A stretch of DNA of 64,000 nucleotides, from the IMG/VR virus record IMGVR_UViG_3300020448_000002, positions 1 to 64,000 of that record. The stretch is one strand, 5' to 3'. Under the pieces are notes generated by a model. The model had not been told where the DNA came from. It saw only the letters and a list, made by a program, of their open reading frames with translations, and ran no database searches. The first letter of the stretch is position 1; the number at the start of each line of letters is the position of its first letter. Source of the stretch: a virus. Below, one piece after another: positions 1 to 64,000 of the stretch. The translations under genes and the position numbers were made by a program.

Positions 1-111
1 AAAACAGCATCAGTTCTCTTTGATAACTATTCTCCTTGGGAGAAACTTGTTACGTTCAGAATATCGGAGTTAAAAGAAGGTGGCAAAATCCCAAAATCAA
101 AAAACTACTAA
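1..111 (+). CDS. C-terminal end of an unidentified protein
   Basis: An open frame enters from the left edge and ends at a TAA at 109-111. The 36 visible residues (ending in KIPKSKNY) are too few to name a family. It overlaps the next small gene by 32 bases in another frame, so either this tail or the GTG start of the neighbour may be an artefact; both look protein-like. Confidence 0.5.
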   Translation, partial: KTASVLFDNYSPWEKLVTFRISELKEGGKIPKSKNY

Positions 112-208
112 ACGTGAGTATGCAAAGAACCGAGAGGAATACTTTAAAGAATTCCATCGAGTCATTGCACCAGTCGTTGTCTTAAATAAATATGACAGTA
201 GTTCATAA
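80..208 (+). CDS. Small basic hypothetical protein, 42 aa
   Basis: Starts at GTG 80, the only start after an in-frame TAA at 71-73, and ends at TAA 206-208. The product begins MAKSQNQKTTKREYAKNREE and is rich in Lys, Arg and Gln before a hydrophobic IAPVVVLNKY stretch. The AGAAGG upstream overlaps the start codon, so the ribosome site is unclear. It sits 12 bases before the next gene. No family recognised. Confidence 0.5.
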   Translation: MAKSQNQKTTKREYAKNREEYFKEFHRVIAPVVVLNKYDSSS

Positions 209-220
209 CAGGAAAATACA

Positions 221-412
221 ATGGATTTTTTATCAGATGCACTGAAGGTTGAATTGAAACAACTTATTAATGAAGTGTTAGATGAGAGAGAACATCAGAA
301 AAAACTAGAAGGTCCTTATGACTTTCCAGAGTGGGATGAAGATGACAAGAGAATGGATGTGATAGGTCAGAATGGTAACCTAGGATTACATTATGATGAA
401 ATTGAAATTTGA
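221..412 (+). CDS. Small acidic hypothetical protein, 63 aa
   Basis: ATG at 221, 12 bases after the previous gene, with an AGGAAAA ribosome site. The product has an amphipathic N-terminal helix (DALKVELKQLINEVLDERE) and an acidic C-terminus (PEWDEDDKR). It faces the convergent gp53 gene and ends at the edge of a 62-base repeat. Function unknown. Confidence 0.7.
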   Translation: MDFLSDALKVELKQLINEVLDEREHQKKLEGPYDFPEWDEDDKRMDVIGQNGNLGLHYDEIEI

Positions 413-473
413 CTTTTAATTACCAGAATATCGCAAAAAAAATTCGCCAAAATTTTTCGCGTGTAAGGTTTTT
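412..473 (+). repeat. 62-base dispersed repeat, copy A
   Basis: Matches copy B at 13024-13085 without gaps, 54 of 62 bases identical. It contains an A8 run, then TTCG, a T-run, CGCGTGTAAGG and a T-run. It fills the gap between two convergent genes, so a bidirectional terminator is a natural guess, but the two copies do not fold into the same obvious hairpin. Confidence 0.7.
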
Positions 474-1459
474 TAGTAACCCCCGTAACTACCAGAAGAA
501 CCAGAAGAAGAACTAGAACTACTACTGCTACTGCTACTGCTTGAAGAAGAACTAGAACTACTTGAGCTTGATGAAGAACTACTTGTGTTTGAACTAGAAG
601 AAGTTGAGGATTCTCCTGCTGTAGCTGTTGCAGTTCCTGCTATAGTAGTATTAGATGTATTAGTTGTGGTAGTTGTTGTATTAGCAACCTCAGTAACAGT
701 AGGTGTAGTTCCTGATCCTACCTGTACGGTTGTGCTTCCAGGTCCATTATCATATGATGTTACATTTCCTACACTTGCATCTCTACTTACACTACCAGTA
801 ACATAACCTGCATTATCAAGGAAACGAGAAGACATATTTAGACTACTCTTTTTATTACCAAATCGATCTAGTTCTGAGTGAGGTTCGTATGCAATTACAT
901 CTTCAAACTCTGCTAGTATTAGTTCTATTACAGGTGGTGTAGGTAATTTTATAAGTCTCTTCTTCTCATTCAAATAGTCTTCATACTCATAGTTTGTTAC
1001 TGGATATATTGATTGTTGTTCACCTAGAGTAGAACCATCAGGTAATACAGTTCTCCAAGTATCATTTACAGTTATCCCTGCTTCTAAAAATACCTCTCCA
1101 TTATATTCTGCCTTGACTGTTTCGTAATGATGAACAGCATCAGGGTTAGAATATTTTTGTCTAGTATATTCTTGTAGATCATTAATCTTTTTTGGCCACT
1201 CTTCATATACATCAGTAATATTGTTGACCATCAATACCATCCAGTCTAAGAATGGATCATTGAAAAATGCTAGTGCAATATTAGCAGGTGTTTCATCTTC
1301 TCCTACTTCATATGCTTCTAGTAAAGTTACATATTGATCTAAGTCTGCTCTAGTTTTTGCTCTTCTGAATATATTTTTTACAAGACGATACTTAAAGTCC
1401 TCATCATCTTGGATGCCTTCGCCAACATATACATTAGGTAGATAAGAAAAGAATGCCAT
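473..1459 (-). CDS. 53: Baseplate wedge protein gp53
   Basis: A T4 gp53 homologue, a wedge protein that joins the inner baseplate ring. The first ~180 residues carry the family signature: MAFFSYLPNVYVG, then NIFRRAK, EDETPANIALAFFNDPFLDWMVLMVNNI and YPVTNYEYEDYLNEKKR. After residue ~200 it is not T4-like: a Thr/Ser/Asn linker leads to about 45 residues that are almost all serine, ending GSSGSYGGY. The Ser run uses mixed codons and is therefore not a simple microsatellite. Its ATG overlaps the TAA of gp48 (TAATG), so the pair is translationally coupled. Identity is firm for the N-terminal domain; the tail's role is unknown. Confidence 0.9.
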   Translation of the reverse strand: MAFFSYLPNVYVGEGIQDDEDFKYRLVKNIFRRAKTRADLDQYVTLLEAYEVGEDETPANIALAFFNDPFLDWMVLMVNNITDVYEEWPKKINDLQEYTRQKYSNPDAVHHYETVKAEYNGEVFLEAGITVNDTWRTVLPDGSTLGEQQSIYPVTNYEYEDYLNEKKRLIKLPTPPVIELILAEFEDVIAYEPHSELDRFGNKKSSLNMSSRFLDNAGYVTGSVSRDASVGNVTSYDNGPGSTTVQVGSGTTPTVTEVANTTTTTTNTSNTTIAGTATATAGESSTSSSSNTSSSSSSSSSSSSSSSSSSSSSSSSSSSGSSGSYGGY

Positions 1460-2514
1460 TAGTAACCTGCTGCAACGTCCTGTTGTGTAAGTAGTCTAGT
1501 CTCTGTAAATGTTATAGTCATAACTATCGCAGGAGTATCAACTGTTTTTTCATCTGGATTTTTAAGTGAAACGTATTGGTTGTCTGGTGTATAGTTAACA
1601 TTAATACCTGTGCAGACTGAAGGATAGATTTTAAACATCAAATCTCTTCTTGTTGATGGTTCAAGACTTGCAAGTGAACTTGTATTAGTACCGAAGCGAA
1701 CGAATCTTAACTGGTATCTATCAGGAACCTCGAAGAATCTATTTTGATATGCATATCCTTGACTACCACTGAACGCAGGAGTTTTAAACCAGTCCTGATC
1801 AAAAGTCATCTTATCTCTTTCGTTAGTCTTACCATATGCTTCAAACTTTTTATTCTTATTAATAAATTGTTTGTTGTAATCACCCGCAGCAATCTTTGGA
1901 ACTGATCCTACTTTAATATAATCTATGATACTTTTAACTTCTTGTGCCTCTCTTTTATTCCTTGATAAGAATTTGAATGCAAAGTTATGAGTTCTAAAAC
2001 TCATGCCTTGGAATATCTGTTCACTATATGGGTTGAATATCTTACCACTCTGTAATGATTGTATAGTATTAATATCTAACTGACCTTGAAGACCAACAAA
2101 CTGGTTGAATCCATTGATCATTGAGAGTATAGCACCAGTAGAGAACTCAGGTAGTGCAGCAGCTGCAGCATCTTGTAATGTTCCTGCCATTGCAGTAAAG
2201 TCTTTACCATCACCTAGTAGTCCCATTGCTGCAACACCAGACACACCAACGTCTGCTCTTCTATATGCAGGAGCATACTGTGTTGTAATTTGTGGAGGTA
2301 TAGCAATGTAACACCTGTCTGGGTGTGCAATTATTGTTTGTTGATTACCTGGTGTGCGTCTATCGTAGAACGCAGGGACTTGTTTATCATCATACTTAAA
2401 TCTTTCACGTCTAATCATTAAGTAATCGGTTGCATCAGTAGGCATATCGGCTGCCTTACCACCGTGTTGAGACCTAGTAGCTGGTAATCTGTATGGATAT
2501 CTATAAACGCTCAA
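1459..2514 (-). CDS. 48: Baseplate tail-tube cap gp48
   Basis: A T4 gp48 homologue, the tail-tube-like protein that sits on the baseplate hub and starts the tube. 351 residues, close to T4 length. Visible features are MSVYRYPYRLP at the N-terminus, a central ILSMINGFNQFVGLQGQLD helix, NPYSEQIFQGMSFRTHNFAFKF, and a C-terminal beta segment ending TITFTETRLLTQQDV. The start is TTG at 2514: there is no in-frame ATG or GTG after the upstream stop. A minus-strand late promoter (CATAAATA) lies 34 bases upstream. The gene pairs with gp53 in one late operon that diverges from gp4. Confidence 0.9.
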   Translation of the reverse strand: MSVYRYPYRLPATRSQHGGKAADMPTDATDYLMIRRERFKYDDKQVPAFYDRRTPGNQQTIIAHPDRCYIAIPPQITTQYAPAYRRADVGVSGVAAMGLLGDGKDFTAMAGTLQDAAAAALPEFSTGAILSMINGFNQFVGLQGQLDINTIQSLQSGKIFNPYSEQIFQGMSFRTHNFAFKFLSRNKREAQEVKSIIDYIKVGSVPKIAAGDYNKQFINKNKKFEAYGKTNERDKMTFDQDWFKTPAFSGSQGYAYQNRFFEVPDRYQLRFVRFGTNTSSLASLEPSTRRDLMFKIYPSVCTGINVNYTPDNQYVSLKNPDEKTVDTPAIVMTITFTETRLLTQQDVAAGY

Positions 2515-2521
2515 TTTTTTA

Positions 2522-2529
2522 CCTAAATA
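2522..2529 (+). promoter_or_regulatory. Candidate late promoter CCTAAATA (gp4 operon)
   Basis: Differs from the T4-type TATAAATA word at its second base and lies 23 bases before the gp4 ATG. The same CTAAATA variant occurs before gp26, at 51576 and at 53575. Confidence 0.45.
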
Positions 2530-2547
2530 GTCTGTGAACTCATGTAT

Positions 2548-2555
2548 TATTTATG
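2548..2555 (-). promoter_or_regulatory. Late promoter CATAAATA (gp48-gp53)
   Basis: The complement of 2548-2555 reads CATAAATA, the T4-type late word, 34 bases upstream of the gp48 start. It overlaps the gp4 start codon on the other strand. Confidence 0.65.
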
Positions 2556-2972
2556 AGGTATCAAGGAAAATACCGTCCTACCTTTCCCAAAAAGTACAAA
2601 GGTGATTATCACAACATTATTTATAGGTCTTCATGGGAATATAAGTTTATGGTATGGTGTGATAGATCATCTTCTGTCACAGAATGGGGTAGCGAAGAGA
2701 TTATTATCCCATATATAAACCCTGCTGATGGTCGTCGTCACAGATACTTTCCAGATTTCTATGTAAAAATAGGACGGAAAAAATATATGGTTGAGGTAAA
2801 ACCTTTGCATCAAACAAAGGAACCTAAGAAACAAAAGAAAAATACAAAGAGATATATCACAGAGGTTGTCACTTATGCTATTAATCAAGCAAAATGGAAG
2901 GCAGCTAGAGAGTATTGTAAAGATCGTGGATGGCAATTCATGTTAATAACAGAAAAGGAGCTTAAAGTATAA
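2553..2972 (+). CDS. 4: Head completion protein gp4 (gp50 family)
   Basis: 139 residues, similar to T4 gp4 (about 150), which caps the head before tail joining. The sequence shows SSWEYKFMVWCDR, then RRHRYFPDFYVKI and KYMVEVKP, that is the E...PDF...EVK pattern of a PD-(D/E)XK (TnsA-like) nuclease fold. The residues are intact, so a nuclease activity is possible, perhaps for trimming DNA ends. It overlaps gp54 by one base (TAATG). Confidence 0.85.
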   Translation: MRYQGKYRPTFPKKYKGDYHNIIYRSSWEYKFMVWCDRSSSVTEWGSEEIIIPYINPADGRRHRYFPDFYVKIGRKKYMVEVKPLHQTKEPKKQKKNTKRYITEVVTYAINQAKWKAAREYCKDRGWQFMLITEKELKV

Positions 2973-3865
2973 TGTTAGGTAATATAGTTGGCAACATATT
3001 CCAAGCGATAGGACCTGCATTCGATCAGACTCTACAAGAGTATGCTAGTATATTCAATGGTCTTTCATCGTATGTTCCTAACCAACAAGACGCTAGAGAT
3101 AGTTCTTTCCAAGAGTTTATTGCATTCTCTAGGAAGATGTCGAACAATCCTAGTTACACCAACATGTACTCGGTGCATTTCCTTACACCGTCAATGTTTG
3201 GTAGTAAACCAGGTTTCTCTTTAAGTAGTAATGATGAACAATTCTTATTGGATTACTATTGTGATAGTGTAAACCTACCTAGTAAACAGATGGCTACTGG
3301 TCAACTGGTAACACAAGGTTCACCTCATAGATATGTGACTGGAACTAATTTCAGTCAAGTTAGTATGACATTTAAAATGCCAGCTAACTCTAAGACAAGA
3401 ACAATATTTGAACGATGGTTATCCTTTGCAAGAAATGATGCAGATCAATATGTAGATTACTATGATAATTACTGTGCACCTACAGTAAGGATCTTCAAGT
3501 GGGAGAGAGGAGGAGGACAAAACTTTAGTATATGGGGTAACGATGCTTGGAGTGCGAACGTTAATAAACTAAGTTACAATCAAGGATGGCTTGGCACTCC
3601 ACAAAGAAACCGTATTACTGCCATGTGGGAGTTGAGACAAGTTTTTCCATTCAACATAGGTTCAACTCAGTTGAATAACATGGAGTCAAGAATTAATACA
3701 CTGACTGTAGGATTTTATTTTGAACGGTATAGATACTATGTTCCACAATATACTGATTGGGGTGACGCGAATGCACAAATTCCTGGTGACCCTCAACATA
3801 ACCCTGCAAAAGCTGACGCAAGAAACGTAGTTGGCAGAGGAAACTGGATCACATATAACTTTTAG
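2972..3865 (+). CDS. 54: Baseplate tail-tube initiator gp54
   Basis: 297 residues (T4 gp54 is 320). The protein has the tail-tube fold shared with gp19: NMYSVHFLTP, FLLDYYCDSVNLPSKQM, the conserved loop YVTGTNFSQVSMTFKMP, RTIFERWLSF, then WELRQVFPFNIGS before the last strands (TLTVGFYFERYRYY). It completes the baseplate and primes tube polymerisation. Its place next to gp4 and near gp48 fits. gp48 and gp54 are themselves related, so the assignment rests on length and on the other copy already matching gp48. Confidence 0.82.
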   Translation: MLGNIVGNIFQAIGPAFDQTLQEYASIFNGLSSYVPNQQDARDSSFQEFIAFSRKMSNNPSYTNMYSVHFLTPSMFGSKPGFSLSSNDEQFLLDYYCDSVNLPSKQMATGQLVTQGSPHRYVTGTNFSQVSMTFKMPANSKTRTIFERWLSFARNDADQYVDYYDNYCAPTVRIFKWERGGGQNFSIWGNDAWSANVNKLSYNQGWLGTPQRNRITAMWELRQVFPFNIGSTQLNNMESRINTLTVGFYFERYRYYVPQYTDWGDANAQIPGDPQHNPAKADARNVVGRGNWITYNF

Positions 3866-3872
3866 GAACCCT

Positions 3873-3880
3873 CCTAAATA
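3873..3880 (+). promoter_or_regulatory. Candidate late promoter CCTAAATA (gp26)
   Basis: Lies 23 bases before the gp26 ATG. A one-base variant of the late consensus, repeated at the same distance before gp4. Confidence 0.45.
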
Positions 3881-3902
3881 ATTGTACTGAATTGAAATTA
3901 TT

Positions 3903-4613
3903 ATGGCATTACCGACCTTAGTAACACCAAAATTTAAAATGAAACTACCGTCTGACGGTAGAGTGGTAAACTTTAGACCATTCCTTGTTAAAGAAGAGAA
4001 GGTTCTATTGATTGCTACTGAGACTGGAAACCAAGATAGTATTGTAAATGCTATTAAAGATATTATTGGTGCATGCACTGATATTAAAGATGTAGAAGCA
4101 CTACCAACATTTGATATTGAATTTGTATTCTTACAAATTAGAACCAAGTCTGTTGGTGAGAGTGTAGAAGTGGGTGTAACTTGCCCTGACGATGAGGAAA
4201 CACAAGTCGAAGTTAAGATACCTTTAGACACTATTAAAGTGGTTAAAACTAAGGGTCATAACAAAGAAATTAAAATGTCTGATGAGATTTTAATTACTAT
4301 GTCTTATCCAAGTCTTGATACTTTTGTTAAGGCTAACTTCACAGAGAATCAACAAGACGTTGATCAAGTCTTTGACATGGCAGCAAGTTGCGTTGCAACA
4401 ATCACAACTCCAGAAGAGGTACATGATTGTAAAAACTTACCAAAGAAAGAAGTCCTAGAATTCTTAGATCAAATGAGTTCTGCTCAGTTTAAGAAAATTC
4501 AAGACTTTTTTGAGACCATGCCTAAGTTATCTCATAAATTAAAAGTTACAAACCCTAAAACAAAAGTAGTAAGTGACGTGACACTAGAAGGACTAGCATC
4601 TTTTTTCGGATAG
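3903..4613 (+). CDS. 26: Baseplate hub / tail assembly chaperone gp26
   Basis: 236 residues, T4 gp26 family. Seen: LPSDGRVVNFRPFLVKEEKVLL near the start, then TFDIEFVFLQIRTKSVGE, a C..DE beta hairpin and a C-terminal helical part (LEFLDQMSSAQFKKIQDFFETMPKL). In T4 gp26 acts in hub assembly with gp51. Here the last codons (TCT TTT TTC GGA TAG) contain a T TTT TTC slippery heptamer, and the -1 frame opens directly into gp51. The gene stands just upstream of the long tape-measure-like genes, the position of tail assembly chaperones G and GT in lambda-type phages. Confidence 0.88.
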   Translation: MALPTLVTPKFKMKLPSDGRVVNFRPFLVKEEKVLLIATETGNQDSIVNAIKDIIGACTDIKDVEALPTFDIEFVFLQIRTKSVGESVEVGVTCPDDEETQVEVKIPLDTIKVVKTKGHNKEIKMSDEILITMSYPSLDTFVKANFTENQQDVDQVFDMAASCVATITTPEEVHDCKNLPKKEVLEFLDQMSSAQFKKIQDFFETMPKLSHKLKVTNPKTKVVSDVTLEGLASFFG

Positions 4614-4646
4614 CCCTTCTCCATAATAACCTTCGGGCTTATTATG
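4601..4646 (+). promoter_or_regulatory. Programmed -1 frameshift signal: slippery site plus stem-loop
   Basis: T TTT TTC at 4601-4607 is in the correct phase for -1 slippage of the gp26 codons TTT TTC. Fourteen bases downstream CATAATAA-CC (4622-4631), TTCG (4632-4635) and GG-C-TTATTATG (4636-4646) form a 10-pair stem with a UUCG tetraloop and one bulged C. The gp26 stop TAG lies between. After slippage the reading frame continues for 67 codons as gp51. Confidence 0.75.
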
Positions 4647-4810
4647 ATACCAATTTTGCTCTGATACATCATCATAAATGGCATATAGAACACATTGAAA
4701 ACCTTATGCCTTGGGAGAAGGAAATCTATGTGACTATGTTAATCGACTTCCTTAAGGAAGAAGAGAAAAGAATGAAGGATCAACAAGCAGCTCAACAAGC
4801 AAGTGGCTAA
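4607..4810 (+). CDS. 51: gp51-like hub assembly domain, expressed as a -1 frameshift extension of gp26
   Basis: 67 codons in the -1 frame from CGG 4607 to TAA 4808-4810. The product contains RAYYDTNFALIHHHKWHIEH, ENLMPWEKEIYVTMLIDFLK and a Gln/Ala-rich tail, the pattern I associate with cyanophage gp51 (baseplate hub assembly catalyst). The frame opens at a TGA (4574-4576). It has no ATG, GTG or TTG before ATG 4706, which would remove the conserved half. The simplest reading is a gp26-gp51 fusion made by frameshifting. The stop overlaps the GTG of the next gene by 8 bases. Confidence 0.75.
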   Translation, partial: RIALLHNNLRAYYDTNFALIHHHKWHIEHIENLMPWEKEIYVTMLIDFLKEEEKRMKDQQAAQQASG

Positions 4811-7800
4811 CCCAAAAATAAATCCTTACAAATTAGTTAACCCTAGCGGATCAGGAAAGAATACTTTAGCATCTAACGGTCCTAGAACCAACCTGCTTGC
4901 AATTAATCGCATTGGTAAGACTGTTAATAGTATAGGGCTAGTAGTAAAGGATCTTCATACTATATCATTATCATCTATTAAAGTTGATAAGATGAGGGAG
5001 GTCGCTGAACGTCGTAGACTACAGCGTGAAAGAGATCAAAGAAATGAAGACGAGTTTGAAAGACAGAATGCTTTAAAGGGTAAAGGTCTTAAGAAAATTA
5101 AGAACGTAAAGAAACCTAAGAAGAGTCTTGTACAAAGGTTAGTAGATTCTTTGTTCGGAGGATTGCAAGGACTCTTATTGGGTGCTATGCAATTTCTTTC
5201 TAGTCTAGGAACTTTTTTAGTAACGAAAGGGATATTAGAATACATTGGTAATAGAGAGAATATACATAAGACTGCTGTATTCATACAGAAATTAAGTTTT
5301 GTTGTTAAGAAGTTATATGGTTTTGCGAAGGGTAGTGTTAATAAAATAATGGATGGGTTCTCTTCCTTAGTTGGTAAGGATAGCACATTCTTTGGTAGGT
5401 TAAAAGGTTTAGGGACATTATTATTAGGGATAGTAGGACTAGGAGCATTGTTAAATCCATTTGGATTGATGGATTCTATCCTCAGAATGTTGAATCTGGA
5501 TTTTTATAATCCAAATAGAAATGCTCGTAGCAAAGGTCCTAATTCAACTGGAACAAACACGGGAAGATCAGGTCCTACTCCTAAGTGGAAGAAGGTAACT
5601 AATGCTAGTAATTCTGTCGCTAGAAACTTTGGTAAGAATGGAACTAGAGTATATCAAGATGCACTTAAGCAAGGATTATCTGAGTCGGAAGCACTTAAGA
5701 GAGTAAAAAGAGTAGCAAGAAACAATCCATCAGCATTTAGGAAACCCCCTACGACATCAGGTTTAAGTCCTACATCAGCACCTGCAGGAAAGGTATTATC
5801 AAAAGGTTTGAGTAGATCCTTTGGTCGTGGTGCTTTAAAGTTTCTTGGAAAGAATAATGTAAAACTTCTTAGCAAAGCATTTAAAAATACCTTTGGTAGG
5901 ATACCTGTCTTTGGTGCAATATTAACAGGGGTATTCTCAGTATTAAATGGAGATCCTTGGAAAGCAACTCTATTTAAAACAGCAGGTGCTGCTATTGGTG
6001 GTGCACTTGGAACTTTGATCCCTATACCAGGTATAGGATCACTTATTGGTATGATGGGTGGTGAGTATGTTGGTGAGTTATTATATCTTGGATTCAATCC
6101 TGATGTACCAGGTGGAGGATGGAAAGGAGCAGGTAAGAAGTTAAGAGATGATCTTACAGGTCTCTTCAATAACTTTACTAAGATGATGAGTTGGATAAAG
6201 AATGGATGGACAAAATTCTATGCAGGAATACCTAAAGTAAAGATACCAGATTTCCCTAAAGATCCCCCTGATTGGATACCAAAATGGATCCTAGGAAGAA
6301 ATAAAATTTGGGGTGGTGCTAAACTAGCCATAAAGGCAATGATGGGACCTATGTCCATGATGTTAGGTAAGTCTATACCTAATGTCTTTTGGATGTTGAA
6401 CCTAACGGGTAATACATTCCCATTATTCCATAAAGCATTCTTCAAAGGTCAATCATCTAGTGCAAGTGAAACATCTGGTGAAGCAATGAAGGGTGTAGCA
6501 GGTGATGGAGAAGGAGAGACTACTTCATCATCTACAGTAGCAGGAACAGCAACTAACACTCCTCAAGGTAAACCCATACGTAATAAACGTGGAAGAATTA
6601 TAGGATATGATACTGGAGAACCAAAACCAGAACCAGTATTAGTTTCTCCACCTAAGAAGAACGAACGTGGATCAGGTGCAAAGAATAATTTCTGGGATTG
6701 GCAAAGTAATAACTTATCATATGATTATAAACCTTTTGTACCTCAAAAAGAATATAAAGGTGTAGAGACTGACAACGAAAGATATGGTGACACAATGCCA
6801 GAGGGTGCCTTTGGTATTGGATCTAAGAAGACAGATAAAGCAAAGAAGACTAAGAGTTGGTGGAACCCATTCAGTTGGGCAACAGGTGGTAAGTTAATAA
6901 GACAACTACCACGACTAACAACTAAACAGTATTTTATAGGTAAGATATTTAGAGGCATCACAAAGGCTGTTAGTGGTGTGGTTAGTGGAATAGGTAAAGC
7001 AGTCGGTAGTGTTATGAGTTCACCTATCGGTAGTCTTTTAGGAACTGTTGTTCCATTTGTATTCCCTGCTGCTGCACCATTTATAGGTGCTGTTAGAGCT
7101 ATAGGTGCTGCTGCATCTGGTGATATATTTGGTGCAATTACTGGTGGTATTGGTGCTTTAGGTGGTATGTTCCCTGGTACATTCGGTGGTATAGCAGATA
7201 AGTTTGGTAGTTTCATGAGCAATAATCCACTAGGACAAGCACTTGGTGGGTTTATGCAGGGAGGTATTGGTGGAGCATTAGGTGGATTGATGGGTGGTCT
7301 TGGCTCAATATTACCAGAAGGTGTATCAGGAATGCTTAATAAGTTCGGTGGGTTCATGAAAAAGTTCCCAGCCGTAGGTGGGCTGATTGGTATGATACCT
7401 GGCGTTGCTAACGTACCAGGTTTGTCTCAGTTATTTGGTTTAGATTCCTTTGGTGCACATGGTTTTTCACCAATGGGATTGATAGGTAACATCGCAGACA
7501 GTATGGGATTTGGTGGACTGTTTAGAACTTTAACAGGCATGATGGGGACTGGTGGTCCAGGTGGTCTCATGAATGGTTTAAGAGAGATGGCAGCTGAATT
7601 GGGTGTCAAACCAGAAGTTCTAGGTGTTATGTCTGGACAAAGAGGATCGATGACTAGTAGAGGAAAGAATTTATCTAGAGAATATGCTATGCAATCATCT
7701 CTAGAGTTTATTCCTGTTCCTATGTTATTAGAGAAGTTAACAGAGATCCAAACTCCAGTTCCAATACCAAGAATGGTTCCTGTTCCTATGCCACAACCAG

Positions 7801-7811
7801 CTCAAGCATAA
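4803..7811 (+). CDS. Large tail protein, tape-measure candidate 1
   Basis: 1002 residues, GTG start at 4803 overlapping the gp51 stop. The N-terminus (KINPYKLVNP, then a helix rich in Arg, Glu and Gln) is followed by hydrophobic stretches around residues 115-150 and 195-225, more hydrophobic Gly/Ala-rich segments at 400-440 and 730-900, and a C-terminal proline tail (IPVPMLLEKL...PVPMPQPAQA). It follows gp26/gp51, where T4 has its hub genes and other phages have the tape measure. At 1.5 A per residue 1002 residues would span about 150 nm, a plausible cyanomyovirus tail. It shares its N-terminal ~200 residues with the next gene. No direct similarity to T4 gp29 can be claimed from sight. Confidence 0.6.
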   Translation: MANPKINPYKLVNPSGSGKNTLASNGPRTNLLAINRIGKTVNSIGLVVKDLHTISLSSIKVDKMREVAERRRLQRERDQRNEDEFERQNALKGKGLKKIKNVKKPKKSLVQRLVDSLFGGLQGLLLGAMQFLSSLGTFLVTKGILEYIGNRENIHKTAVFIQKLSFVVKKLYGFAKGSVNKIMDGFSSLVGKDSTFFGRLKGLGTLLLGIVGLGALLNPFGLMDSILRMLNLDFYNPNRNARSKGPNSTGTNTGRSGPTPKWKKVTNASNSVARNFGKNGTRVYQDALKQGLSESEALKRVKRVARNNPSAFRKPPTTSGLSPTSAPAGKVLSKGLSRSFGRGALKFLGKNNVKLLSKAFKNTFGRIPVFGAILTGVFSVLNGDPWKATLFKTAGAAIGGALGTLIPIPGIGSLIGMMGGEYVGELLYLGFNPDVPGGGWKGAGKKLRDDLTGLFNNFTKMMSWIKNGWTKFYAGIPKVKIPDFPKDPPDWIPKWILGRNKIWGGAKLAIKAMMGPMSMMLGKSIPNVFWMLNLTGNTFPLFHKAFFKGQSSSASETSGEAMKGVAGDGEGETTSSSTVAGTATNTPQGKPIRNKRGRIIGYDTGEPKPEPVLVSPPKKNERGSGAKNNFWDWQSNNLSYDYKPFVPQKEYKGVETDNERYGDTMPEGAFGIGSKKTDKAKKTKSWWNPFSWATGGKLIRQLPRLTTKQYFIGKIFRGITKAVSGVVSGIGKAVGSVMSSPIGSLLGTVVPFVFPAAAPFIGAVRAIGAAASGDIFGAITGGIGALGGMFPGTFGGIADKFGSFMSNNPLGQALGGFMQGGIGGALGGLMGGLGSILPEGVSGMLNKFGGFMKKFPAVGGLIGMIPGVANVPGLSQLFGLDSFGAHGFSPMGLIGNIADSMGFGGLFRTLTGMMGTGGPGGLMNGLREMAAELGVKPEVLGVMSGQRGSMTSRGKNLSREYAMQSSLEFIPVPMLLEKLTEIQTPVPIPRMVPVPMPQPAQA

Positions 7812-7817
7812 TAAATA
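7810..7817 (+). promoter_or_regulatory. Late promoter word AATAAATA
   Basis: Overlaps the stop of the preceding gene and lies only 6 bases before the next ATG. A transcript from it would be nearly leaderless, so it may instead serve genes further down or be chance. Confidence 0.4.
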
Positions 7818-7823
7818 ATCCGT

Positions 7824-10800
7824 ATGGCAATATCTAAAGATACTAAAATAAATGTTTACAAGATGATTTCTCCTAACATTGGGAAGTCAGCTGCAGCTGG
7901 TGCTGCAGATAAAACATCTGCAAATTATCAGATGAAAACTATTCAAGCATTTAATAATCTAGGTGGTGTTCTTAATTCTATCGGTGGTGTTGTTGCTGAT
8001 ATAAAAAAGATAGAATTAAAAAGATTACAAGACGAAAAGAAAAGAATAAAAACTTTTGATCCCAAGTACACTAAGGTAGAGAAACCTAAGTTCGCATCCT
8101 TTGTTAATGATTTTATTGGTAGGAACGCACCTAATTTCTTAGAAGGTTTATTAAAAGTATTCACTGGGTTTATTAAACTTGCAGTCATTAAACCTGCACT
8201 AGAGTGGTTAGCGGATAAGAATAATCAACAGAAGATTAAAAATACTATAGAAACTATCTTCAAGTTCCTAAAATTTGTTACGACATTTATATCGAAACGA
8301 CTGTCGGGACTGATGGACGGGTTGTATGATCTCTTACGGGATGATGCTACATGGTGGGAAAGACTCACGGGATTTGCCAAATCGTTTATACATTTGGGTG
8401 CTCTCTTTGTAGGTCTTAGATGGTTGACTAATCCTGTTAAGTTAATCAAGGATGTTAGAGGTGTTCTAACAATATTTTATAGATCATTAACTAGATTCTC
8501 TAAAGGACTAAGAACTAGAGGAAGATTTCCTGGTGGATGGAAGGGTAAATTATTAACAGGTGCAGTAGTAACAGGTGCTGCAGCATGGGGTATTAATAAG
8601 ACAGTAAATGTTAATGATGAAGACGAGATGTCTTATGGTGGTTTCCGTCAGAAAAAATTACCTGAGTTTGCTACTGGTGGTTGGATCTCTGGTCCTGAAT
8701 CAGGTTATCCAGTCTCTACAAGTCCTGGTCGTGGTAGTCCTGAGTTTATAGGTCATGGAACTGAGTACGTAGCGAAGAAAAATACTGGTGAGAGTTTTAT
8801 TATACCATTCAATAACTTTGCTACAAGAGCAATGCCTGGTTTGACTGAAGCAAACATGATGACTGCTTCACAACTTGGGTTTGATTTACCACGACTTAAC
8901 GATAAACAATTCTTCTTAGGTAAGATGTTTAGTGGTGCCAAGAATCTATTCTCAGGAAAAACTTGGAGTGGTGGTAACAGAGGAACAGGAAGAGATGGAT
9001 CTTTTGGACTAGGAACTTACGGTAAAGGAAGACCAAGTGACGGAGCATCTGCAACAGCAGGTGGTGGTGCCAATGCAGGATGGCAGGGTAGATTGATGCA
9101 AAGTTTACCTCAGATAGGTAGTGCAGTATTTGGTAATAAAGGTGGTGCTATTGGTGGTGCTATCTCAACTATCTTTGGTGGAATGGGTTCTGGTGAAGGT
9201 GGTAAAGCAACTGGTATGGATATCATAAGAGGTATCGGTGGTGTTGCAAGTCAGTTTCTAGAACCAGGTAGTAAGGGAGCAAACATACTTAATACTGTTG
9301 GTGGTCTTGCTAGTACAATGTTCGGAGCAGGAACCGAAGGGATGTCCTTTGGTCAAAGACTCGGACATCTAGGAAAAGATTTCTTAGGTAGATTTGGTAA
9401 TAACATGCTAGGTCAGTTGACTGGCATGGATGGTGCAGGTCTTAACCAAGCACTTGGTAATATATTGGGTGCAACTCAAGGTGGTGGAGGTAAGAGAGGT
9501 GCAGATCAAAAACTAGTAGGTGGTGGACAACAAGCAGTAGTAGAAGCAGGTCGTGGATTCTTGAACCAAGGATACACAGTCTTTAATCATCCTAACTTTA
9601 AAAATAATAGATGGAGAAAGGGACCTCCTAATAAATCAGGATATGATCCTGCAGCAAGACAGAGAAGTGGTAAAGGTGGTCTCTATGATAAAGGATTAGC
9701 ATTTGATGTTGGTTGGTTCGGTAAGGGTAGTAAAGATGCTCAGTTACAGAACGTTGCTAACATGGCATACGGTAACAAGAAAGGATTAAAATTAACTTCT
9801 ATTATTGGTGACATCTGGGGTAAATGGATCTTTGGTGGTACTAAGAAACCACCAGGTTCTTATGGTGTAAGAAATAAAATCCAAATGGGATTCGGTGACA
9901 GTCAAGTAGCAGGTAGTGGTGACATTGGCATGTCTGGAAGTGAGTTAGAAAGAATGAAAAAGGTCATCGCAATAAAGAGTGGTGGTGATCCAGATCAAAT
10001 GGCAGTTACTGCTAGAAGTCTATTCAATCAGGCAAGTATGGGTAGTGGAACTACCATGCAGAGTATGACTGATATACTTGATTCTCTTGGTGTCAATGAG
10101 AACATGACAATCAATCCTGCTGTCCAGAATAAAGCGAACAAAGCTATAATGGCTTCGATGGACGACACTTGGATGAGTAGTATGCTAGGCAAGAAAGGTT
10201 ACTCTGAACCTCAAGCAATGGCATTGATGAACGCTACTGGATTTGGTAAAGGTATTTACTCTGGTAAGTCAGGTGCATCTAGTATAAAATTTGGCGATGC
10301 TGTATTCAATACAGAAGATAATAAGTTCTTCAATACCTTCATGAAGAACAGTGACCTAGGTGTTGCAGATGGTAGTAATCCATTCTTCCCTAGTGGTTTA
10401 GAAACAAATACTAAAAAGAAAAACAAACGTGGTAGTGGTGCAAGGAAGAACCGTTCGGAAACAATGTATAGTCCTTCTGTATCTACTGCAAGTTCTGCTA
10501 ACACAGGTAGTGGTAGTATATTAGGAGGTCCTTCAAATTCTGGTGGACAACAGACAGCTCCTAAAGATACTAAGAGAGAAGAATCATATGCTTTACAGAA
10601 GGTATATAAAGACAGAGCATACTCTAGAGAGCAGATCACAGAGAGAACAAGGAGACTTGTTGCTGAAACTATGGCTGCTGTTGAAGCACACAACGCTTCA
10701 GTAAGAGCAAACGTTGCAGCTGCAGCATCAGCAGTTGAAAAGATGAAGACAGGTGGTGGTGGTTCGTTACCAGGACTTGCAGGTGCTAAGTCAGCATTAA

Positions 10801-10844
10801 ATGCTGCTAATCTTCAAAGTAATTTCAGTATTGCTAAGTTCTAA
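7824..10844 (+). CDS. Large tail protein, tape-measure candidate 2 with possible hydrolase domain
   Basis: 1006 residues, paralogous to its upstream neighbour at the N-terminus: KINVYKMISP aligns with KINPYKLVNP, VLNSIGGVVADIKKIE with TVNSIGLVVKDLHTIS, and both continue with a charged helix and hydrophobic helices. The middle is Gly-rich. At about 9535-9870 there is a compact region (GRGFLNQGYTVFNHPNFKNN, GGLYDKGLAFDVGWFGKGSK) that recalls G.A.D motifs of peptidoglycan peptidases, and at about 9960-10330 a second globular part (GGDPDQMAVTARSLFNQASM). The C-terminus is helical. Likely a tail-lumen or hub protein that may help penetrate the cell wall; the enzyme idea is weak because no full catalytic set is visible. 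Confidence 0.55.
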   Translation: MAISKDTKINVYKMISPNIGKSAAAGAADKTSANYQMKTIQAFNNLGGVLNSIGGVVADIKKIELKRLQDEKKRIKTFDPKYTKVEKPKFASFVNDFIGRNAPNFLEGLLKVFTGFIKLAVIKPALEWLADKNNQQKIKNTIETIFKFLKFVTTFISKRLSGLMDGLYDLLRDDATWWERLTGFAKSFIHLGALFVGLRWLTNPVKLIKDVRGVLTIFYRSLTRFSKGLRTRGRFPGGWKGKLLTGAVVTGAAAWGINKTVNVNDEDEMSYGGFRQKKLPEFATGGWISGPESGYPVSTSPGRGSPEFIGHGTEYVAKKNTGESFIIPFNNFATRAMPGLTEANMMTASQLGFDLPRLNDKQFFLGKMFSGAKNLFSGKTWSGGNRGTGRDGSFGLGTYGKGRPSDGASATAGGGANAGWQGRLMQSLPQIGSAVFGNKGGAIGGAISTIFGGMGSGEGGKATGMDIIRGIGGVASQFLEPGSKGANILNTVGGLASTMFGAGTEGMSFGQRLGHLGKDFLGRFGNNMLGQLTGMDGAGLNQALGNILGATQGGGGKRGADQKLVGGGQQAVVEAGRGFLNQGYTVFNHPNFKNNRWRKGPPNKSGYDPAARQRSGKGGLYDKGLAFDVGWFGKGSKDAQLQNVANMAYGNKKGLKLTSIIGDIWGKWIFGGTKKPPGSYGVRNKIQMGFGDSQVAGSGDIGMSGSELERMKKVIAIKSGGDPDQMAVTARSLFNQASMGSGTTMQSMTDILDSLGVNENMTINPAVQNKANKAIMASMDDTWMSSMLGKKGYSEPQAMALMNATGFGKGIYSGKSGASSIKFGDAVFNTEDNKFFNTFMKNSDLGVADGSNPFFPSGLETNTKKKNKRGSGARKNRSETMYSPSVSTASSANTGSGSILGGPSNSGGQQTAPKDTKREESYALQKVYKDRAYSREQITERTRRLVAETMAAVEAHNASVRANVAAAASAVEKMKTGGGGSLPGLAGAKSALNAANLQSNFSIAKF

Positions 10845-12220
10845 TGACAATCCAAAGATCTAATGTAGGTGAAATTGAATATCGTCTTAGTCTTTTCAGA
10901 GATGGTAAACGTTTGGCGAATGAGGAAGGAGCATTCAACTTGTACAACTTCTGCAGAGGTTGGGAGATTCGTGAACGTCTTGATAGATCTACAGTAGAAG
11001 CATCATTTGTTTTTGAAGACTCTGCAGGTATCATCAACATGATGACAGGTCATGAAGAATTAAAACTACAAGTCACAACTTCTATTATTGATAGAACATA
11101 TAACTTCAGAATATACTGTGTTCACTCACGTTCTAGAACAAACCCAACTAATGATGTGTTCATGGTTGAGGCATGTTCTACTGAGTTTATTAAGAATGAA
11201 TCAGTTAGTGTCTTTGGTGATTCAACAGAAATTTTTCAAGGTAAAAGTGAAGCAAGTGATATAGTAAACAGTATTTTAACTGAATCAAGATACCTTGATA
11301 GTAAAAAGAAAGTATTTACTGAAGAGAGTATTAATAATCAAAGATTTACTGCACCTAACTGGAGACCTTTTGATACAATCTATTGGTTAGCACAGAGAAG
11401 TGTAAGAAAATCTAGGAAGGGTGGTATATTACAGAATGGATTTCTATTCTATGAAAATGGTTTAGGTTATCATTTCAGATCTGTTGATGGATTAATTGAT
11501 GACATTAATGATCAGACATTCGACAAGCAAACAAATAAACTTACAGGAAAACCTAGGTGTTACAAGTATCATTACAGTCCTAAGAAAGTTGACGAGACTG
11601 CTGCTGATGCATTTACTATCAGTGGTATTACATTTCCAAGAGAGAAACATCTTTTAGAACTGATGAGGGATGGTAGTTTCTCAGGATACTCAGTTGGATT
11701 TGATCCAGTTACTATAGGATCATCTAAGATGGGTATGAGTACAGAACTAACAACTAATGATCCTACCTATGACTTGGATAAGATATGGGAAAAGATGTCT
11801 CATTTAGACGGAAAGAAAACAGTTAACCCTATGACTCAACTAGATCCTATTGTTCATACTATGGTGTCTAAACCAAGAAGAATTAGGTATTCATTCTTAC
11901 CAAATCAAACATTTGATCCTAAGTTTATAAACAATCCTCAAGCAAACTATCAAGAGTTGATAGATTTACAAGCATATCAGTTCATGAGATTAGAATCTCT
12001 TAAAAATATTCAACTTAAAGTAACTATACCAGGTAACTTAGATTTGTATGCAGGTGGTGGAATAGATGTTATCATACCTGCTAACTTTAAATCTGGTAGA
12101 CAAACACCATTAGACAGGAAATATAGTGGTAGATATTTAATATCGTCAGTAAAACATAATACTACAGGAACTATTCTTTACACCGAACTAGACTTACTCA
12201 AGGACTCTGTGTTAAGATAA
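10844..12220 (+). CDS. Baseplate hub protein, gp27-like
   Basis: 458 residues, ATG overlapping the previous stop (TAATG). The layout is that of phage hub proteins of the gp27/GpD type: an N-terminal beta domain (GEIEYRLSLFRDGKRL...WEIRERLDRSTVEASFVFEDSAG), a middle part with PFDTIYWLAQRSVR and GFLFYENGLGYHFRSVD (typical of hub domain 2), and a late tube-like segment (LDLYAGGGIDVIIPANFKSG...RYLISSVKHNTTG). It would form the trimeric ring that holds the gp5 spike, encoded next but three. Named from fold pattern and position, not from clear T4 identity. Confidence 0.65.
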   Translation: MTIQRSNVGEIEYRLSLFRDGKRLANEEGAFNLYNFCRGWEIRERLDRSTVEASFVFEDSAGIINMMTGHEELKLQVTTSIIDRTYNFRIYCVHSRSRTNPTNDVFMVEACSTEFIKNESVSVFGDSTEIFQGKSEASDIVNSILTESRYLDSKKKVFTEESINNQRFTAPNWRPFDTIYWLAQRSVRKSRKGGILQNGFLFYENGLGYHFRSVDGLIDDINDQTFDKQTNKLTGKPRCYKYHYSPKKVDETAADAFTISGITFPREKHLLELMRDGSFSGYSVGFDPVTIGSSKMGMSTELTTNDPTYDLDKIWEKMSHLDGKKTVNPMTQLDPIVHTMVSKPRRIRYSFLPNQTFDPKFINNPQANYQELIDLQAYQFMRLESLKNIQLKVTIPGNLDLYAGGGIDVIIPANFKSGRQTPLDRKYSGRYLISSVKHNTTGTILYTELDLLKDSVLR

Positions 12221-12223
12221 ATA
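12216..12223 (+). promoter_or_regulatory. Late promoter GATAAATA (CP12-CpeT)
   Basis: Overlaps the end of the hub gene. It lies 23 bases before the CP12 start, followed by a CAGGAG ribosome site at 12235-12240. Confidence 0.6.
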
Positions 12224-12246
12224 ATAATATAGTACAGGAGTTAGCT

Positions 12247-12552
12247 ATGATTACCGAAGAATTTAAAGGTATCGGAGAAAATCCTCAAGCGAAAAGGACT
12301 CATGACTTAGATCACGAAGTTTATCTTGATCCTAAAGATGGAAAAGAGCATATCAATCATGGTATGTTAGAATATTCAGTAGATGAACTTAATACAGTTC
12401 ATGCAGATTATGAATACTCTCACAAAGGTGAGGTAGTAGACCCTAATGAAGGTAAGATAAATGACTGGCATACAAGACATGAAGATAAGCATTTAGAAAT
12501 CTATTGCGACAATCATCCAGACGCATTTGAGTGTAGAGTATACGACGATTAG
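12247..12552 (+). CDS. cp12: CP12-domain protein (Calvin cycle inhibitor)
   Basis: 101 residues. The C-terminal 20 residues (HLEIYCDNHPDAFECRVYDD) match the CP12 signature C....P...EC..YD, with the redox cysteine pair at C87 and C96. CP12 binds glyceraldehyde-3-phosphate dehydrogenase and phosphoribulokinase and shuts down carbon fixation. Cyanophages carry it as an auxiliary gene that diverts host carbon and reductant towards nucleotide synthesis. The N-terminal 70 residues are acidic, lack cysteines, and are longer than in compact host CP12. It is placed inside the tail gene region with its own late-type promoter and RBS. Confidence 0.85.
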   Translation: MITEEFKGIGENPQAKRTHDLDHEVYLDPKDGKEHINHGMLEYSVDELNTVHADYEYSHKGEVVDPNEGKINDWHTRHEDKHLEIYCDNHPDAFECRVYDD

Positions 12553-12566
12553 ATAGTATTTTTGTA

Positions 12567-13019
12567 ATGGAGTCAATTTTTGATCAGTATCTGTTAGGTC
12601 ATTGGCATAACAGAGCACAAGCACAATCTAATCCCTCACTATTTGCTCAGACAGAGATTATCTGGGCAAAAGAGGGTGAGTGGTATACTTCTAAGAATTT
12701 TTACAGAGTAGATGGTCCTCACAAACCATATCGAAATAAAAAACATAAGATAAAAGTAGCATCTAAAAGTTACATAATCATGCAGAATTTCAGGCTTGAT
12801 GGAACAAGACATCAAGAATGTGATATGCATTTCACATTTCAAAATGATTATTGGAGTGGTAAACTAGACGGTACAAGATGTAAAGGTGAGAAAGGATACA
12901 CAGTAGAATCTATGATCAATCTCTATGGAGATAAATTATTCTCAAGAGACAGAGGATTAAACCAGAAGGGTGAGAAAGTTTGGGGTAGTGATGAAATTTA
13001 TAAGTTCGTCCGTATATAA
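12567..13019 (+). CDS. cpeT: CpeT/CpcT-like phycobiliprotein lyase
   Basis: 150 residues, shorter than the ~200 of host CpeT. Family motifs are in order: GHWHNRAQAQSNPSLFAQTE, GEWYTSKNFYRVDGPHKPYR, then GKLDGTRCKGEKGYTVES, and the end SRDRGLNQKGEKVWGSDEIY. These match the NR.QA...P, PYR, G..C....G.TY and DRG.D..G..VWGS signature. T-type lyases attach bilins to phycobiliproteins or act as bilin chaperones. It adjoins CP12 by 14 bases, and the two photosynthesis-related genes probably share a transcript. Points to a phycobiliprotein-bearing host (Synechococcus, or Prochlorococcus with phycoerythrin). Confidence 0.85.
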   Translation: MESIFDQYLLGHWHNRAQAQSNPSLFAQTEIIWAKEGEWYTSKNFYRVDGPHKPYRNKKHKIKVASKSYIIMQNFRLDGTRHQECDMHFTFQNDYWSGKLDGTRCKGEKGYTVESMINLYGDKLFSRDRGLNQKGEKVWGSDEIYKFVRI

Positions 13020-13023
13020 TTCA

Positions 13024-13085
13024 ACTTTTAATTCCCAAAATACCGCAAAAAAAATTCGTGGTATTTTTTCGCGTGTAAGGTTTTT
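13024..13085 (+). repeat. 62-base dispersed repeat, copy B
   Basis: Ungapped match to copy A (412-473), 54 of 62 bases identical. Here AATACC (13039-13044) can pair with GGTATT (13060-13065), followed by a T-run, which resembles a weak terminator after CpeT. Copy A cannot form this stem. Confidence 0.7.
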
Positions 13086-13178
13086 GTATTAAATATTACA
13101 CAAATCCAAAGAAAATCTAAAGAACCTCGCGTTTGTGTTGATTTCAATATAAAATAGTAGAAGATATTCAAACATAAT

Positions 13179-13331
13179 ATGAGTGGTGACAAAGCACATT
13201 ACGAACAACCAATAGTTTTTTATTCAGAATACATGACTGAAACAAAAAGAGTATTACTTCAGTTACATGAGGAAGATGAGGAATTACTAGTAGAGAAACC
13301 TTGGAGAAATGGCAGTCCACTAAGGGAATAA
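13179..13331 (+). CDS. Small acidic hypothetical protein, 50 aa
   Basis: ATG 13179 to TAA 13329-13331. The product starts MSGDKAHYEQPIVFYSEYMT and continues with a Glu/Asp-rich part (LHEEDEELLVEKPW). A separate gene just ahead of gp5, function unknown. The preceding 147 bases hold the repeat and AT-rich sequence without a clear promoter. Confidence 0.6.
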   Translation: MSGDKAHYEQPIVFYSEYMTETKRVLLQLHEEDEELLVEKPWRNGSPLRE

Positions 13332-13334
13332 ATA
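13327..13334 (+). promoter_or_regulatory. Late promoter AATAAATA (gp5)
   Basis: T4-type late word overlapping the stop of the 50-residue gene, 19 bases before the gp5 ATG. Confidence 0.6.
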
Positions 13335-13353
13335 ACTAAAAAACTGCTTAAAA

Positions 13354-15696
13354 ATGAAGCTAGTTGACGGTATACAAAATGAAAATTCATCAGGATTTGT
13401 CGGTAAGGACGGTTTCTTTTGGTGGGTAGGAGAAGTAGAAGATAACGAAGATCCAATGGAATTGGGTAGAGTTAAGGTACGTGTGCTTGGTTATTACACT
13501 AATCTACAAGGTGGAACCATAGCAGACCTTCCTACTCATGCTTTACCTTGGGCTACAGTATTACAACATACATCACAACCAGGTAATGATGGTCAAGGTG
13601 AGTCAACAGGACAATTACAGACTGGTGCTGTTGTTATGGGATTTTTCATGGATGGTGAAACTGCTCAAATGCCGATAGTTATTGGTGTTATGAGAGTTAA
13701 GAAGTCTGAAAATACTAAGACAACTTCAACACTTGCTTTTACAGATCAGTTACCAGAATGGGGTACAGCACCTAATTCATCTGCTATACATCCTGCAGAT
13801 AAAAATACTAACAAACCTTCAGCATTAAGACAGAGTGGACATAATAGTGTTGCATATCCAGGTCAAACTACTACAGAATCAGGAGGAGATGGATCTCCTA
13901 AAAATATTGGTGTAGATATACACGGTAGTTCATATAACCCTATTAAACCTTTAGATCCTTCACATCCATTTCCTACTGCTAATGGTATTGGTGGTCCTTG
14001 GAAGAGTTTAGAGTATAAGATGTCTTACATGGTAGAGGATTTGGCACATATGACCTCTAGTCTTGTTAAAATATCAGATGGCAAATATTTGGATATAGTT
14101 GTAGGTAAATACGTAACAACAAAAGACTTAACGATGAAAATAGATAATTTCTTGACAGTTATATACAGTCAAGTTATTTCTACTATGCGTCAAGCAACAT
14201 CTACACTAGCAGATACTTTAAAAGTAGATGCATTACAGTCAGACGCTACTGGTATACCATTTGCATCATATAATTCTATTCACGAAGCAGCAGAAACAGT
14301 TTTAAAGTCTTTATGTGTTATAGACGCTAATATTGACACTTATAAGAAAGAACCTTTAGATACAGTTGGTAAGTATATTGATACATGTTTAACTAATACT
14401 AAAACAAAGGAAGAACTAGTAAAACACACAGTTGATGAAGTTGTAAAGAGTATTGTTGATGAGTCTACTAAAATTATCAAGAATTTAAGTGATGTAGTTA
14501 CAACTGTAAAAGATAAAGTAAAATCTACTAATGGTTATAACATTATAACTGAATGGGAGACAGGAAGCGGTATATTTGAGTTAAGGTCAGATTTATTCAA
14601 TCAAACACATACAAACCTGACTGGTTTGATGAAGATATTACTTAAATTCCGTTCTAGTGAATGTAATAGAACTACTGATGGTAAAGACTTAATTGGTTGG
14701 TTCCCTCTATTTGGTTGTACTCGTTTAACTGGTAAAGATTTGGATGCAATCAATAAAATAAGAGGTGATGACTTATTTGGATCTATGTTTAAACAGGCAG
14801 ATCCAAATATGACTACTGCTACAAATTATATTAGTGGAGGTTATGAATTACATCTAGGGACACCAGGTCGTAAGGCAGATATTAGCAAGAAAGCAAATGG
14901 AACAACTCATACCTCTATTACCTTTAATAATGCACATCTCTATGAAAAACAGATAAGAGATCAATTAAGAAAAGCAGTTGATTATGATACATTGTCAGAC
15001 GAAGTTATAGAAGCAAAAGTTGTAGAATATGTTAATGAGGCAACTAATAATGAAGGTGATACAGGTGCTTTAGTAGCAGATCATATATCATACGCAGGAG
15101 TATTAACTCAAGAAGTTCATGGTGATGACTGTAAAATCGTAAATAAAGATTATGTTCGTAATATTGAAGGTGACTATCTACTAAAAATAACTGGTAATTG
15201 TCATATTGAAGTGGGAGGAGGATTTTACTTAGGTGCAGAGGGAGGAACAAGTAAACATGCTCTTAGATTTGGATCTGATGTTGATATGAATGTTGTAGGA
15301 TCTAAATTTGAACTACAAGGAACAGAATGTAGATTAGGATCAGTTTCAACTAAAATTACTGGTAGTATATTTGAAAACTCATCTTATCAACAAACTATGA
15401 GTGGTATGGAGATTACTATGTCAGCAGAGAACTCTATAGAAATGGTAACACCACACATACTACAGTTAATCAACATAGAGCAAAGTGAAACACCTAAGAA
15501 AGTTACTGGAATAAGGACTGTGATTAATGGTGGATATGAGACTATATTAAATCCATCAATACTAGAAAACTATAAAGTTAACCTATCATCTACCGCAGGG
15601 TACTACAATAATGCTATCATTAGTGGTAAATTTAGCGTTATTACACCCAACACAACCAGTTCAGAAACTGTCACAGGGACGTTGACCCTTCAATAA
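13354..15696 (+). CDS. 5: Baseplate hub spike protein gp5
   Basis: 780 residues against 575 in T4. The N-terminal ~120 residues form the gp5 OB-fold: GFFWWVGEVEDNEDPMELGR, VKVRVLGYYTN, LPWATVLQH and GAVVMGFFMDG..AQMPIVIGVM. A long helical middle follows. The C-terminal ~200 residues are beta-rich (NIEGDYLLKITGNCHIEVGG, ALRFGSDVDMNVVGSKFEL), as expected for a spike. I see no T4 lysozyme domain (no catalytic E with the Y.D..G..T.G.G pattern), so cell-wall digestion must come from elsewhere. Confidence 0.82.
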   Translation: MKLVDGIQNENSSGFVGKDGFFWWVGEVEDNEDPMELGRVKVRVLGYYTNLQGGTIADLPTHALPWATVLQHTSQPGNDGQGESTGQLQTGAVVMGFFMDGETAQMPIVIGVMRVKKSENTKTTSTLAFTDQLPEWGTAPNSSAIHPADKNTNKPSALRQSGHNSVAYPGQTTTESGGDGSPKNIGVDIHGSSYNPIKPLDPSHPFPTANGIGGPWKSLEYKMSYMVEDLAHMTSSLVKISDGKYLDIVVGKYVTTKDLTMKIDNFLTVIYSQVISTMRQATSTLADTLKVDALQSDATGIPFASYNSIHEAAETVLKSLCVIDANIDTYKKEPLDTVGKYIDTCLTNTKTKEELVKHTVDEVVKSIVDESTKIIKNLSDVVTTVKDKVKSTNGYNIITEWETGSGIFELRSDLFNQTHTNLTGLMKILLKFRSSECNRTTDGKDLIGWFPLFGCTRLTGKDLDAINKIRGDDLFGSMFKQADPNMTTATNYISGGYELHLGTPGRKADISKKANGTTHTSITFNNAHLYEKQIRDQLRKAVDYDTLSDEVIEAKVVEYVNEATNNEGDTGALVADHISYAGVLTQEVHGDDCKIVNKDYVRNIEGDYLLKITGNCHIEVGGGFYLGAEGGTSKHALRFGSDVDMNVVGSKFELQGTECRLGSVSTKITGSIFENSSYQQTMSGMEITMSAENSIEMVTPHILQLINIEQSETPKKVTGIRTVINGGYETILNPSILENYKVNLSSTAGYYNNAIISGKFSVITPNTTSSETVTGTLTLQ

Positions 15697-15732
15697 TCTT
15701 ATGGTATTATAGATATATCTACAGAGGTATCT

Positions 15733-15942
15733 ATGACTGACTATAAAGATTATGGAGATAATGAAATTTATCTCGCACATGTTTTTATTAACATGTCTAA
15801 GAGACAAATCAAACTTGTTTCTGAAGATGGTTACGAAGATACCGTAACTTGGAAGTTCGACAGAGAGGGTAGTGAAGGTTTTTCTGAAACTACATCTGCT
15901 ATGATCGAATGTATGGATGAAGATTTAATTACTATTTTTTAA
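15733..15942 (+). CDS. Small acidic hypothetical protein, 69 aa
   Basis: ATG 15733 with an AGAGG ribosome site. The product is beta-rich in pattern (RQIKLVSEDGYEDTVTWKFD) and ends SAMIECMDEDLITIF. It overlaps the next gene by one base (TAATG). It is the first of five coupled small genes between gp5 and the fibre genes. Function unknown. Confidence 0.7.
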   Translation: MTDYKDYGDNEIYLAHVFINMSKRQIKLVSEDGYEDTVTWKFDREGSEGFSETTSAMIECMDEDLITIF

Positions 15943-16256
15943 TGACTGATTTTCAAGAGATTACTGAAGAGGAAGCAAAAGAAAACTTTTCCTTCCTTTT
16001 GACTATGTGTGAAAGAAACAGAACTGTCTTTAAGATAAAACGTAAAGATGGTTCTATTGCATTATTATCACCTGTTAAACAGTCAGGACCTCCTGTTGAT
16101 CCAGAGGTTCTGCAAGTTGTTGAAGAATTCCGTAAAGGTTTTATCGAGAATGTAAATGACGACCCCAAATTGGCAGCATCATTCCAAAAAGAGGCTCAAG
16201 CGTCGATTGAAGCCGCAAGCACTACGACAGGCACAAAAGCGTCTGAAATTTCTTAA
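15942..16256 (+). CDS. Hypothetical protein, 104 aa
   Basis: Begins with an acidic helix (ITEEEAKENFSFLLTMCERN), then a short beta segment (TVFKIKRKDGSIALLSPVKQ), a proline hinge (GPPVDPEVL) and a helical Ala-rich tail. Translationally coupled to the previous gene. No family recognised. Confidence 0.7.
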   Translation: MTDFQEITEEEAKENFSFLLTMCERNRTVFKIKRKDGSIALLSPVKQSGPPVDPEVLQVVEEFRKGFIENVNDDPKLAASFQKEAQASIEAASTTTGTKASEIS

Positions 16257-16268
16257 AGCCAAATTATT

Positions 16269-16463
16269 ATGGAACTTACCCAAGAAGTAATTGATCAAAT
16301 TCAAGAAGCAATGAAACACACCAAAAGAAATGGTGATGTAAATTGGCAAGATGGTGATGAAATAAAAGTTCAGTTAGCAGGAACATTTGCTGCTGATAAA
16401 TTTATTGTGATAAAGAATGTTACTAAGAGTAGCACATCACTTCATAATTTTAAAAGTAAATGA
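16269..16463 (+). CDS. Small hypothetical protein, 64 aa
   Basis: ATG 16269, 13 bases after the previous gene. A Gln/Glu helix (LTQEVIDQIQEAMKHTKRNG) is followed by a beta-rich half (DEIKVQLAGTFAADKFIVIKNV). Its TGA overlaps the ATG of the downstream oxygenase (ATGA). Function unknown. Confidence 0.65.
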   Translation: MELTQEVIDQIQEAMKHTKRNGDVNWQDGDEIKVQLAGTFAADKFIVIKNVTKSSTSLHNFKSK

Positions 16464-16945
16464 TTGATGTAGTTGACGAATTTTTAGAAGATCATCTTCA
16501 TCATAGGATATTTGAGTATTGTAAAAATGCCAAATATCGTTATGGAGAGTGTGATGAATATGGTTTACCACCTGTAGGTATGGTATCTGATATAATTCCA
16601 GATGGTAATAAGAGTCCGTTTGATTTATTTGAAGATAGAATAGGAGGAGAATTTTACCCAAAACATCAAGGGTGTCCTTATAGAATGTACATAAATCTAT
16701 TCACACCTGGTGAAATTCCATTCTGGCACAAGGATGGTGAGCAAGGAACAACATTTATATATTATCCTAATATGCATTGGGAACCAAATATGCTAGGAGA
16801 GACTCAGTTTTTAATAGATGGTGAAATTACAGGCATTATTCCTAAACCTAACAGATTAATTGGATTTGATGCTAATATATCACATAGAGCAACTTCATTT
16901 AGAAGTGAGCATAGATTTTCTATAGCAATTAAGTATTATGAGTGA
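16460..16945 (+). CDS. 2OG-Fe(II) oxygenase, prolyl-4-hydroxylase type (no. 1)
   Basis: 161 residues with a full facial triad: H90-K-D92 in PFWHKDGEQG, distal H142 in NISHRATSF, and R152 in HRFSIAIKYY for the 2-oxoglutarate carboxylate. GETQF (113-117) is the usual strand between them. Such enzymes use Fe(II), O2 and 2-oxoglutarate to hydroxylate a protein or small molecule; the substrate is unknown. Overlaps both neighbours. Encoded with the virion genes rather than in the 27-36 kb oxygenase operon. Confidence 0.82.
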   Translation: MIDVVDEFLEDHLHHRIFEYCKNAKYRYGECDEYGLPPVGMVSDIIPDGNKSPFDLFEDRIGGEFYPKHQGCPYRMYINLFTPGEIPFWHKDGEQGTTFIYYPNMHWEPNMLGETQFLIDGEITGIIPKPNRLIGFDANISHRATSFRSEHRFSIAIKYYE

Positions 16946-17594
16946 TAATTTTTATGTAGAACCATTATTTTCTAATTTTCTTGCATCAGAAATTTTAGAT
17001 ATTGATGATGATAAAATTACAAAATATATTAAAACTGTAGAACCAGGCATACCACTTGACTTAAATCAACCTGAGATACATGAAGTTGTGGATCATGTTC
17101 ATAACTTAATTCCTAGATTTATGAAACTTTATGGACTAGGAAGCAAGGCAAAACCCAGAATTACTACTTGTTGGGCAAATAGAAGTAATGCTGCTGAACC
17201 TTTAAAACCTCATCTTCATGGTACACATTGGATCAGTGTTGTATATTATCCAGAGGCAGACGAAGAATCACCAGATTTAATTCTTAAGAATCCAATTACT
17301 AACGTTATGGAGTATGCAGTTCCATATCAGTATCATGAATATGCTACTTGGTATAACTCTGGAAGAATAAAAGTATCACCTAAAAAAGGATTAATGATAG
17401 CATTTCCTGCATGGTTAGAACATTGGGTAGATCCAGAGTGTCCTTCTACTAGTAATAGGTATAGTTTAGCATTAAATATAACCTTAAATCACATATCAGA
17501 TCAGTATATTGAGGACATATATCACCCGAATAACAAATTGGCAGAGATGTATGGTATAGTTAACACATTGAGGGACGAGAGCCCTTATAAATAA
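16938..17594 (+). CDS. 2OG-Fe(II) oxygenase family (no. 2)
   Basis: 218 residues of the putative 2OG oxygenase family with an H.H...S..YY pattern: KPHLHGTHWISVVYYPEADE, then GLMIAFPAWLEHWVDP with the distal His and NRYSLALNITLN with the 2OG-binding Arg. The start overlaps gene no. 1 by 8 bases, so the two are co-translated. Substrate unknown. A late promoter overlaps its end. Confidence 0.78.
   Translation: MSDNFYVEPLFSNFLASEILDIDDDKITKYIKTVEPGIPLDLNQPEIHEVVDHVHNLIPRFMKLYGLGSKAKPRITTCWANRSNAAEPLKPHLHGTHWISVVYYPEADEESPDLILKNPITNVMEYAVPYQYHEYATWYNSGRIKVSPKKGLMIAFPAWLEHWVDPECPSTSNRYSLALNITLNHISDQYIEDIYHPNNKLAEMYGIVNTLRDESPYK
17586..17593 (+). promoter_or_regulatory. Late promoter TATAAATA (fibre genes)
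   Basis: Exact T4-type late word, 27 bases before the GTG start of the 443-residue fibre protein. Confidence 0.7.
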
Positions 17595-17620
17595 AATCGT
17601 AGCCAATAGTGTAATTATTC

Positions 17621-18952
17621 GTGGGAACCAAGAAGATTTCTCAACTGGAAACAATTTCGGATAGCAATATATCTGGAGAAGCAATTCTTCCTATTGTTGT
17701 ATCTGATCCTTTGATTCCTAATAGAAAAGCAAAAGTAAATCAATTATTCAGAGGACTAGCACAGGGAACTAAAGACTCTCCTGGTCTAGCTTTTGATTTA
17801 GATAGAGACAGTGGACTATATCAAGCAGCATATAATCAAATAGGTATTGCCTTTGGTGATGGTGGTCTGTATATGACTCGTCTTGATAATGGTAATAGTA
17901 GTACTTCATTGTATGTTACTGCTATTGATGATGTCGCAAACAATACTGACATAGTATTTGCACCGAAAGGAACGGGATCTGTTAAAGTAACGGGTCAGTT
18001 TTTGATGTCTGATGAACAGTTTTTCTTAGAAGATGCTCAAGGTCCTAAAATTAGATTTGAAGCAGGTAATGTAGGAACTGGTAGTAATACCAGAATAATG
18101 ACAATGCCTGAGATAACTGCAGGTAATGGAACTACTCTTGTTGGTGCTGATACTACACAAACGTTAACAAATAAGACTCTTCTTATTGATGAAGATAACT
18201 TTGTTATTATTGATGGTGCAGAAGAAGCAATATTCCAGATCAACTGGCCAACTACGTCAGGTACTCGTAGATCATATTTCTTACCAGATGCAGGATCAGT
18301 AACAACTACTGTTGAACCTACTGCTACATCATCTACATTGTTAGATACAAAGACAGAACAGGTTGTTTTATCAAAAACATTTGTAAGTCCTAAAGTTACA
18401 AACTCAGCAGAGGTTGGTTCATTTACAGCACAGTTTAATGCTTCTCTTCTGACTGCAGATAGAACTATTACAATTCCAGATCAAAGTTTAGAATTAGTAG
18501 GAACTGAATCTACTCAGAACCTTAAAAACAAGGTTCACGAGGATATAATTCTTGCTGATTCAACTGATATTACTAAGAAGATTTCATTTATCCTAGATAA
18601 TTCTAACACTCTTACAACAAGTCAGGTAAAATTCCCACCTACAGGAGACCTAAATACAGGTGGTGGTAATGTATTGTTCAGCACAATCGTTACTGAACTT
18701 GCAACTCAAGTCTTACAAAACAAGACCATCTATCAACCCGTTGTAAAAGAAGACGCAACATCTACAGGAACAGTTACTTTTAGAACTGATAATATCACTG
18801 CTCCAAGAAGTATTAAGTTCCCTGATGCTGATGCTACACTTCTTTCAACTGAGAACGTTACACTTGATAATGTTACCTTTGGTGCAGGTTTGGCAGCATC
18901 ACATTTAGTAGGTCGAACTCAACTACAACAATTTTTCTACGCAGGATTCTAA
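17621..18952 (+). CDS. Tail fibre / virion structural protein, 443 aa
   Basis: GTG start at 17621, giving MGTKKISQLETISDSNISGE. The N-terminal ~150 residues hold segments common in phage fibres (LAFDLDRDSGLYQAAYNQIG, ADNTDIVFAPKGTGSVKVTG-like). From residue ~185 TLTNKTL-type repeats recur (TQTLTNKTL, TQNLKNKV, TQVLQNKTI), each followed by a beta strand that ends in a PD or PPTGD turn (FPDADATL at the end). This is a repeat-built fibre shaft. Precise role (long fibre or whisker) cannot be told. Confidence 0.7.
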   Translation: MGTKKISQLETISDSNISGEAILPIVVSDPLIPNRKAKVNQLFRGLAQGTKDSPGLAFDLDRDSGLYQAAYNQIGIAFGDGGLYMTRLDNGNSSTSLYVTAIDDVANNTDIVFAPKGTGSVKVTGQFLMSDEQFFLEDAQGPKIRFEAGNVGTGSNTRIMTMPEITAGNGTTLVGADTTQTLTNKTLLIDEDNFVIIDGAEEAIFQINWPTTSGTRRSYFLPDAGSVTTTVEPTATSSTLLDTKTEQVVLSKTFVSPKVTNSAEVGSFTAQFNASLLTADRTITIPDQSLELVGTESTQNLKNKVHEDIILADSTDITKKISFILDNSNTLTTSQVKFPPTGDLNTGGGNVLFSTIVTELATQVLQNKTIYQPVVKEDATSTGTVTFRTDNITAPRSIKFPDADATLLSTENVTLDNVTFGAGLAASHLVGRTQLQQFFYAGF

Positions 18953-18958
18953 TTAACA

Positions 18959-20452
18959 ATGGCAACTCAAGGATTACTTGCACAACTTAAACCTACAGCG
19001 AATACGGATACTATCCTTTATGAAGGTCCTGTAGCAAGTTCAGCAAGCACTGTATTAACAATAGCAAACGATGGTACTGGATCAGCATATGATGTTGCTA
19101 TAAAAGATTACTGTCAAAAGGTAACTTTAGACGCATCGACATATTTGTTACATAAAGGAGATATATTATCACATTATGAAATACAACTTAATGCTGCATC
19201 ACCATTATCTACTACAGCTAATATAGTACCAGGTACTACATTTACTTCAGCAGACGCAGAAAAGACTCTTAAATTTGAGTCTTATTTGGTTCCTACACTA
19301 ACTACAATTTTTGTAAAAGTATTTGCAATTAGACAGGTTACTTTAGAATCAGTTGCAGGTAACTTTGCTGTTGGTGATACTATTACTAAAGGAACAGCAC
19401 CTAACGCAACAACTGCTACTGTTTATGATTCATTTGATGATACTGTAAATAACTTAAGAATACTTCAAATAGGTCCTTCAACCTTAAATGGAACAGGAAC
19501 TGAATTTTCAGATGGTGATTCAGTACAAGTAGGAACTAACGGAACTGGAACTGTATCAACTGGTGGTGTTGCATCAGCTAACAACGAATATGTGTTCTCT
19601 ACTACAACATCTGGTGGAGTATATACGATGTATGTTAACGAAGCGTTGACGGTATTCACTGATAGAACATATAGATTTGATGTTTCTGATTCTTCAATGT
19701 CAGGTAGAGATTTTAAGTTATCTGTTGATGCAAATGGAGAATGGGGAGGTGATAACACTGCAGGAACCGCAGATGATGGAACTGAATATACCACTGGTAA
19801 AACTACTAATGGTACTGCAGGTTCTGGTGGTGCTTATGTTCAGTATGATTTGTCTGCTAATACAAACACTGTTGCACAATACTATTACTATGATGGCGGC
19901 ACAGGAACTGCAGCTAATGCTAACTATGGTGGTTCCGATAGAGTTTTCCAGACATCTACTAACTTCACATATAGTGCTTTTTGGGCATATGATGTAACAG
20001 GAACATGGGTTGCAACTGATACTTTCACTGTTGGTGGAACAACTTATACTGTTGATGGCACAGTACCTGGTGCTTACGGGTATGTTCGTGATTACACGGG
20101 ATCAGTTATGACCTTTATTAAAGGTATAGGATCACCTGATATTACAACTTCTGATACATTCTTTGATGTTCCTGCCTTAGCAGGAGGAACAAGACAACTA
20201 ATGAATGTTAACTCTATTGATGTTGCATCAAACGCAGTAGAGGCAAGTCATTACATCGTTAAGGGTGTAACTAATGGTAACAATGAGGTAGATAAAATTA
20301 CTTCATTAGTTATAGGTCCTGGTGAGACAGTTGTAGTTAACTCTGCTACTGCTAATAATGTATTTTCATTGATAGGATTCGAGGATTCAACAACCAGTTT
20401 CTCAACTCAAACTTATACTGCTTCATCTGAAGGCGGTGGCGGTGCACCATAA
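18959..20452 (+). CDS. Virion structural protein, 497 aa
   Basis: ATG six bases after the preceding stop. MATQGLLAQLKPTANTDTIL and the following Ala/Thr/Gly-rich beta sequence are typical of cyanophage structural proteins. The middle has repeated short strands (VGDTITKGTAPNATTATVYD, SDGDSVQVGTNGTGTVSTGG) and the end is ...SEGGGGAP. No cysteine-rich or enzymatic motif. Probably part of the baseplate fibre set, since it lies between fibre-like genes. Confidence 0.6.
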   Translation: MATQGLLAQLKPTANTDTILYEGPVASSASTVLTIANDGTGSAYDVAIKDYCQKVTLDASTYLLHKGDILSHYEIQLNAASPLSTTANIVPGTTFTSADAEKTLKFESYLVPTLTTIFVKVFAIRQVTLESVAGNFAVGDTITKGTAPNATTATVYDSFDDTVNNLRILQIGPSTLNGTGTEFSDGDSVQVGTNGTGTVSTGGVASANNEYVFSTTTSGGVYTMYVNEALTVFTDRTYRFDVSDSSMSGRDFKLSVDANGEWGGDNTAGTADDGTEYTTGKTTNGTAGSGGAYVQYDLSANTNTVAQYYYYDGGTGTAANANYGGSDRVFQTSTNFTYSAFWAYDVTGTWVATDTFTVGGTTYTVDGTVPGAYGYVRDYTGSVMTFIKGIGSPDITTSDTFFDVPALAGGTRQLMNVNSIDVASNAVEASHYIVKGVTNGNNEVDKITSLVIGPGETVVVNSATANNVFSLIGFEDSTTSFSTQTYTASSEGGGGAP

Positions 20453-20458
20453 TAAATA
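20451..20458 (+). promoter_or_regulatory. Late promoter AATAAATA
   Basis: Late word overlapping the previous stop, 20 bases before the 1325-codon gene; the spacer AACTAAAAGGCG holds an AAAAGG ribosome site. Confidence 0.6.
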
Positions 20459-20478
20459 ACTAAAAGGCGAATAGTTAA

Positions 20479-23400
20479 ATGTCCCTAACGAGATTAAAGA
20501 ATATTATTACGTCCAGAACTGGACGTATTATCTACGTAAACCCTGACGATTTTGATGCATCTGATGCTATTGATAATAGGGGAAACTCAGCGTTGCGTCC
20601 TTTCAAATCACTTCAAAGGGCATTTCTAGAGGTAGCAAGATTTTCATATAGAGTTGGTTTAAGTAATGACGAGTTTGATGCTTTTAGTATCATGCTTTAT
20701 CCTGCTGAATATGTGATTGATAATAGACCAGGCGAAGTATTATATACTAACGTTGCACCTATTGATGAAAACTCAAACTTAGATTTAACTTCACCTAATA
20801 ACGTTCTTTATAAATTTAACTCGACTGAAGGTGGTATTATAGTTCCTAGAGGTTGTTCTGTTGTTGGAACTGACCTACGTCGTACAAAAATTATTCCAAA
20901 ATATATTCCATATCCTACAATCTATGCTGCAAAAGGTATCAACACCGAAGATCAAATACCACCAAGATCAGCAATCTTCAAGGTAACTGGTGGTACATAT
21001 TTCTGGCAGTTCTCATTCTTTGATGGAGCAGAGGAAGGAGTATATTTCAAACCTGATTCTACAGAAACACTAGCACCTAAGTTCTCTCATCATAGACTTA
21101 CATGCTTCGAGTTTGCTGATGGTCTTAATACTTTATCAAGTCTTATATCTGGTGGAACTGTTCCAAATGCTGATTACTCAGCCGTTCCTAATATCTTAGA
21201 AAGAACTGACTTAGATATATACTACCAAAAAGTATCAAAAGCATTCGCAACTATACCTGATACATCTGGAGATCCAAGTGCAGATCAAATACAGGCAAGG
21301 GTGGAAGAGAACAGAATCGTTGGTCCTATTTCTGATGAATACAGGGTTTTACAGATTACAAGAAATGGTAATACTGCAACTGCTGTTACTGTAGATGAGT
21401 TTGATAACCCAAGAAATCATGGATTCTCTGTTGGTGTAAACATTAACGTTAGTGGTGTTACTGGATCAACAGGTCCTCAGTCAGAAGTTGACGCAAGTTT
21501 ATATAACGGATCATTTACCGTTACATCTGCATCTGGAAACGTATTTACATATCAGATGTCAAGTGAACCAACTGGTAACGCAGTAGGTACAAATATTGGA
21601 GTTAAAACTGAGATTGATACAGTTGACTCTGCATCACCATACGCATTTAACCTGTCACTAAGATCAGTGTGGGGTATGAATGGTATGCATGCAAACGGTG
21701 CTAAAGCAACTGGTTTCAAATCAATGGTTGTGGCACAGTTTACTGGACTGTCACTACAGAAAGATGATAGAGCATTTGTAAGATATAATAGTTCGACTGG
21801 TAATTATGATGTGGCAACCGCAGGAGACGGTGCACACTTAGATGGATATGCTGAATATAGAAAAGGATGGGGACATAGACATATTGTTGCATCTGATGAT
21901 GCATTCGTTCAAGCGGTCTCAGTGTTCGCTGTTGGATACTTTGGACACTTTACATGTGAGCGTGGTGCTGACATGTCAATTACTAATAGTAACAGTAACT
22001 TTGGTAATACAGCGTTAAGAGCAGCAGGATTTAAAAAGAAATCATTCTCTAAAGATAAGTCAGGTGCATTAACACATATTATTCCACCAAAATCACTGAA
22101 TGTTATTTCTACTACAGCAACTGGTAGTAATGGTGGTAATACTATTACACTAGCTAATGATGGTAGTGTTAATGGTGTTATTGAAGGTATGCTTGTTTCT
22201 GGAACAGGGATCGGAGCAGAAGCGACTGTAGGTGCTGTTAATACTAATACAAGAGTTATAACTCTTACTGTTGTTAATACAGCTGACTTAGCAAATCAAA
22301 ACGTTATTTTTGGAGAAGAGACATCTGTTAACTGGGTTAACATTGATATACCAAGAACAAAAGCAATTAACTCCTCACTAGCAGGACAAGGTGGAACACC
22401 AGGCACAAGACTATACTTATATGGTTATGTTGTTGAACAGTCAGCACCAACAACAAGAGTTCAAGGTTACACAATCGGTGCTAGACAAGACGGTACTGGA
22501 GCAAGTGCAGTAGCAGATAAGATTAACTGTTTACTTGTAGCATCTGGTGCTAGTGAAGCAAGTGTTCATTATGCTTCCATATCACCTTATGGTCCTAGTG
22601 TTTCTGGTGTATCTGCAGGAGATCCAGGATCACCAATACAATATGATGCAAATACATATACTATTAATGGTGTAGCAGGTCAAGTTGGTGGATGGTATCT
22701 TTCTGTTAGTTCTGTAAACAATACAATTTACACTACACTATCAGTTAATACCACTTATAATACTGTTAACTTTACTCCAACTACATTCCTTAAGAGAATA
22801 CCTGACCCAAGAAACCTTGCTGACAGAACATATCGTGTAAGATACGTAATTGATAAAGATAAGACTAATCCATTACCAAGAGATCCTATCTCTGGTTATG
22901 TTATGCAACCATTGAATAGTGATACTACATCATATTCATTAGATAAGTGTTTCTATTTGTATGACATAAATGTTGTTCAAGAGTTTGAAAGAGGAACTAA
23001 AGATGGTATCTACTATCTAACTCTTCTTTGTGCATCTATCGCACCATCAACATCTAACTTTAATGATAGATTTTTCTCTCAAAATGTTAATGAAGTTTAT
23101 CCTACATTTGACAGAGATAATCCACTTGCTGATCCTGAGGCTGCTGTATCCATAGCTGATAACGTTACTATTGGATTAGTTAATGCTACAGATGGAGCAA
23201 ATCCACCAAATATGGATCCTCAAAGATCTATTACTAAAGAATGCACTGAGTTCTTACTTACAGATACAGGTTGGACACAACCAGGTACTACACCTAACTA
23301 TGACTCAGTTAACAAGAGACTATCTAATATTGAACTGACTGCAAGAGCAGGAGACGAAGAAACTCGTAAAATTAATATCAGGGAGAACAATGATGGAACA

Positions 23401-24456
23401 GTTGCACCAATCAACGTTGAGTTTAGACGACACTCAATCCTTAGATCAGGTAACCATACGTTTGAATACCTCGGTTTCGGTCCAGGTAACTACTCCACAG
23501 CATTCCCTCAGACACAGGTCGAGACTCTATCACAAAACCAAGTTAGATTCTCTCAGTCAATTAAGGAAGAAGGAGGAGTCAGTTTCTACTCTGGTCTTAA
23601 CTCCAACGGTGACCTATTCATCGGTAACCAGGTTATCAACCCAGTTACAGGTCAAATCACCAACGAAGATATTGCTCAGTTGAATGTTATTGGTGAAGAA
23701 AACACAACTATTGAAACGTTCTCTGAATTGGTGTTAACTGATAAACTAACAGTTATTGGTGGTGCATCAAACCAGTTAGAATCTATCTTTGCAGGTCCTG
23801 TTACATTCCAGAAACAGACAACATTCCAAGACAACTTGTCTTCAAGAAAAATTTCATATTATAACCAAGATGGTACTGTTATTAAACAGACATTACTTGC
23901 ACCAGAAAATGCAGCAGGAAATGCACCTGATTTATCATCTATTACAAACTACAATACACCAGGTGACGGTGACTTAGTTTATAATATCAACTGGAATCCT
24001 GGTAAATCTCTTGGTTGGATCTACTTTAATCAAGGATGGAAAGAGTTTGGTCTTACAAATACACAAGATATTAATATAGAAGAATATAGTGGTAATACAG
24101 TTATTGGTTTAGGAACTGCACCTAATCAATATTATAGAGTCAAAGCACTTGGTAACATATTGATTGACGGTGATTTAGTTGTTACTGGTAATGGTGGTGT
24201 TGGTTCTGACAAATATATTACTAGAACATATACAGGTGATGGTATTACATTAACATTCGCACTGTCAGTTTACACACCAGGTCCTAACGGTCCTATTCAG
24301 CACAGTAATAGTTCTGTTCTGGTATATCTAAATGGTGTAGCACAAATTGGTGGTACTAATTATACCGTTGATAGTAATGGTGCTAACGTTGTATTTGGTT
24401 CGGGAGATGCACCTTTAGCAACTGATACAGTTCACATTGTTGAATTACCTATCTAA
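20479..24456 (+). CDS. Large virion/tail-fibre protein with pectate-lyase-like N-terminus, 1325 aa
   Basis: The N-terminus shows the pattern of phage beta-helix fibres: GRIIYVNPDDFDASDAIDNR, RPFKSLQRAFLEVARFSY, NDEFDAFSIMLYPAEYVIDN and GGIIVPRGCSVVGTDLRRTKI. A right-handed beta-helix is likely for residues ~15-500 (TGFKSMVVAQFTGLSLQKDD, DMSITNSNSNFGNTALRA). The C-terminal part has fibre motifs (NVIGEENTTIETFSELVL-like trimer strands) and ends in a compact beta domain (SVLVYLNGVAQIGGTNYTVD). Probably a tail fibre or baseplate-decorating protein that contacts host polysaccharide. Enzyme activity is not shown. Confidence 0.68.
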   Translation: MSLTRLKNIITSRTGRIIYVNPDDFDASDAIDNRGNSALRPFKSLQRAFLEVARFSYRVGLSNDEFDAFSIMLYPAEYVIDNRPGEVLYTNVAPIDENSNLDLTSPNNVLYKFNSTEGGIIVPRGCSVVGTDLRRTKIIPKYIPYPTIYAAKGINTEDQIPPRSAIFKVTGGTYFWQFSFFDGAEEGVYFKPDSTETLAPKFSHHRLTCFEFADGLNTLSSLISGGTVPNADYSAVPNILERTDLDIYYQKVSKAFATIPDTSGDPSADQIQARVEENRIVGPISDEYRVLQITRNGNTATAVTVDEFDNPRNHGFSVGVNINVSGVTGSTGPQSEVDASLYNGSFTVTSASGNVFTYQMSSEPTGNAVGTNIGVKTEIDTVDSASPYAFNLSLRSVWGMNGMHANGAKATGFKSMVVAQFTGLSLQKDDRAFVRYNSSTGNYDVATAGDGAHLDGYAEYRKGWGHRHIVASDDAFVQAVSVFAVGYFGHFTCERGADMSITNSNSNFGNTALRAAGFKKKSFSKDKSGALTHIIPPKSLNVISTTATGSNGGNTITLANDGSVNGVIEGMLVSGTGIGAEATVGAVNTNTRVITLTVVNTADLANQNVIFGEETSVNWVNIDIPRTKAINSSLAGQGGTPGTRLYLYGYVVEQSAPTTRVQGYTIGARQDGTGASAVADKINCLLVASGASEASVHYASISPYGPSVSGVSAGDPGSPIQYDANTYTINGVAGQVGGWYLSVSSVNNTIYTTLSVNTTYNTVNFTPTTFLKRIPDPRNLADRTYRVRYVIDKDKTNPLPRDPISGYVMQPLNSDTTSYSLDKCFYLYDINVVQEFERGTKDGIYYLTLLCASIAPSTSNFNDRFFSQNVNEVYPTFDRDNPLADPEAAVSIADNVTIGLVNATDGANPPNMDPQRSITKECTEFLLTDTGWTQPGTTPNYDSVNKRLSNIELTARAGDEETRKINIRENNDGTVAPINVEFRRHSILRSGNHTFEYLGFGPGNYSTAFPQTQVETLSQNQVRFSQSIKEEGGVSFYSGLNSNGDLFIGNQVINPVTGQITNEDIAQLNVIGEENTTIETFSELVLTDKLTVIGGASNQLESIFAGPVTFQKQTTFQDNLSSRKISYYNQDGTVIKQTLLAPENAAGNAPDLSSITNYNTPGDGDLVYNINWNPGKSLGWIYFNQGWKEFGLTNTQDINIEEYSGNTVIGLGTAPNQYYRVKALGNILIDGDLVVTGNGGVGSDKYITRTYTGDGITLTFALSVYTPGPNGPIQHSNSSVLVYLNGVAQIGGTNYTVDSNGANVVFGSGDAPLATDTVHIVELPI

Positions 24457-24463
24457 ATAAATA
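24456..24463 (+). promoter_or_regulatory. Late promoter AATAAATA
   Basis: Late word at the stop of the 1325-codon gene, 20 bases before the next ATG; followed by an AAAGGGGG ribosome site. Confidence 0.6.
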
Positions 24464-24483
24464 AAGGGGGATAGTTATAACTT

Positions 24484-24918
24484 ATGGCACTCACAAGAAT
24501 TAGTGGAAACCAAATAGCAGACACAACTGAAGCAGTTATTACAACGCTCAGTTTTTTGAATACTAACAGTGTTTTCCGACTACCAACAGGAACTGCAGCT
24601 CAAAGACCATCTGGTGTGTCTTTGGGAACTATGCGTTTTAATACTACTGCTGATAGTGCAGAAGTATATGCCAATGACGATGGATCTGGTAATCCAGGTT
24701 GGATCGAAGTTGGAGCTGGTGGTGCTGTTGTGGGTGATAAAGGACAGATCAGATGTAACAATGATACTATTGAAGAAAATATTGATCTAGATCCATCAAT
24801 CGGTAATGAATTCAAAATTGGATATATGGCGGGTGACGTTACTGTTGGTAATGGTTATACACTAACTGTTTCTAGTGGAGCGACCCTATATATGATAGGT
24901 TCTGACCCCTATAGTTAA
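24484..24918 (+). CDS. Short tail-fibre protein, 144 aa
   Basis: MALTRISGNQIADTTEAVIT is a fibre anchoring start. RLPTGTAAQRPSGVSLGTMR and FNTTADSAEVYANDDGSG, then WIEV, form the common fibre unit (LP.GT..QRP....G..R.NT....E.Y). The C-terminus ends in a beta strand series (VTVGNGYTLTVSSGATLYMI). Resembles chaperone-less trimeric fibre tips. It precedes two adhesin-like genes. Confidence 0.65.
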   Translation: MALTRISGNQIADTTEAVITTLSFLNTNSVFRLPTGTAAQRPSGVSLGTMRFNTTADSAEVYANDDGSGNPGWIEVGAGGAVVGDKGQIRCNNDTIEENIDLDPSIGNEFKIGYMAGDVTVGNGYTLTVSSGATLYMIGSDPYS

Positions 24919-24924
24919 TAAATA
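24917..24924 (+). promoter_or_regulatory. Late promoter AATAAATA (adhesin pair)
   Basis: Late word overlapping the preceding stop, 21 bases before the first glycine-rich adhesin. Confidence 0.6.
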
Positions 24925-24945
24925 GTTTTACAAAACGGATAGACA

Positions 24946-25749
24946 ATGAGTACACTAAGAGTCGCTGCTATTAAAGACCTGACAGGAAATACTGGGTTTG
25001 TTTTGTCCTCTTCTACTGTGACGACTAACAACACTTTAGTTGTACCAGGAACTTTACAAATTAATGGATCCATAACTGGATCTACAAATAGTATACTTCC
25101 ATCACACTCAGGGCAAAATGGTAAGATGTTATATACCAATGGGACAAGTCCTTATTGGGATAATCCACCCTCTGCAGATAACATCTCAAGTATGACTGTA
25201 TTTACATCATCAGGAACTTGGAATAGACCTTCAGACGTTAAATATATCAAAGTTCAAGTCATCGGTGGCGGTGGAGCAGGTGGTGGACATGGAGAAGGTG
25301 GAGGAGCAGGTGGATACTCAGAAGAAGTTATAAACGTAGAAAGTATAAGTTCAGTATATTGCACAATATCAGGAGAATCTAACGGAACATATTACAGAGG
25401 TGGAGCAGGAAACGGTGGATCATCTTCATTCGGATCTTACTTATCAGCATCAGGTGGATATGGAGCAAATAGAAACCAACAGCATAATGGTGGTTTAGGA
25501 GGAGTAGGTTCTGGAGGAAACTTAAACATCTATGGTGGAGGAGGAGACTCTCATCATGGACGTGCATCAGTTGGTGGAGCAGGATTCTGGGGTGGAGCAG
25601 TAGCAGGTGGACACCCTCAAGGTGGAAACTTTAGTCATAATCATCAATCTCACTCATCACCTGGCTCAGGTGGTAGTGGAGGTTATTTCAACTCACATAG
25701 AGGGTCTAACGGTAGACCTGGTATGATCGTTATTACACACTTTAAATAA
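24946..25749 (+). CDS. Glycine-rich tail-tip adhesin candidate A, 267 aa
   Basis: N-terminal fibre part (STLRVAAIKDLTGNTGFVLS, LPSHSGQNGKMLYTNG) followed by TVFTSSGTWNRPSDVKYIKV and VQVIGGGGAGGGHGEGGGAG, the start of a glycine-rich domain that occurs in phage receptor-binding proteins. The C-terminal ~150 residues are Gly/Ser/His/Asn-rich (GGHPQGGNFSHNHQSH) and end GRPGMIVITHFK. Polyglycine-II sandwich folds of the T-even gp38 adhesin have this composition. Likely binds host surface receptors. Paralogous to the next gene, which starts directly after its stop. Confidence 0.68.
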   Translation: MSTLRVAAIKDLTGNTGFVLSSSTVTTNNTLVVPGTLQINGSITGSTNSILPSHSGQNGKMLYTNGTSPYWDNPPSADNISSMTVFTSSGTWNRPSDVKYIKVQVIGGGGAGGGHGEGGGAGGYSEEVINVESISSVYCTISGESNGTYYRGGAGNGGSSSFGSYLSASGGYGANRNQQHNGGLGGVGSGGNLNIYGGGGDSHHGRASVGGAGFWGGAVAGGHPQGGNFSHNHQSHSSPGSGGSGGYFNSHRGSNGRPGMIVITHFK

Positions 25750-26583
25750 ATGAGTAGTCTAAAAGTCCTTAACATATATGATGTATCTGGTACATGTGGA
25801 CTTATCAGAAATGGTTCTAACTGGGAAATCAATACAACCAATGGTGGTGATGAAAAACTAACAGTTAACACTCTACAGATAGATGGTACTATTACTGGTA
25901 GCCAAGCTGCAAGATTTTTACCTTCTCAATCTGGTAACAATGGTAAGGTTTTAAAATCTAATGGTTCAACAGGTTACTGGGAAACATTTCTAGGACCTAC
26001 AGGAAACCTAACTAGTATGCAAGTGTTCACCTCTGGTGGCACATGGTCTAGACCATCAGATGTTCGTTATGTTCACGTCCAAGTAGTTGGAGGTGGAGGA
26101 GGTGGCGGTGGTCACGGTGAAGGTGGTGGAGCAGGTGGATACTCTGAAGAGATTATTTACATTGAAAATGTGTCAACAGTATCAGTAAGTGTATCAGGAG
26201 AATCGAATGGAACATATTATCGAGGAGGTGCTGGAAATGGGGGATCCTCATCGTTCGGATCTTATCTCTCAGCTTCTGGTGGTTATGGTGCCAACAGAAA
26301 TCATCAACACAATGGCGGTCTTGGAGGCGTTGGGTCAGGAGGAAACCTAAACATATATGGTGGTGGTGGAGACCAACATCATGATGGTGGATCATCAAAT
26401 GCAAACTCTGGAAGAAGTTTCTGGGGTGGTTGTGTAGCAGGTGGTCATCCTCAAGGTGGTAACTTCTCACATAATCATCAAAGTCATTCACCACCAGGTT
26501 CGGGTGGAAATGGCGGTTATTTCAACGGTCACAGGGGTTCAAATGGAAGACCTGGAATGGTTGTAATAACTCATTATAAATAA
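25750..26583 (+). CDS. Glycine-rich tail-tip adhesin candidate B, 277 aa
   Basis: Paralogue of the preceding gene with no gap between them. The same order holds: fibre N-terminus (MSSLKVLNIYDVSGTCGLIR), QVFTSGGTWSRPSDVRYVHV, a G-run, GGHPQGGNFSHNHQSHSPPG and a GRPGMVVITHYK end. 36 central residues are identical to copy A, while the N-terminal ~90 residues and the segment after GGGGD differ (B has DGGSSNANSGRSFWGG). Variable loops within a constant scaffold would suit receptor-binding diversity. Confidence 0.68.
   Translation: MSSLKVLNIYDVSGTCGLIRNGSNWEINTTNGGDEKLTVNTLQIDGTITGSQAARFLPSQSGNNGKVLKSNGSTGYWETFLGPTGNLTSMQVFTSGGTWSRPSDVRYVHVQVVGGGGGGGGHGEGGGAGGYSEEIIYIENVSTVSVSVSGESNGTYYRGGAGNGGSSSFGSYLSASGGYGANRNHQHNGGLGGVGSGGNLNIYGGGGDQHHDGGSSNANSGRSFWGGCVAGGHPQGGNFSHNHQSHSPPGSGGNGGYFNGHRGSNGRPGMVVITHYK
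26575..26582 (+). promoter_or_regulatory. Late promoter TATAAATA
   Basis: Exact late word at the end of adhesin B, 24 bases before the next ATG. Confidence 0.65.
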
Positions 26584-26606
26584 ATCACGAGGTTCTATTA
26601 AGACAG

Positions 26607-27107
26607 ATGAAAAAAGTATTAGTATCTATTGATGGTAAAGCAATGCAAATTGTAGATCCAGGTCAAGAATTTGAGATATATAATGGTCCAGATGCTAAGT
26701 TCGTCTGGGTTGATGTAGACAATGATAATATTACTCTAGACTGGACTCTAGAGTATTCACCTGCAGCAGGTAAAATGGTGTGGGTTGAGAGAGATGGATC
26801 TTATACAGATCCAGGTATGGCTCGCCAAGTTGCGTATGGTGAAGTGGGCGAACAATTAGACATGCTCTACAGAGACATCAATTCGGGTAAAAGTTTAGAT
26901 GCAAGTGATGCAGAGTGGTATCAGCATATTAAAAATATTAAGAGTACGTATACAAAACCTGTTGCTAAGTCATCACCTATGACACCAACAGAATTAAAAT
27001 CATATTCAGAGACAGAAGAACCTGCAGCAGATAAGTTTCCTAAGATGTCATATCCAGAATTACCTGCATGGAAAAGATATGATGGGTGGACAGATCCTAA
27101 CGTTTAA
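26607..27107 (+). CDS. Tail-fibre-associated hypothetical protein, 166 aa
   Basis: N-terminal beta domain (KKVLVSIDGKAMQIVDPGQE, FVWVDVDNDNITLDWTLEYS) then ARQVAYGEVGEQLDMLYRDI with NSGKSLDASDAEWYQHIKNI, a segment seen in many phage tail fibre assembly or tip proteins (Y...G.QLD.LY.DI..G......W...I). The Pro-rich C-terminus ends KRYDGWTDPNV. Probably part of the fibre module; the last codons contain the -35 box of the next operon's promoter. Confidence 0.55.
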   Translation: MKKVLVSIDGKAMQIVDPGQEFEIYNGPDAKFVWVDVDNDNITLDWTLEYSPAAGKMVWVERDGSYTDPGMARQVAYGEVGEQLDMLYRDINSGKSLDASDAEWYQHIKNIKSTYTKPVAKSSPMTPTELKSYSETEEPAADKFPKMSYPELPAWKRYDGWTDPNV

Positions 27108-27115
27108 GGTATAAT
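27087..27115 (+). promoter_or_regulatory. Sigma70-type promoter of the halogenase/oxygenase operon
   Basis: TGGACA (27087-27092), 17 bases, TATAAT (27110-27115), 30 bases before the halogenase ATG. It lies partly inside the end of the upstream gene and no late word is nearby, so the operon can be read by host-type RNA polymerase independently of late transcription. Confidence 0.6.
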
Positions 27116-27145
27116 ATACATAAAGTATAGTCTATATTATTTTTA

Positions 27146-28810
27146 ATGAAAGTTGAAGAACCAGATCATTTTATAGAATTTGAAAACTTTGATCCATATA
27201 AAGGTAAGATCGAAAGTGTAGTAATTGTAGGTGGTGGGTCATCAGGATGGATGACTGCTGCTGCACTTGCTAAGTTATGTCCTCATTTAGAGGTTGCCTT
27301 AGTTGAATCAAAAGATATAAAAACTATTGGTGTAGGAGAGTCTACTTTAGGACATTTCAACCAATACTTAGAATTATTAGATTTGAAAGATGAGGATTGG
27401 ATGCCTCATGCAGATGCAACATATAAGAACGGTATACAATTTACAAATTTCAGAGAAGGAAAGGAAGAAGTATTCCAATATCCTTTCTATACTGATTACG
27501 ATTTAACTTATGCACCCCACGGTCTTAATACTTGGGCTCATTTAGCAAATATGTTTCCAGAAGATTTTCCACCAGAATCTTTTGCTGAATTTTATTGTGC
27601 TAATACATTCTTGTGTAATGAGAATAAGCAAACAAGAAATAGAGACGGTGTAATAAGACAGTTTGATTTTAGAAGACATACTGCATATCATTTAGATGCA
27701 ACAAAGTTTGGATTATATCTCAGAGATAATATTTGCTTACCAAATGGTGTTCAGCATATTATAGGAGAAATTACTGGTTTCCAGACAATGTATGAGAAAC
27801 CAAATGACCAAACCATTAGTTATCTTATAATGGATGGTGTCAATGCAATACAGGCAGATCTCTATATTGATTGTACAGGATTTAAGTCAAAACTTTTAGG
27901 AGGTTTCCAAGGCATACCTTTCATACCTGCTGAGAATAAACTTGCAAATGATAAAGCGTGGGCAGCTCGCATTCCTTATCTTGAAGAAACAAGAGAAAAA
28001 GAAATGCATAATGTAACTGATTGTTGGGCTATGCCTAACGGTTGGACATGGAATATACCACTATGGAATAGAATTGGTAAAGGATATGTTTACTCAAGTA
28101 GATTTGTTCGTAAGGAGCAAGCAAGAAAAGAATTTATAGAACATCTCAGACATACAGTAGGAAAGAAAAGAGCAGACGAAGCAAAATTATTTCACATTGA
28201 TATAGAGCATGGTAGGAGACAAAGAGCATGGGTTAACAATGTAGTTGGTATAGGTTTATCATATGGATTTGTAGAACCATTAGAATCTACTGGTTTATTA
28301 ACAACTCATGAAAATATACTAAGGTTAGTAACTACTCTTAATCAAAGGAATGGTTATGTAACTAGAACAGAGAAGGAAGGATTTAACTGGATATGTAATT
28401 ATACTCTTGATAACTTTATTGATTTTGTTGCAATGCACTATGCATTCTCTATGAGAACTGATACTCCATATTGGAGGTGGTGTACACAACAGAACTTCTA
28501 TAATCCAGAGTCAGTAACACAAAATGTTCCAGTTCATCAATCTATTGAACAGTTTGTTTCATCTACTCTAGGAGAAGGATGGCATCCTAATATGAATGGC
28601 ATACCATTTATTGCAGCAGGACATGGAATAAAATCATCATCATATCTTAGAAGAACTGATTATCTATTAGGAGAATTGATGTCAGATAAAGATCATCTAG
28701 TAGATAAACGTAAGAAATATATGCAATGGAAAGATTACATGGAAAAATACATTGCACAGTTACCTACACATTATGAATTCTTGAGAGACGAAATATATGG
28801 GACTCCTTAA
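27146..28810 (+). CDS. Flavin-dependent tryptophan halogenase family protein
   Basis: 554 residues, close to PrnA/RebH (about 530-540). The FAD-binding VVIVGGGSSGWMTAAALAK lies at 25-43, GVGEST at 62-67, the catalytic lysine region YKNGIQF at 93-99 (K94 in the position of PrnA K79), GWTWNIPLWNR (the GW.W.IP halogenase fingerprint) at about 298, and YGFVEPLESTGLL at about 372 with the conserved Glu. All key residues are present. It should use FADH2, O2 and chloride or bromide to halogenate an indole or other aromatic; substrate not predictable. First gene of a coupled 13-gene operon. Confidence 0.88.
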   Translation: MKVEEPDHFIEFENFDPYKGKIESVVIVGGGSSGWMTAAALAKLCPHLEVALVESKDIKTIGVGESTLGHFNQYLELLDLKDEDWMPHADATYKNGIQFTNFREGKEEVFQYPFYTDYDLTYAPHGLNTWAHLANMFPEDFPPESFAEFYCANTFLCNENKQTRNRDGVIRQFDFRRHTAYHLDATKFGLYLRDNICLPNGVQHIIGEITGFQTMYEKPNDQTISYLIMDGVNAIQADLYIDCTGFKSKLLGGFQGIPFIPAENKLANDKAWAARIPYLEETREKEMHNVTDCWAMPNGWTWNIPLWNRIGKGYVYSSRFVRKEQARKEFIEHLRHTVGKKRADEAKLFHIDIEHGRRQRAWVNNVVGIGLSYGFVEPLESTGLLTTHENILRLVTTLNQRNGYVTRTEKEGFNWICNYTLDNFIDFVAMHYAFSMRTDTPYWRWCTQQNFYNPESVTQNVPVHQSIEQFVSSTLGEGWHPNMNGIPFIAAGHGIKSSSYLRRTDYLLGELMSDKDHLVDKRKKYMQWKDYMEKYIAQLPTHYEFLRDEIYGTP

Positions 28811-29582
28811 TAGAAAACCTTGGATCAGGTTTTACTCATTAGAACCTGCTGTTACTGATCTCTATCCTATTAAACCTGCTAGTAATCAAAAACGTGGTTG
28901 GGTTCAAGAAGAGAGAAAGAAATCAAAATGCCCTATGGCAGGTATATTAACAACTGCTAATTGTCCTGGCATTAAAAATCTTATGTCGTCAGGTTTTATT
29001 GTAACAGCACCTGCTGATTTTAAAGTAAAAACAAATGGTGATGGTATATCATTTGAATGGGAAACACCTTACTTGTTTAAGATGGGTGGTAATAAGCAAG
29101 GATATATTGGTAAGCATGATAATACTCAAGTGGATCCAATTTTAGATGACCCAAGCAAATCATTAAGATCAGTAGTAAAGGTAGAAACTCCTTGGAGAGT
29201 TAAAGCTAGTAATGATATTGTACTGTTACAGTTACCAGTAAATTATAATAATGAAAAAAGATTTACGGCAGCAACGGGATTGTTAGACCCAAAATACGGG
29301 CATGTTATACACGCTCAATTATTCTGGCATGTATTAGAAGGTGAAACTCTTGTCAAGGCAGGTACACCATTAATACATTATATTCCTATGCATAGAAAAT
29401 ACTTGCAGAATAGTCATTTTAATACTATAATAGACTCTGCAGGTGCTGTTGAATGGCAGATGGAAGAATCTTTCGAGTATGCTAATCAATCACAATTCCT
29501 TGCAGAAGACTCTGTTCAGAACCGTCTAAATAGGGTGATGACAGTTTTCAACAAGTATCGTAACAAAGGTTTTAAATTATGA
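28797..29582 (+). CDS. Unknown protein in halogenase operon, possibly DUF6065-like, 261 aa
   Basis: Overlaps the halogenase end by 14 bases. Contains WIRFYSLEPAVTDLYPIKPA, a CPMAGILTTANCPGIKNLMS segment, SGFIVTAPADFKVKTNGDGI and, later, HVIHAQLFWHVLEGETLVKA with GTPLIHYIPMHRKY. The pattern (a target region ending in W, then P.D, then GTPL....P) recalls DUF6065 proteins that often neighbour 2OG enzymes or halogenases; I offer that only as a resemblance. Two histidine-containing strands could form a beta-sandwich. Confidence 0.55.
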   Translation: MGLLNRKPWIRFYSLEPAVTDLYPIKPASNQKRGWVQEERKKSKCPMAGILTTANCPGIKNLMSSGFIVTAPADFKVKTNGDGISFEWETPYLFKMGGNKQGYIGKHDNTQVDPILDDPSKSLRSVVKVETPWRVKASNDIVLLQLPVNYNNEKRFTAATGLLDPKYGHVIHAQLFWHVLEGETLVKAGTPLIHYIPMHRKYLQNSHFNTIIDSAGAVEWQMEESFEYANQSQFLAEDSVQNRLNRVMTVFNKYRNKGFKL

Positions 29583-29971
29583 ATGAAAGACCAGAACAGT
29601 ATGACAATGTTCAGAATCCAGAAGGTCCTATAAACCCAAGGAACAATGAACCTTATGCAGATCATAAACCAGATGATTCACCAACTCATTTGGCAGAATT
29701 TAAAATGGAAGGTATTGATGATTTAATCAATAACTTTAATGGTCAGTACAATAAAGCACATGAAGCATGTGAAAAATTAGAAGAGGAATTTAAAGATACT
29801 AAATTAAATCCTTATGGTGTAACACAAATTGATTTTAGTAAGAGACAAGAACTAAAAGATCAAATGCTAAGATTAGAAGGTGCTATTAATGGATTAAAAC
29901 TAGCACAAGACACATTCATACTAGATCAAGTAAAAGTCAGACATCCTGATAGAAAGTATGATGCATTATGA
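29579..29971 (+). CDS. Hypothetical helical protein, 130 aa
   Basis: ATGA overlap with both neighbours. Charged and disordered N-terminus (MNERPEQYDNVQNPEGPINP), then two predicted helices (NKAHEACEKLEEEFKD; RQELKDQMLRLEGAINGLKL) consistent with a coiled-coil hairpin. Possibly a small adaptor for the operon's enzymes. No family recognised. Confidence 0.6.
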   Translation: MNERPEQYDNVQNPEGPINPRNNEPYADHKPDDSPTHLAEFKMEGIDDLINNFNGQYNKAHEACEKLEEEFKDTKLNPYGVTQIDFSKRQELKDQMLRLEGAINGLKLAQDTFILDQVKVRHPDRKYDAL

Positions 29972-30633
29972 TAATCGCTGAAGATTATTCTGGTGAAGGT
30001 TTACATCTATGGCATCCTTATGTTTTTAAGTATGAGTTTGACTTTAGTGAAATATTACCAAAGCTTAGACCAACATACGAAGCAGCATTAAATCACTGGG
30101 CAGCACAAGGAGATCAGACTGAAGTAGAAGCTATACCTAAATCTACCACATCAAGAGTTGGTAGATATGAATATACGTTAGAACCTCATAATCAAGAATG
30201 TATGAAACCATTTCATGATTGGTTGGGTCCTCGTATTAATTGGGTGTGGGAACAATTTGGTTACTTAGGAGCAGAGAGTGAAGTTAGTCAGTCATGGTTC
30301 AATAGACATACTAAGGGAGGACAAACTAAAGAGCATACTCATAATTGTATTGAGTTAGTTGTAGCATCGTACTTACAGAATGATGGAGAAGGTCAAGGTA
30401 ATATAGAAATTAAAGATCCATTAGAATATCATAAGACAGGTTATCCATATGATGCAGAGAAAGAAGTATGGAAAGAAATTAAAGCTCCAACTAATACAGT
30501 TTTAATATTTCCTGGTTGGGTTAATCACAGAAGTCAAGAGAATAAAATAGGTGGTGAAAGGATGGTGATGACATATAATATTAATGCTCGTCTCTTTAAA
30601 TGTGATGTATATGAAAAAAGATTCATTTTATAG
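29968..30633 (+). CDS. 2OG-Fe(II) oxygenase family (no. 3, operon member 1)
   Basis: 221 residues. QTKEHTHNCIELVVASYLQ gives the first His pair, KAPTNTVLIFPGWVNHRSQE the distal His after a FPGW turn, and GGERMVMTYNINARLF the Arg and last strand. This is the H.H...FP.W..H....R pattern of the putative 2OG oxygenase family. ATGA coupling to the previous gene. Its C-terminus overlaps the next ORF. Confidence 0.75.
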   Translation: MIIAEDYSGEGLHLWHPYVFKYEFDFSEILPKLRPTYEAALNHWAAQGDQTEVEAIPKSTTSRVGRYEYTLEPHNQECMKPFHDWLGPRINWVWEQFGYLGAESEVSQSWFNRHTKGGQTKEHTHNCIELVVASYLQNDGEGQGNIEIKDPLEYHKTGYPYDAEKEVWKEIKAPTNTVLIFPGWVNHRSQENKIGGERMVMTYNINARLFKCDVYEKRFIL

Positions 30634-31402
30634 AACTTTACTTATGCATCATGAGTTCTCTGACATGATAAAGGTCAAAGAACCAAGAGAGTGGGAAGTT
30701 AAGTATGTTAAATTAACTGATGATATAGGATATTATATTGCAGATCAACCATTTAAAGATGGTGGATTTGATTTGTATATGGATTTGGCAGCAACATTTC
30801 CTATCATGACTGATACAAATAGAGGTGATTGCAGAGATCCAAATCCCTTTGCAACTATTCACCTACCACATTGGTGTTGTGTAGAAGTGTTTAGATTGAT
30901 GAGAGGATATTTTAGAACATGGTTTGATAAAAAACCAATAGAACAGTTGATGTTAACAGAGTGGGGTAACTTATATTTTAAAGAAGAATCATTCCCTTGG
31001 AATTATTTTAGACTACCTCATGTAGATGGTCCTCAAGGATTAGTATCTAATCTATGGTTTACAACTAACCCTGACTCAGGGACAAAATTATATAAGTATC
31101 ATGGTGATATTATTAAAGGTGATGATAATAAATTATATTATGATTTCATGGTCAATGAAGATCACAAATTATTTAAAGAAGTAAAACATATGTGTACTCA
31201 TATGGAAAGATTAGATGGGTGGAAAAATTTATCAGCAGATGAAGAGAGACACTATGGTTTTGAATGTGTAGGAATAGCACCTTGTAAAAAAGGAACAATG
31301 ACATTATATGATACTGAAGTATCACATACACCTTACATAGAAGATACATGTGACTTTAGATGGTCACACGCTTATCGTGTATCTGAAAGGTATGGGTGGT
31401 AA
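30611..31402 (+). CDS. 2OG-Fe(II) oxygenase-like protein (no. 4, operon member 2)
   Basis: Ends at 31402. I choose ATG 30611 (MKKDSFYRTLLMHHEFSDMI); 30584, 30605 and 30644 are alternatives in the same frame. About 263 residues, larger than its neighbours. NYFRLPHVDGPQGLVSNLWF supplies H.D, KGTMTLYDTEVSHTPYIED the distal His, and FRWSHAYRVSERYGW the Arg. The N-terminal half contains GYYIADQPFKDGGFDLYMDL and is not typical of the smaller family members. Confidence 0.68.
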   Translation: MKKDSFYRTLLMHHEFSDMIKVKEPREWEVKYVKLTDDIGYYIADQPFKDGGFDLYMDLAATFPIMTDTNRGDCRDPNPFATIHLPHWCCVEVFRLMRGYFRTWFDKKPIEQLMLTEWGNLYFKEESFPWNYFRLPHVDGPQGLVSNLWFTTNPDSGTKLYKYHGDIIKGDDNKLYYDFMVNEDHKLFKEVKHMCTHMERLDGWKNLSADEERHYGFECVGIAPCKKGTMTLYDTEVSHTPYIEDTCDFRWSHAYRVSERYGW

Positions 31403-31983
31403 TGGAAGTTAAATTTAAAAAAGATTATTGTTCTGATTTACTTTCATGGAAAGAGTTTGAGACTCTAGTGAATATAAGACCTTTGATGACATCAAGGAGA
31501 GTTAATTTTTTTAATAAAAAACCATATAGATGGGATTGTCCTAGTTGGGCATTGGATGTGAACGCTATACCACCAACAATAGTAAAGGAAGCCTTGTTTG
31601 AATCAGTATGTTATTTTAGGGATATGTCAAGAGCAACCGAGAATATAAATCAGTTTGCAAAAACTCTTGAAGAAGAATATAAATCAGTTGTTGATGCTCA
31701 TGTATATGTTTGTCTTAATTTAAAACCAGATCATCCATTTGGTAAGCATCATGATGTTGATGATAATGTAATTGTTCAATGTGAAGGTGAAACTAATTTT
31801 AAAGTATGGGATACAAACGATAAACAAGTGTTAGATGTTAATCTAACGTCAGGTGATACAATTTGGATACCAAAATTATATCCTCACCTAGCAACATCCC
31901 ATACTAAAAGATTATCTGTTAGTTTTCCTGTAATGGAAGGTAATGACTTATGTAAAGAAGATAGAGAGTGGATTAAATTATGA
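31402..31983 (+). CDS. Cupin/2OG-oxygenase-like protein (no. 5, operon member 3)
   Basis: 193 residues from ATG 31402 (TAATG overlap); a GTG at 31396 would add two residues. HPFGKHHDVDDNVIVQCEGE with TNFKVWDTNDKQVLDVNLTS, GDTIWIPKLYPHLATSHTKR and LSVSFPVMEG look like a JmjC/cupin-type barrel: H.D, G...I.....PH, R. It is more like roxA/JmjC hydroxylases, which act on proteins, than the P4H type. Metal and 2OG residues look complete. Confidence 0.65.
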   Translation: MEVKFKKDYCSDLLSWKEFETLVNIRPLMTSRRVNFFNKKPYRWDCPSWALDVNAIPPTIVKEALFESVCYFRDMSRATENINQFAKTLEEEYKSVVDAHVYVCLNLKPDHPFGKHHDVDDNVIVQCEGETNFKVWDTNDKQVLDVNLTSGDTIWIPKLYPHLATSHTKRLSVSFPVMEGNDLCKEDREWIKL

Positions 31984-32558
31984 AGAATTTTACATTTTAT
32001 AAACAAGAAGATAATCTCAATGATTTTATTTTTGAGTCAACAATAACAGATAAGAATGTATGTAATTATCTCATAGATCAATATCATATGATGGAGCATC
32101 ATGAAGGTAGAGTGACTAACGATCAGGAAAATTATGTCAATACTAATCTCAAGGTGACAGAGCAAAGTTTTGTTGAACCAGATCATGCATCATACCAGAC
32201 AATATATGAGTGTATAGATAAGACAATTAGTGTACTACCATATAGATTAACTATACCTTATGATATAACTTCAACTGAATATTCTATTAGCAGGTATCTA
32301 AAAGGTGAAGGACACTTTGGAACTCATGTTGACACAACATCCAAAATGACTTATAATAGGCTTCTTGCCTTTATATTATATCTTAATGATGTTGAAGAGG
32401 GTGGTGAGACTGAGTTTATGACTCTTAACAGATTAGTAAAACCAGAAACAGGAAAAGTATTATGCTTTCCTTGTAATTTTATGTTTCCTCATAAAGGCAA
32501 TATCCCTTTATCGAATGATAAGTATATTGTCACAGCATTTGTTTATCCAACATGGTAA
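31980..32558 (+). CDS. Prolyl-4-hydroxylase-type 2OG oxygenase (no. 6, operon member 4)
   Basis: 192 residues, a clear P4Hc domain: GHFGTHVDTTSKMTYNRLLA (H.D and following strand), FILYLNDVEEGGETEF (the YLN....GGET.F fingerprint), GKVLCFPCNFMFPHKGN (distal His) and a C-terminal KYIVTAFVYPTW in which Lys takes the 2OG-binding place. Protein or peptidyl hydroxylation is typical for the type. ATGA-coupled to the previous gene. Confidence 0.85.
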   Translation: MKNFTFYKQEDNLNDFIFESTITDKNVCNYLIDQYHMMEHHEGRVTNDQENYVNTNLKVTEQSFVEPDHASYQTIYECIDKTISVLPYRLTIPYDITSTEYSISRYLKGEGHFGTHVDTTSKMTYNRLLAFILYLNDVEEGGETEFMTLNRLVKPETGKVLCFPCNFMFPHKGNIPLSNDKYIVTAFVYPTW

Positions 32559-33127
32559 ATAACGATTACAACCTATATGAAATAGATCCAATTCATTGTG
32601 GTATAGATCACGATAAATTGATTCAATATGTAGATATGTCAAAGGCTAAGTTTGAACATCTATTTGATGATAAAACACATGATACTGGTTTTTATTATCT
32701 CTACAATTTCTTTAGTATAGCTTCATGTAATAAGGATACATATAACTTATATCTTGCTATTGTAAAATGTATAAGAGATTATTTTGAAGTCCATAATATA
32801 TCAAAAGATAGTGTATGGATGCAAATGTGGATGAACATACATGATAAAGATCAAGTGCTTAAATCACATTCACATGACTTTCCTTATCATGGTTATTTCT
32901 CATTAACACCTCAAAATACTGACACAGTATTTCAAGATAAAAAAGATGGAAAAGAACTGTATAGAATAAAGAATGCACCATACAATGTTTATATTGGACC
33001 TGGTGAAAGACATCATTATGTTGATGTATTAGAAGACTATACAGATAAGAGAATTACATTTGGATTTGATATTCAAACTGATGATTTAGTTACTGGTAAC
33101 TTTAGTTTTATACCTATAGCATTATGA
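32552..33127 (+). CDS. 2OG-Fe(II) oxygenase-like protein (no. 7, operon member 5)
   Basis: 191 residues. DQVLKSHSHDFPYHGYFSLT supplies the first His/Asp, NAPYNVYIGPGERHHYVDVL the distal His, and DKRITFGFDIQ the Arg. The core is a shorter double-stranded beta-helix than in the P4H type. Overlaps the previous gene by 7 bases and the next by 4. Confidence 0.7.
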   Translation: MVNNDYNLYEIDPIHCGIDHDKLIQYVDMSKAKFEHLFDDKTHDTGFYYLYNFFSIASCNKDTYNLYLAIVKCIRDYFEVHNISKDSVWMQMWMNIHDKDQVLKSHSHDFPYHGYFSLTPQNTDTVFQDKKDGKELYRIKNAPYNVYIGPGERHHYVDVLEDYTDKRITFGFDIQTDDLVTGNFSFIPIAL

Positions 33128-33705
33128 TTAAATTAGATTTATATTTCCCTACACCAGTATGGTGGACTGATACTGATCTTGATAATGAATATTTGAAAGA
33201 TATAGTATATAATAAAAAATTTGAATTTCCAGAAGGAAGAGAAGTTAGCAACTATGGTGGATGGCAGTCAAATGTATTTCCACCGACTCATGTACCACCA
33301 TTATGTGATGTAGCAGTTCAAATAGCAGATCAAGTTAAAGAAGATATGGGATTAAATCCATATACTGAATTTAATGTAGATAATCTATGGTGTAATGTTA
33401 ATAATCAAGGTAACTCAAATCAAATACATATACATCATGGTTCATTCTTATCTGGTGTATATTATGTTCAAGCTAATGAGAATAGTGGTGATCTTATATT
33501 TTACAAAGATTTTAATAAGCAGTATATGAAAACTACTGATACAGAAATAGTAAAACATACACCATTAACAGGGGATGTAGTAAGATATAAACCTAAAACT
33601 GGTAGGATGTTTGTATTTCCTGGTTGGTTACCACACTCAGTAGATAAGTGTATAGATAATACAGATAGAGTATCTATTGCCTTTAACATATTAATTAAAA
33701 AATGA
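33124..33705 (+). CDS. 2OG-Fe(II) oxygenase family (no. 8, operon member 6)
   Basis: 193 residues with the full putative-2OG family pattern. LYFPTPVWWTD is the usual N-terminal start; NQIHIHHGSFLSGVYYVQAN gives H.H..S.LSGVYY; GDLIFYKDF, GRMFVFPGWLPHSVDKCIDN and DRVSIAFNI give the remaining His and Arg. Closely similar in layout to the copy at 51967. Confidence 0.85.
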   Translation: MIKLDLYFPTPVWWTDTDLDNEYLKDIVYNKKFEFPEGREVSNYGGWQSNVFPPTHVPPLCDVAVQIADQVKEDMGLNPYTEFNVDNLWCNVNNQGNSNQIHIHHGSFLSGVYYVQANENSGDLIFYKDFNKQYMKTTDTEIVKHTPLTGDVVRYKPKTGRMFVFPGWLPHSVDKCIDNTDRVSIAFNILIKK

Positions 33706-34220
33706 TTCAAACTATTGAAAATATTATTCCAGAGTCACAACAAGATTTCCTTTTAGGTAAGGTAACTGACTTAAGTTTTGACTGGCATTTTATGCCTGAT
33801 GTAACTTATGTTGAAGAAGGAGAAGGAATAAACACACCAGGTTTTGCTAACCTATTAGTCAATGGACAGAAGAGATCAGGTCAGGAAGATTTATTCATGT
33901 CGCCACTTATTGAGTACTTACATAGATCAAATCAAAAGTTAGGTGCATTGCATAGAATGAGATTAGGAATGACTTTGAACAATAGCAATGAAGAACATAA
34001 CAATAAACATATTGATTTTAACTTTCCACATCAAGTAGGATTATATTATATGAATGATAGTGATGGTGATACACTTGTTTGGAATGATGATATTGTCACC
34101 AGAGTATCACCTAAGAAAGGAACATTTTTTGTATTTGATGGAGCATTTCCTCATGCTAGTTCATGCCCTAAAGAATATTCAACAAGAATTGTTTTAACAT
34201 ATAATTTTACGACAAGATGA
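33702..34220 (+). CDS. 2OG-Fe(II) oxygenase, P4H-like (no. 9, operon member 7)
   Basis: 172 residues. EEHNNKHIDFNFPHQVGLYY holds H.D, DGDTLVWNDD the following strand, and VSPKKGTFFVFDGAFPHASS the distal His, with STRIVLTYNF giving the Arg. It shares VSPKKG...FDG..FHAS with member 9 of the operon (34816), so the two are likely paralogues. Confidence 0.82.
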   Translation: MIQTIENIIPESQQDFLLGKVTDLSFDWHFMPDVTYVEEGEGINTPGFANLLVNGQKRSGQEDLFMSPLIEYLHRSNQKLGALHRMRLGMTLNNSNEEHNNKHIDFNFPHQVGLYYMNDSDGDTLVWNDDIVTRVSPKKGTFFVFDGAFPHASSCPKEYSTRIVLTYNFTTR

Positions 34221-34819
34221 GACTACCATTAACAGTAGTAGATAACTTTTTTGAGACACCAACACTTGTAAGAGACTTTGCACTACAGCAAGAGTTTTTT
34301 AAAGGTGACAGAGGAAATTGGCCAGGTATTCGCACTAAGTTTATAGAAGACTTAGATGTAGATTTCTTTAATAAATTACATGATAAACTATTAAATCATA
34401 TACCTAGAAATTATAAAGGATTTCAACATTTAGAAGCAACATTTCAATTAATAGATGAGACATATAAAAGAGGATGGGTTCATAATGATGACCCTAAGTG
34501 GAATGTAGCAGGGATTATATATTTAAACAATGATAAACCTAAACAAGATTGTGGAACTACATTTTATGATGATAGAGATACATCAAATGATGGAGATCAC
34601 AGTAAAGAATATTGTGATGATGTAAATGATAATATAGGACAGAATGAAGACGTAAGAGATAAAGTTAATTCAAGATGGGTACCTAGTATGCTTGCAGAAA
34701 ATAGATGGAATCGTTGTGTTATATCTGACTCAACTAGATGGCATAGTGCAGGTAGATTCTTTGGACATAATAAAGAGACATCTCGATTGACTCTAGTATT
34801 CTTTGGGAGGGTAATATGA
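34217..34819 (+). CDS. DUF6445-like 2OG oxygenase fold protein (no. 10, operon member 8)
   Basis: 200 residues. LPLTVVDNFFETPTLVRDFA, then RGNWPGIRTKFIEDLD, GWVHNDDPKWNVAGIIYLNN (H.D), DCGTTFYDD, and RCVISDSTRWHSAGRFFGHN with SRLTLVFFGRV. The W.G.R, H.D, YLN, GT.F and WH...GRFFG order is that of the DUF6445 family, which is a P4H relative. Coupled by ATGA on both sides. Confidence 0.75.
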   Translation: MRLPLTVVDNFFETPTLVRDFALQQEFFKGDRGNWPGIRTKFIEDLDVDFFNKLHDKLLNHIPRNYKGFQHLEATFQLIDETYKRGWVHNDDPKWNVAGIIYLNNDKPKQDCGTTFYDDRDTSNDGDHSKEYCDDVNDNIGQNEDVRDKVNSRWVPSMLAENRWNRCVISDSTRWHSAGRFFGHNKETSRLTLVFFGRVI

Positions 34820-35400
34820 GTGATATTATAGTTGTAGATGATTTCATATCAAAAGATTATGCAGATCACATAGAACAAATAGTTAATGAAAAAGATTTCC
34901 CACTACATTTTAGAAAAGGAATTGTAACCAACGAGGATGAACATGAAGGTAATGTAGATGGCTTCATTCATATGTTATATGAAGTCCAAAAACCTGTATC
35001 ACCTAGATTTCCGTTAATATATCCTATGGTATTAAGTATTACTGAAGCAACTGGTATTAAATGGAATGTATTAGAAAGATTGAGATTTAATTTCATGTTA
35101 GGTAATAGGACATCTAAACTATTACATCATGCACCTCATACTGATAACTATACACCACACTGGTCAGCAATATATTATGTTCATGATTGTGATGGTGATA
35201 CATTCTTTTTCGATCAAAAACTTACTAAATTTACAGAAGAAGAATCATATCAAATAACATACGATAATAACTGGACAATTAAAAAACGTGTATCACCTAA
35301 GAAAGGGAGACTGGTAATGTTTGATGGTGTAAGATTTCATGCTAGTTCATTCACTAAAACTAAACCATTTAGATGTGTACTTAATATGAATTTCTCATGA
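34816..35400 (+). CDS. 2OG-Fe(II) oxygenase, P4H-like (no. 11, operon member 9)
   Basis: 194 residues. KLLHHAPHTDNYTPHWSAIY (H.D), CDGDTFFFDQ, KKRVSPKKGRLVMFDGVRFH with HASS (distal His), and FRCVLNMNF (Arg). Its last 60 residues resemble the product of 33702. ATGA overlaps join it to the genes before and after. Confidence 0.82.
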   Translation: MSDIIVVDDFISKDYADHIEQIVNEKDFPLHFRKGIVTNEDEHEGNVDGFIHMLYEVQKPVSPRFPLIYPMVLSITEATGIKWNVLERLRFNFMLGNRTSKLLHHAPHTDNYTPHWSAIYYVHDCDGDTFFFDQKLTKFTEEESYQITYDNNWTIKKRVSPKKGRLVMFDGVRFHASSFTKTKPFRCVLNMNFS

Positions 35401-35930
35401 TAAACGTAGTTAGACAAGCAATTAGTAAAGATACTTGTGAAGTAATATCTAATAGTATTGAATTCATGAGAGTGATGATGGGCAACCCACCTGACCCTAC
35501 TATCAATAATGCTTTTGGATACTATTCCCCAGTATTCTTAGAAGGCTTAATGTTGTATATGCAACCAGAGATAGAGAAAAAAGTCAGTAAGAAATTACAT
35601 CCAACATACTCTTATGGTAGGATATATGGACATGGATCAGTATTAGAGAAACATACAGATAGACCAAGTGGTGAATATGGTGTCACCTGTTGTTTAGAAA
35701 AACAATGTAATTATCCTATATTTTTTGAAATGGAAGGTGGACACGTCATAGATATAGAATTGGATGTAGGAGATATATGCATTTACAAAGGCATAGACTA
35801 TCCTCATTGGAGAGAACCCTATCAAGGTAATAGACACATTCAAGTATTTCTCATGTATGTTGATAGTAAAGGATTGTACAAGGACTGGAAGTGGGATAAA
35901 AGAGATAGCTTATGCCAACCACCAATCTGA
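35397..35930 (+). CDS. 2OG-Fe(II) oxygenase, P4H-like (no. 12, last of the operon)
   Basis: 177 residues. YSYGRIYGHGSVLEKHTDRP gives a Y.R.Y..GS.L..H.D start, EYGVTCCLE and IFFEMEGGHVIDIELDVGDI the middle strands, GIDYPHWREPYQGNRHIQVF the distal His and Arg. LDVGD..IYKG...PH is a common form in bacterial P4H relatives. It ends the operon; a new promoter starts 11 bases later. Confidence 0.82.
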   Translation: MINVVRQAISKDTCEVISNSIEFMRVMMGNPPDPTINNAFGYYSPVFLEGLMLYMQPEIEKKVSKKLHPTYSYGRIYGHGSVLEKHTDRPSGEYGVTCCLEKQCNYPIFFEMEGGHVIDIELDVGDICIYKGIDYPHWREPYQGNRHIQVFLMYVDSKGLYKDWKWDKRDSLCQPPI

Positions 35931-35940
35931 CCACAGGGTA

Positions 35941-35968
35941 TGGACAATAAGAAAATATGTGCTAGAAT
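35941..35968 (+). promoter_or_regulatory. Sigma70-type promoter with extended -10
   Basis: TGGACA (35941-35946), 16 bases, TAGAAT (35963-35968) preceded by TGC (extended -10). The next ATG is 23 bases downstream. It opens the small-gene region. Confidence 0.55.
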
Positions 35969-35991
35969 AATAGAGTCCATAATATCCGACA

Positions 35992-36261
35992 ATGCCAACA
36001 TTTACACTCACAGCCGTTGACGATGACGGAACGGTGACAACCAAAGAATTTTCATCACCTTTCTTAGCAGAGGTGGTAGAAAAGACTGATGACTTCTTAC
36101 GAGGAGTAGGATTTGTCTATGAAGACCTTAGAGTAATTCATAGTGATGAAGACTACGATACGATAACAAAAGAAGGAATAGTTCGTAGCGAAAGCAAAAA
36201 ACGAAAACCATTCACACCTGATTCATCTGTTTATAAAGATGATATAATCGGTATTGAATAA
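35992..36261 (+). CDS. Hypothetical protein, 89 aa
   Basis: MPTFTLTAVDDDGTVTTKEF then SPFLAEVVEKTDDFLRGVGF, GFVYEDLRVIHSDEDYD. A beta hairpin followed by a helix and strand suggests a small alpha/beta fold. First gene after the oxygenase operon, with its own promoter. No family recognised. Confidence 0.65.
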   Translation: MPTFTLTAVDDDGTVTTKEFSSPFLAEVVEKTDDFLRGVGFVYEDLRVIHSDEDYDTITKEGIVRSESKKRKPFTPDSSVYKDDIIGIE

Positions 36262-36268
36262 TACTGTA

Positions 36269-36296
36269 ATCATGTGTCAGCATGATACTATATAAT
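36269..36296 (+). promoter_or_regulatory. Hairpin and -10 TATAAT between small genes
   Basis: ATCATG (36269-36274) and CATGAT (36281-36286) form a six-pair dyad with a six-base loop, followed by TATAAT at 36291-36296. No -35 match. It may be an operator-promoter or a weak terminator plus promoter. Confidence 0.35.
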
Positions 36297-36327
36297 TTGT
36301 AGTTACTATTTTTTATTAATTTACAAC

Positions 36328-36495
36328 ATGGGTAAAACTTTTAGACAAGGTGGAACTGAAAGAGGGTATAATGTACCTGGTAAATCACTAAGAGACAAAC
36401 GAGCAAAATCAACCAAAAACTATTCCAAAGGGGATTCTTATGACTATGGTAAAAAAACCAAAAAATACGGATACAACGGAGAAGTTGGAAGATGA
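36328..36495 (+). CDS. Small basic, Tyr/Gly/Lys-rich protein, 55 aa
   Basis: MGKTFRQGGTERGYNVPGKS and DSYDYGKKTKKYGYNGEVGR: highly charged, no hydrophobic core, probably disordered or nucleic-acid binding. Overlaps the next gene by 56 bases in another frame. Function unknown. Confidence 0.55.
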   Translation: MGKTFRQGGTERGYNVPGKSLRDKRAKSTKNYSKGDSYDYGKKTKKYGYNGEVGR

Positions 36496-36574
36496 TGATC
36501 TAGACTACGAAGATATGTACTATGACGATGATTATGGTGCATCCTTTGAAATAGAATACACAACTCAAGACTAA
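36440..36574 (+). CDS. Small acidic protein, 44 aa
   Basis: ATG 36440 has an AAAGGGG ribosome site at 36427-36433 (an ATG at 36446 is the alternative). MTMVKKPKNTDTTEKLEDDD, then a run of Asp/Tyr. It overlaps the basic gene before it and its TAA overlaps the next ATG (TAATG). The charge contrast with its neighbour is notable. Function unknown. Confidence 0.5.
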   Translation: MTMVKKPKNTDTTEKLEDDDLDYEDMYYDDDYGASFEIEYTTQD

Positions 36575-36822
36575 TGATCGGAAAAGAAACCCCCGAAATT
36601 AAGTATGATCGAGCATTAACTCTATTTGAAGAGTCAGTATTACAACCTGACTCTAAACTTAGAGGTTGTGCATATAATCAAGGATGTTTTAATGAACTCA
36701 TGGAGATCAGAGAACACGTTTTAGATTATCTTAAAACTTTAAGAGAGGTCACTCGTCACACTAATGCTGATGAGAGTGACGATATTGAAACTGCCAAGTT
36801 ACAAACAATGAAATCAAAGTGA
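36574..36822 (+). CDS. Hypothetical helical protein, 82 aa
   Basis: MIGKETPEIKYDRALTLFEE, CAYNQGCFNELMEIREHVLD and LKTLREVTRHTNADESD. Mostly alpha-helical. Coupled to the genes on both sides (TAATG, ATGATC). Function unknown. Confidence 0.65.
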   Translation: MIGKETPEIKYDRALTLFEESVLQPDSKLRGCAYNQGCFNELMEIREHVLDYLKTLREVTRHTNADESDDIETAKLQTMKSK

Positions 36823-37019
36823 TCGGACTTAACTCAGCAATTTTATCAACAGATCAAAAACTCATCGTCAAAGATTCTTTGATGATGTATGTCTGTTCTC
36901 TACAGAAACAATACTTTAGAGACGGAAATTTATCGTCAGTAGAATATCTCAAACGAATGAAAGAGATAGAAACGATTGCTGACCAATTACATTTAAAGGA
37001 ACTTTACAAACATGGATGA
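36819..37019 (+). CDS. Hypothetical helical protein, 66 aa
   Basis: Starts at GTG 36819. IGLNSAILSTDQKLIVKDSL, YVCSLQKQYFRDGNLSSVEY and LKRMKEIETIADQLHLKELY form three likely helices. Its end overlaps the next gene by 8 bases. Function unknown. Confidence 0.6.
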   Translation: MIGLNSAILSTDQKLIVKDSLMMYVCSLQKQYFRDGNLSSVEYLKRMKEIETIADQLHLKELYKHG

Positions 37020-37197
37020 ACCCACAGATTTATATCAAGACATGGAGAAACTCAATATGTTATATGAAGAATTGATGTGGGACAATGATGATGTTTTAGA
37101 CTTTACACCTGATTATAAACATGATAGAATTATAATCACTAATATCTCTCAAAGGAGTAGGAGAATTAAACATGGTAAAGATCTAGATGCATTATGA
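37012..37197 (+). CDS. Small acidic hypothetical protein, 61 aa
   Basis: MDEPTDLYQDMEKLNMLYEE then WDNDDVLDFTPDYKHDRIII and a basic end. Its TGA overlaps the next ATG. Function unknown. Confidence 0.6.
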   Translation: MDEPTDLYQDMEKLNMLYEELMWDNDDVLDFTPDYKHDRIIITNISQRSRRIKHGKDLDAL

Positions 37198-37367
37198 AAT
37201 ACCATTTGTATGACCAACATGAAATACATCAAGGAACTTTTGAATCAATAGAAAAGTTGAGAAACTTTTTATGTGATCGAAAGTATGCTGAGAATTGTGA
37301 TAAAGACATAGGTTGTACATTTGATTATATTAAACACATTAAATGGTTTTTTGAAATAGAAGAATGA
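37194..37367 (+). CDS. Small hypothetical protein, 57 aa
   Basis: ATG 37194 to TGA 37365-37367, ATGA-coupled at both ends. MKYHLYDQHEIHQGTFESIE, then RNFLCDRKYAENCDKDIGCT with three cysteines, and IKHIKWFFEIEE. Function unknown. Confidence 0.55.
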   Translation: MKYHLYDQHEIHQGTFESIEKLRNFLCDRKYAENCDKDIGCTFDYIKHIKWFFEIEE

Positions 37368-37537
37368 TTGAAACACTAATTGCCTCAACTATTATTACTG
37401 TTAGTTGTGCTGACATCAATGCTCTTATTGATAGAGCAAAAACATATCCTGACATAACTGAAGAACATAGAGCAGAAGTCATAGACATCTATCGTGATTT
37501 TGGTAAGAAACAGGGATTAGATTGTGATGCAGAATGA
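37364..37537 (+). CDS. Small secreted or lipid-anchored protein candidate, 57 aa
   Basis: ATGA-coupled on both sides. MIETLIASTIITVSCADINA has a short hydrophobic N-terminus ending in a Cys (weak lipobox TVSC), followed by DRAKTYPDITEEHRAEVIDI and a C-terminal CDAE. Could be exported to the periplasm; a basic n-region is lacking, so the signal is uncertain. Confidence 0.5.
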   Translation: MIETLIASTIITVSCADINALIDRAKTYPDITEEHRAEVIDIYRDFGKKQGLDCDAE

Positions 37538-38154
37538 TAAAACACTTTAATCCAAAGTGGTATTTCAAGGACACACTCACAGATATAGATCAGCAACAGA
37601 TAGATAATTGGTTTGCTGACTTATATAAAGATGCAGAAGGATTTGGAATACCAAAAGACTGGCAGAAATTATGTAGAGTAACATCTACAGATAGAAAGAG
37701 TGATGGTAATCCAATATGGGAAGACTATTTAAAATTACTTAAACCTTATCAGGATAAGTTTTTAAGTGAGATAGAAACATATTGGGATGCAGAATTAATA
37801 TGTGATAATGTATGGGTCAACAGATATACACAGGGAGATTTTCAAGAGGTTCATAACCATTGTCATCCCGACTATAATATTGCTATGGTATATTTTCATA
37901 AGTGTAATGGGTCACAGTTTCATTTCTTTGATTCATCATGGACAGAATATAGATCAAGCGGATTAGATTATATTATGAATGTAGTAGGAGAAGAGATAGT
38001 ACAACTAGAGATAGAACAGGGAGATATAATTATGTTCCCAACTAACTATCCTCATTTTGTATCGCCCAATATGAACGAGGAACTAAGGATTACGTTTGCA
38101 GGTAACTTTAAACTACAAAGAAAACATATGACAATACGAGAACTGACCACATAA
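37534..38154 (+). CDS. 2OG-Fe(II) oxygenase family (no. 13)
   Basis: 206 residues. NRYTQGDFQEVHNHCHPDYN supplies the His cluster, IAMVYFHKCNGSQFHFFDSS the strands, QGDIIMFPTNYPHFVSPNMN the distal His and ELRITFAGNFKL the Arg. Same family as nos. 2, 3, 8 and 14. It is isolated among tiny early-type genes and so probably expressed at another time than the operon copies. Confidence 0.78.
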   Translation: MIKHFNPKWYFKDTLTDIDQQQIDNWFADLYKDAEGFGIPKDWQKLCRVTSTDRKSDGNPIWEDYLKLLKPYQDKFLSEIETYWDAELICDNVWVNRYTQGDFQEVHNHCHPDYNIAMVYFHKCNGSQFHFFDSSWTEYRSSGLDYIMNVVGEEIVQLEIEQGDIIMFPTNYPHFVSPNMNEELRITFAGNFKLQRKHMTIRELTT

Positions 38155-38183
38155 GTGACATGGTGGTAATAGTGTGGTATACT
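38155..38183 (+). promoter_or_regulatory. Sigma70-type promoter, extended -10
   Basis: GTGACA (38155-38160), 17 bases, TATACT (38178-38183) preceded by TGG. It lies 22 bases before the ATG of the possible nuclease gene. Confidence 0.6.
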
Positions 38184-38205
38184 AGTATCATAACTAAAGA
38201 GATTA

Positions 38206-38649
38206 ATGACTCAAATCGAACTCAACAAAACATACACTTATGAGTGTGATGCTACATTTGGCACACTATCACAAGAGAAAGTTAATAAGTTATTTACTGA
38301 TGGTAGAAGAGCATCTGGATTTCTTGAGATTCAATTAGAAGAGTGGTTTCCTAATCTTACATTTGTAGATGGTAAAGGTTATGACCACGTTGATACAGAT
38401 GGACTCAAGTATGATGCAAAATGTTTTACCAAAGGTGGTTCAAAGTTTTGTTCATCAAAGTATTTGGGTGTAGGTAGATCATTAAATGTTGAAGAGCATG
38501 AAGCACACGCAGAAAATATTATCTACATTTTTACAGATGTGGTAGAATTTCCAAAGGTTCAAGTTAAATTTGTAAAAGGTTCTGACTTAATTCAGACTTA
38601 TAAAAAAGGTTCAATTCCATTCTCACATAGAAATGCTTTATTTGGATGA
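38206..38649 (+). CDS. Possible PD-(D/E)XK nuclease paired with a methyltransferase, 147 aa
   Basis: GFLEIQLEEWFPNLTFVDGK (helix with E41, E45), then YDHVDTDGLKYDAKCFTKGG with D60, D63 and D70-A-K72, then SKFCSSKYLGVGRS and IIYIFTDVVEFPKVQVKFVK. An acidic residue, a D and a D-x-K in this order are the skeleton of PD-(D/E)XK endonucleases. It overlaps the downstream DNA methyltransferase by 17 bases, the layout of a type II restriction-modification pair. A nuclease role is an inference; no specific restriction enzyme is recognised. Confidence 0.5.
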   Translation: MTQIELNKTYTYECDATFGTLSQEKVNKLFTDGRRASGFLEIQLEEWFPNLTFVDGKGYDHVDTDGLKYDAKCFTKGGSKFCSSKYLGVGRSLNVEEHEAHAENIIYIFTDVVEFPKVQVKFVKGSDLIQTYKKGSIPFSHRNALFG

Positions 38650-39418
38650 TTGTATTACAGGGATGCAGAAACTAGATGAGAAATCAGTTGATGCAGTTGT
38701 AACATCCCCACCATACAACTTAAATATTAAATACAGTAAATACAACGATAAGAAACCAGTAGATCAATATCTATCATGGTTAGGAGACGTATTTGCTGAA
38801 TGTAAACGTGTACTTAAAGATGACGGTCATCTATTTGTTAACATGGGATATTCTAATGTTAATCCTACAATAGGTATAGATGTATGTTGTAAGTTAAGAG
38901 AGAATTATATACTACAGAATAATATTGCATGGATTAAAAGTGTTCATACTGATAAGACACATGGACATTTTAAACCTATCAATAGTAAGAGATTCTTATG
39001 CCCAACATGGGAACATCTATTTCATTTTACAAAAGATGGTAAGATAGAGATCGATAGATTATCAGTTGGAGTGAAGTATGAATACTATGAAGCAAACATT
39101 CGTGGTAATAATACTAAGGACAATAAACCTAACCTAAGAGACAAAGGTAACTCATGGTTTATACCATACGAAACTAGACAAAGTAAACTAGAGAAAGGTA
39201 ACCACCCCGCTATTTTTCCAGTTAAACTTGTAGAGGATTGTATTAAACTTACTGGTAAAAGTAGTGGTATTGTTTTAGACCCATTCATGGGAACTGGAAC
39301 TACAGGAGTAGCAGCAGTTAACTTAGGATGGGATTATATTGGATATGATATAGATGAAGACTATGTTAAGTATTCTAAACAAAGATTAGAAGGGGGATTG
39401 AAATCATTATTAAAATGA
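38633..39418 (+). CDS. Beta-class DNA methyltransferase (N4-cytosine or N6-adenine)
   Basis: 261 residues. Motif IV VDAVVTSPPYNLN (TSPPY at 24-28) comes before motif I LDPFMGTGTTG (216-225) and WDYIGYDIDEDYV, the order of beta-class amino-methyltransferases. HVFHFTKDG and GNHPAIFPVKLVEDCI are further family blocks. It transfers a methyl group from S-adenosylmethionine to DNA. Target specificity cannot be read. Overlaps the nuclease-like gene upstream and a 29-codon gene downstream (ATGA). Confidence 0.88.
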   Translation: MLYLDDCITGMQKLDEKSVDAVVTSPPYNLNIKYSKYNDKKPVDQYLSWLGDVFAECKRVLKDDGHLFVNMGYSNVNPTIGIDVCCKLRENYILQNNIAWIKSVHTDKTHGHFKPINSKRFLCPTWEHLFHFTKDGKIEIDRLSVGVKYEYYEANIRGNNTKDNKPNLRDKGNSWFIPYETRQSKLEKGNHPAIFPVKLVEDCIKLTGKSSGIVLDPFMGTGTTGVAAVNLGWDYIGYDIDEDYVKYSKQRLEGGLKSLLK

Positions 39419-39504
39419 TATATAATAATGAACAAAGTAATTTATGTGAAGACACACCAGTCAAGCAGGATTATAAAACGTATAACAACGAGGTAGAACA
39501 ATGA
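39415..39504 (+). CDS. Very small coupled protein, 29 aa
   Basis: ATG 39415 overlaps the methyltransferase stop and its TGA (39502-39504) overlaps the next ATG (39501); ATGA junctions on both sides argue that it is translated. MIYNNEQSNLCEDTPVKQDY plus nine residues. Function unknown. Confidence 0.5.
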   Translation: MIYNNEQSNLCEDTPVKQDYKTYNNEVEQ

Positions 39505-40604
39505 CACAACAATTAGTTGTGGGAGAGTGGTATGAATTACCAGGAATTCCAGATGTAATTATTTGTTTAATGAAAACAGATAATTTTTTAATGTACCCAG
39601 AGTGGATAACACAAAGAGATACATTAATGAGATCAAAGAAGAAAGCATCCTTAGATCATTTAAGAGTATTATTTCCTACTCATCATATAGTAGCACTAGG
39701 AGAATTAACAGAAGATGATGTATGGGAAGATGGAACAGAATATGAAGCAGGAACAGAGTGGAGACTTGATGCTAATACCAGAGCATATTTGTGGCAGTCA
39801 GGTAAAACAAATGAGTTACCAGAGAATGTATTAGCAGTAAAGTATAGAGAACCAACACTAGTAAAGTTAAGAAGAACTTACTGGACATTCGATAATCCCT
39901 CAGCAGCAGAAATGGCAGCAGAAGTGTTAACAGGATGTCAGAAGTCACTAGGTATGAACTTAAAAACTAAGAAGTTTATTGAAGGACAATATGTTACAGC
40001 ACTATCTTATACTTGCCAGTATCATGACCCCGACAATTATGGTTCAAAAGGATTATGGTCAGAAACTGACGATAAGACTATAACTCAAAGTGAGTATCGT
40101 AGAACTAAAATGCAAAATGCTATAATGCAGTATAAAAATACTATCATAGCACTTGATACATTATTAGATACTACAAAGTATAATAAGCATTACGATCAAA
40201 CATTTATGACCGCATTATTCTTACATCATATCAAGAATAATCATTTCTCTAAAGAGATTGAAATCCTATGTAAACTATTAAGTGGAACTAAGGAAGATAA
40301 GTATGGAGAGACAGAAGGCATAATGATAAAACAAAAAGGAATGTTAGATGCAGTTGGATGGATATACAGAGAATGTATAGGTCAGTCTAATTACATACCT
40401 GATAGAGGTAAGATGGATGGATTTGCTCAGGGAGTACCATTTTTTAGTTACTGGTTAGATGTAGCAAAAGATAAAGGATTAAAGCATCAACAAAAGGTAG
40501 GAGCAAAGCAAGGTTATCAAAAATGGTTTGAGTCATTCTTAAAGAGACCTGACTTTAAAACACTAGAACAACTAGTAGTGGACACTACTAACATTGACTA
40601 CTAG
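39501..40604 (+). CDS. Hypothetical protein, possible ParB-like domain, 367 aa
   Basis: The segment at residues ~95-145 (EWRLDANTRAYLWQSGKTNE, then VKYREPTLVKLRRTYWTFDN with PSAAEMAAEVLTG) resembles the ParB/Srx N-terminal fold in which G-H-T-R is followed by a Y..fD helix; here the motif reads D-A-N-T-R. The C-terminal ~200 residues are helical (SEYRRTKMQNAIMQYKNTII, FMTALFLHHIKNNHFSKEIE). Such phage proteins are of unclear role (DNA binding or anti-host). I hold the ParB resemblance as weak. Confidence 0.55.
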   Translation: MTQQLVVGEWYELPGIPDVIICLMKTDNFLMYPEWITQRDTLMRSKKKASLDHLRVLFPTHHIVALGELTEDDVWEDGTEYEAGTEWRLDANTRAYLWQSGKTNELPENVLAVKYREPTLVKLRRTYWTFDNPSAAEMAAEVLTGCQKSLGMNLKTKKFIEGQYVTALSYTCQYHDPDNYGSKGLWSETDDKTITQSEYRRTKMQNAIMQYKNTIIALDTLLDTTKYNKHYDQTFMTALFLHHIKNNHFSKEIEILCKLLSGTKEDKYGETEGIMIKQKGMLDAVGWIYRECIGQSNYIPDRGKMDGFAQGVPFFSYWLDVAKDKGLKHQQKVGAKQGYQKWFESFLKRPDFKTLEQLVVDTTNIDY

Positions 40605-40630
40605 ACATACATACTATTCTATACTATACT
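40602..40630 (+). promoter_or_regulatory. Promoter with upstream dyad
   Basis: TAGACA (40602-40607), 17 bases, TATACT (40625-40630); a second TATACT at 40620. Just upstream, inside the end of the preceding gene, TAGTAGTG-GA-CACTACTA (40573-40590) is a perfect dyad that resembles the GTG/CAC dyads before other small genes. Confidence 0.45.
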
Positions 40631-40635
40631 AAGTT

Positions 40636-40812
40636 ATGAGAAAATTCTTTAGTCCTAAAGGACAAATCAGACTCATTAAAAAAGCACTCAAATCTGATAC
40701 TTACTATTCTAGTGAAGAGTTGATTAAATTAAAAACATCACTCAGAAAACTAGAAAAGGAAGTAGAGGAAGAGAGACAAACCCAAAATGGAGGATTTGGT
40801 TATGACATTTAA
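40636..40812 (+). CDS. Small basic/coiled hypothetical protein, 58 aa
   Basis: MRKFFSPKGQIRLIKKALKS then SSEELIKLKTSLRKLEKEVE and a Glu/Gln run. Likely a basic start followed by a coiled coil. Ends inside the next gene. Confidence 0.55.
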   Translation: MRKFFSPKGQIRLIKKALKSDTYYSSEELIKLKTSLRKLEKEVEEERQTQNGGFGYDI

Positions 40813-40930
40813 TGTCTATGAAATTATCGAGGACAAGAAAACTAAAGTCCAAGAAGAAGAGGAAGAGTGGGTATCCGAGATCATAGGATCAGAGGATGAT
40901 GAACTCAAAAGATTATTACAGGAGTTTTAA
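40802..40930 (+). CDS. Small acidic hypothetical protein, 42 aa
   Basis: GGAGG at 40790-40794 is well spaced for ATG 40802 (ATG 40787 is possible). MTFNVYEIIEDKKTKVQEEE, then WVSEIIGSEDDELKRLLQEF. Acidic amphipathic helix. It directly abuts the next gene. Confidence 0.5.
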   Translation: MTFNVYEIIEDKKTKVQEEEEEWVSEIIGSEDDELKRLLQEF

Positions 40931-41284
40931 ATGAACAGGTATGAAGTCCTATTACAACGTGATAATGGCATAAACAAAAGAGTTTATGTTGATGACTGTT
41001 ACTATGAAGACGAAGCAAGATTACTTGCAGAGTCACAATATGGATTGCCAGTATTGAAAGTATTATATCAAGGTCAATCTAATAGTGGACAATACCAACA
41101 TGAATTAGAACCACCTTATCCTAACTATAATCAAAACATATTCAGAAGAGGATTGTTTGATTTTCAAGTCATAGGAACACTTGGAGGTTTATTATTATTG
41201 TTTGTTTTTATACAGTATTGGTACTTATTTGTTGGAGCGTGTATATTTGGTATTATATACAGTATCGTAAGAGACGAAAACTAA
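40931..41284 (+). CDS. Small inner-membrane protein, 117 aa
   Basis: N-terminal soluble domain with a beta-alpha pattern (RYEVLLQRDNGINKRVYVDD, YYEDEARLLAESQYG) and a C-terminal hydrophobic hairpin of two membrane segments (FQVIGTLGGLLLLFVFIQYW and LFVGACIFGIIYSIV). The basic RRG before the first segment suggests a cytoplasmic N-terminus. Function unknown; host membrane takeover or superinfection exclusion are speculations. Confidence 0.6.
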   Translation: MNRYEVLLQRDNGINKRVYVDDCYYEDEARLLAESQYGLPVLKVLYQGQSNSGQYQHELEPPYPNYNQNIFRRGLFDFQVIGTLGGLLLLFVFIQYWYLFVGACIFGIIYSIVRDEN

Positions 41285-41333
41285 AATAGGCATAAATTCT
41301 TGTTACTTTTATCGTATATTATACTATCTAATT

Positions 41334-41341
41334 TCTAAATA
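41334..41341 (+). promoter_or_regulatory. Weak late-type word TCTAAATA
   Basis: One-base variant of the late promoter, 82 bases before the next small gene. The 139-base gap also has a TATACT at 41320-41325 without a matched -35 box. Confidence 0.25.
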
Positions 41342-41423
41342 ATAATGTAGAATCTAGGAGCAACAAGATGCACTAAAACCTCATGTATTATGGGATTAAC
41401 TAAATTTTACTAGGATTATTTGT

Positions 41424-41579
41424 ATGTCAAAACTAAACTTCAATCAGATGGCACAATGGAAAAATGGTATCAATTACAATTCACAAGAGAATAAAATAGA
41501 CGAATACTTTGAGTGCCTGATTGAATGTGATGACAACGATAGAGTATGTAAAACAATATGCACACCTCTATTAGAATAG
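41424..41579 (+). CDS. Small Cys-containing hypothetical protein, 51 aa
   Basis: MSKLNFNQMAQWKNGINYNS then DEYFECLIECDDNDRVCKTI and CTPLLE. Four cysteines (C..EC, C..IC) in the last 25 residues could form disulfides or bind metal. Followed by a strong terminator. Confidence 0.55.
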   Translation: MSKLNFNQMAQWKNGINYNSQENKIDEYFECLIECDDNDRVCKTICTPLLE

Positions 41580-41600
41580 ACTACATTACAAATCCTACAG

Positions 41601-41625
41601 AGACGGTTGCAAGACCGTCTTTTTT
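41601..41625 (+). terminator. Rho-independent terminator
   Basis: AGACGGT (41601-41607), loop TGCAAG, ACCGTCT (41614-41620), then a T-run. A perfect seven-pair stem. Confidence 0.8.
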
Positions 41626-41657
41626 ATTGTATAATATTAAATGATATTATATTTAAT

Positions 41658-41741
41658 ATGAATAACATAGGTTTAGAAGTTGTATTCTGGACAGTATTAA
41701 CAATTTATCTCTTAAACAAGTTAGGAGTCTTTAAAAAATGA
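41658..41741 (+). CDS. 27-residue membrane peptide
   Basis: MNNIGLEVVFWTVLTIYLLN plus KLGVFKK: one membrane helix with a basic tail. TGA overlaps the ATG of the following methyltransferase (ATGA). Small single-span proteins of this type occur widely in cyanophages; function unknown. Confidence 0.5.
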   Translation: MNNIGLEVVFWTVLTIYLLNKLGVFKK

Positions 41742-42862
41742 AGGACACTATATTATTTGGAGATTGTAAGGAGACACTAAGTCAATTTGCACCACAGAGT
41801 GCTAGAACTTGTGTTACATCCCCACCTTATTATGGACTTAGGGATTATGGCACAGCAACATGGATAGGGGGAGACCCTAATTGTAACCATAGGAGAGATA
41901 GTAAAGTCAAACCTGAGAATTGTAATACAGGACATAAGAATCACGATGAAATGTATGGAGTAGGGGATGCAATATATAAAACTGTTTGCCCTAAGTGTGG
42001 TGCAATAAGACAAGATAGTCAAATAGGACTAGAAGAAACACCAGAAGAATATATTGAAAGTCTTGTAGATGTATTTCGTAGTGTCAGGGATGTTTTAACT
42101 GATGATGGAACTTTATGGGTTAATTTAGGAGATAGTTATTATAACTATAGACCAGGAAAAGGTCAATCATATCCTAAACAGTCAGTATCTAAAACTAAAC
42201 AAGATTTACCTGATGAATGTAATAAACGTGGTAACAAATTAGATGGATTAAAAGAGAAAGATTTAATTGGAATACCTTGGATGTTTGCGTTTGCTATGCG
42301 TAAAGATGGATGGTATTTAAGACAAGATATTATCTGGCATAAACCTAATCCAATGCCAGAAAGTGTAAAAGATAGATGTACTAAATCACATGAGTATATC
42401 TTTTTATTCAGCAAAAACAGAAAGTATTTTTATGACAACGAATCAATCAAAGAACCAGTCAAGCAAGACTGGGGAACAAGAGACCGCACAAAAGGTAAGT
42501 ATCATAATATTGGTAGTGGCTTACAACCTCATAGTGGTCTTACCAAGTCTTATGAACGGAAAAATAAACGATCTGTTTGGTCTGTTACTGTAAAACCATA
42601 CAAAGAAGCACATTTTGCCACTTATCCACCTGACTTAATTGAACCTTGCATCAAAGCAGGAAGTGAAGAAGGAGATACAATACTTGACCCATTTATGGGT
42701 GCAGGAACTACAGCGGCAGTTGCAAAGTCACTTAAACGTCATTATATTGGATGTGAACTCAATGAAGATTATGGTAACTTAATTCAGAAGAGAATTGATG
42801 ATTATCAACCAATTAAAGAAATGGCACAAAATGCATTGACTGATCTCATGAGTGGAGTATAA
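41738..42862 (+). CDS. Beta-class DNA methyltransferase with zinc-finger-like insertion
   Basis: 374 residues. Motif IV RTCVTSPPYYGLRDYG (TSPPYY at 27-32) is followed by an insertion with CNH...C and a CPKCGAIR knuckle, probably a zinc ribbon for DNA recognition. Then LVDVFRSVRDVLTDDGTLWV, NLGDSYY, LIGIPWMFAFAMRKDGWYLR and QDIIWHKPNPMPES, typical of the family, and motif I LDPFMGAGTTAAVAKSLKRH with YIGCELNEDY. Amino-methylation of A or C in DNA. Different from the first methyltransferase. No nuclease partner lies next to it. Confidence 0.88.
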   Translation: MKDTILFGDCKETLSQFAPQSARTCVTSPPYYGLRDYGTATWIGGDPNCNHRRDSKVKPENCNTGHKNHDEMYGVGDAIYKTVCPKCGAIRQDSQIGLEETPEEYIESLVDVFRSVRDVLTDDGTLWVNLGDSYYNYRPGKGQSYPKQSVSKTKQDLPDECNKRGNKLDGLKEKDLIGIPWMFAFAMRKDGWYLRQDIIWHKPNPMPESVKDRCTKSHEYIFLFSKNRKYFYDNESIKEPVKQDWGTRDRTKGKYHNIGSGLQPHSGLTKSYERKNKRSVWSVTVKPYKEAHFATYPPDLIEPCIKAGSEEGDTILDPFMGAGTTAAVAKSLKRHYIGCELNEDYGNLIQKRIDDYQPIKEMAQNALTDLMSGV

Positions 42863-42865
42863 ATA
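42858..42865 (+). promoter_or_regulatory. Late-type word TATAAATA
   Basis: Exact late word at the methyltransferase stop, 19 bases before a 41-codon gene. Confidence 0.45.
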
Positions 42866-42884
42866 AGTCAACTGTAATAAAAAG

Positions 42885-43010
42885 ATGGAAGTTGTTATTA
42901 CACCTGACCATATCACACTAAGCAACAAAAGACTAGATACATTTACACTAGTCATACTTCCGTTTTTATATCTTGAAGCATTTGTAAAACTGATACTACG
43001 AGTCAAGTGA
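42885..43010 (+). CDS. Small membrane-associated protein, 41 aa
   Basis: MEVVITPDHITLSNKRLDTF then TLVILPFLYLEAFVKLILRV. The second half is a hydrophobic helix with a basic end. Followed by a terminator. Function unknown. Confidence 0.5.
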   Translation: MEVVITPDHITLSNKRLDTFTLVILPFLYLEAFVKLILRVK

Positions 43011-43029
43011 CACTCACATAACTGTACAT

Positions 43030-43053
43030 CCCTCTTAACAGAGGGGTTTTTTT
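43030..43053 (+). terminator. Rho-independent terminator
   Basis: CCCTCT (43030-43035), TAAC, AGAGGG (43040-43045), then G and seven T. The loop and stem also contain the -35 box of the following promoter. Confidence 0.8.
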
Positions 43054-43063
43054 ATGCTATACT
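43035..43063 (+). promoter_or_regulatory. Sigma70-type promoter (helicase)
   Basis: TTAACA (43035-43040), 17 bases, TATACT (43058-43063) preceded by TGC (extended -10). It overlaps the terminator. Gene start 22 bases downstream. Confidence 0.6.
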
Positions 43064-43084
43064 ATGTTTATTGATTAAAGTATT

Positions 43085-44332
43085 ATGTTCTTATTGAAAA
43101 AGCATCAAGATTATGCATACATGAAGATGCTAGACAATAAAAAAGGACAAGTGATTGTGCCTACTGGTGGTGGTAAAACATACATCATGATTGCGGATGC
43201 TATTAGAAATAACTATCAGCAGTATCAGAAATCTGATAATATTAATGTTGTGGTAGCACCTCGTATATTATTAGCACAACAGTTATGCAATGATTTTACA
43301 GATCATATTGAAGCATTTGATGATATTATTCATGTTCACTCAGGAGATACGGAGTATTACAGCACAACTTCCGCAGAAGACTTAAAGTTATGGTATTTAA
43401 CATCACAAAACATATCAAATAGAATAATATTTACTACTTATCATTCATTAAACCGCATCGTTGAGAGTGGCATCCCTATTAATACGGTATATTTTGATGA
43501 AGCACATAACTCATGTGGTAAGAAGTTTTTTGAAGCAGTAAAATCAGTATCTAATATATCAAATAGATGCTATTTCTTTACAGCAACACCTAGGCAAGGA
43601 AGAGGTCAGACTATTGAGCGTGGTATGAATAATAGTGATGTTTTTGGTCAAGTGATTGCTAATGTTGATGCTAAAGAGTTAATAGATGCAGGTATTATAT
43701 TACCACCTAAAGTAATACCATATGATACTAACAGGAAAAGAAACAAAGTCAATGCTCATGAAGTTGATGCTAAGAACTTAAAAGATATTCTAGAGGATAC
43801 AGTAGAGGATGATTCAAAAGTATTAGTGGCAGCACCTAGCACAAGAATATTATGGAATATGCTCACTAAAACTGATATACTTGACTGGTTCAAAAAACAG
43901 AACTATGGAGTTATGCATATTACATCTAAGCATGGTGCATACGTTGATGGTAAGAAAGTCCGCAGGGATGTATTCTTTAATACTCTTAATGAGTGGGGTA
44001 AAAGTGCTAAGAAATTTGTTGTGTTTCATTATAGTATATTATCTGAAGGTATCAATGTAGCAGGATTAACTCATACAGTATTATTAAGGAATTTACCTGT
44101 TATTGAAATGGCACAAACAATAGGTAGAGTAATTAGAGTGCATCCTGATGATAGAAAGTCAGTTGAAGATGGTATTATACCAGTAGCACAATTCTCACTA
44201 TATCGCAAGGGATATGGTAGAGTAACAGTTCCCTTAAGTGGTAAGTATGGAGAGAAGATTGCTAAAAGACTTGAGTCAGTAGTTAATCAAATCTTTATAG
44301 AAGGAATACCACCTCTAGCGTGGACATCATAG
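43085..44332 (+). CDS. Superfamily 2 DNA helicase / restriction ResIII-type ATPase
   Basis: 415 residues. Walker A VPTGGGKT (25-32), motif Ia VVVAPRILLAQQL, Walker B FDEAH (137-141), motif III TATPR (166-170), motif IV VLVAAPSTR, motif V LSEGINVAGLTHTVLLRN and motif VI MAQTIGRVIRVH. The set is complete, so it is an active SF2 ATPase. It resembles UvsW- or ResIII-type DNA translocases that remodel branched DNA; a separate nuclease domain is absent. It has its own promoter and follows the methyltransferase block. Confidence 0.85.
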   Translation: MFLLKKHQDYAYMKMLDNKKGQVIVPTGGGKTYIMIADAIRNNYQQYQKSDNINVVVAPRILLAQQLCNDFTDHIEAFDDIIHVHSGDTEYYSTTSAEDLKLWYLTSQNISNRIIFTTYHSLNRIVESGIPINTVYFDEAHNSCGKKFFEAVKSVSNISNRCYFFTATPRQGRGQTIERGMNNSDVFGQVIANVDAKELIDAGIILPPKVIPYDTNRKRNKVNAHEVDAKNLKDILEDTVEDDSKVLVAAPSTRILWNMLTKTDILDWFKKQNYGVMHITSKHGAYVDGKKVRRDVFFNTLNEWGKSAKKFVVFHYSILSEGINVAGLTHTVLLRNLPVIEMAQTIGRVIRVHPDDRKSVEDGIIPVAQFSLYRKGYGRVTVPLSGKYGEKIAKRLESVVNQIFIEGIPPLAWTS

Positions 44333-44345
44333 GACAGTTCAACAA

Positions 44346-44389
44346 AGTGGCACATCGTACTACCATTATGGTATCAAATACAGTATTAT
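44346..44389 (+). promoter_or_regulatory. AGTGGCACA-box promoter, module 1
   Basis: AGTGGCACA (44346-44354), 29 bases, TATTAT (44384-44389). A TACCAT-T-ATGGTA dyad at 44361-44373 lies in the spacer. The box is preceded by CAGTTCAACAA as in module 3. No -35 match. The fixed phase with five other modules supports it. Confidence 0.6.
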
Positions 44390-44413
44390 AATAATATGAA
44401 CAACAAAAGGCAC

Positions 44414-44638
44414 ATGATTCACTCAATGCACTTCGGAAGAGTATTCTGGTTAAACCTTGATAATGACCTTATGTCAGCACCTTGGTTAAAAGATGGCACA
44501 GTTTTAGATGGCACATTTGGAACTGAAGATCAATCTGATTATGTAAGTGAGTGGACTGACCTCGAAGGTCTTAATATGGATGCACTTTTAAACATTCACA
44601 AAGATTTGATTATCGCATCACTAGGAGATCAAAAATGA
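44414..44638 (+). CDS. Hypothetical protein, 74 aa (start reassigned)
   Basis: An ATG at 44396 would lie only 6 bases after the -10 box. AACAAAAGG (44401-44409) fits the ribosome site of ATG 44414, as in the sister leaders, so I start at MIHSMHFGRVFWLNLDNDLM. Also visible: WTDLEGLNMDALLNIHKDLI. Its end is ATGA-coupled to the next gene. Function unknown. Confidence 0.6.
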   Translation: MIHSMHFGRVFWLNLDNDLMSAPWLKDGTVLDGTFGTEDQSDYVSEWTDLEGLNMDALLNIHKDLIIASLGDQK

Positions 44639-44784
44639 ACCAGTCTTATACTAAAGACATTCAAGTCAATGTCACATTTGATGAAAAATATCAATTTGAC
44701 AAACTTTATGACATTTTGAGAGATATGGATTTTCCACTCACAAATAAACAACATAGTGTATTTGAAAAAATCTTATTAGGATAA
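44635..44784 (+). CDS. Small hypothetical protein, 49 aa
   Basis: ATGA overlap before and TAATG overlap after. MNQSYTKDIQVNVTFDEKYQ then FDKLYDILRDMDFPLTNKQH. Beta hairpin plus helix. Function unknown. Confidence 0.55.
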   Translation: MNQSYTKDIQVNVTFDEKYQFDKLYDILRDMDFPLTNKQHSVFEKILLG

Positions 44785-44999
44785 TGAAAACAGCAGTATT
44801 TCAAGTAAGGATTGAAGCAACACCCGATGCAGAAATCAATCCATTTCATTTAGCAGAAGAGATACAGGCATATCTCAATGCTCATGTATGTATGGTCAAT
44901 GAGACTACTGATACATACGAGGATGTTAGAGTAACAGGTTACAAATTTGATTACGATAACTTCACACCTACCCAATTTGATTACGATCAGGAGTTTTAA
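44784..44999 (+). CDS. Small hypothetical protein, 71 aa
   Basis: MKTAVFQVRIEATPDAEINP, FHLAEEIQAYLNAHVCMVNE and TYEDVRVTGYKFDYDNF. A beta-alpha-beta pattern. Directly followed by the next gene without a gap. Function unknown. Confidence 0.6.
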   Translation: MKTAVFQVRIEATPDAEINPFHLAEEIQAYLNAHVCMVNETTDTYEDVRVTGYKFDYDNFTPTQFDYDQEF

Positions 45000-45233
45000 A
45001 TGGAAAAGCACATCAATCTATTTCAAGTAATACCAGAGGATGAGCATTCACATATTTCTAACAAGATATGGGAAGCACTTGATAGAGCAGGAATTGTATG
45101 CTCTCAGGATGCTGAACTATCAATCAAGATATATGATGATGAGATAGTAATTAGAAAAAGTGACCCATTTGGACTTGAGTCAGTTACTGATGATGATTAT
45201 GACTCAGAAGGCGAATTAATCTATGAAGCATAG
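45000..45233 (+). CDS. Small acidic hypothetical protein, 77 aa
   Basis: MEKHINLFQVIPEDEHSHIS, NKIWEALDRAGIVCSQDAEL, SIKIYDDEIVIRKSDPFGLE. A GGAG-like site (GATCAGGAG) lies in the preceding gene. Ends before promoter module 2. Confidence 0.6.
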   Translation: MEKHINLFQVIPEDEHSHISNKIWEALDRAGIVCSQDAELSIKIYDDEIVIRKSDPFGLESVTDDDYDSEGELIYEA

Positions 45234-45245
45234 GACAGTACAATA

Positions 45246-45289
45246 TGTGTCACACATTACCACGCATAGGTTACAAAATACCTTATACT
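45246..45289 (+). promoter_or_regulatory. AGTGGCACA-box promoter, module 2
   Basis: Variant box TGTGTCACA (45246-45254), 29 bases, TATACT (45284-45289). TGTGT-C-ACACA is a dyad here, and CAGTACAATA precedes the box as in the other copies. Gene start 23 bases after. Confidence 0.6.
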
Positions 45290-45311
45290 AAAGACATCAA
45301 GAGAATTTCTA

Positions 45312-45476
45312 ATGAACACTCTAACAACAAAAGAACTAAAAGTCATCAAACTGATGGAAGAAGTAATTGACACTCTTTCAAGGTGCAAAGACTTATCTGA
45401 CCCCGCATTTGATATGTATTATGTCATGCAGGATGCAGTAAACAAAGAAGTTATCTATCCAATGGAGAATTTCTAA
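45312..45476 (+). CDS. Small helical hypothetical protein, 54 aa
   Basis: ATG 45312 to TAA 45474-45476. MNTLTTKELKVIKLMEEVID, then SRCKDLSDPAFDMYYVMQDA. Two helices. The next gene begins at the following base. Function unknown. Confidence 0.55.
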   Translation: MNTLTTKELKVIKLMEEVIDTLSRCKDLSDPAFDMYYVMQDAVNKEVIYPMENF

Positions 45477-45644
45477 ATGCCAATTATTAAGTTATCAATC
45501 GAAGAGCATCAATCACTCACTAGATTTTTAAGTCATCCTAAAGCAATGAAATACAGGAGTGACTTATACGATACAGATACTTTTGATTCAATGGAAGATA
45601 AAGTATATGATGCAGTAAACAACTTAACAGTAGAGGATTTTTAA
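45477..45644 (+). CDS. Small hypothetical protein, 55 aa
   Basis: Follows the previous stop directly and abuts the next ATG. MPIIKLSIEEHQSLTRFLSH, then YDTDTFDSMEDKVYDAVNNL. The end VEDF plus TAAATG matches the short -DF/-EF ends of its neighbours (MENF, QEF), which place GGAG-like sites before the next start. Confidence 0.55.
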   Translation: MPIIKLSIEEHQSLTRFLSHPKAMKYRSDLYDTDTFDSMEDKVYDAVNNLTVEDF

Positions 45645-45899
45645 ATGAACTTAAATGACAAGTTGAAAAAAGAGAGAACTGGACTAACCGCACAACAGTA
45701 TAGTGACTTGCAGGAGTTATTTGTTGATCGTTATGTTGACAATATGACTACTAAAGACTTAGTAGAATATGTTTATAACGATATGATGCAGTATGTTGAG
45801 AATCAACCAGAAAAGGAATTCTTGGATGACTGTAAGGACTACTGGGATGATGGATTCCAGGAAATTATTGAAGAAATTAAGGAGATCGCACCCGAATGA
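45645..45899 (+). CDS. Hypothetical acidic protein, 84 aa
   Basis: MNLNDKLKKERTGLTAQQYS, DLQELFVDRYVDNMTTKDLV, then NDMMQYVENQPEKEFLDDCK. Helical, with FVDRYVDNMTTKDLVEYV in the middle. ATGA-coupled to the next gene. Function unknown. Confidence 0.6.
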   Translation: MNLNDKLKKERTGLTAQQYSDLQELFVDRYVDNMTTKDLVEYVYNDMMQYVENQPEKEFLDDCKDYWDDGFQEIIEEIKEIAPE

Positions 45900-46111
45900 A
45901 AACAATTAAAATGAGTGATGAGCAATTTGCACAACTTAAAGAGTATGTTGTTGACAGTTGCGAAGACATTATGGATAGGTCACTAGAGTGGGCAGATTCA
46001 GATCAGAGCAATGATTTTATTGATTTTCATGAAATATTATTTGAGTTTAGATCAATTTTAGAGGAAGCGGATAGATGGACTACTGTTAAATTATGGGAAG
46101 AAGGAGAGTAA
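45896..46111 (+). CDS. Hypothetical acidic protein, 71 aa
   Basis: MKTIKMSDEQFAQLKEYVVD, DIMDRSLEWADSDQSNDFID, FHEILFEFRSILEEADRW. Helical and acidic. Starts with an ATGA overlap and ends in a GAAGGAGA purine run that serves as the next RBS. Confidence 0.6.
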   Translation: MKTIKMSDEQFAQLKEYVVDSCEDIMDRSLEWADSDQSNDFIDFHEILFEFRSILEEADRWTTVKLWEEGE

Positions 46112-46113
46112 AA

Positions 46114-46239
46114 ATGAACTATCAAGAAATTAAAGCAATGAGTTCAAAAGAACTTAAAGATTATCTTAAGCAAGGTTTCGCTGATGTTGAAACTGAAGAT
46201 ATGATTTCATATGAATTATATGAAGTGAGAGGAGAGTAG
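46114..46239 (+). CDS. Very small protein, 41 aa
   Basis: GAAGGAGA ribosome site, ATG 46114 to TAG 46237-46239. MNYQEIKAMSSKELKDYLKQ, then ADVETEDMISYELYEVRGE. Function unknown. Confidence 0.5.
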   Translation: MNYQEIKAMSSKELKDYLKQGFADVETEDMISYELYEVRGE

Positions 46240-46243
46240 CATC

Positions 46244-46396
46244 ATGAGACACTTAGTTCCATTTACAGGAGACCAACTTACAATAATTGAAGATGCTCTC
46301 AAATATTCTCGAAAATATGCCGATGCCAAATATTGCTCGGATGTTTATGAAATCTTACAAGAAATTAAAAACAACACTTCAATAGGTAGATCATGA
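46244..46396 (+). CDS. Very small protein, 50 aa
   Basis: AGGAGAG ribosome site in the preceding gene; ATGA overlap with the next. MRHLVPFTGDQLTIIEDALK, YSRKYADAKYCSDVYEILQE. Helical. Function unknown. Confidence 0.5.
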   Translation: MRHLVPFTGDQLTIIEDALKYSRKYADAKYCSDVYEILQEIKNNTSIGRS

Positions 46397-46566
46397 GTCA
46401 ACACAAAGTCAATTTATCAGATAAAGAAATTACTAGAGTATGTGATCTCTTAGATGAGCAACATGACCTAGATAAGAAATTATCTAACAAGTTAAACAAC
46501 ATATTGATTAAGCATTTAGCATTAATTGATAATAATAGAGCAAAACAACCAATCGGAGAGTGGTAA
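46393..46566 (+). CDS. Very small helical protein, 57 aa
   Basis: MSQHKVNLSDKEITRVCDLL, DEQHDLDKKLSNKLNNILIK then HLALIDNNRAKQPIGEW. Probably a helical pair. Ends before promoter module 3. Confidence 0.5.
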   Translation: MSQHKVNLSDKEITRVCDLLDEQHDLDKKLSNKLNNILIKHLALIDNNRAKQPIGEW

Positions 46567-46582
46567 TGTACCAGTTAAACAA

Positions 46583-46627
46583 AGTGGCACAATGGGTATT
46601 GTGTTTCGCAGTAGTCTCGACTATACT
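46583..46627 (+). promoter_or_regulatory. AGTGGCACA-box promoter, module 3
   Basis: AGTGGCACA (46583-46591), 30 bases, TATACT (46622-46627). CACAAT-gggt-ATTGTG (46588-46603) is a dyad. The leader GACTATACTTAATTCATAAG matches modules 4 to 6. Confidence 0.65.
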
Positions 46628-46651
46628 TAATTCATAAGTTACAAATCAAAC

Positions 46652-47065
46652 ATGACTGTTAAATCTCTCAACTTTCAAGCAGGTAGTTCAGCAAAGTCAC
46701 ACTATAAAAAACTTGATACTTATCAGAAATTAGTAGTTAATGCTATTACAACTTATGGTGGTGGTAGTTGGAAAAACAACGTATCAGTCCATCATAAGCA
46801 TGACCAGAGTCAATTCTCAAATATACTAATTGGTTCAGAAGTAGTTGCTAAGGTAGTATATGAGACCGCACATGATGATCTTTCTATAGAGGACTATAGA
46901 GATATTCATATTCATAAGTGTATGTTAGCGAATGTATCCTATATTGCTTTTGGTAAGGATACTGACGATTATAGAGATTCATATCAAGTTGTAAGATATA
47001 GAAATATGTTAGCAAAAATGGGATTCACTATAATAAATGTAGCAAACAAGTGCATCCAGTATTAA
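46652..47065 (+). CDS. Hypothetical protein, 137 aa
   Basis: SLNFQAGSSAKSHYKKLDTY, QKLVVNAITTYGGGSWKNNV, SVHHKHDQSQFSNILIGSEV and a C-terminal RYRNMLAKMGFTIINVANKC. An alpha/beta fold; no family recognised. Own promoter of the AGTGGCACA class. Confidence 0.6.
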   Translation: MTVKSLNFQAGSSAKSHYKKLDTYQKLVVNAITTYGGGSWKNNVSVHHKHDQSQFSNILIGSEVVAKVVYETAHDDLSIEDYRDIHIHKCMLANVSYIAFGKDTDDYRDSYQVVRYRNMLAKMGFTIINVANKCIQY

Positions 47066-47078
47066 GTCAAGTGATCTT

Positions 47079-47136
47079 GTGCCACTTTTATTAGTGGCAC
47101 ATAGTTTTACCATTGCCATTAAAACTGGACTATACT
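47079..47136 (+). promoter_or_regulatory. AGTGGCACA-box promoter, module 4
   Basis: Perfect dyad GTGCCACT-tttatt-AGTGGCAC (47079-47100), next base A completes the box; 29 bases; TATACT (47131-47136). No -35 match in the spacer. The leader ATTACATAAGCAAC recurs in module 5. Confidence 0.7.
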
Positions 47137-47161
47137 TATTACATAAGCAACTAAAGGACTT

Positions 47162-47308
47162 ATGACTAACGATCAAAGATACAAAGCATTCCTTAGATGG
47201 GATGCAATGATTCAAAGACAACAGGCAAGAAAAGCAGGAAAAACACTTTCTCAAATTCATGCAGATAAGTGGTTCGATTCAAATTTCAAATTCATAGGAG
47301 ACAACTAA
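47162..47308 (+). CDS. Very small basic protein, 48 aa
   Basis: ATG 47162 after an AAAGGA ribosome site. MTNDQRYKAFLRWDAMIQRQ then QARKAGKTLSQIHADKWFDS. Basic helix, possibly nucleic-acid binding. Function unknown. Confidence 0.55.
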   Translation: MTNDQRYKAFLRWDAMIQRQQARKAGKTLSQIHADKWFDSNFKFIGDN

Positions 47309-47309
47309 A

Positions 47310-47561
47310 ATGCACAACTTTAAAGAATTTCTTGATTATTGCGAATCATTCTATAACCCTAGTCATCCTGACGTTTTATATCCTATCGATGGATTAACTA
47401 GGCAAGAGTTAGCACTTGCAACTCTAAACTATTTGGACTTATGTGCGACTAGTGAGAACATCACATGGGGAGACGGAGATTCACTAGATCGTGAGAGAGT
47501 CAGAGATTTTGTAATACAGAGGAGAGCAACAGAGCAAACAGCAACAAAATTAGGATTTTAA
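47310..47561 (+). CDS. Small hypothetical protein, 83 aa
   Basis: MHNFKEFLDYCESFYNPSHP, DGLTRQELALATLNYLDLCA and DGDSLDRERVRDFVIQRRAT. Helical; a GGAG ribosome site lies in the end of the preceding gene. Function unknown. Confidence 0.6.
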   Translation: MHNFKEFLDYCESFYNPSHPDVLYPIDGLTRQELALATLNYLDLCATSENITWGDGDSLDRERVRDFVIQRRATEQTATKLGF

Positions 47562-47563
47562 AA

Positions 47564-47761
47564 ATGTTCATAGTTACACATATTGATGTTCATGAATCAC
47601 TTGACGAGGACATTCAGTTTAAAATTGATAATGGTCTCGGATTATGGTCATCTAAAGAGCATGAAATTTGGGAAGATGTAGAAAAATACATTCAACCCTA
47701 TACTCTCAAAAATGTAGAGTATGAAAAGAATAAACCACATTATTTGACCTCTTTCATGTAA
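47564..47761 (+). CDS. Small acidic hypothetical protein, 65 aa
   Basis: MFIVTHIDVHESLDEDIQFK, then LWSSKEHEIWEDVEKYIQPY. Beta strand followed by helices. Ends just before promoter module 5. Function unknown. Confidence 0.6.
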   Translation: MFIVTHIDVHESLDEDIQFKIDNGLGLWSSKEHEIWEDVEKYIQPYTLKNVEYEKNKPHYLTSFM

Positions 47762-47775
47762 ATGTCAAGTGGTAT

Positions 47776-47834
47776 TGTGACAGTAAAAGTACTGTCACAC
47801 AGTATCACTATTATCCCTTAAAATCAACTATACT
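47776..47834 (+). promoter_or_regulatory. AGTGGCACA-box promoter, module 5
   Basis: Perfect ten-pair dyad TGTGACAGTA-aaag-TACTGTCACA (47776-47799); 29 bases; TATACT (47829-47834); then the shared leader TTATTACATAAGCAACAAAG. The box reads ACTGTCACA, so the dyad arms covary while the spacing is kept. Confidence 0.7.
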
Positions 47835-47858
47835 TATTACATAAGCAACAAAGGAATT

Positions 47859-48329
47859 ATGACTAATCCAACTATCGAAGCACTAGTCCCAAATTGGACA
47901 GCAGAGTATTGCGAAGCATTAAGACTAAACTATTTTAACTATCACGTTAACCAGTTAAAAGTTAACTCAGAGCGTTTTTCAAAACCTAGTGGAAGTGTAT
48001 TAGGTCATCGTCCAGATTTATCAGAATATGCGAAGTCTCAACTAGCAGAGATCGAAAACGGAACAGCGAAGTTAATGAAATTCAGAGCGATAGAAGGTAA
48101 GAAGTATTACAAAGTAGTTCAGCAAGAATGGGATGAAGATAGACAAGAATACAGAGACAGATCAGTAAATAGTTTTGTTGACAAGAAAACAGGCGAAGTA
48201 TATAAAGCATCAAGTTGGAAAGCACCCGCAAAGGGAGTCCGTTTTGATATGAGAATTATTACTCAAAGGAGATTAATGCATAACCCTAACTATGTTGACT
48301 GGGCAAGTGGTCATCTTTATATACGATAG
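47859..48329 (+). CDS. Conserved phage protein of unknown function, 156 aa
   Basis: Residues ~108-150 (SFVDKKTGEVYKASSWKAPA, KGVRFDMRI) match a pattern I recognise from many phage proteins: a KKTGEVYKPA.WK.PAK..RYN motif. The N-terminal half is helical (AEYCEALRLNYFNYHVNQLK), followed by YYKVVQQEWDEDRQEYRDRS. Function not known. Driven by module 5. Confidence 0.65.
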   Translation: MTNPTIEALVPNWTAEYCEALRLNYFNYHVNQLKVNSERFSKPSGSVLGHRPDLSEYAKSQLAEIENGTAKLMKFRAIEGKKYYKVVQQEWDEDRQEYRDRSVNSFVDKKTGEVYKASSWKAPAKGVRFDMRIITQRRLMHNPNYVDWASGHLYIR

Positions 48330-48338
48330 GAGGACAGA

Positions 48339-48494
48339 ATGGTTAAAATTGAAACTAAACATCATATCGTAGAATTTCACACTAAGAAGGATTCCAGGAA
48401 ATTCTTAAAGAAAATCTACAAAAAAGGGATAACTCTCGACTATTATCTTTGGGAGTTCGATCTTACCACAGAATTATACGAAATAGGGGAGTAG
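48339..48494 (+). CDS. Very small protein, 51 aa
   Basis: GATAGGAGGA ribosome site 9 bases before ATG 48339, the best-matched in this region. MVKIETKHHIVEFHTKKDSR then KFLKKIYKKGITLDYYLWEF. Basic first half, acidic end. Function unknown. Confidence 0.55.
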   Translation: MVKIETKHHIVEFHTKKDSRKFLKKIYKKGITLDYYLWEFDLTTELYEIGE

Positions 48495-48553
48495 TGTGCC
48501 AGTACTTTTAGTGGCACAAAACTCTTTACAAGTATAGCAAAATCGACTATACT
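48495..48553 (+). promoter_or_regulatory. AGTGGCACA-box promoter, module 6
   Basis: TGTGCCA ... TGGCACA dyad (48495-48501 and 48512-48518); box AGTGGCACA (48510-48518); 29 bases; TATACT (48548-48553); leader TTATAATATAAGCAACAGAG. Confidence 0.7.
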
Positions 48554-48578
48554 TATAATATAAGCAACAGAGAACTAA

Positions 48579-48809
48579 ATGTTATCAACAGCAACTTACA
48601 CCACACCAGTTAACAGAATCAAGCAGAAAGTCCTATTTGACTTTAACCTTGATGCACTTTCAAGCATATGTCACGACTGGGAAGATTTTGTTATCGAAAT
48701 CTCAGAGTGGGGAATCTACAAGTTAGCAGGAGTTGACTTTGATACTTTAACTACTGAAGACATTGCTAGACTAGACCAGTTTATTAAAAATCAAAACGGA
48801 GGAGAATAA
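48579..48809 (+). CDS. Small hypothetical protein, 76 aa
   Basis: MLSTATYTTPVNRIKQKVLF, NLDALSSICHDWEDFVIEIS then LTTEDIARLDQFIKNQNGGE. Ends in a GGAGGAG run that acts as the next RBS. Function unknown. Confidence 0.6.
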   Translation: MLSTATYTTPVNRIKQKVLFDFNLDALSSICHDWEDFVIEISEWGIYKLAGVDFDTLTTEDIARLDQFIKNQNGGE

Positions 48810-48811
48810 AA

Positions 48812-48994
48812 ATGAGTTGCATTCAAAACGAGACAATCCTAGAAAATCTTTATGATGAAGTATGGGAAGAGTATAGGATTAAAAACAATCTTACTTCAGA
48901 TCAACTTGATGCTATCGATCAAAATTCTGAATTGGGTTATCTACCAGAAATTGCAGATGAAGCACAGAGACGTTTTGAGGACTTAATTCAATGA
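48812..48994 (+). CDS. Small acidic hypothetical protein, 60 aa
   Basis: MSCIQNETILENLYDEVWEE, YRIKNNLTSDQLDAIDQNSE. Acidic helices; ATGA overlap with the next gene. Function unknown. Confidence 0.55.
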   Translation: MSCIQNETILENLYDEVWEEYRIKNNLTSDQLDAIDQNSELGYLPEIADEAQRRFEDLIQ

Positions 48995-49125
48995 ATCGAG
49001 ACCTCTATCAAGAGATCGTAAAAGTTTACGAATCTACTGACGAAATCGAATCGACTGTAGCATTTGAATTTGGACTTAAAAACGATCTTTATTATTCACT
49101 TTTTCATTCCTATCAGGAGGACTAA
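48991..49125 (+). CDS. Very small acidic protein, 44 aa
   Basis: MNRDLYQEIVKVYESTDEIE, then AFEFGLKNDLYYSLFHSYQE. ATGA-coupled to the preceding gene and ends in CAGGAGG, the RBS of the next. Function unknown. Confidence 0.5.
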   Translation: MNRDLYQEIVKVYESTDEIESTVAFEFGLKNDLYYSLFHSYQED

Positions 49126-49130
49126 CCAAA

Positions 49131-49295
49131 ATGACCAGAGCAGAATATGAGTTATTATACTCAGCATTTAAAAGTTATAGACCATTTATGACGGATGCAG
49201 AGGAAGTGATGAGCGAGAAAATTCTTGATGACATTTTCTATCCATCCTTTGATGCACTTAAAAATGTATCTGAACCAGAGTTGCCAGTAGTATGA
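49131..49295 (+). CDS. Very small protein, 54 aa
   Basis: MTRAEYELLYSAFKSYRPFM then AEEVMSEKILDDIFYPSFDA. ATGA overlap with the next gene. Function unknown. Confidence 0.5.
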   Translation: MTRAEYELLYSAFKSYRPFMTDAEEVMSEKILDDIFYPSFDALKNVSEPELPVV

Positions 49296-49507
49296 AAAAC
49301 TACGATAAGAAAAACTCAAAAGAGAGAACATACAAGTGTTTTGAGCAAATCGGTATAGGAGACACCGTACGATATTTTAAGGAATATGGGCAAATCATCC
49401 TACGTCTAGACGAAACTAGGCAAGTTTATCTCACTAACGATAAACACTATATGCTTCCAATTAACTGGAAGAAAACTAAAGTAATTTCACTTATTAATGA
49501 GGATTAA
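49292..49507 (+). CDS. Small basic hypothetical protein, 71 aa
   Basis: MKNYDKKNSKERTYKCFEQI, GIGDTVRYFKEYGQIILRLD then HYMLPINWKKTKVISL. A beta-rich small domain of SH3-like appearance. Function unknown. Confidence 0.55.
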   Translation: MKNYDKKNSKERTYKCFEQIGIGDTVRYFKEYGQIILRLDETRQVYLTNDKHYMLPINWKKTKVISLINED

Positions 49508-49512
49508 CTAAA

Positions 49513-49740
49513 ATGTGTCAACTTGAATTTATGACTGAAGTCTTGAGTGACTATTGCACAGTTGAAAAATTGCCCTTTATGTCAGCATCCGATATTTTGG
49601 TTATGTATCGCAGTATTCTTACAGAATCTCAAAGGGAGTGGTTACGCAATTATATTGAAATTTGGGATGTAATACAAGAGAATGAAAACCAATCTTATGG
49701 AAGTGTGGATGCTCGCCCGATTTTTTTAACCTCTATATAA
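49513..49740 (+). CDS. Small hypothetical protein, 75 aa
   Basis: MCQLEFMTEVLSDYCTVEKL, MSASDILVMYRSILTESQRE then WLRNYIEIWDVIQ. Helical. Function unknown. Confidence 0.55.
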   Translation: MCQLEFMTEVLSDYCTVEKLPFMSASDILVMYRSILTESQREWLRNYIEIWDVIQENENQSYGSVDARPIFLTSI

Positions 49741-49743
49741 TGT

Positions 49744-49983
49744 ATGTCAACACATTTTCAATTAATACCTTGGACAGAATTATGTCACGCTATTGACTTG
49801 ATACGATATGAAGAGGACAATAAAGCAACTATGACTTATGCACAGTTACAAAAGTTCCTGGAAACCCTAACACCAGAGCAATTAAATAACGAGGTAGTCA
49901 TATATGATAAGGACGTTGAGGACTATTGCAAAGCGGATGCAAATTTAATAATCAAGAATGACAAGATTTATATAGGGATATAA
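49744..49983 (+). CDS. Small hypothetical protein, 79 aa
   Basis: MSTHFQLIPWTELCHAIDLI, MTYAQLQKFLETLTPEQLNN and EVVIYDKDVEDYCKADANLI. The C-terminal part (a beta strand with KDVEDY then LIIKNDKIYIGI) looks like a small metal-or-ligand-binding beta unit. Function unknown. Confidence 0.55.
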   Translation: MSTHFQLIPWTELCHAIDLIRYEEDNKATMTYAQLQKFLETLTPEQLNNEVVIYDKDVEDYCKADANLIIKNDKIYIGI

Positions 49984-49985
49984 AA

Positions 49986-50225
49986 ATGACTCTCGACCAT
50001 TACAATTTCATGAAAGGGGAATTAATCGAAGTCAATAACGATATAGGGAGAATAAATTTTATATGCGAAGAATACATAACAGTAACAACAAAGCATGAAA
50101 AGAACGATACATATAAAAAAGGATATAAAGAGACTAACGTATTAGTAAGCAAGGCATATTGGAATCAAATTAAATTTATTACTAGAGAGAAACTTATCAG
50201 AGTAACGAATGAACAGAAACAATAA
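49986..50225 (+). CDS. Small basic beta-rich protein, 79 aa
   Basis: MTLDHYNFMKGELIEVNNDI, GRINFICEEYITVTTKHEKN and LVSKAYWNQIKFITREKLIR. All-beta SH3-like appearance (a loop with GRINFICEEYITV). Overlaps the next gene by 17 bases. Function unknown. Confidence 0.55.
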   Translation: MTLDHYNFMKGELIEVNNDIGRINFICEEYITVTTKHEKNDTYKKGYKETNVLVSKAYWNQIKFITREKLIRVTNEQKQ

Positions 50226-50385
50226 ACCAATACTATTGAAAACGTCCGCAGATAAAATACGATACACTTTTACCGTACTCAAGTATATCATAATAGACAT
50301 ATGGGAGTCAATCAGAATAAACAAATATTATCGAAAATCATTAGAGGATGATTCAATATCGAAACCAAAAGAGGATATTAATTAA
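50209..50385 (+). CDS. Small basic protein, 58 aa
   Basis: MNRNNKPILLKTSADKIRYT then VLKYIIIDIWESIRINKYYR. A hydrophobic central helix flanked by basic residues suggests membrane association. Ends at 50385; the next 171 bases are non-coding. Confidence 0.5.
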   Translation: MNRNNKPILLKTSADKIRYTFTVLKYIIIDIWESIRINKYYRKSLEDDSISKPKEDIN

Positions 50386-50497
50386 TATTAAAATAAATTA
50401 GGTAGTGTTGTTGTTATCGTTATTAATATGCGATCTTAATACGGTCTTAGCGTGTAAACATACAACAGTCAAGCATCTCTCACAAATCTTAACAAAC

Positions 50498-50526
50498 TTG
50501 ACAGGCACAGAGATTTATGCCATAAT
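50498..50526 (+). promoter_or_regulatory. Strong sigma70 promoter
   Basis: TTGACA (50498-50503), 17 bases, CATAAT (50521-50526). A consensus -35 box, 30 bases before ATG 50557. Confidence 0.7.
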
Positions 50527-50556
50527 GGAGTATATTAGAAGTATGCCCAGTTGCCT

Positions 50557-50733
50557 ATGATTTTACCAGGAAAGTTTAAAACACTTGCCGATGGTTATCC
50601 AAATTTAAAAACTACTGAACTAATCGAATATTTTCAATTTCTTTTAGATACGGAACAAGTCACGGAGGAGACTCGGAGACATGTAGATTATTTTTTAATG
50701 GAAGGATTTTTGTACTATGTGCCAGTTGCATAA
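50557..50733 (+). CDS. Small hypothetical protein, 58 aa
   Basis: I choose ATG 50557 (MILPGKFKTLADGYPNLKTT); a TTG at 50551 would add two residues. Then ELIEYFQFLLDTEQVTEETR and HVDYFLMEGFLYYVPVA. Two helices. Served by the TTGACA promoter. Confidence 0.6.
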   Translation: MILPGKFKTLADGYPNLKTTELIEYFQFLLDTEQVTEETRRHVDYFLMEGFLYYVPVA

Positions 50734-50776
50734 GTGTCCACTATAGGGTGCACAGTAGGTAACTAAGGCTTATAAT
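50733..50776 (+). promoter_or_regulatory. Possible seventh AGTGGCACA-type promoter
   Basis: AGTG-TC-CACT dyad (50733-50742), 29 bases after AGTGTCCAC, then TATAAT (50771-50776). The box matches 6 of 9 bases but the spacing is the same and CCAGTT precedes it as in module 3. Confidence 0.4.
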
Positions 50777-50806
50777 AATAGTATACAAACAAAGGAACAT
50801 TTAAAA

Positions 50807-51037
50807 ATGAATCTTACACCAATCGCTGCTAATCAAACTGAAGTAGAGACAAAGAACGCTAGAGTATTTTTCAGTTATAGAACACCAGTTGCTGCTTATA
50901 TCTTTGGAGAGGGATTTGTAAAAACTTCTACTTGGTATTCAACTACAACTAGCAGACATTTAAACAAGTGGATAGGCAGAGACATTGTAGACACAGTTAA
51001 AGAGGTTCCACAGGAGTTACTTGACAACCTAGTATAA
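50807..51037 (+). CDS. Conserved phage protein of unknown function, 76 aa
   Basis: NARVFFSYRTPVAAYIFGEG and KTSTWYSTTTSRHLNKWIGR show the pattern SY.TPVA...G...KT..WS.TT.RH.NKW that I recognise from many T4-like and cyanophage genomes (DUF8033-like). A small beta-alpha domain; function unknown. Followed by a terminator that closes the small-gene region. Confidence 0.65.
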   Translation: MNLTPIAANQTEVETKNARVFFSYRTPVAAYIFGEGFVKTSTWYSTTTSRHLNKWIGRDIVDTVKEVPQELLDNLV

Positions 51038-51053
51038 GTATACTATAATACAG

Positions 51054-51075
51054 GGGACAGTTAAGTCCCTTTTTT
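51054..51075 (+). terminator. Rho-independent terminator
   Basis: GGGAC (51054-51058), AGTTAA, GTCCC (51065-51069), then six T. End of the small-gene block. Confidence 0.75.
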
Positions 51076-51079
51076 ATTG

Positions 51080-51102
51080 CCGACAGTTAGCCGTTCTGTC
51101 GG
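51080..51102 (+). other. Stable hairpin in the 51038-51212 gap
   Basis: CCGACAG (51080-51086), nine-base loop, CTGTCGG (51096-51102). A perfect seven-pair stem just after the terminator, without a T-run. The rest of this 175-base gap is C-run and A-run sequence with no gene. Confidence 0.55.
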
Positions 51103-51212
51103 TTATATTAATTCGGCCACTACCCTAACCTACAAAGGTTCCCCAAAGCGTGTGTGATATATAATTCAAAATAAAAAAATCCCCCATATAAAAAATTTCC
51201 CCAGAGGTAAAA

Positions 51213-51422
51213 ATGACAAGACAGGATGATCGTGTATGGTGTATTGAACAGTTGATAAGGAAAGAGGGGTTTTTAGATCCTAGAATGTATGAATGTGCAC
51301 AACAATGTGCTATATCTGGTAGACCTGAGAGTAAGGAATCTCTATATACATCATGGGAGGATTGGAAGAATATGCATCCTCAAGATTTTCCCCTTAACAA
51401 TAGTCAGAGAAATAAACTATGA
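51213..51422 (+). CDS. Small hypothetical protein, 69 aa
   Basis: CCAGAGG ribosome site. MTRQDDRVWCIEQLIRKEGF, DPRMYECAQQCAISGRPESK, SLYTSWEDWKNMHPQDF. Three cysteines. ATGA-coupled to the next gene. Function unknown. Confidence 0.6.
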   Translation: MTRQDDRVWCIEQLIRKEGFLDPRMYECAQQCAISGRPESKESLYTSWEDWKNMHPQDFPLNNSQRNKL

Positions 51423-51580
51423 GTAAAAGATTCACTACACGGTTAGAAGAAGATGACTATGGAGACCTCATCTTAACAATACCGTACGAAGTATGTGAAG
51501 AACTTGGTTGGACAACAGAGTGTGATTTATCATATGATATAACAGAGGATAGTTTTACATTGAAAAAATTAGAAGACTAA
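51419..51580 (+). CDS. Small AbrB-like protein, 53 aa
   Basis: DYGDLILTIPYEVCEELGWT and TECDLSYDITEDSFTLKKLE follow the swapped-hairpin AbrB/MazE pattern (hydrophobic-IP..hydrophobic..LG....d..l). If so it would bind DNA as a dimer; the resemblance is of fold type only. Confidence 0.5.
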   Translation: MSKRFTTRLEEDDYGDLILTIPYEVCEELGWTTECDLSYDITEDSFTLKKLED

Positions 51581-51583
51581 ATA
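51576..51583 (+). promoter_or_regulatory. Candidate late promoter ACTAAATA
   Basis: Late-word variant at the preceding stop, 25 bases before the next ATG. Confidence 0.4.
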
Positions 51584-51608
51584 GCCGTGAGGCATTTCTG
51601 AACTTACT

Positions 51609-51863
51609 ATGAGTTTTATTAAAGAACAGGTAAAAAGATTTTTTACTACAGGGAAGTGGGCACTCAAATTGATCTTCCTTGTAGTACTTGTTGAATTGGG
51701 TATAGTTGTTGGTGCTATTGCGACTCAAGAGTTAGATGAGAATGATAGCAATAACATCAAACACATCTTGTCTCTAGTTGCTACAAAGTCCTTTGCTTTA
51801 TATGCAGCAGAGAAAGGTAATGGTAATGATCGGTATGCTAAACTTAAAGAATCTGAAGCTTAA
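51609..51863 (+). CDS. Small membrane protein, 84 aa
   Basis: Basic start (MSFIKEQVKRFFTTGKWALK), one membrane segment (LIFLVVLVELGIVVGAIAT) and a helical soluble tail (NIKHILSLVATKSFALYAAE). Possibly a holin- or tail-associated protein; the single span and late context fit, but no family is recognised. Confidence 0.55.
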   Translation: MSFIKEQVKRFFTTGKWALKLIFLVVLVELGIVVGAIATQELDENDSNNIKHILSLVATKSFALYAAEKGNGNDRYAKLKESEA

Positions 51864-51954
51864 GAGACTCTTACAGAGGTCTTTTCCGAATAAAAAGATA
51901 GTGATTACAGATAATAAGGATGGTTCACAGACCATTTCTATTACTTAAATTCCC
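51835..51954 (+). CDS. Doubtful small basic ORF, 37-40 aa
   Basis: Frame from ATG 51835 (or 51826) to a TAA just before the next gene: MLNLKNLKLKRLLQRSFPNK then KIVITDNKDGSQTISIT. It overlaps the previous gene. The beta-strand-like end looks protein-like but the evidence is thin. It fills the gap 51864-51966. Confidence 0.3.
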
Positions 51955-51966
51955 GCGATCCACATT

Positions 51967-52575
51967 ATGCCGAGAATATTTGAATTATTTCCTACTCCTG
52001 TGTTTGAATCGGGGATTACTCCCTGTGAGGAGTGGGTGCGTTTCGCTTCCGATGTTCCATATGACCGTTATCCACGCGACCCGAACTCGATTTCGATTGA
52101 TAAGAACGTATTAGATAGTATTCCTGTACTAAAAGAAGAGATTACAAACGCTTGTAAGGTGTATGCATACGAGTATTTGGGAGTAATGGAGCACAATGAT
52201 GTTTATATTAGTCGTTCATGGTGTGTAAAACATGTGAAAGGGGACTGGGCGGGACTTCATGCTCATATAAACTCAATATGGAGTGGAATATATTACCTTA
52301 AGTGTGATGATCATAGTGGAAATGTAGTATTTGAGAAGAGTTGGGGACATAATACATGCTTTACTAGTACAATGCAACCTGATCATATGATTAATCATCT
52401 AAATCAGGACGCTTTTTCGTTTACTCCTGTAGATGGTAGTCTGTTAATCTTCCCTTCTCATCTTCAACATAAGGTATTAGAGAGTAATTCTGTAAAAGAT
52501 CGTTATTGTATTGCGTTTGATGTTTACATAAAAGGAGAAATAGGGTATACTAATGGTAATGGTATTACTCTATGA
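51967..52575 (+). CDS. 2OG-Fe(II) oxygenase family (no. 14)
   Basis: 202 residues with the complete family pattern: IFELFPTPVFESGI start, WAGLHAHINSIWSGIYYLKC (H.H..S.WSGIYYL), GNVVFEKSW, DGSLLIFPSHLQHKVLESNS (distal His) and DRYCIAFDVYI (Arg). Close in layout to the operon member at 33124. It lies in the late gp25-gp6 region. ATGA-coupled to the next gene. Confidence 0.82.
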   Translation: MPRIFELFPTPVFESGITPCEEWVRFASDVPYDRYPRDPNSISIDKNVLDSIPVLKEEITNACKVYAYEYLGVMEHNDVYISRSWCVKHVKGDWAGLHAHINSIWSGIYYLKCDDHSGNVVFEKSWGHNTCFTSTMQPDHMINHLNQDAFSFTPVDGSLLIFPSHLQHKVLESNSVKDRYCIAFDVYIKGEIGYTNGNGITL

Positions 52576-52787
52576 TTAGGGAATGTGGTAAATGTGGTGC
52601 TCGTTGGTTAGATGGGCAACTATATTGGGCAGATGGCAAGATGGCATGTCCTCATGATCTTGCAGGTCTCGTCTGTAATCTCACTGATCTAGTCGAAGAG
52701 GGTAATTGTATTAACCCCTGCAAAGGATCCACAAGTGGTATGACATGGAGACATCGTGAGATACTCCTAGATTACTACGATATATAA
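52572..52787 (+). CDS. Small Cys-rich (zinc-ribbon-like) protein, 71 aa
   Basis: MIRECGKCGARWLDGQLYWA has C..C, then KMACPHDLAGLVCNLTDLVE and GNCINPCKGSTSG. Six cysteines and a His in 50 residues suggest metal binding, but the order is not that of a standard ribbon. Function unknown. Confidence 0.5.
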   Translation: MIRECGKCGARWLDGQLYWADGKMACPHDLAGLVCNLTDLVEEGNCINPCKGSTSGMTWRHREILLDYYDI

Positions 52788-52798
52788 AAATAAACACT

Positions 52799-53014
52799 AT
52801 GGTTAACCTTAGAGATAAAATTCTCGCTTCTCAAATTAGTTACTATCAAGGATTAATTTGTAAACACCAACAAAATGTTGAGATCTATCTCAATCAACCT
52901 GTAGGTATTGGTGAGCATCCTGATGTAATGGGTGCAATAGACCAAGAAATTGCGGCTATCGCTCAAAATCATGAAAAGATTGACATTATCAATCACTATT
53001 TCTTAAATGCCTAA
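52799..53014 (+). CDS. Small helical hypothetical protein, 71 aa
   Basis: MVNLRDKILASQISYYQGLI, KHQQNVEIYLNQPVGIGEHP then MGAIDQEIAAIAQNHEKIDI. Helical hairpin typical of small late phage proteins. Overlaps the next start by 8 bases. Confidence 0.6.
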   Translation: MVNLRDKILASQISYYQGLICKHQQNVEIYLNQPVGIGEHPDVMGAIDQEIAAIAQNHEKIDIINHYFLNA

Positions 53015-53273
53015 GTACGAACTAGAAGGAGCATACGACGAACACTGGAGAGAACAATGGAAGTTCAACCAGACTGTTGGTGGTGCTTTGGAAGAGATCG
53101 CAAATAGACTTACAGAACTAGAAAAAACAGTCTCAGAACTGCCTACAAGTGACAAAACCTACTATAAAGCATACGGTTATAAGGATTATGACACCTTATA
53201 TGGCACTCTAGACACTATTTTTAAGCGTTTAGACGATTTAGAAGGCAAAAAACGCACTTTTGGTAAACTTTAA
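53007..53273 (+). CDS. Hypothetical coiled-coil protein, 88 aa
   Basis: YDEHWREQWKFNQTVGGALE, EIANRLTELEKTVSELPTSD, then YGTLDTIFKRLDDLEGKK. Two heptad-like helices separated by a Tyr/Lys linker. Function unknown. Confidence 0.6.
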   Translation: MPKYELEGAYDEHWREQWKFNQTVGGALEEIANRLTELEKTVSELPTSDKTYYKAYGYKDYDTLYGTLDTIFKRLDDLEGKKRTFGKL

Positions 53274-53283
53274 CCCTATTTTT

Positions 53284-53388
53284 ATGAAAAAACCTAAAAA
53301 AACACGTCAAGGTAACGGATTATGCACAAAAATTGCTGCTACATCACGAAATAAAGCAAAAAAACGTTATCGTGGTCAAGGTAAGTGA
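53284..53388 (+). CDS. Tiny strongly basic protein, 34 aa
   Basis: MKKPKKTRQGNGLCTKIAAT then KAKKRYRGQGK. Fourteen Lys/Arg in 34 residues. Overlaps the GTG start of the next gene. Small basic peptides ending YRGQGK occur next to baseplate genes in cyanophages as far as I recall; may bind DNA or RNA. Confidence 0.55.
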   Translation: MKKPKKTRQGNGLCTKIAATSRNKAKKRYRGQGK

Positions 53389-53579
53389 GTGACGCAATAA
53401 ATGAGGCTTGGAGTGAATCTAGGATCAACAAACCAAAAAAATATCCGATGCCATTATGGTTAACGGATGAAGAATTTGATAAAATGGTGGAATCTTTATG
53501 GATCAGAAGAAATTCAGATGATCTATGCAAAAAATTATGGACAAGAATGAGTGCAATAAAAGGTTGTTTGCCTGACTAA
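53385..53579 (+). CDS. Small hypothetical protein, 64 aa
   Basis: GTG start overlapping the basic peptide's stop (GTGA). MSDAINEAWSESRINKPKKY, MPLWLTDEEFDKMVESLWIR, SDDLCKKLWTRMSAIKGC. Helical. Function unknown. Confidence 0.6.
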   Translation: MSDAINEAWSESRINKPKKYPMPLWLTDEEFDKMVESLWIRRNSDDLCKKLWTRMSAIKGCLPD

Positions 53580-53582
53580 ATA
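53575..53582 (+). promoter_or_regulatory. Candidate late promoter ACTAAATA (SET-gp25-gp6)
   Basis: Late-word variant at the preceding stop, 21 bases before the GTG of the SET-domain gene. Confidence 0.45.
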
Positions 53583-53603
53583 TAATTAGTTAGATTATGG
53601 ATC

Positions 53604-53942
53604 GTGACTTATCAGGCATTACCTCAAGGATTGTACATTAAAGACTCTCCTGTAGCAGGGCAAGGCATATTTACTAGTAAATTCCTTGAAGTTGGCACAG
53701 AATTAGGTATGTCTCACATAGTTATCGCAGATGAGATCATTAGAACTCCTCTTGGAGGGTTTATTAACCATAATGATTTTCCAAACTGTGAAAAATTATG
53801 TCCAAGGGTGGAAAAAATGTATAATTTGACCAAAACCCATTATAAGTCAATAAAGAAATATTATGTAAAGGTTATTAAACCTATTGGTGAAGGTGAAGAA
53901 TTATTTTTGAATTACACTTTCTATAAGGTAAATGGCAATTAA
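53604..53942 (+). CDS. Small SET-domain protein (putative lysine methyltransferase)
   Basis: 112 residues, GTG start. The order of SET motifs is intact: AGQGIFTSKFLEVGTELG (18-35, motif I for S-adenosylmethionine), then GGFINHNDFPNCEKL (51-65, the NH...PN motif) and KVIKPIGEGEELFLNYTFY (89-107, GEEL..NY). It is a minimal domain without pre- or post-SET regions. SET enzymes methylate lysines of proteins; the target could be a virion, ribosomal or host protein. It overlaps gp25 by 11 bases and is co-expressed with baseplate genes. Confidence 0.8.
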   Translation: MTYQALPQGLYIKDSPVAGQGIFTSKFLEVGTELGMSHIVIADEIIRTPLGGFINHNDFPNCEKLCPRVEKMYNLTKTHYKSIKKYYVKVIKPIGEGEELFLNYTFYKVNGN

Positions 53943-54351
53943 AGAGGTAAGAGGTAATAAAGATAACCTTTCACGTGGTTTTAAAGACGTTGGTATGAGT
54001 TTTTTACTCAATGTCTTTACAAAAGATGCTGCGGTGGTGAAGAATGAGAATGCCATTAAACAATCTATCAAGAATTTAGTACTAACACAAAAGGGGGAAA
54101 AGTTGTTTCAACCTGAGCTAGGGTCTGGTGTATATGAATTACTCTTTGAACCTATGGATCCGTTTACAGCAGATTCTATTAGGGATGAGATAATAAATAC
54201 TCTTGGACAGTATGAACCTCGAATTAGTATTCTAGAGGTAGATGTGGAACCTAATGAAGACACTAACACGTTTGATGTTACGGTTGAATATAGAATTGTA
54301 GGACAACCTATAGTGGAAACAGTCAACTTCATCTTGCAGAGACCCGAATAA
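53932..54351 (+). CDS. 25: Baseplate wedge protein gp25
   Basis: 139 residues, T4 gp25 length (132). DVGMSFLLNVFTKDAAVVKN, AIKQSIKNLVLTQKGEKLFQ, PELGSGVYELLFEPMDPF and ILEVDVEPNEDTNTFDVTVE are the gp25/GpW signature. It links wedge to sheath as the sheath initiator. Its stop overlaps the gp6 start (TAATG). Confidence 0.93.
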   Translation: MAIKEVRGNKDNLSRGFKDVGMSFLLNVFTKDAAVVKNENAIKQSIKNLVLTQKGEKLFQPELGSGVYELLFEPMDPFTADSIRDEIINTLGQYEPRISILEVDVEPNEDTNTFDVTVEYRIVGQPIVETVNFILQRPE

Positions 54352-56378
54352 TGCAACCAAATAATTTAACAGCATTAGATTTTGGTGATATTAAGGCATC
54401 AATCAAATCATATCTAAGAACTAGGACAGAGTTTACCGATTATGACTTTGAAGGTGCTGCTTTATCATATCTAATAGACACATTAGCATATAATACCTAT
54501 TATACTGCCTTCAACGCTAATATGGCGATGAATGAGGCATTCTTACCATCCGCTACAGTAAGAGATAACGTTGTTAATATAGCAAAACTACTAAACTATG
54601 TTCCGACCTCTATAGTTGCTTCTAGGGCAACTGTATCGTTGGTAGTTCAATGTCAGCAAACAAGTGATGTATATCCAAGTACAGTAACCTTGAAAAAGGG
54701 TGCAATACTACAGGGTGGTTCCTTTATGTGGAACATTCTAGCAGATACTACAGTTTCTGTCGATCCAACAACAGGAATTGCAAACTTTAACAGTTTAGTT
54801 GTCAAACAGGGAACAATTCTTAACTTCTCATACGTAGTTAATACATTTGCTTCTCAAATTTACAAGATTCCTTCAGAAAATTGCGATATATCAACTTTAT
54901 CAGTTAATGTAAAAGCAACCGAGACATCCACAACCTCTGATTTATACACTAGAGTTGATACTATCAGTAATCTTACCGCTACATCACGTATTTACTTCAT
55001 CTCAGAAGGTGAGGACATGCGTTATGAGTTGAAATTTGGAGATGATAGTATTGGTAGAGCATTAAGTGATGGTGAGGTTGTAACACTAGAGTATCTTGTT
55101 ACTGACGGTGAACCTGCTAATGATGTCAATATATTCAACTTCATTGGTAGACTATCAGATAGTGCAGGTAGATCATATACTTCACAAGCGGTAACTATGA
55201 CTTTGAATGAGAAGTCAGGTTATGGAGAGAGTGCTGAGTCTATAGAATCTATTAAATATAATGCTCCTAGGTATTATTCCTCACAGTATAGAGCAGTAAC
55301 TGCTCAAGATTACGCAATCATCACTAAAAAAGTGTATGATAACGCACATTCCGTAGTTGCGTATGGTGGAGATTCACTAAATCCTCCAATTTACGGTAAA
55401 GTTTACATTGCTATTAAGACAAAGACAGGATCTTTGCTTAATGATCAAACTAAAAAGAGTATTGCTGCGGATTTACGCGGTTATGCGATGGCATCTATCG
55501 ACCCTGTGGTCATTGATCCAGAAAATGTATACATCTATCCTAAAGTTTTTGTACAATATGACACGGGATGCGGAAGTGATACATCAACTATTAAGACAAA
55601 TGTATCATCTGCAATAGAAGATTGGGCAACACAGACAGAAATAAACAACTTTAACTCAACATTTAGATCATCTGCATTTGAAAAGGCAATTACACTAGCA
55701 GACAAGTGTGTTAGTGACGTTTCACTTCAAACTACAGTATTACGATATATTCTACCTACTACCAATCAAACTAATACTTATAGCATCTCTACTGGATCCG
55801 CACTCTATAATAGTGCTCCTTCTAAAGACGGTAGTGATGGAACTAATCCAAAAGAACCAATTCTCCTATCAGGATCATTTAGAACATCAGATAGACCAGG
55901 TGTTGATCAACAGTTTGAAGATGATGGATACGGAAACTTGAGAACTTACTACAATACAGGAACAAGAAAGATCTATACTAATAATGCTGCAGGAACTTGT
56001 AACTATGATACTGGTGAAATTGCTTTTGGACCTGTTGCAATTATCGGTGCGGGTGCAAACTTCTCAACAACTGGTGTAAATATTACTAATACTTCTACAG
56101 GAGCAGGGTCTGTAACTGATTCAACATTACTTCCTGTAGATTTACAAATTCCCGTTCAATTTATTCCAGCGAACTCAAATAGCATTCCTGCCTCAACTCC
56201 TGGTACAATTATTAATATTGTGTTACCAGAAATCACAGTTGCACCTGTAGGAACCGCACCACCTCCCACTATACCACTAAATAGTTTGACACCGACTATT
56301 TTTGACCAGACACCATCAACTGTGGCAATCACAACAAGTCTGGGCAGCACAACTAACTTAAATACTACCTCTTATTAG
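54351..56378 (+). CDS. 6: Baseplate wedge protein gp6
   Basis: 675 residues (T4 gp6 is 660). The gp6/baseplate J start is clear: LTALDFGDIKASIKSYLRTR, FTDYDFEGAALSYLIDTLAY, NTYYTAFNANMAMNEAFLPS and VRDNVVNIAKLLNYVPTS. RYELKFGDDSIGRALSDGE and APRYYSSQYRAVTAQDYAII are the J-type core. The C-terminal ~150 residues are Thr/Pro/Ser-rich strands and end LGSTTNLNTTSY. Forms the dimers that ring the baseplate. Confidence 0.93.
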   Translation: MQPNNLTALDFGDIKASIKSYLRTRTEFTDYDFEGAALSYLIDTLAYNTYYTAFNANMAMNEAFLPSATVRDNVVNIAKLLNYVPTSIVASRATVSLVVQCQQTSDVYPSTVTLKKGAILQGGSFMWNILADTTVSVDPTTGIANFNSLVVKQGTILNFSYVVNTFASQIYKIPSENCDISTLSVNVKATETSTTSDLYTRVDTISNLTATSRIYFISEGEDMRYELKFGDDSIGRALSDGEVVTLEYLVTDGEPANDVNIFNFIGRLSDSAGRSYTSQAVTMTLNEKSGYGESAESIESIKYNAPRYYSSQYRAVTAQDYAIITKKVYDNAHSVVAYGGDSLNPPIYGKVYIAIKTKTGSLLNDQTKKSIAADLRGYAMASIDPVVIDPENVYIYPKVFVQYDTGCGSDTSTIKTNVSSAIEDWATQTEINNFNSTFRSSAFEKAITLADKCVSDVSLQTTVLRYILPTTNQTNTYSISTGSALYNSAPSKDGSDGTNPKEPILLSGSFRTSDRPGVDQQFEDDGYGNLRTYYNTGTRKIYTNNAAGTCNYDTGEIAFGPVAIIGAGANFSTTGVNITNTSTGAGSVTDSTLLPVDLQIPVQFIPANSNSIPASTPGTIINIVLPEITVAPVGTAPPPTIPLNSLTPTIFDQTPSTVAITTSLGSTTNLNTTSY

Positions 56379-56383
56379 AGTAG

Positions 56384-59300
56384 ATGACGAATATTAACAA
56401 GGTATCACAAGCGGTTGTCTCACAGACACCAGATTTCGTAGAGTCAGATTATCCACTCTTCAACCGTTTCCTTGAGTACTATTATGCATCTCAGGAGAAA
56501 ACGGGTTTAGGACAGAATATATTAAACAATTTTCTAGGATATCTTGACATTGATAAACTAGATATTAGTATTTTAGATGGTGCAACAAAGGTTAGAGAAG
56601 CAATAACTGCAACTAGTGATAGAATTGTTGTAGAGAGTGTAGATAGTTTTCTAGAGAAGAATGGAACAATATTAGTTGATGGTGAAGTAATATTCTATGA
56701 AAGCACAACATCCTCACCAAACATTGCACTAACACCTGGTGTTAACTACGATCAGGTAAAATTAAAGTGGGATGAACTAGCAAGTCCTTTAACAAGTTTT
56801 GACGGAACTACATCAAGGTTCCCATTAACCTCTCAATCTAATCCCGTAGGTCCTCCATCTGCACAACATTTGATTGTAAGGGTATATGGTGATTGGTTAC
56901 TTCCTAATGTTGATTATACTATTGATGGTGATCATATTGTATTCACTAATCCTCCAAGAGCAAGAGTTGTTGCTGATGATGCATCATATACTTACATTAC
57001 ATACCTAAACGGTTTTGTTGAGAACCAAATCGTTGCTATGGATAATATCTCTGGTGCGTTTGGTGAAAATAAGAGACAATTTACTATTACGCGGAATGGA
57101 GTAAGATATGAACCTACTGTAGATGAATATTGTCTTGCGATATATGATAATAAGTTAATGATACCTAAAGTTGACTTCTTTATTGATGGTGATCAGTTTA
57201 TTTTCAATACTGCTCCATTAAACGGAAGAATACTTTCTTTCTATGTTATTGAAGCACCTATCCCTTCATTTGGTAAAGATGCTGTTGGATTTGCTCAAGT
57301 TGATGATGCAGGTACACTTACTGGTATTACTGTTAATAATACAGGTTCTCAATATAGATTCCAGTATCCTCCGCAAGTATCTGTTAACTCTGATACTGGA
57401 TCGGGTGCATCTGCAACTGCTCTTGTAAATGGTGTTAAAACTCTTTCTCTACTAAACGGTGGTTTTGGTTATAGTGAAACTAATCCTCCAGTAGTTCAAG
57501 TTGAATCTCCAACTTTAGATGGTTCTCAACAAGCAACTTTAAAAGCAACAGTTACTAATGGTGCTGTTTCTTCTCTTGAAATAGTCAATTCTGGGTCAGG
57601 ATATACATTTACACCTAGAATCACTTTCCGACAGCCAGGAGGTTGTACACTGGGCACTGGGCAGATATTAAATGGATCTATTAGTGCAGTTCCTCCTATT
57701 ACTTACGGTGGATTTGGATATACAACTGCTCCTGTAGTTTATGTTGATGAACCTACAGGTGAATCACCAATTAGAGCAAATATTCAAGCAACTGTTCTAA
57801 ATGGGGAAGTTACTGCTCTTACAATCTTAAATGCAGGACAAGGATATACTTCTACACCTAGAATTGCGATTATTGATCCAGTTGGTGCACAAGTTTTAGA
57901 AACTGTTATTGATACTGACGGAAGAGTAACTTCTATTGAACTTTTAGATGGTGGTAATGGATATGAAGACGTTCCCTCAGTTTATATTGTTGATAATAGA
58001 TTAGATGATAGAGGAACATTTATTGGTGGAACTGGTGCTACAGCATCAGCATCGATCTTTAATGGTAGAATTACTGATATTAACGTTACTGAGTTTGGAA
58101 GTGGGTACAGTCAAACTACTCCTCCTACTGTTGTTATTCAAGCACCTCCTTCAGCAGATGCATCTGCAAGTATTGGTGTAAATGAGGTTACTGGATTTAA
58201 TATTAATCAAAACGGATCAGGATATACAAAAGCACAGTTTATTGGATGTGCTAGAGCTGCAAGTGCTATTACTTCTTATACAGAAAGTGGTAATGCTGTA
58301 TTTACTGAAACAACTAGTGCAGTAGCTCATTCACTTGACTCTCCTGTTAAGTGTTTAGATGCATTATTTGTTAAAAGGCTACTTGATAAGTATACTCAAC
58401 AATATCTACCTGATGTTCCTTCATTAGATTATAATACAATCGATGTAAGAACTGCTATCAAGACTATTAAAGACTTTTACAGTTGTAAAGGAACTTCTTA
58501 CAGTATTGCATATCTTTTTAAACTTCTTTATGGTGAGCAAGTCAATATATCATATCCTAAAGATCAAATCATTAAACCATCTGCTGCAACATGGTCTATT
58601 GATACAATTCTTCGTGCAACTATAGTAAGTGGTGATCCTGCTAATATTAGAGACGGTCTTTTAACTCAAGATGCTGATATCGCTGATGAAAACATAAGAG
58701 CAGCAAGTGCACTTGTAGAAAACTTTATTTCAATTAAAACATCACAAACAGAAATATATGAATTAATTCTTTCAGAAGAAACCATTGATGGAACATTTAT
58801 AGTCCCTTATAAGACAAAACTAGCAGAACCTCTTAATCAAACAGAAGGTATTATAACTGTTGACTCTACAATCGGTTGGCCAGAAAGAAACGGTGAATTT
58901 TTGATTGGTAGTTCATCTGATACTGCAGAACTCATTCAATATAAGGAAAAATCACTAAACCAGTTCATTGAGTGTACTAGATCAGTCAATAACGTAGTTG
59001 AGGACTGGGATTCTGCTACTGAAGTAAAATCTAACTTTAAAGTATACGTTAATAAGGGAACTGCTCAAGAAGTAATAATGAATGTTGTTGGTATCGTTGA
59101 TGCTCAACAAACTACTCTTACTGACACTGGTTCTTATTACTTACCTGGCGATAAATTAGCAATTTCTAAATTAGGTGGAACAGATACTAGTTCTGAACTA
59201 ATTACTTGGTTGTATAACGTTAAAAAGTTAATTGCAATCACTGGAATTACATTTGGTGGTATCAATGATCAAGCTGCTACTGTAACTTGTGCAAACCCTC

Positions 59301-62300
59301 ATGGTCTACTAGTTGGAGATCAGGTTACCATCTATGGTGCTAACCCAATCATCTATAATGGAACTTTCTTAGTTACATCAAGAGATTCTACCACTGTATT
59401 CCAATATCAACTACCTCAACCAGGTGGAGTTATACCACAAGGTAATATTCTTGTTTCTATTGACCTTAATAAGGGTAAATCATCAAGTGAACAAATTTTA
59501 ACTGCTATTGGTTCGTACACCACTAACGTTCAGAACACATTTTTCAACGACAATTACGTTTACGTTGCTTCTACAGGTATTCCAAACTATGACATAGGTC
59601 CGTTTCCTGGTTCTGCACTATTGCCTGGTAACCAAAGAAAATTAAACAGATTCCCAAGAGTTGCTCAAACTATATCTACAAAGAACTTAATTAATCCAGG
59701 TCCTGTTGGAACTTGGGTTAATGGTGTTTCTATATGGTCATATAAGTCATCTCTATTCAAAACATTTGGTGCTGTAACTGGTATTACAATTACTAACACT
59801 GGTAAAGACTATGATGCTGCGTCACCTCCTAATATTACTATTGCAGGTGGTGGAGGATCTGGTGCAACAGGTTCTGTTGTTGTTAACGGTTCTCTTAGTG
59901 AAGTAGAAGTTCTTACTGGAGGATCTGGTTATACATCCTCACCATTGGTCTCTATAGTCGGTGGTAACGGGTCTGGAGCTGCTGCTACTGCCATTATAAC
60001 CAAAGGTGTTGTTTCACGTATTCTAATCAATTCTGGAGGAACTGGATATACTTCACAACCATCAATTACTATTGTTGGAGGTGGTGGAACTGGTGCAACT
60101 GCAACAGCAAACGTCAGAGGTCCTATTCAATCTATTTCAGTTGATCAAGGTGGTGCATCATATACCTCTAAACCAACAGTAACACTAAGTTCTGGATCAG
60201 GTGCTGTTGCTCAAGCAATTGTACAGAATGGTCGTATTATATCAATCGCTATCATTTCTGCAGGGTCAGGTTATACAACTGCTCCTATAATAAGCATTCA
60301 AGGTGATGGATTTGGTGCTGTTGCTAGAGCAGGTATTGATGTTGATGGTGAAAACGCAGGAAGAGTTACAAGTGTTCAGATTCTTAATAGAGGTATTGGA
60401 TATATTCAAGGAACCACATTAATTAATCTAACTTCAGTTGGTCAAGATGCATTATTTACAGCAAATGTATTCCAGTGGACTTATAACTTACAAGCAACTA
60501 GTGTATTAGATACTGCTAAAGGTGGAGTATTTGAAGGATTTAATAATCAGTACGGTGGTGAATATGCTCACTTATCAAACCCACAAAGACTAAGATATGT
60601 TCTTGGTGATAACTTACAAGAACCAACAGTAGGAACTATAGTTGAACAAGCAGAACAGTTAAATCACTCACCTATTGTTGGTTGGGCATTTGATGGAAAC
60701 CCAATTTACGGTCCTTATGGTTATGCTGATCCTACAGATCAAGCATCTGCTATCAATAGATTAAACAGTTCTTATAAACTTAAAACTGAACTTGTATATG
60801 ATGTAGTTACAAATCCTTATCCTAGCAGAACTGCAGGTCCTTTACTAACTGAAGAGGCAGCAGGTAACTTTGTAGAAGATTATGAGTATGTGTTTGGTTT
60901 AGGTGATCTTGATCAGTATAATGGTCGTTTCTGTAAAACACCTGAGTTTCCTGCAGGTAGATATTGTTACTTCGTTACTATTGACACTACAGAGCAAGGT
61001 AATGCAGTATTTCCTTATGTTTTAGGTCCTAGTTTCAACTCTGTTGTTGATACTTGGAACTTAACTGACGGTGCAACACAACAGAATATTCCTACTGGTG
61101 TTGTTAGATATCGTGATCCATATGAGAACGTTGATATTGACGTTGAGAGGGCACCAAATGCCTCTACAAACGCTCTAACTACCGAAGACGGTGAATTGCT
61201 CCTATTTGAAGTAGAAGACGAGAATAGAGACGCTGTGATCTCTCAGGATGAGATAGATGATCCTGATCAAATCTTTGAAGAAGCACCTCTACAGTTATTT
61301 GATTATTTCCCTAAAGTTAAGTTTGACTCTAAGGTTGATATTGAAGTTGAGACAATTACTAAGTTTGAAGATGCTTCTGTAACTGGATTTACAGTAGAAA
61401 ATCCTGGTACATCATATCAGGTTAATGATAGACTAGTATTTGATAACACAGATACTGATGGTACTGGTGTTTCTGCTCGTGTTTCTCATATTAAAGGAGA
61501 AGCAGTTTCAACATATGGGTATGAAAGTATTGGTGGTATCAACTATGGTGTTCTAAAAACTACAACTCCACATAACTTATCTGTTGGTGATCAGGTTGTT
61601 GTAGACTATACACCTATAATGAACAACACTAATAAGACTTTTGTTGTTAAACAAATAAAAGGTGTTGAAGAGATTGTTATTGATCAGCAAGGTTCTGGAT
61701 ATAATAGTGAATTACCTCCTACAATCATTCTTGATGGTGATGGAACTGGTGCAGCATTAGAAGCAGTTGTAACAACTGTAGGATCTATTGCTTCAGTTAC
61801 TATTACTAACTCTGGTCAAAATTATACTACAAACCCAAGAGTTATACTATCACACCCTCAAATCTACAAAAAAGCAGATTACTATATTTCTAAGATTGCA
61901 AATGAGGATTATGTTAAGGTTAATGATGTATTTGTAAATGATGCTAAAGAAATATTCATTTGTGGTAAAACAAAAGATTCTTTTGGATATACTATTGGAT
62001 TCTTAGCAAAACTATCTGCTACTGGTGTAAAGGACTGGGAGAAGACACTTAAGAGTACTGATGGACAACAAGAAGTAGAATTTGAAAGAATATTGATTGA
62101 TGGACAAGATATTTACGTTGCAGGTCACAATAAACCAAATGCAAGTATCTTAGAAGCATATAACCCTGATGTTATTCTTTGTAAGTATACACAGGCAGAA
62201 AATGGATTAAGTGCTACTTTACAGTATCAGAAAGCATATGCAGGTATATCTGGTTCTACTCGTTCTGATAATATTAGTGCTATTGCAAAATACTCTGACA

Positions 62301-64000
62301 CTAGATTTGTTTTAGGTGGTTTTACTAATACTAACTCTGGTAATCCATTTGATGCTTATATTGCTGTTGTAGACACACTTGGTAACTTTGCTGTTAAGAG
62401 AAAGATTACTTCTGTAAATGTTTCTGAAAAAGTTACAGATTTACTTGTAAATGGAACTGACATATACTATACACTAGAAATTGCTACAAGTCCTAATGCA
62501 ACAAGCGTTGACACAGGTATTGGTAAAGCAACTGTAGGTACTAGTGCAATTACTCTTGTTTGGACTAAGCAATTAACTAATACACTGTATTCATTCATGG
62601 ATACAAGTCTTACTGTTGATGAGTTTAGTGAACTATACCTTACTGCTACAACAAGACTTAAAGCAGATAATACAACTAAAGATGGTTTCTGGATTGGTAA
62701 ACTTAATACAGAAGGTGTATTCCTTTGGAATTATCGTTATGCAGTAACTGGTGGATACACTGTTAATGTTGCTAAGAGAACTCATATTGATATATTTGGC
62801 GATCTTAACATTGCTCTTAACAAATATCAAAATACAGATGGTGAATTAACTGTTGATGTAATTAAAGTTGGTTATAACGGTATTATTAAATCACAGACAA
62901 ATAATAAATTTAATCTTAATAATGTTGAAGGTGTAACTGCACATACTTTATTCCCTGATAGTTCTGGTGATGTTCATGTATATGGTCAGACTTCTTGGAA
63001 TAGAAATGAACTTCTAATACCATTTACAAGTGGTGCAACTACAGATGTTACAGGACACTATACAGCAACGTTTGTAGGAGATGGAAACTCACTTCAATAT
63101 GACACTTCTAATGGATATGCAAAATTACTAGGAAAAGACTCTACTACTCCTAGTACTTGGGTAAATTCAGTTATACAAGTTAATGGATCAGATTTAACAA
63201 CTAAAATGACTGGCGACTGGACTATTGAGTTCATGTTGTTTAAAGATGCTGCTAATAACAATAATACACACTCTCAAACACAACAAACCCTAATAGCAAT
63301 AGGTGATGCAACCTTATCTACTGGTGGTCTATGGTTGTATTATGATATTGCATCTGGAGAGATGCAGTTAGTTGTTACTGCAAATGGAACTGCACTTAAC
63401 TCTGCATCAGGTTCACTACAATCTACAGTTACAACAATGTTTGCCGATAATACTTGGCAATTTGTTGCACTTACTAAATCTGCAGGTCAATTTACAGCAT
63501 ATGTTAATGGTATACAAGTTCTTCAAGGAACTATTGATAATACTGCATTCCAGAATCAAAATCTATACATTGGTAATATTCCTGGTAAGAGTGGAACATT
63601 AAATCAATTCCGTTCTAATGAACAAGGTCAATATCATGTAGATAATCTTCGTGTTAGAAACAGAGCTGTTACTCCTACAGTTCCTAATGATGTTACTAAC
63701 TATCCTATTGCAGGTGAGTTTAGTGAAGGATTCACATGGACTGATACATCATGGTTCTCTACTTACACTAACAAATATGATTATATTGATTATGTTGGTT
63801 GGGGTTTAAAAGTTGATAAAAACTCTGATGCTGCAAGACTTGGAACTCAAACTGTTCAAACTAACACACAAGTTGGATTTGTTAGAACTGCTATTGCAAT
63901 ACAAACAGGTTCAGAATTAACTGTTAATAATACTGGATTTGGATTAGCAGAAGCAGGATTCCAAAACTTAGACTTTGATGATGCTGATACAACAATGACT
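56384..64000 (+). CDS. Giant virion protein at the gp7 position, truncated by the window end
   Basis: Open from ATG 56384 to the window end (2539 codons, no stop). The start QAVVSQTPDFVESDYPLFNR, FLEYYYASQEKTG is typical of the cyanophage gene after gp6; from position it is the wedge gp7 equivalent, but far longer than T4 gp7 (1032). Parts seen: GYT..P repeats (57300-58250, 59780-60330, 61380-61860); a YHYH domain at about 60655-61035 (NHSPIVGWAFDGNPIYGPYG; YNGRFCKTPEFPAGRYCYFV); a beta-propeller-like region at 61900-62400; and a LamG-like lectin domain at 63040-63660 (NTWQFVALTKSAGQFTAYVN, DNLRVRNR). Combined baseplate and carbohydrate-binding roles are inferred. Confidence 0.75.
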   Translation, partial: MTNINKVSQAVVSQTPDFVESDYPLFNRFLEYYYASQEKTGLGQNILNNFLGYLDIDKLDISILDGATKVREAITATSDRIVVESVDSFLEKNGTILVDGEVIFYESTTSSPNIALTPGVNYDQVKLKWDELASPLTSFDGTTSRFPLTSQSNPVGPPSAQHLIVRVYGDWLLPNVDYTIDGDHIVFTNPPRARVVADDASYTYITYLNGFVENQIVAMDNISGAFGENKRQFTITRNGVRYEPTVDEYCLAIYDNKLMIPKVDFFIDGDQFIFNTAPLNGRILSFYVIEAPIPSFGKDAVGFAQVDDAGTLTGITVNNTGSQYRFQYPPQVSVNSDTGSGASATALVNGVKTLSLLNGGFGYSETNPPVVQVESPTLDGSQQATLKATVTNGAVSSLEIVNSGSGYTFTPRITFRQPGGCTLGTGQILNGSISAVPPITYGGFGYTTAPVVYVDEPTGESPIRANIQATVLNGEVTALTILNAGQGYTSTPRIAIIDPVGAQVLETVIDTDGRVTSIELLDGGNGYEDVPSVYIVDNRLDDRGTFIGGTGATASASIFNGRITDINVTEFGSGYSQTTPPTVVIQAPPSADASASIGVNEVTGFNINQNGSGYTKAQFIGCARAASAITSYTESGNAVFTETTSAVAHSLDSPVKCLDALFVKRLLDKYTQQYLPDVPSLDYNTIDVRTAIKTIKDFYSCKGTSYSIAYLFKLLYGEQVNISYPKDQIIKPSAATWSIDTILRATIVSGDPANIRDGLLTQDADIADENIRAASALVENFISIKTSQTEIYELILSEETIDGTFIVPYKTKLAEPLNQTEGIITVDSTIGWPERNGEFLIGSSSDTAELIQYKEKSLNQFIECTRSVNNVVEDWDSATEVKSNFKVYVNKGTAQEVIMNVVGIVDAQQTTLTDTGSYYLPGDKLAISKLGGTDTSSELITWLYNVKKLIAITGITFGGINDQAATVTCANPHGLLVGDQVTIYGANPIIYNGTFLVTSRDSTTVFQYQLPQPGGVIPQGNILVSIDLNKGKSSSEQILTAIGSYTTNVQNTFFNDNYVYVASTGIPNYDIGPFPGSALLPGNQRKLNRFPRVAQTISTKNLINPGPVGTWVNGVSIWSYKSSLFKTFGAVTGITITNTGKDYDAASPPNITIAGGGGSGATGSVVVNGSLSEVEVLTGGSGYTSSPLVSIVGGNGSGAAATAIITKGVVSRILINSGGTGYTSQPSITIVGGGGTGATATANVRGPIQSISVDQGGASYTSKPTVTLSSGSGAVAQAIVQNGRIISIAIISAGSGYTTAPIISIQGDGFGAVARAGIDVDGENAGRVTSVQILNRGIGYIQGTTLINLTSVGQDALFTANVFQWTYNLQATSVLDTAKGGVFEGFNNQYGGEYAHLSNPQRLRYVLGDNLQEPTVGTIVEQAEQLNHSPIVGWAFDGNPIYGPYGYADPTDQASAINRLNSSYKLKTELVYDVVTNPYPSRTAGPLLTEEAAGNFVEDYEYVFGLGDLDQYNGRFCKTPEFPAGRYCYFVTIDTTEQGNAVFPYVLGPSFNSVVDTWNLTDGATQQNIPTGVVRYRDPYENVDIDVERAPNASTNALTTEDGELLLFEVEDENRDAVISQDEIDDPDQIFEEAPLQLFDYFPKVKFDSKVDIEVETITKFEDASVTGFTVENPGTSYQVNDRLVFDNTDTDGTGVSARVSHIKGEAVSTYGYESIGGINYGVLKTTTPHNLSVGDQVVVDYTPIMNNTNKTFVVKQIKGVEEIVIDQQGSGYNSELPPTIILDGDGTGAALEAVVTTVGSIASVTITNSGQNYTTNPRVILSHPQIYKKADYYISKIANEDYVKVNDVFVNDAKEIFICGKTKDSFGYTIGFLAKLSATGVKDWEKTLKSTDGQQEVEFERILIDGQDIYVAGHNKPNASILEAYNPDVILCKYTQAENGLSATLQYQKAYAGISGSTRSDNISAIAKYSDTRFVLGGFTNTNSGNPFDAYIAVVDTLGNFAVKRKITSVNVSEKVTDLLVNGTDIYYTLEIATSPNATSVDTGIGKATVGTSAITLVWTKQLTNTLYSFMDTSLTVDEFSELYLTATTRLKADNTTKDGFWIGKLNTEGVFLWNYRYAVTGGYTVNVAKRTHIDIFGDLNIALNKYQNTDGELTVDVIKVGYNGIIKSQTNNKFNLNNVEGVTAHTLFPDSSGDVHVYGQTSWNRNELLIPFTSGATTDVTGHYTATFVGDGNSLQYDTSNGYAKLLGKDSTTPSTWVNSVIQVNGSDLTTKMTGDWTIEFMLFKDAANNNNTHSQTQQTLIAIGDATLSTGGLWLYYDIASGEMQLVVTANGTALNSASGSLQSTVTTMFADNTWQFVALTKSAGQFTAYVNGIQVLQGTIDNTAFQNQNLYIGNIPGKSGTLNQFRSNEQGQYHVDNLRVRNRAVTPTVPNDVTNYPIAGEFSEGFTWTDTSWFSTYTNKYDYIDYVGWGLKVDKNSDAARLGTQTVQTNTQVGFVRTAIAIQTGSELTVNNTGFGLAEAGFQNLDFDDADTTMT
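57300..58250 (+). repeat. Tandem GYT..P repeats inside the giant protein
   Basis: Units of about 30-40 residues: NTGSQYRFQYPPQV, NGGFGYSETNPPVV, NSGSGYTFTPRITF, GGFGYTTAPVVYVD, NAGQGYTSTPRIAI, DGGNGYEDVPSVYI, FGSGYSQTTPPTVV. Each ends in a short V/I strand, then G..A.A and an LNGG-type turn. Two more blocks lie at 59780-60330 and 61380-61860. Confidence 0.7.

Follow-up and report, generated by a model that had tools for sequence, protein, structure and literature searches.

We conclude that gp51 of this virus is very probably made not as a protein of its own but as the C-terminal part of a gp26–gp51 fusion, produced by programmed −1 frameshifting at the end of gene 26. gp26 would be the short tail-assembly chaperone (TAC-N) and the 302-aa gp26–gp51 the long one (TAC-NC), a reading to which we give a probability of roughly 0.92. 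The first-pass annotation had proposed the frameshift from the letters alone; it is now strongly supported by comparative sequence, by a natural fusion in T4 gp51 and by a suggested chaperone-like fold of gp26. The stretch of DNA analysed, called the window here, comprises 64,000 nucleotides; among named phages, those closest to it are Prochlorococcus and Synechococcus myoviruses (P-SSM3 gp26 matches the window gp26 at 76%), and the virus is a T4-like cyanophage.

3903–4613, + strand: gene 26, encoding gp26, the putative short tail-assembly chaperone (TAC-N), 236 aa (PF12322, phrog_150, AlphaFold model)
4601–4607, + strand: slippery heptamer T TTT TTC in the phase for a tandem −1 slip (conserved in relatives)
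4601–4810, + strand: gp51 frame (−1), the predicted C-terminal extension of gp26, 67 residues after FF, stop at 4808–4810 (translation, phrog_634, alignment)

The proposed slip site and the frame that it would open

gp26 belongs to the T4 gp26 family, with PF12322 (T4_baseplate) spanning the whole protein (residues 9–235, E = 5.7e-73) and a profile match to phrog_150, baseplate hub (E = 2.9e-80). In the zero frame the gene ends GCA TCT TTT TTC GGA TAG, with the stop at 4611–4613, and the heptamer noticed at first reading is indeed present, in the right phase, at 4601–4607. The −1 frame contains no stop codon between 4577 and the one at 4808–4810; past the slip site it translates as FFRIALLHNNLRAYYDTNFALIHHHKWHIEHIENLMPWEKEIYVTMLIDFLKEEEKRMKDQQAAQQASG and matches phrog_634, baseplate hub assembly catalyst (E = 4.7e-30).

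Relatives of gp26 were gathered from IMG/VR with five queries and from GenBank phages, giving 263 loci with a gp26 match, which were reduced to 108 representatives (<85% nucleotide identity) and 31 clusters (<55% nucleotide identity). An in-phase T TTT TTN lies at most 13 nt from the gp26 stop in 261 of the 263 loci. All six T's are invariant in all 108 representatives, and many nearby synonymous positions vary. The conserved run holds six to eight T's, always in the T TTT TTN phase. Within the window, in-phase T6N heptamers occur six times in 15,910 codons (ORFs of at least 100 aa), and the one at 4601–4607 is the only one at a gene end.

Conservation of this kind could in principle reflect the protein alone: the zero-frame end motif LEGLxxFF is itself conserved, T4 gp26 likewise ends ...GLKEFFELL, and a requirement for Phe-Phe would keep a run of T's in place. 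We consider it exceedingly unlikely that this is the sole reason, given what happens at the wobble positions. The codon that holds the first T varies among AGT, TCT, AAT, GAT and GCT (Ser, Asn, Asp or Ala), yet its third base is always T, compared with 63% T at the wobble position of Ser codons elsewhere in gp26; the first Phe codon at the slip site is always TTT across the 108 representatives, compared with 68% elsewhere in gp26. Where FF occurs elsewhere in gp26 it is mostly written TTC TTT (68 of 118), with TTT TTC in 11 of 118, and none of the 261 loci has TTC TTC or TTC TTT at the slip site together with an intact gp51 frame. Taking the 31 clusters as independent and codon usage elsewhere in gp26 as the expectation, the chance that the wobble T and the first TTT would both be invariant comes to about 4e-11, a value to be read as a guide and not as an exact probability because the sequences share ancestry.

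A second explanation that leaves ribosomal frameshifting out is transcriptional slippage, in which the RNA polymerase would stutter on the T-run and give mixed mRNAs, some of them fusing the two frames. The conservation of six to eight T's would suit it, but polymerase would not need the constant T TTT TTN tandem-tRNA phase, and six U's are a short run for efficient polymerase slippage; we regard this mechanism as very unlikely.

Programmed frameshifting would also account for a frame whose annotated beginning varies widely. As the first-pass annotation held, the gp51 frame has no usable start ahead of its conserved part: its first ATG, GTG or TTG is at 4706, within that part. In a 39-row alignment that begins at the slip site, conservation among 38 gp51 frames sets in with the very first residues (FFRxxLxHxxLxxYYxTNFAL...), across phages of cyanobacteria, Methylophilales, Caulobacter, Stenotrophomonas, Vibrio, Pseudomonas, Cronobacter, Aeromonas and Rhizobium. 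Public records take another view, in which gp51 is a separate small protein, translated past the gp26 stop through reinitiation or internal initiation. The S-PM2, S-SSM7 and S-ShM2 records carry it as a separate CDS directly after gp26, and 47 of the 108 representatives do have an in-frame ATG, mostly 15 nt past the heptamer start and just beyond the gp26 stop, and those lineages could therefore produce free gp51 as well. As a general account, however, a separate gp51 seems to us very unlikely. The window and 43 other representatives have no ATG, GTG or TTG at all ahead of the conserved part, the ATG appears and vanishes among relatives while the heptamer stays, and the invariant T6 would be left unexplained. 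Annotated starts, moreover, range from full length down to stubs of 30–44 aa (in the P-HM2, Vibrio D479 and S-RSM4 records), a wide scatter that is expected if no true start exists.

The two of the 263 loci that depart from the in-phase heptamer are those of Vibrio phage K452 and IME-SM1. Vibrio phage K452 (locus L090, 2180–2405) fits separate genes: it is without the T-run, and its gp51 has its own ATG overlapping the gp26 stop (TAATG). Judged from its sequence, this distant lineage apparently uses another route, possibly an independent switch from frameshifting to separate genes. IME-SM1 (locus L092), with five T's and a shifted frame, was considered as a true exception and rejected. One base has been deleted from it by comparison with its sister phages: in the same group, 14 records from other phages align over one more base, and its sister Moby has T6 and the normal layout (GATTTTTTCGGCTGA). 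The five-T run of IME-SM1 is therefore probably a sequencing error.

Candidate stimulators around the heptamer

Two elements that flank the heptamer were evaluated as candidate stimulators of the slip.

4622–4646, + strand: 10-pair hairpin with a UUCG loop, 14 nt after the heptamer, candidate weak stimulator (folding tests, relatives)
4587–4592, + strand: SD-like GAAGGA, 8 nt upstream of the heptamer, possible stimulator (anti-SD energy)

The hairpin is as first described, with ten pairs, a UUCG loop and a 14-nt spacing (arms 4622–4631 and 4636–4646, one bulged base), but it fails to hold within the window's own clade, being without a counterpart in four loci at about 70–75% protein identity (L042, L051, L018 and L041). 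For this reason its role as a stimulator is uncertain. Hairpins at well-studied −1 sites are spaced by 5–9 nt, and the 14 nt of the window are longer. Measured against dinucleotide shuffles the stem is unexceptional (z = −0.67); with the −1 frame protein held fixed it is stronger than expected (z = −2.25, p about 0.01). The first-pass annotation had pointed to other T4-like cyanophages as the place to look for a conserved slippery site and a covarying stem, and of these the slippery site was found conserved whereas the stem gave no clear covariation signal beyond shuffles: among 20 distinct sequences, both-side pair changes numbered 3 against 2.3 expected, and 76.5% of cells were paired against 74.5% in shuffles. 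Across positions 3800–5000, Rfam returned no family above its gathering score.

A broader signal emerged when all 108 representatives were compared with a synonymous null, in which codons are resampled without changing the −1 frame protein. Over the 45 nt past the slip site, folding is stronger than under this null (mean z = −1.79, 49% at p < 0.05), compared with a mean z of −0.31 for the segment at +48. The excess comes chiefly from cyanophage clades; in the Melnitz-like group it is weak or absent. The hairpins themselves differ by clade, many beginning 4–6 nt after the heptamer and S-PM2-like ones 4–10 nt after it. Some hairpin thus appears to be selected in cyanophages as a group, with no single fixed structure. 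We offer as a speculative, rather improbable extension that the stimulatory hairpin has been re-made clade by clade at about 4–6, 9–10 or 13–15 nt while the heptamer stayed fixed, that clades with the ATG could add free gp51 as a third product, and that the chaperone ratio would in this way be tuned lineage by lineage. Separately, the same representatives and null show a second and weaker folding excess within gp51, in a segment that starts some 96 nt into its frame (mean z = −0.93, with 29% at p < 0.05).

Upstream of the heptamer, an anti-SD energy of −5 kcal/mol or lower is found at the SD-like site in 86% of representatives, compared with 13% of gp26 background windows. We rejected GAAGGA as a selected feature, as the conserved Glu-Gly codons account for most of this energy (null −5.6 versus −6.7). 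It remains a candidate for an alternative or additional stimulator, and the Glu-Gly codons explain its presence equally well.

Fold of gp26 and comparison with known chaperones

The AlphaFold model of gp26 (pLDDT 87) was compared with known structures. With VIA-align against the PDB, the top three of 872 matches were 2OB9 (Z = 7.5), 3FGX (7.2) and 3KLU (7.0), followed by the next at 4.8, and all three cover gp26 residues 1–94. These structures are described as phage tail assembly chaperones (PMC9603447), 2OB9 being that of HK97. Z values below 8 fall in a range where chance arrangements turn up, which makes the fold assignment suggestive; that three chaperones top the list over one shared domain nevertheless supports, despite the modest scores, a TAC-like fold of the gp26 N-terminal part. 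Foldseek with the same model gave nothing significant (E of 1.3 or above, with 2OB9 at rank 9), and the best E value in a PDB sequence search with the gp26 profile was 0.07.

Phage T4 also supports the fusion. T4 gp26 consists of PF12322 alone, and T4 gp51 carries a complete PF12322 domain (residues 1–201, E = 4e-52) followed by the gp51 tail (phrog_634, residues 147–246); the fusion therefore occurs naturally as a single polypeptide. T4 accordingly has the same pair as proposed here, a gp26-domain protein and a gp26-domain/gp51-tail protein, but encodes it in separate genes 26 and 51 on opposite strands with no frameshift, whereas the cyanophage frames overlap. T4 gp51 is essential for assembly and absent from the final particle (PMC3004832), as expected of a chaperone.

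The arrangement also resembles tail assembly chaperones made by −1 frameshifting, lambda gpG/gpGT among them, which have two overlapping frames with a −1 slip close to where the short form ends. Those lie just upstream of the tape measure, and the window's pair would do so too if the candidates that follow it are tape measures. These systems are said to have been treated by Xu, Hendrix and Duda in 2004. The lambda slippery sequence is G GGA AAG, in contrast to T TTT TTC in the window, and the window phage has a contractile tail.

Vladimirov, Gautam and Davidson reportedly found in 2022 that several T4-like groups have retained frameshifting, with T4 using separate genes 26 and 51. A 2016 review had called the G-T frameshift widely conserved "except T4" (PMC5009743). 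Later papers cite Vladimirov et al. 2022 (Virology 566:9–15; PMID 34826709), on TAC genes of T4-like phages, for poly-T −1 frameshift signals in the TAC-N genes of T4-like phages (PMC12846349) and for T4-like phages that have a short gene and a longer fusion gene instead (PMC10885494). To the extent that these citing statements convey it, their TAC-N/TAC-NC reading for T4-like phages is the same as ours; the main idea has therefore appeared before as a prediction and in principle is not new, whereas the clade-by-clade hairpin analysis and the synonymous-site test belong to the present work. The first-pass annotation, which knew of no published demonstration for T4-like phages, was thus right for experiments, as our literature searches found no experimental demonstration of a gp26–gp51 frameshift in these phages, but had missed a bioinformatic proposal that has existed since 2022. 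A further parallel is the TAC locus of phage Adele (Vandenendeviridae/Andersonviridae), which has a conserved poly-T GTTTTT slip motif with an open −1 frame downstream (PMC12846349). Poly-T slip and open −1 frame are as in the window, and the phage family and the motif are different.

Predicted products, downstream genes and significance

Two long genes directly follow the gp51 frame.

4803–7811, + strand: tape-measure candidate 1, 1002 aa, GTG start overlapping the gp51 stop (phrog_790 and related)
7824–10844, + strand: tape-measure candidate 2, 1006 aa (phrog_22508/phrog_1200)

The PHROGs matches of both proteins, each of about 1000 aa, are not labelled tape measure. In Cr30, the tape measure annotated in the record comes after the gp51 region, with one small ORF between. 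The two candidates are distant paralogues with a common N-terminal domain (27% over 245 columns, E = 2e-13), and their near-equal lengths raise the question of whether two tape-measure proteins are used together.

In the mechanism that we infer, which extends to the slip itself, its efficiency, the hairpin and/or SD-like element as its stimulator, and the action as a chaperone, most ribosomes would end at 4611–4613 and release the 236-aa gp26. In a minority, the tRNA-Phe on TTT in the P site and that on TTC in the A site would slip back one base to TTT TTT, and these ribosomes would read the −1 frame to 4808–4810, giving the 302-aa gp26–gp51 fusion. By analogy with lambda gpG/gpGT, many copies of gp26 and few of gp26–gp51 may coat the tape-measure protein encoded downstream; the gp51 domain may help to recruit tube subunits, after which both chaperone forms would leave.

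Three features elsewhere in the window were noted in passing. A 328-aa ORF on the minus strand (473–1459) ends in a long poly-serine tail and is apparently, by position, a gp53-type baseplate wedge protein. Two tandem, closely similar glycine-rich ORFs of 267 and 277 aa (24946–25749 and 25750–26583) apparently arose when a fibre-like gene was recently duplicated. Positions 29968–38154 hold a long series of consecutive ORFs of about 170–270 aa, and by eye several of them resemble the 2OG-Fe(II) oxygenase type.

On the reading presented here, hundreds of genomes of marine T4-like phages have gp51 wrongly annotated, since it is most likely the frameshift tail of gp26 and not a free protein. The reading also links gp26 and gp51, the 'hub' proteins of T4, with tail-assembly chaperones in general, and it offers an easily testable frameshift site for cyanobacterial hosts.

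Follow-up and report, generated by a model that had tools for sequence, protein, structure and literature searches.

What the halogenases and the many 2-oxoglutarate (2OG) oxygenases of marine cyanophages are for has been a question since the first genomes, and the locus described here raises it again. Within the 64,000 nucleotides of marine cyanophage DNA that were analysed (the window), 13 coupled genes occupy positions 27146–35930, all on the plus strand, as are all features given below. They encode a VirX1-type flavin halogenase, a DUF6065-like protein, a small protein and ten 2OG/JmjC-type oxygenases; eight of their 12 junctions are 4-base overlaps, and the other four overlaps measure 7, 7, 14 and 50 bases. 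The coupled series and the complete FAD halogenase of the preliminary description are borne out by these data, as are its at least four oxygenase subtypes (HxH of the 2OG-FeII_Oxy_5 type, HxD P4H-like, JmjC/cupin and DUF6445). Its count of nine oxygenases has to be raised to ten, all 2OG/cupin-type genes at 29968–35930 with a Pfam or PHROG match plus a metal triad. The diversity of subtypes, the intact triads and a gene order conserved across phages argue for an assembled cassette and against recent duplication, also as first described. The functional unit probably starts 5' of 27146 and takes in the tail-tip genes as well as G0 (24946–27107). We think it probable that the tail-tip adhesin is modified by the halogenase and, in loci that have them, by the oxygenases; we infer both the substrate and the chemistry.

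The first gene of the array, G1 (27146–28810), is identified as a VirX1-type flavin-dependent halogenase by Pfam (Trp_halogenase, E 5e-96), by its match to VirX1 (6qgm, E 2e-218) and by conserved motifs. VirX1 is the flavin-dependent halogenase of cyanophage Syn10 (PDB 6QGM), and G1 and the syn9/Syn10 gene share about 60% identity, their gene position and their motifs. The GxGxxG dinucleotide motif is present as GGGSSG at residues 29–34. In the family alignment, W300, W302, I304 and P305 of the WxWxIP motif are invariant, and so are the catalytic lysine K94, aligned to the TYKN segment of VirX1 around K79, and the catalytic glutamate (E377/E380). VirX1 has an open active site accepting large phenols, and halogenates many free aromatics in vitro with a preference for iodide (PMC8407142). 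Studies have treated it as a biocatalyst for free aromatics, and the reviews examined gave neither a natural substrate for it nor a tie to tail tips; the tail-tip link looks new.

Such activity on free aromatics suits the assumption made in the literature, that the halogenase and oxygenases belong to the auxiliary metabolic genes and work on small molecules (tryptophan, indoles, the 2-oxoglutarate pool, nitrogen signalling), with published readings that invoke PrnA and antibiotic protection, or 2OG and NtcA signalling (PMC3037559, PMC9964418, PMC9602691). The sequence of the array is not new in itself; in publications it appears only under the label "auxiliary metabolic genes". Many diverse 2OG genes are also found in S-CREM1 (ten) and S-SCSM1 (24), where they were published as host-reprogramming metabolic genes without a tail-tip association. 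The preliminary description had allowed that the array might prove to have an identical order and a name in related phages; the order is indeed nearly the same in syn9/Syn10 and S-CREM1, and no named pathway for it was found in the literature examined. A DNA-level search of the phage collection gave no close relative. We consider the metabolic reading decidedly unlikely: it predicts neither a tip–halogenase pair that stays constant whichever way the cassette is oriented and across two deep phage lineages, nor an array of ten different oxygenases following the tail-fibre genes.

Of the two proteins that follow G1, both unknown in the preliminary description, the first can be placed tentatively. 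G2 (28797–29582; phrog_7084) is probably a remote DUF6065 relative, with two of 19 family members matching the DUF6065 profile (best E 0.004) and the window member itself giving no match. A dUTPase-like fold is predicted for it by fold search (E 8e-4, TMt 0.66); because no dUTPase motif III was seen in the alignment, inspected by eye, it is not classed as a dUTPase. The second, G3 (29579–29971), is a small charged protein whose position is conserved in many cassettes, and it did remain without a confident family in Pfam and PHROG profiles.

The oxygenases run without interruption from G4 to G13. Pfam matches over the cut-off were obtained for G4 (2OG-FeII_Oxy_5; 29968–30633; H123xH125...H187, R198), G6 (JmjC/cupin, JmjC_2 E 5e-8; 31396–31983; H118xD120...H164), G7 (P4H-type 2OG-FeII_Oxy_3; 31980–32558; H116xD118...H171, K181), G9 (2OG-FeII_Oxy_5; 33124–33705; H102xH104...H171, R182) and G11 (DUF6445, E 4e-11, oxygenase-like; 34217–34819; H89xD91...H176, R190). 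The phrog_274-type 2OG oxygenases G10 (33702–34220; H103xD105...H151, R162) and G12 (34816–35400; H108xD110...H175, R186) have weaker Pfam or 2OG-related PHROG matches. Only PHROGs of another name or of none match G5 (phrog_1644/DUF6445-related, oxygenase-like; 30584–31402; H146xD148...H248), G8 (phrog_2696, HxH-type, oxygenase-like; 32552–33127; H106xH108...H155, R167) and G13 (P4H-like; 35397–35930; H86xD88...H137), so that their membership of the superfamily rests on the triad. This HxD/H...H metal triad is present in all ten window proteins, usually with a 2OG-anchoring Arg or Lys, and in the family alignments most of its columns reach 90% conservation or more, but those of D118 in G7 and H89 in G11 do not. 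The PHROG names "DNA endonuclease V" (G10), "minor coat protein" and "ferrochelatase" (G13) were rejected, as the sequences carry 2OG-type triads. An eleventh 2OG gene, G14 (2OG-FeII_Oxy_5; 37534–38154; H107xH109...H174), lies outside the coupled series.

Upstream of the array are genes for the tail fibre and its tip. TF (20479–24456) encodes a long tail-fibre structural protein of 1325 aa, an upstream neighbour conserved in halogenase loci of the Tf1 group, and is followed by the fibre accessory gene Tf0 (24484–24918; phrog_7459). Their homologues in S-SZBM1 (S-SZBM1_52 and S-SZBM1_51, respectively) were found in virions, the former by mass spectrometry of purified particles, and no entry for the tips S-SZBM1_48 and S-SZBM1_49 was found in the same virion table (PMC9146016). 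Next come two glycine-rich tip adhesins, Tf1 (24946–25749; Pfam Gly_rich_2, E 1e-6) and Tf2 (25750–26583; Gly_rich_2, E 1e-9), near the fibre gene. Searching PDB sequences with G0, or with the tips one by one or combined in a profile, returned nothing useful; it was by fold alone that the tip could be placed. The AF2 model of Tf1, whose pLDDT is 84 over its whole length and more than 90 in most of the Gly-rich domain, has as its best Foldseek match the fibre of cyanophage Pam3 (7ypx, E 1e-7, TM about 0.5), which points to a tail-fibre end folded into Gly-rich loops. In Pam3, as here, glycine-rich loops with a distal end occur in a fibre (gp24; 7ypx/7yfw) with a chaperone (gp25) beside it, and the Gly-rich loop ends are proposed receptor-binding sites (PMC9608196). 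By this analogy Tf1 and Tf2 would bind the host receptor, and G0 (26607–27107), a YorD/phrog_1787 protein by PHROG match that occurs in 28 of 28 halogenase–tip loci tested, is probably a fibre-assembly chaperone, judging by its position and domain pattern.

What looks new is the partner of the array, a glycine-rich tip almost always found with a halogenase. In a tip-query search of metagenomic viral contigs, a VirX1-type halogenase was nearby at 20 of 20 strong-tip loci with downstream sequence and at none of the weak-tip loci. With an unlinked tip as query the split was identical, every strong-tip locus with downstream room having a halogenase, and all 12 records of the phage collection matched by tblastn of Tf1 carry one. 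Among 90% clusters with enough flank, signature tips were halogenase-linked in 104 of 104 cases, a set that takes in loci fetched by halogenase, and non-signature tips in 0 of 3. The pair is present in two deep phage lineages whose capsid proteins are 33% identical, and halogenase divergence tracks that of the tip (rho 0.60), not that of the capsid (rho −0.19).

The tip predicts the halogenase better than the reverse. Of 41 loci fetched by halogenase, 28 have an adjacent tip, nine have too short an upstream stretch, and four show no tip: it is absent from 10 kb upstream at L047, and not shown in the 2–4 kb upstream at L041, L048 and L050. In S-B64 and S-H35 about 87 kb separate the halogenase from the only tip, which is divergent and lacks the signature, and in Sf-CH1a a VirX1-type halogenase sits in the tail-fibre slot with no recognisable tip of the Tf1/Tf2 family; it is because of L047 and these three phages that the prediction is asymmetric. 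In this slot, whose gene content varies, the halogenases of Sf-CH1a and S-SSM7 come with other cargo, as would be expected of a recombination hot spot behind the tail-fibre genes in which halogenase, oxygenases and tips are swapped together with no functional coupling. Passive hitch-hiking, however, would leave many halogenase-free tips, and none is seen among signature tips with flank; moreover, the pair is kept where the cassette is on the opposite strand (L046, L076, L077, L079 and L083). We therefore regard a mere cargo slot as very improbable. The 2OG genes are dispensable: halogenase–tip loci hold either 0–1 or 6–11 of them, with none or one in 6 of 28. Of the assembled modification pathway first suggested, the cassette is supported; with such numbers, a pathway of sequential steps on a small molecule is not.

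The tips linked to a halogenase share four residues between their Gly-rich runs: E117, Y150, H180 and H203 in Tf1, and E124, Y157, H187 and H210 in Tf2. Among 129 linked tips these are Glu in 98%, Tyr in 100%, His in 100% and His in 99%, although the linked tips are one sequence group, so that part of this conservation reflects shared ancestry. The four are mostly absent from unlinked tip homologues, a small comparison set of about seven kinds, and a Phe is kept in both groups. In the known tips, Pam3 gp24 and gp38 of phage S16, the distal loop ends are hypervariable; the tips here differ in having four near-invariant, halogenase-linked residues. Together with the linkage, these residues favour the glycine-rich adhesin among the four targets that the preliminary description had listed; for the other three, host glycans, a signalling peptide and a small halogenated aromatic, no support emerged. 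Alternatively, the four residues might hold a metal or make direct contact with the receptor. Pairing particular 2OG families with particular tip residues was set aside, as phylogeny confounds it.

ATAAATA is the core of T4-type late promoters in T4-like phages. One copy (26576–26582) ends 24 bases before the start of G0, and further copies at 20452, 24457 and 24918 each stand just before a tail-fibre gene, in a window with 13 copies against 34.7 expected from shuffles. Putative late-type promoter cores thus precede the tip genes and G0. A sigma-70 scan gave 66 matches where 69 were expected, in line with chance.

Strict linkage to one tip type would also be explained if the enzymes were directed at the host, modifying late in infection a receptor, glycan or outer-membrane component that the tip recognises, for example to stop superinfection. 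Bacterial relatives lend this some colour: in clusters such as that of Paraglaciecola L162, a halogenase adjoins a TonB-dependent receptor (a surface transport protein), SapC and Cupin_8/JmjC-type and DUF6445 genes, an arrangement beside a surface protein like the present one. Their partner is the TonB receptor, not a tip: neither a tip gene nor G2 was found near cellular halogenase relatives in 80 bacterial loci (11 of which have a DUF6445 relative by the G11 profile), and neither a TonB-dependent receptor nor SapC was among the scanned window neighbours of G1. Late-type promoters in common with virion genes suit virion maturation better, and the conserved Tyr, His and Glu of the tip would require a separate explanation; we hold a host target to be unlikely.

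In the explanation that we prefer, modification of the phage's own tip, the operon would be a late-expressed maturation cassette for the receptor-binding tip, with G0 probably serving as assembly chaperone for both Tf1 and Tf2. The halogenase would halogenate an aromatic tip residue, most likely the invariant Tyr (Y150 of Tf1, Y157 of Tf2) or an invariant His, with iodine or bromine the most plausible halogen, in keeping with VirX1 in vitro. The 2OG/JmjC-type proteins may hydroxylate or otherwise oxidise other side chains on these tips (His, Asn, Asp, Pro, Gly), with the DUF6065-like G2 a candidate helper, and the benefit may be altered receptor binding or adhesin stability. We also lean, if only slightly, towards the broader proposition that T4-like phages install halogens and hydroxyls on their own receptor-binding tips by means of a linked cassette of enzymes dedicated to that task; the resulting adhesin would contain enzyme-made, non-standard amino acids in a patch that is otherwise conserved. 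The tip pairing names a substrate and residues that can be checked by standard virion mass spectrometry. If this is true, viral host recognition can rest on amino acids made by enzymes, which the sequence does not reveal and structure-based predictions of phage receptor binding would miss. Enzymes so far presumed to change the metabolism of the host may rather put a chemical finish on the structure with which the virus holds on to its host.

Two further tips were noted in the course of the analysis. That of pelagiphage HTVC008M, beside 2OG genes and a shorter halogenase, was rejected as a different Gly-rich type without the signature. The tip of S-H25, used as a scan query, yielded one relative.

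Thirteen ORFs on the + strand of the window (27146-35930) form the coupled series that the preliminary description had recognized, with 4-base overlaps at eight of the twelve junctions and 7-50 bases at the others. The halogenase G1, claimed there to be complete, is a complete flavin halogenase whose closest PDB entry is VirX1 of cyanophage Syn10, while the count of nine oxygenases rises to ten: G4-G13 are all 2OG/JmjC/DUF6445-type proteins (2OG, 2-oxoglutarate oxygenase), with the metal triad kept, by sequence, in every window copy. G2 belongs to phrog_7084, reaching DUF6065 through distant members, and its predicted model (pLDDT 85) is similar to the dUTPase fold. Directly upstream lie the long fibre gene TF, the fibre accessory gene Tf0, the glycine-rich tip genes Tf1/Tf2, and G0, a YorD/phrog_1787 protein.

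The motif ATAAATA, which we take to be the T4-type late-promoter core, is depleted across the window as a whole and stands just before TF, Tf0, Tf1 and G0; after the G0 copy, the next + strand copy in the window scan is at 42859. The array is therefore probably read late, together with the fibre genes. A perfect sigma-70-like -35/-10 pair inside G7 (32329-32357) is probably accidental, as the sigma-70 scan overall is at chance level. Mass spectrometry has placed the S-SZBM1 homologues of TF and Tf0 among that phage's virion proteins (PMC9146016). Downstream of the array, after a small unknown gene, is a DNA methyltransferase-like gene (38633-39418, by its sequence); syn9 and P-TIM40 also have a methyltransferase in the downstream region.

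Among 41 metagenomic viral loci fetched by halogenase, a tip adjoins it in 28, nine have too little upstream sequence, and no tip was seen beside it in four: clearly so in L047, whereas L041, L048 and L050 offer just 2-4 kb of upstream sequence. In 26 loci fetched by tip alignment alone, the halogenase is present in 20/20 strong-tip loci having downstream sequence; L073 stops at the tip, and four weak-tip loci have neither halogenase nor 2OG. When the search was begun from an unlinked tip, the strong/weak split came out the same. In a clustered set, 104/104 flanked tips with the conserved Glu/Tyr/Phe/His/His signature (EYFHH) are linked, against 0/3 non-signature tips; since these 104 include halogenase-fetched loci, the tip-side counts are less biased. 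From these counts, the halogenase is better predicted by the tip than the tip by the halogenase. In five loci (L046, L076, L077, L079, L083) cassette and tips have opposite orientations, so the pairing is not accounted for by a single frozen operon.

In a separate, deduplicated set of 28 long-flank loci, G0 occurs in all, 2OG genes number 0-1 in six and 6-11 in 22, and G2 appears only with six or more 2OGs; thus tip, G0 and halogenase are the core, and the oxygenase array is an extension. There are exceptions: in S-B64 and S-H35 the VirX1-type halogenase lies far away from a divergent tip, S-H25 combines a divergent tip with no halogenase, Sf-CH1a has the VirX1-type halogenase in the fibre slot without a window-type tip, and short PrnA-type halogenases also occur without such tips. 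That the region is a passive cargo slot is the least probable reading, and an improbable one. The tip-halogenase pair occurs in both of two capsid lineages (33% identical), and over 36 non-independent pairs halogenase identity correlates with that of the tip (rho 0.60) and not with that of the capsid (rho -0.19); between the window and L132, capsid, halogenase and tip are 33%, 52% and 68% identical. Tip and halogenase genes have moved as one module, a pattern that linkage alone could also give.

Across 129 distinct linked tips, the conserved positions other than glycines are a Glu (98%), a further Glu (95%), a Tyr and a Phe (100% each), and two His (100% and 99%). Unlinked homologues keep Phe and have mostly lost Glu, Tyr and both His, with A-FAR, G-FGG, RVFGW, GNFYS, WGFYT or SVFYL in place of EYFHH. 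In Tf1 of the window, the Glu, Tyr and two His are E117, Y150, H180 and H203, each flanked by two glycine-rich runs. The tip model matches the fibre of cyanophage Pam3, in which the glycine-rich loop ends, proposed receptor-binding sites, are hypervariable (PMC9608196), whereas linked tips keep E/Y/H/H between such runs. Going by sequence and the Pam3 analogy, these four residues would lie at the distal end. We favour, with some confidence, enzymatic maturation of the tail tip by the cassette; its strongest alternative, modification of the tip's host receptor, seems unlikely.

Almost the same gene order is seen in syn9/Syn10 and S-CREM1, and there are shorter versions in Sf-FP1, S-RIM44, P-TIM40, S-WAM1, S-SZBM1 and P-RSM6. 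Published readings assign the halogenase to tryptophan/antibiotic chemistry and the 2OG genes to metabolism or DNA repair, and we found no paper in the open-access library searched tying either to tail fibres; small-molecule chemistry ranks just behind receptor modification and is likewise doubtful. Tip and G2 are absent from all 80 bacterial halogenase loci, 11 of which have a DUF6445-type gene. Paraglaciecola (L162 6873-15633) has the order TonB receptor, halogenase, SapC, Cupin_8, halogenase, DUF6445; a full-text search found no paper on halogenase, SapC and TonB-dependent receptor together. A halogenase with JmjC/DUF6445 genes next to a surface protein may represent a more general theme. 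Bacterial DUF6445-type genes also occur in L171, L183, L191, L194, L198, L199, L218 and others.

L017-L020 and L049 carry an additional 472-aa halogenase and no copy of the JmjC gene G6; their close relatives, the window and L016, have G6 without that halogenase. The second syn9 tip gene (L001 8627-9899, gp39 plus the next ORF) looks rearranged into a 392-aa ORF, which contains an internal repeat, and a 64-aa tail fragment; in the S-CREM1 record, a tip copy at 54737-55291 is interrupted by in-frame stops. In L145, L148 and L014, of the pelagiphage HTVC008M type, another Gly-rich tip type stands beside four opposite-strand 2OG genes, with a shorter halogenase a few kb further on, possibly a parallel tip modification.

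Follow-up and report, generated by a model that had tools for sequence, protein, structure and literature searches.

Doron et al. 2016 (ISME J 10:1437, doi 10.1038/ismej.2015.210) reportedly described a novel regulatory element that controls early genes in the cyanophages Syn9 and P-TIM40 and is said to be conserved in T4-like cyanophages. On the host side, the closest described system is that of the yfr2 promoters, whose CGRE1 motif is bound by PMM1637, a GntR/PlmA regulator of Prochlorococcus MED4 that also mediates Yfr2 induction (consulted part of PMC6778093, which cites Lambrecht et al. 2018, DNA Res 25:489, for the CGRE1 site). According to the same part of that source, CGRE1 is confined in MED4 to yfr2 promoters, and PMM1637 does not regulate its own gene. 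The PMM1637-type regulator is named PlmA in PMC7344720, and excerpts of PMC7344720 and PMC5923263 report its interaction with PII-PipX and thioredoxin. Comparison of these systems with a locus of a virus that infects marine cyanobacteria suggests, at a probability of roughly three in four, that host PlmA activates phage promoters devoid of a -35 box and thereby switches small-gene operons on together.

Promoter copies in the window

The window is the whole stretch of 64,000 nucleotides that was analysed. The original prediction had assigned to it six promoters with a shared box 29 or 30 bases before a -10 hexamer; the box and its spacing were found again, with seven such promoters rather than six in 44346-50776 and one more at 15652-15710, all on the plus strand. 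This outlying copy (promoter 0, score 31.2), which falls outside the range first described, consists of ACAACCAGTT (15652-15661), ACTGTCACA (15667-15675), 29 bases and the -10 TATTAT (15705-15710); it precedes an ORF at 15733-15942 and overlaps the end of the ORF at 13354-15696. Promoter 1 (44330-44389, score 29.4) combines TAGGACAGTT (44330-44339) and AGTGGCACA (44346-44354), arms that lie one base further apart than usual, with TATTAT (44384-44389) after 29 bases, and precedes the ORF at 44396, whose translation more likely begins at the in-frame ATG at 44414. Promoter 2 (45231-45289, score 35.8), upstream of the ORF at 45312, carries TAGGACAGTA (45231-45240), TGTGTCACA (45246-45254) and, 29 bases on, TATACT (45284-45289). 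The weakest of the set is promoter 3 (46567-46627, score 18.0), in which TGTACCAGTT (46567-46576) and AGTGGCACA (46583-46591) are again one base wider apart and the spacer to TATACT (46622-46627) has 30 bases; the ORF at 46652 follows.

The remaining copies keep the 29-base spacer. Promoter 4 (47078-47136, score 48.7) comprises TGTGCCACTT (47078-47087), AGTGGCACA (47093-47101) and TATACT (47131-47136) before the ORFs at 47162 and 47310; promoter 5 (47776-47834, score 47.4) comprises TGTGACAGTA (47776-47785), ACTGTCACA (47791-47799) and TATACT (47829-47834) before the ORF at 47859; and promoter 6 (48495-48553, score 49.6) comprises TGTGCCAGTA (48495-48504), AGTGGCACA (48510-48518) and TATACT (48548-48553) before the ORF at 48579. 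In promoter 7 (50718-50776, score 37.0), TGTGCCAGTT (50718-50727) is paired with a degenerate right arm, AGTGTCCAC (50733-50741), and TATAAT (50771-50776) precedes the ORF at 50807.

Over the whole window, the spaced pattern [AT][GC]TG[GT]CACA-N29/30-TAT[AT][ACT]T matched eight times on the plus strand and never on the minus strand, compared with a mean of 0.08 and a maximum of 1 in 100 Markov-1 sequences, which upholds the claim of a real promoter class with fixed geometry. Seven of the eight matches are promoters listed above, the copy with its box at 50733 being missed by the pattern, and the eighth, at 16722 inside an ORF, may be due to chance. The nine-base box alone was not enriched in the window (17 matches with at most one mismatch versus a shuffle mean of 12.1, and at least 17 in 12 of 100 shuffles). 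The predicted want of a -35 box broadly held, sigma70-like matches in the region being no commoner than in shuffles (37 versus 37.3), with weak -35-like hexamers at 47107, 48525 and 50749. GTG/CAC dyads were recovered as described and are the usual form in relatives; the leaders reported as similar are indeed so for the boxes at 47093, 47791 and 48510, and the copies in relatives commonly show an A-rich leader of a related kind. No Rfam family matched the window at gathering thresholds.

Geometry of the element and its spread among phages

The full element reads TGTGMCAGTT-N5-A(G/C)TGKCACA-N29-TATAAT, an inverted pair of half-sites that spans 24 bp and keeps a distance of 29 bp (28-31) to the -10 downstream of it. 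If transcription starts about 7 nt past the -10, the pair is centred about 54 bp upstream of the start and extends from about -66 to -42. Two blind scans of IMG/VR (samples of at least 120 stretches each, as for the other collection scans, with spacings counted per distinct site) peaked at a spacing of 29, with 43 of 127 and 49 of 132 distinct sites among the matches listed, compared with a flat control scan in which 2 of 117 listed sites fell at 29. The arms lay exactly 10 bases apart (TGTGMCA-N10-TGKCACA) in 170 of 176 sites among the matches listed. These blind scans and the 176-site set constitute the unbiased evidence on spacing, as the distance of 52-55 from half-site to -10 in the 557 training sites of the position model follows from the allowed gaps of 28-31; loci fetched as reference genomes were left out of that training set, which may include near copies of those phages from IMG/VR. 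A CRP-type site has the consensus TGTGA-N6-TCACA and was rejected, 14 bp rather than 6 bp separating TGTGM from KCACA in the same 170 of 176 sites. ACTACC was likewise rejected as a conserved second element, being present in P-TIM40 spacers but not general in IMG/VR spacers.

The recurrence of the spaced motif in related cyanophages was borne out. The element is present in all eight cyanomyovirus records scanned whole, with 7-26 sites per record at a position-model score of at least 18 and none in T4 at that score, and in 13 of 16 phage records overall, those without it being T4 and two podoviruses. Syn9 and P-TIM40 contain 8 and 15 such sites (random means 0 and 0.4), placed before small genes. 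In host genomes, the strict phage composite was found in 15 stretches. Two of these, on one Nonlabens contig, are 98-99% identical to P-TIM40; three from the MAG TMED113 were judged cyanophage-like by their promoters, with partial similarity to P-TIM40 in one (L544) and none in the others (L540 and L550). The remaining ten, including L548, are single sites in unrelated taxa and were taken for chance matches.

Probable relationship with the host regulator PlmA

The half-site TGTGMCAGTT was found upstream of 37 of 69 host yfr2 sRNA loci, 34 of them with it at the usual place, and was missing from the other 32. A -10-like hexamer lay 52-55 nt from the start of the half-site in 26 of the 34 usual-place loci and was lacking in 8; in phages the corresponding distance is 24 plus a gap of 28-31, with a peak at 53. 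The left half-site, its strand and its distance are thus identical in the phage element and the host yfr2 promoters. In a smaller yfr2 set, the half-site (at most one mismatch) occurred in 15 of 29 loci versus 3 of 522 control windows; the truncated locus L797 was left out of both sets (29 of 30 and 69 of 70 loci used). A partner half-site was found in 18 of the 37 yfr2 sites, everted and upstream, compared with inverted and downstream in phages; no everted partner was found in the other 19.

All 14 host genomes examined encode exactly one GntR protein, the PMM1637/PlmA regulator, and the GntR domain was absent from all 14 phage records searched. A search of 201 Cyanobiaceae genomes recovered the host gene in 184 of them, the genome samples of the separate searches overlapping. 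Upstream of the GntR gene, GMCA-N10-TGKCA occurred in 36 of 48 loci versus 0 of 737 control windows (48 of 50 loci used, two having no anchor). An autoregulatory reading of these dyads fits badly, because the consulted part of PMC6778093 holds that PMM1637 is not an autoregulator and places CGRE1 nowhere else. Of 151 host genomes, only 24 yielded matches to the phage model, and several of the matching sites, among 28 host loci listed in part, lie in coding sequence.

A dyad also precedes the rRNA operon in a high-GC host clade, as a block in 9 of 400 genomes; the 16S gene lies beside it in three loci, those whose contig reaches 16S. Mimicry of rRNA operons was rejected as a general explanation, the best upstream box score being 11.7 in 30 other 16S loci versus 26-29 in that clade.

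Alternative explanations

The dyad is a DNA-level site, because its arms do not show the co-variation of an RNA stem and some dyads face -10 hexamers on both sides. Across 144 sites the arms do not keep complementarity, so the earlier observation that both arms changed together stands for module 5 and fails as a general argument. In 41 of 370 dyads a -10-like hexamer lies at a distance of 28-31 from each end, where an estimate from the other gaps gives about 6; the set includes loci picked by pattern, which biases its gap counts in that direction, as well as some close relatives. It is very improbable that the dyads are stem-loops of upstream genes, acting as terminators or processing sites and lying near promoters by accident: the dyad at 47078-47101 did score as terminator-like, and terminator-like hairpins occur in 67 of 557 spacers versus 10.2 in shuffles, but where such a hairpin is present it is the spacer that holds it, apart from the dyad. 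The hairpin or terminator reading was rejected on this both-sided arrangement, the unkept complementarity and the spacing fixed at 29.

In keeping with the original idea of a new activator, the site in this promoter class might instead be recognised by a protein of the phage, either delivered with the virion or made immediately early, or by another host factor, which appears rather unlikely. It would accord with the restriction of the strict composite in host chromosomes to likely phage sequence and scattered single matches, with the different half-site arrangement in yfr2, and with most early phage proteins having no known function; yet half-site, strand and -10 distance match yfr2, and a phage-encoded factor would need the same specificity as the host factor. 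GntR regulators are usually repressors, and a sensor of the host might hold early genes back under poor conditions. It is nevertheless improbable that the dyad is an operator for repression of early promoters by PlmA or a phage protein, as might serve their shut-off: there is no conserved -35, the site lies off the core promoter at about -66 to -42, and its distance to the -10 is fixed, which together argue for activation. PMM1637-mediated induction of Yfr2, as given in the consulted part of PMC6778093, also runs against repression.

Proposed mechanism and implications

Under activation by PlmA, the host RNA polymerase would read the phage promoters, and host PlmA, bound to the dyad and touching the polymerase, would stand in for the missing -35 contact, so that small-gene operons would be turned on jointly by a factor that pre-exists in the cell. 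Binding of PlmA to the phage sites, activation and the earliness of the genes are what we infer from these comparisons, and the infection programme is probably launched through a regulatory switch taken over from the host. The original prediction stands as regards an activator-type site with dyad symmetry that precedes the -10, with host PlmA likelier than a new phage protein. The wider proposal is evenly poised: T4-like cyanophages would run their early operons from multiple copies of a modified operator of PlmA, a hallmark regulator of cyanobacteria linked to nitrogen/carbon (PII-PipX) and redox (thioredoxin) state.

PlmA is a candidate for the factor that recognises the early promoters of cyanomyoviruses, phages without the T4 genes alt, modA, modB, motA and asi according to the excerpt of PMC2984593, and its near-universal occurrence in Cyanobiaceae would suit a broad host range. 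If the reading is true, a single or everted host site became an inverted dyad able to serve promoters in both directions, and early phage transcription would depend on the nutrient and light status of the host via one near-universal picocyanobacterial protein, the reported partners PII-PipX and thioredoxin linking phage expression to nitrogen and light. The motif model can also be used to annotate operons of small genes in viral metagenomes.

Comparison with known systems

The promoter class is probably the early element of Doron et al. 2016, judged by its presence in Syn9 and P-TIM40 and its conservation in T4-like cyanophages, a comparison at the level of carriers. Since both of those phages carry it, the class is probably not new, as had been claimed, and the phage of the window would be another carrier. 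Like T4 early and MotA middle promoters, it would engage the host polymerase via a -10, and middle promoters similarly exchange the -35 for an activator box. A T4 early promoter was rejected in view of the absence of a GTTTAC-like -35 (consensus in the excerpt of PMC1524935), no spacer position in the IMG/VR sites exceeding 0.35 bits; so was a MotA middle promoter, whose box lies 11-13 nt from the -10 in the same excerpt, whereas the only strongly conserved box here is dyadic and 29 nt away. The likeness to CGRE1 in yfr2, read on the yfr2 side from the sequence upstream of the loci, comprises TGTGMCAGTT, its strand and the 52-55 nt to the -10. Unlike in yfr2, where the partner half-site is everted and upstream or absent, the phage partner is inverted and downstream, and the element is used in tandem before many operons; because of the different half-site arrangement, it is regarded as PlmA-like in its working and is not filed as CGRE1.

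Promoters in the window

Eight sites on the plus strand of the window share a dyadic box followed by a -10 hexamer. Seven of them lie at 44330-50776, and the remaining one (promoter 0, 15652-15710) was absent from the original prediction, which had listed six such promoters; its set is real and has the same 29/30-base geometry, but it was incomplete and one site lies beyond its range. The right half-site is separated from the -10 hexamer by 29 bases at seven of the eight sites and by 30 at 46583, and the distance from the left half-site start to the -10 is 53 at six sites, and 54 and 55 at the other two. The spaced pattern had 8 matches in the window versus a chance mean of 0.08, seven being listed promoters, while the nine-base box by itself was not above chance there. 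The ORF of promoter 1 (44330-44389) was listed from an ATG six bases past the -10; translation more probably begins at the in-frame ATG at 44414. Genes tested downstream matched PHROGs of unknown function or none; the first behind promoter 0 (start 15733, in the region 15733-16256) belongs to PHROG 662, of unknown function, and is followed by a Phd-like antitoxin (15942-16256, PHROG 375). The window makes up the opening 64 kb of an IMG/VR record of 126,269 bases, and relatives of this phage are T4-like cyanomyoviruses.

Distribution in other phages

IMG/VR was scanned with the gap from box to TATAAT free between 15 and 45 and a reversed box as control. Among the matches listed, a gap of 29 was found in 43 of 127 distinct sites for AGTGGCACA and 49 of 132 for AGTGTCACA, versus 2 of 117 for the reversed box; gaps of 28-31 comprised 77, 75 and 15 sites, respectively. 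With arm and -10 gaps both free, the arms were 10 bp apart in 170 of 176 listed sites, and the -10 gap was 29 in 100, 30 in 33 and 28 in 13. Moreover, 34 of 77 loci with relatives of gene 47310-47561 carried the box and a -10-like hexamer upstream (gap 15-45), including 20 matches at gap 29 and 8 at gap 30.

The enrichment in related phages that had been proposed as a check was also borne out by reference genomes: AGTGKCACAN28-31TANNNT was present in 13 of 16 records, versus one match over all for the backwards control, and had no match in T4 or the podoviruses P-GSP1 and P-SSP7 among these 16. Trained on 557 other sites and applied at a score of 18 or more, a position model identified 7 sites in this phage, 8 in Syn9, 15 in P-TIM40, 26 in P-SSM2, 12 in P-HM2, 10 in Syn19, 19 in S-SSM7, 11 in P-SSM4 and 0 in T4, with random means of 0 to 0.6 per record. 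Many reference-genome sites fall within small-gene regions; others sit before genes such as, in S-SSM7, cobS and one annotated as a peptidase.

Similar promoters appeared in bacterial assemblies. Over the 16 kb compared, NZ_RMVE01000006.1 (loci L538 and L551), a 188-kb contig filed as Nonlabens xiamenensis, shares 98-99% identity with P-TIM40; on sequence grounds, it is cyanophage DNA inside a bacterial assembly. Contigs of the Flavobacteriales MAG TMED113 bearing cyanophage-type promoters (loci L540, L544 and L550) are probably mis-binned phage sequence.

Promoter architecture and the nature of the dyad

The consensus comprises TGTGMCAGTT, five variable bases, A(G/C)TGKCACA, 29 bases, TATAAT, an A-rich leader (e.g., aagtacataacaaacaaagg) and the start codon. 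Little sequence is conserved in the 29-base spacer. Spacers fold more strongly than shuffles (mean -5.56 vs -3.08 kcal/mol), and 67 of 557 contain a terminator-like hairpin followed by a T-rich tail versus 10.2 in shuffles, as exemplified by P-SSM2 (53930-53973) and P-HM2 (125057-125100); thus, the terminator of one operon can nest within the promoter of the next. In P-TIM40 spacers, CACTACCG/A recurs at a fixed position, a repeat that is not general among other phages.

Such a dyad could act as an RNA stem or as a DNA site. The original prediction pointed to both arms changing together in the promoter unit called module 5, which is true there but is a single case: over 144 sites, the outer varying arm pair showed no significant co-variation (Fisher p 0.12), the pair just inside it opposed pairing (p 2e-6, only a guide because the sites are related), and complementary pairs never exceeded 10/12. 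Furthermore, 41 of 370 distinct dyads are flanked on both sides by a -10-like hexamer at 28-31 nt, about 6 being expected by chance as estimated from other gaps; one in P-HM2 (around 39292-39315) lies between opposite genes with such a hexamer on either side. The missing co-variation and the two-sided -10 hexamers argue for a protein-binding DNA site. Among the 370 dyads, -10-like hexamers also form small secondary peaks at gaps 40 (11) and 19 (8), about one helical turn off the main peak.

A host GntR-family protein as candidate binder

According to PMC6778093, the GntR regulator of Prochlorococcus MED4, PMM1637 (PlmA), binds yfr2 promoters bearing the motif CGRE1. No GntR domain was found in 14 of 14 cyanophage records. 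Host chromosomes did not yield the strict phage composite, barring likely phage sequence and scattered single matches, and the bare dyad was therefore sought. It was detected in 9 of 201 Cyanobiaceae genomes, versus 0 for the control, and a sequence-only model built from 70 phage dyads matched in 24 of 151 genomes (E 0.5 or less), several matches falling in coding sequence. In four low-GC, Prochlorococcus-like genomes (GC 0.33), the match precedes a GntR-family gene by about 35 nt. Its product (PF00392, E 1.7e-13) was found in 184 of 201 Cyanobiaceae genomes, and in a check of 14 genomes it was the sole PF00392 protein in all 14. GMCA-N10-TGKCA occurred upstream of the GntR gene in 36 of 48 loci versus 0 of 737 control windows, and a half-site gap of 10 gave 40 matches there, the next highest gap having 5. 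Against this candidate stand, besides the matches in coding sequence, the reports in PMC6778093 that PMM1637 is not an autoregulator and that CGRE1 occurs nowhere else in MED4; the dyads upstream of the GntR gene described here belong to genomes other than MED4 and do not have to be autoregulatory. Two high-GC-clade hosts (L692 and L718) carry a dyad much like the phage form before an ATPase-like gene without an assigned role, which may be a mobile or defence gene.

A host parallel was found upstream of the rRNA operon in the high-GC clade, where a block with a dyad of this kind and, 32 nt on, TACCTT or a similar hexamer is present in 9 of 400 genomes (L682-L690, nine Cyanobiaceae; dyads at L644:6455 and L645:6299). 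All nine have a diverged GntR/PlmA copy (E 1e-91 to 1e-98; about 1e-150 or better in most other genomes), and one of them (G066) carries an exact TGTGACAGTT just upstream of the diverged gene.

A link between PlmA and phage promoters was not found in the literature searched, and Lambrecht et al. 2018 may contain it. The sequence, geometry and spread of these promoters are shown here; from sequence comparison, we infer that PlmA binds and activates them early in infection. Since PlmA is reported to interact with PII-PipX (PMC7344720) and thioredoxin (PMC5923263), early phage transcription could track the nitrogen and redox state. The host polymerase would find a good -10 without a -35, and PlmA, which the cell already contains, would occupy roughly -66 to -42 as a dimer and keep the polymerase in place; as each operon has its own dyad copy, the small-gene operons would fire together.

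Comparison with known promoters

The original prediction regarded this promoter class as new. It is probably known already, as Doron et al. 2016 reportedly described a novel regulatory element for Syn9 early genes, with similar results for P-TIM40 and conservation in T4-like cyanophages. The phage of the window is probably a further member.

For the comparison that weighs most in favour of PlmA, host yfr2 loci were gathered with Rfam Cyano-1 (RF01701), which we take to be the Yfr2 family. TGTGMCAGTT, with at most one mismatch, was found upstream of 37 of 69 loci and was missing upstream of the other 32, which speaks against PlmA (hosts carry several yfr2 copies). In 34 of the 37, it lies 58-64 nt ahead of the RNA start, and 26 of these 34 have a -10-like hexamer starting 52-55 nt past the half-site start; the corresponding phage distance is 24 plus the gap, with a peak at 53. 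This distance is 54 in three low-GC yfr2 loci (GC 0.27-0.28) and is also favoured by P-HM2, isolated on MED4 (gap 30 in 8 of 12 sites), an agreement that is suggestive, with few cases. In yfr2 promoters, the partner half-site lies upstream in everted orientation at 18 of 37 loci and was not found in the other half-site-bearing loci, whereas the phage partner is inverted and downstream, a difference that also speaks against PlmA; the half-site itself, its strand and its distance to the -10 are alike in the phage and host promoters.
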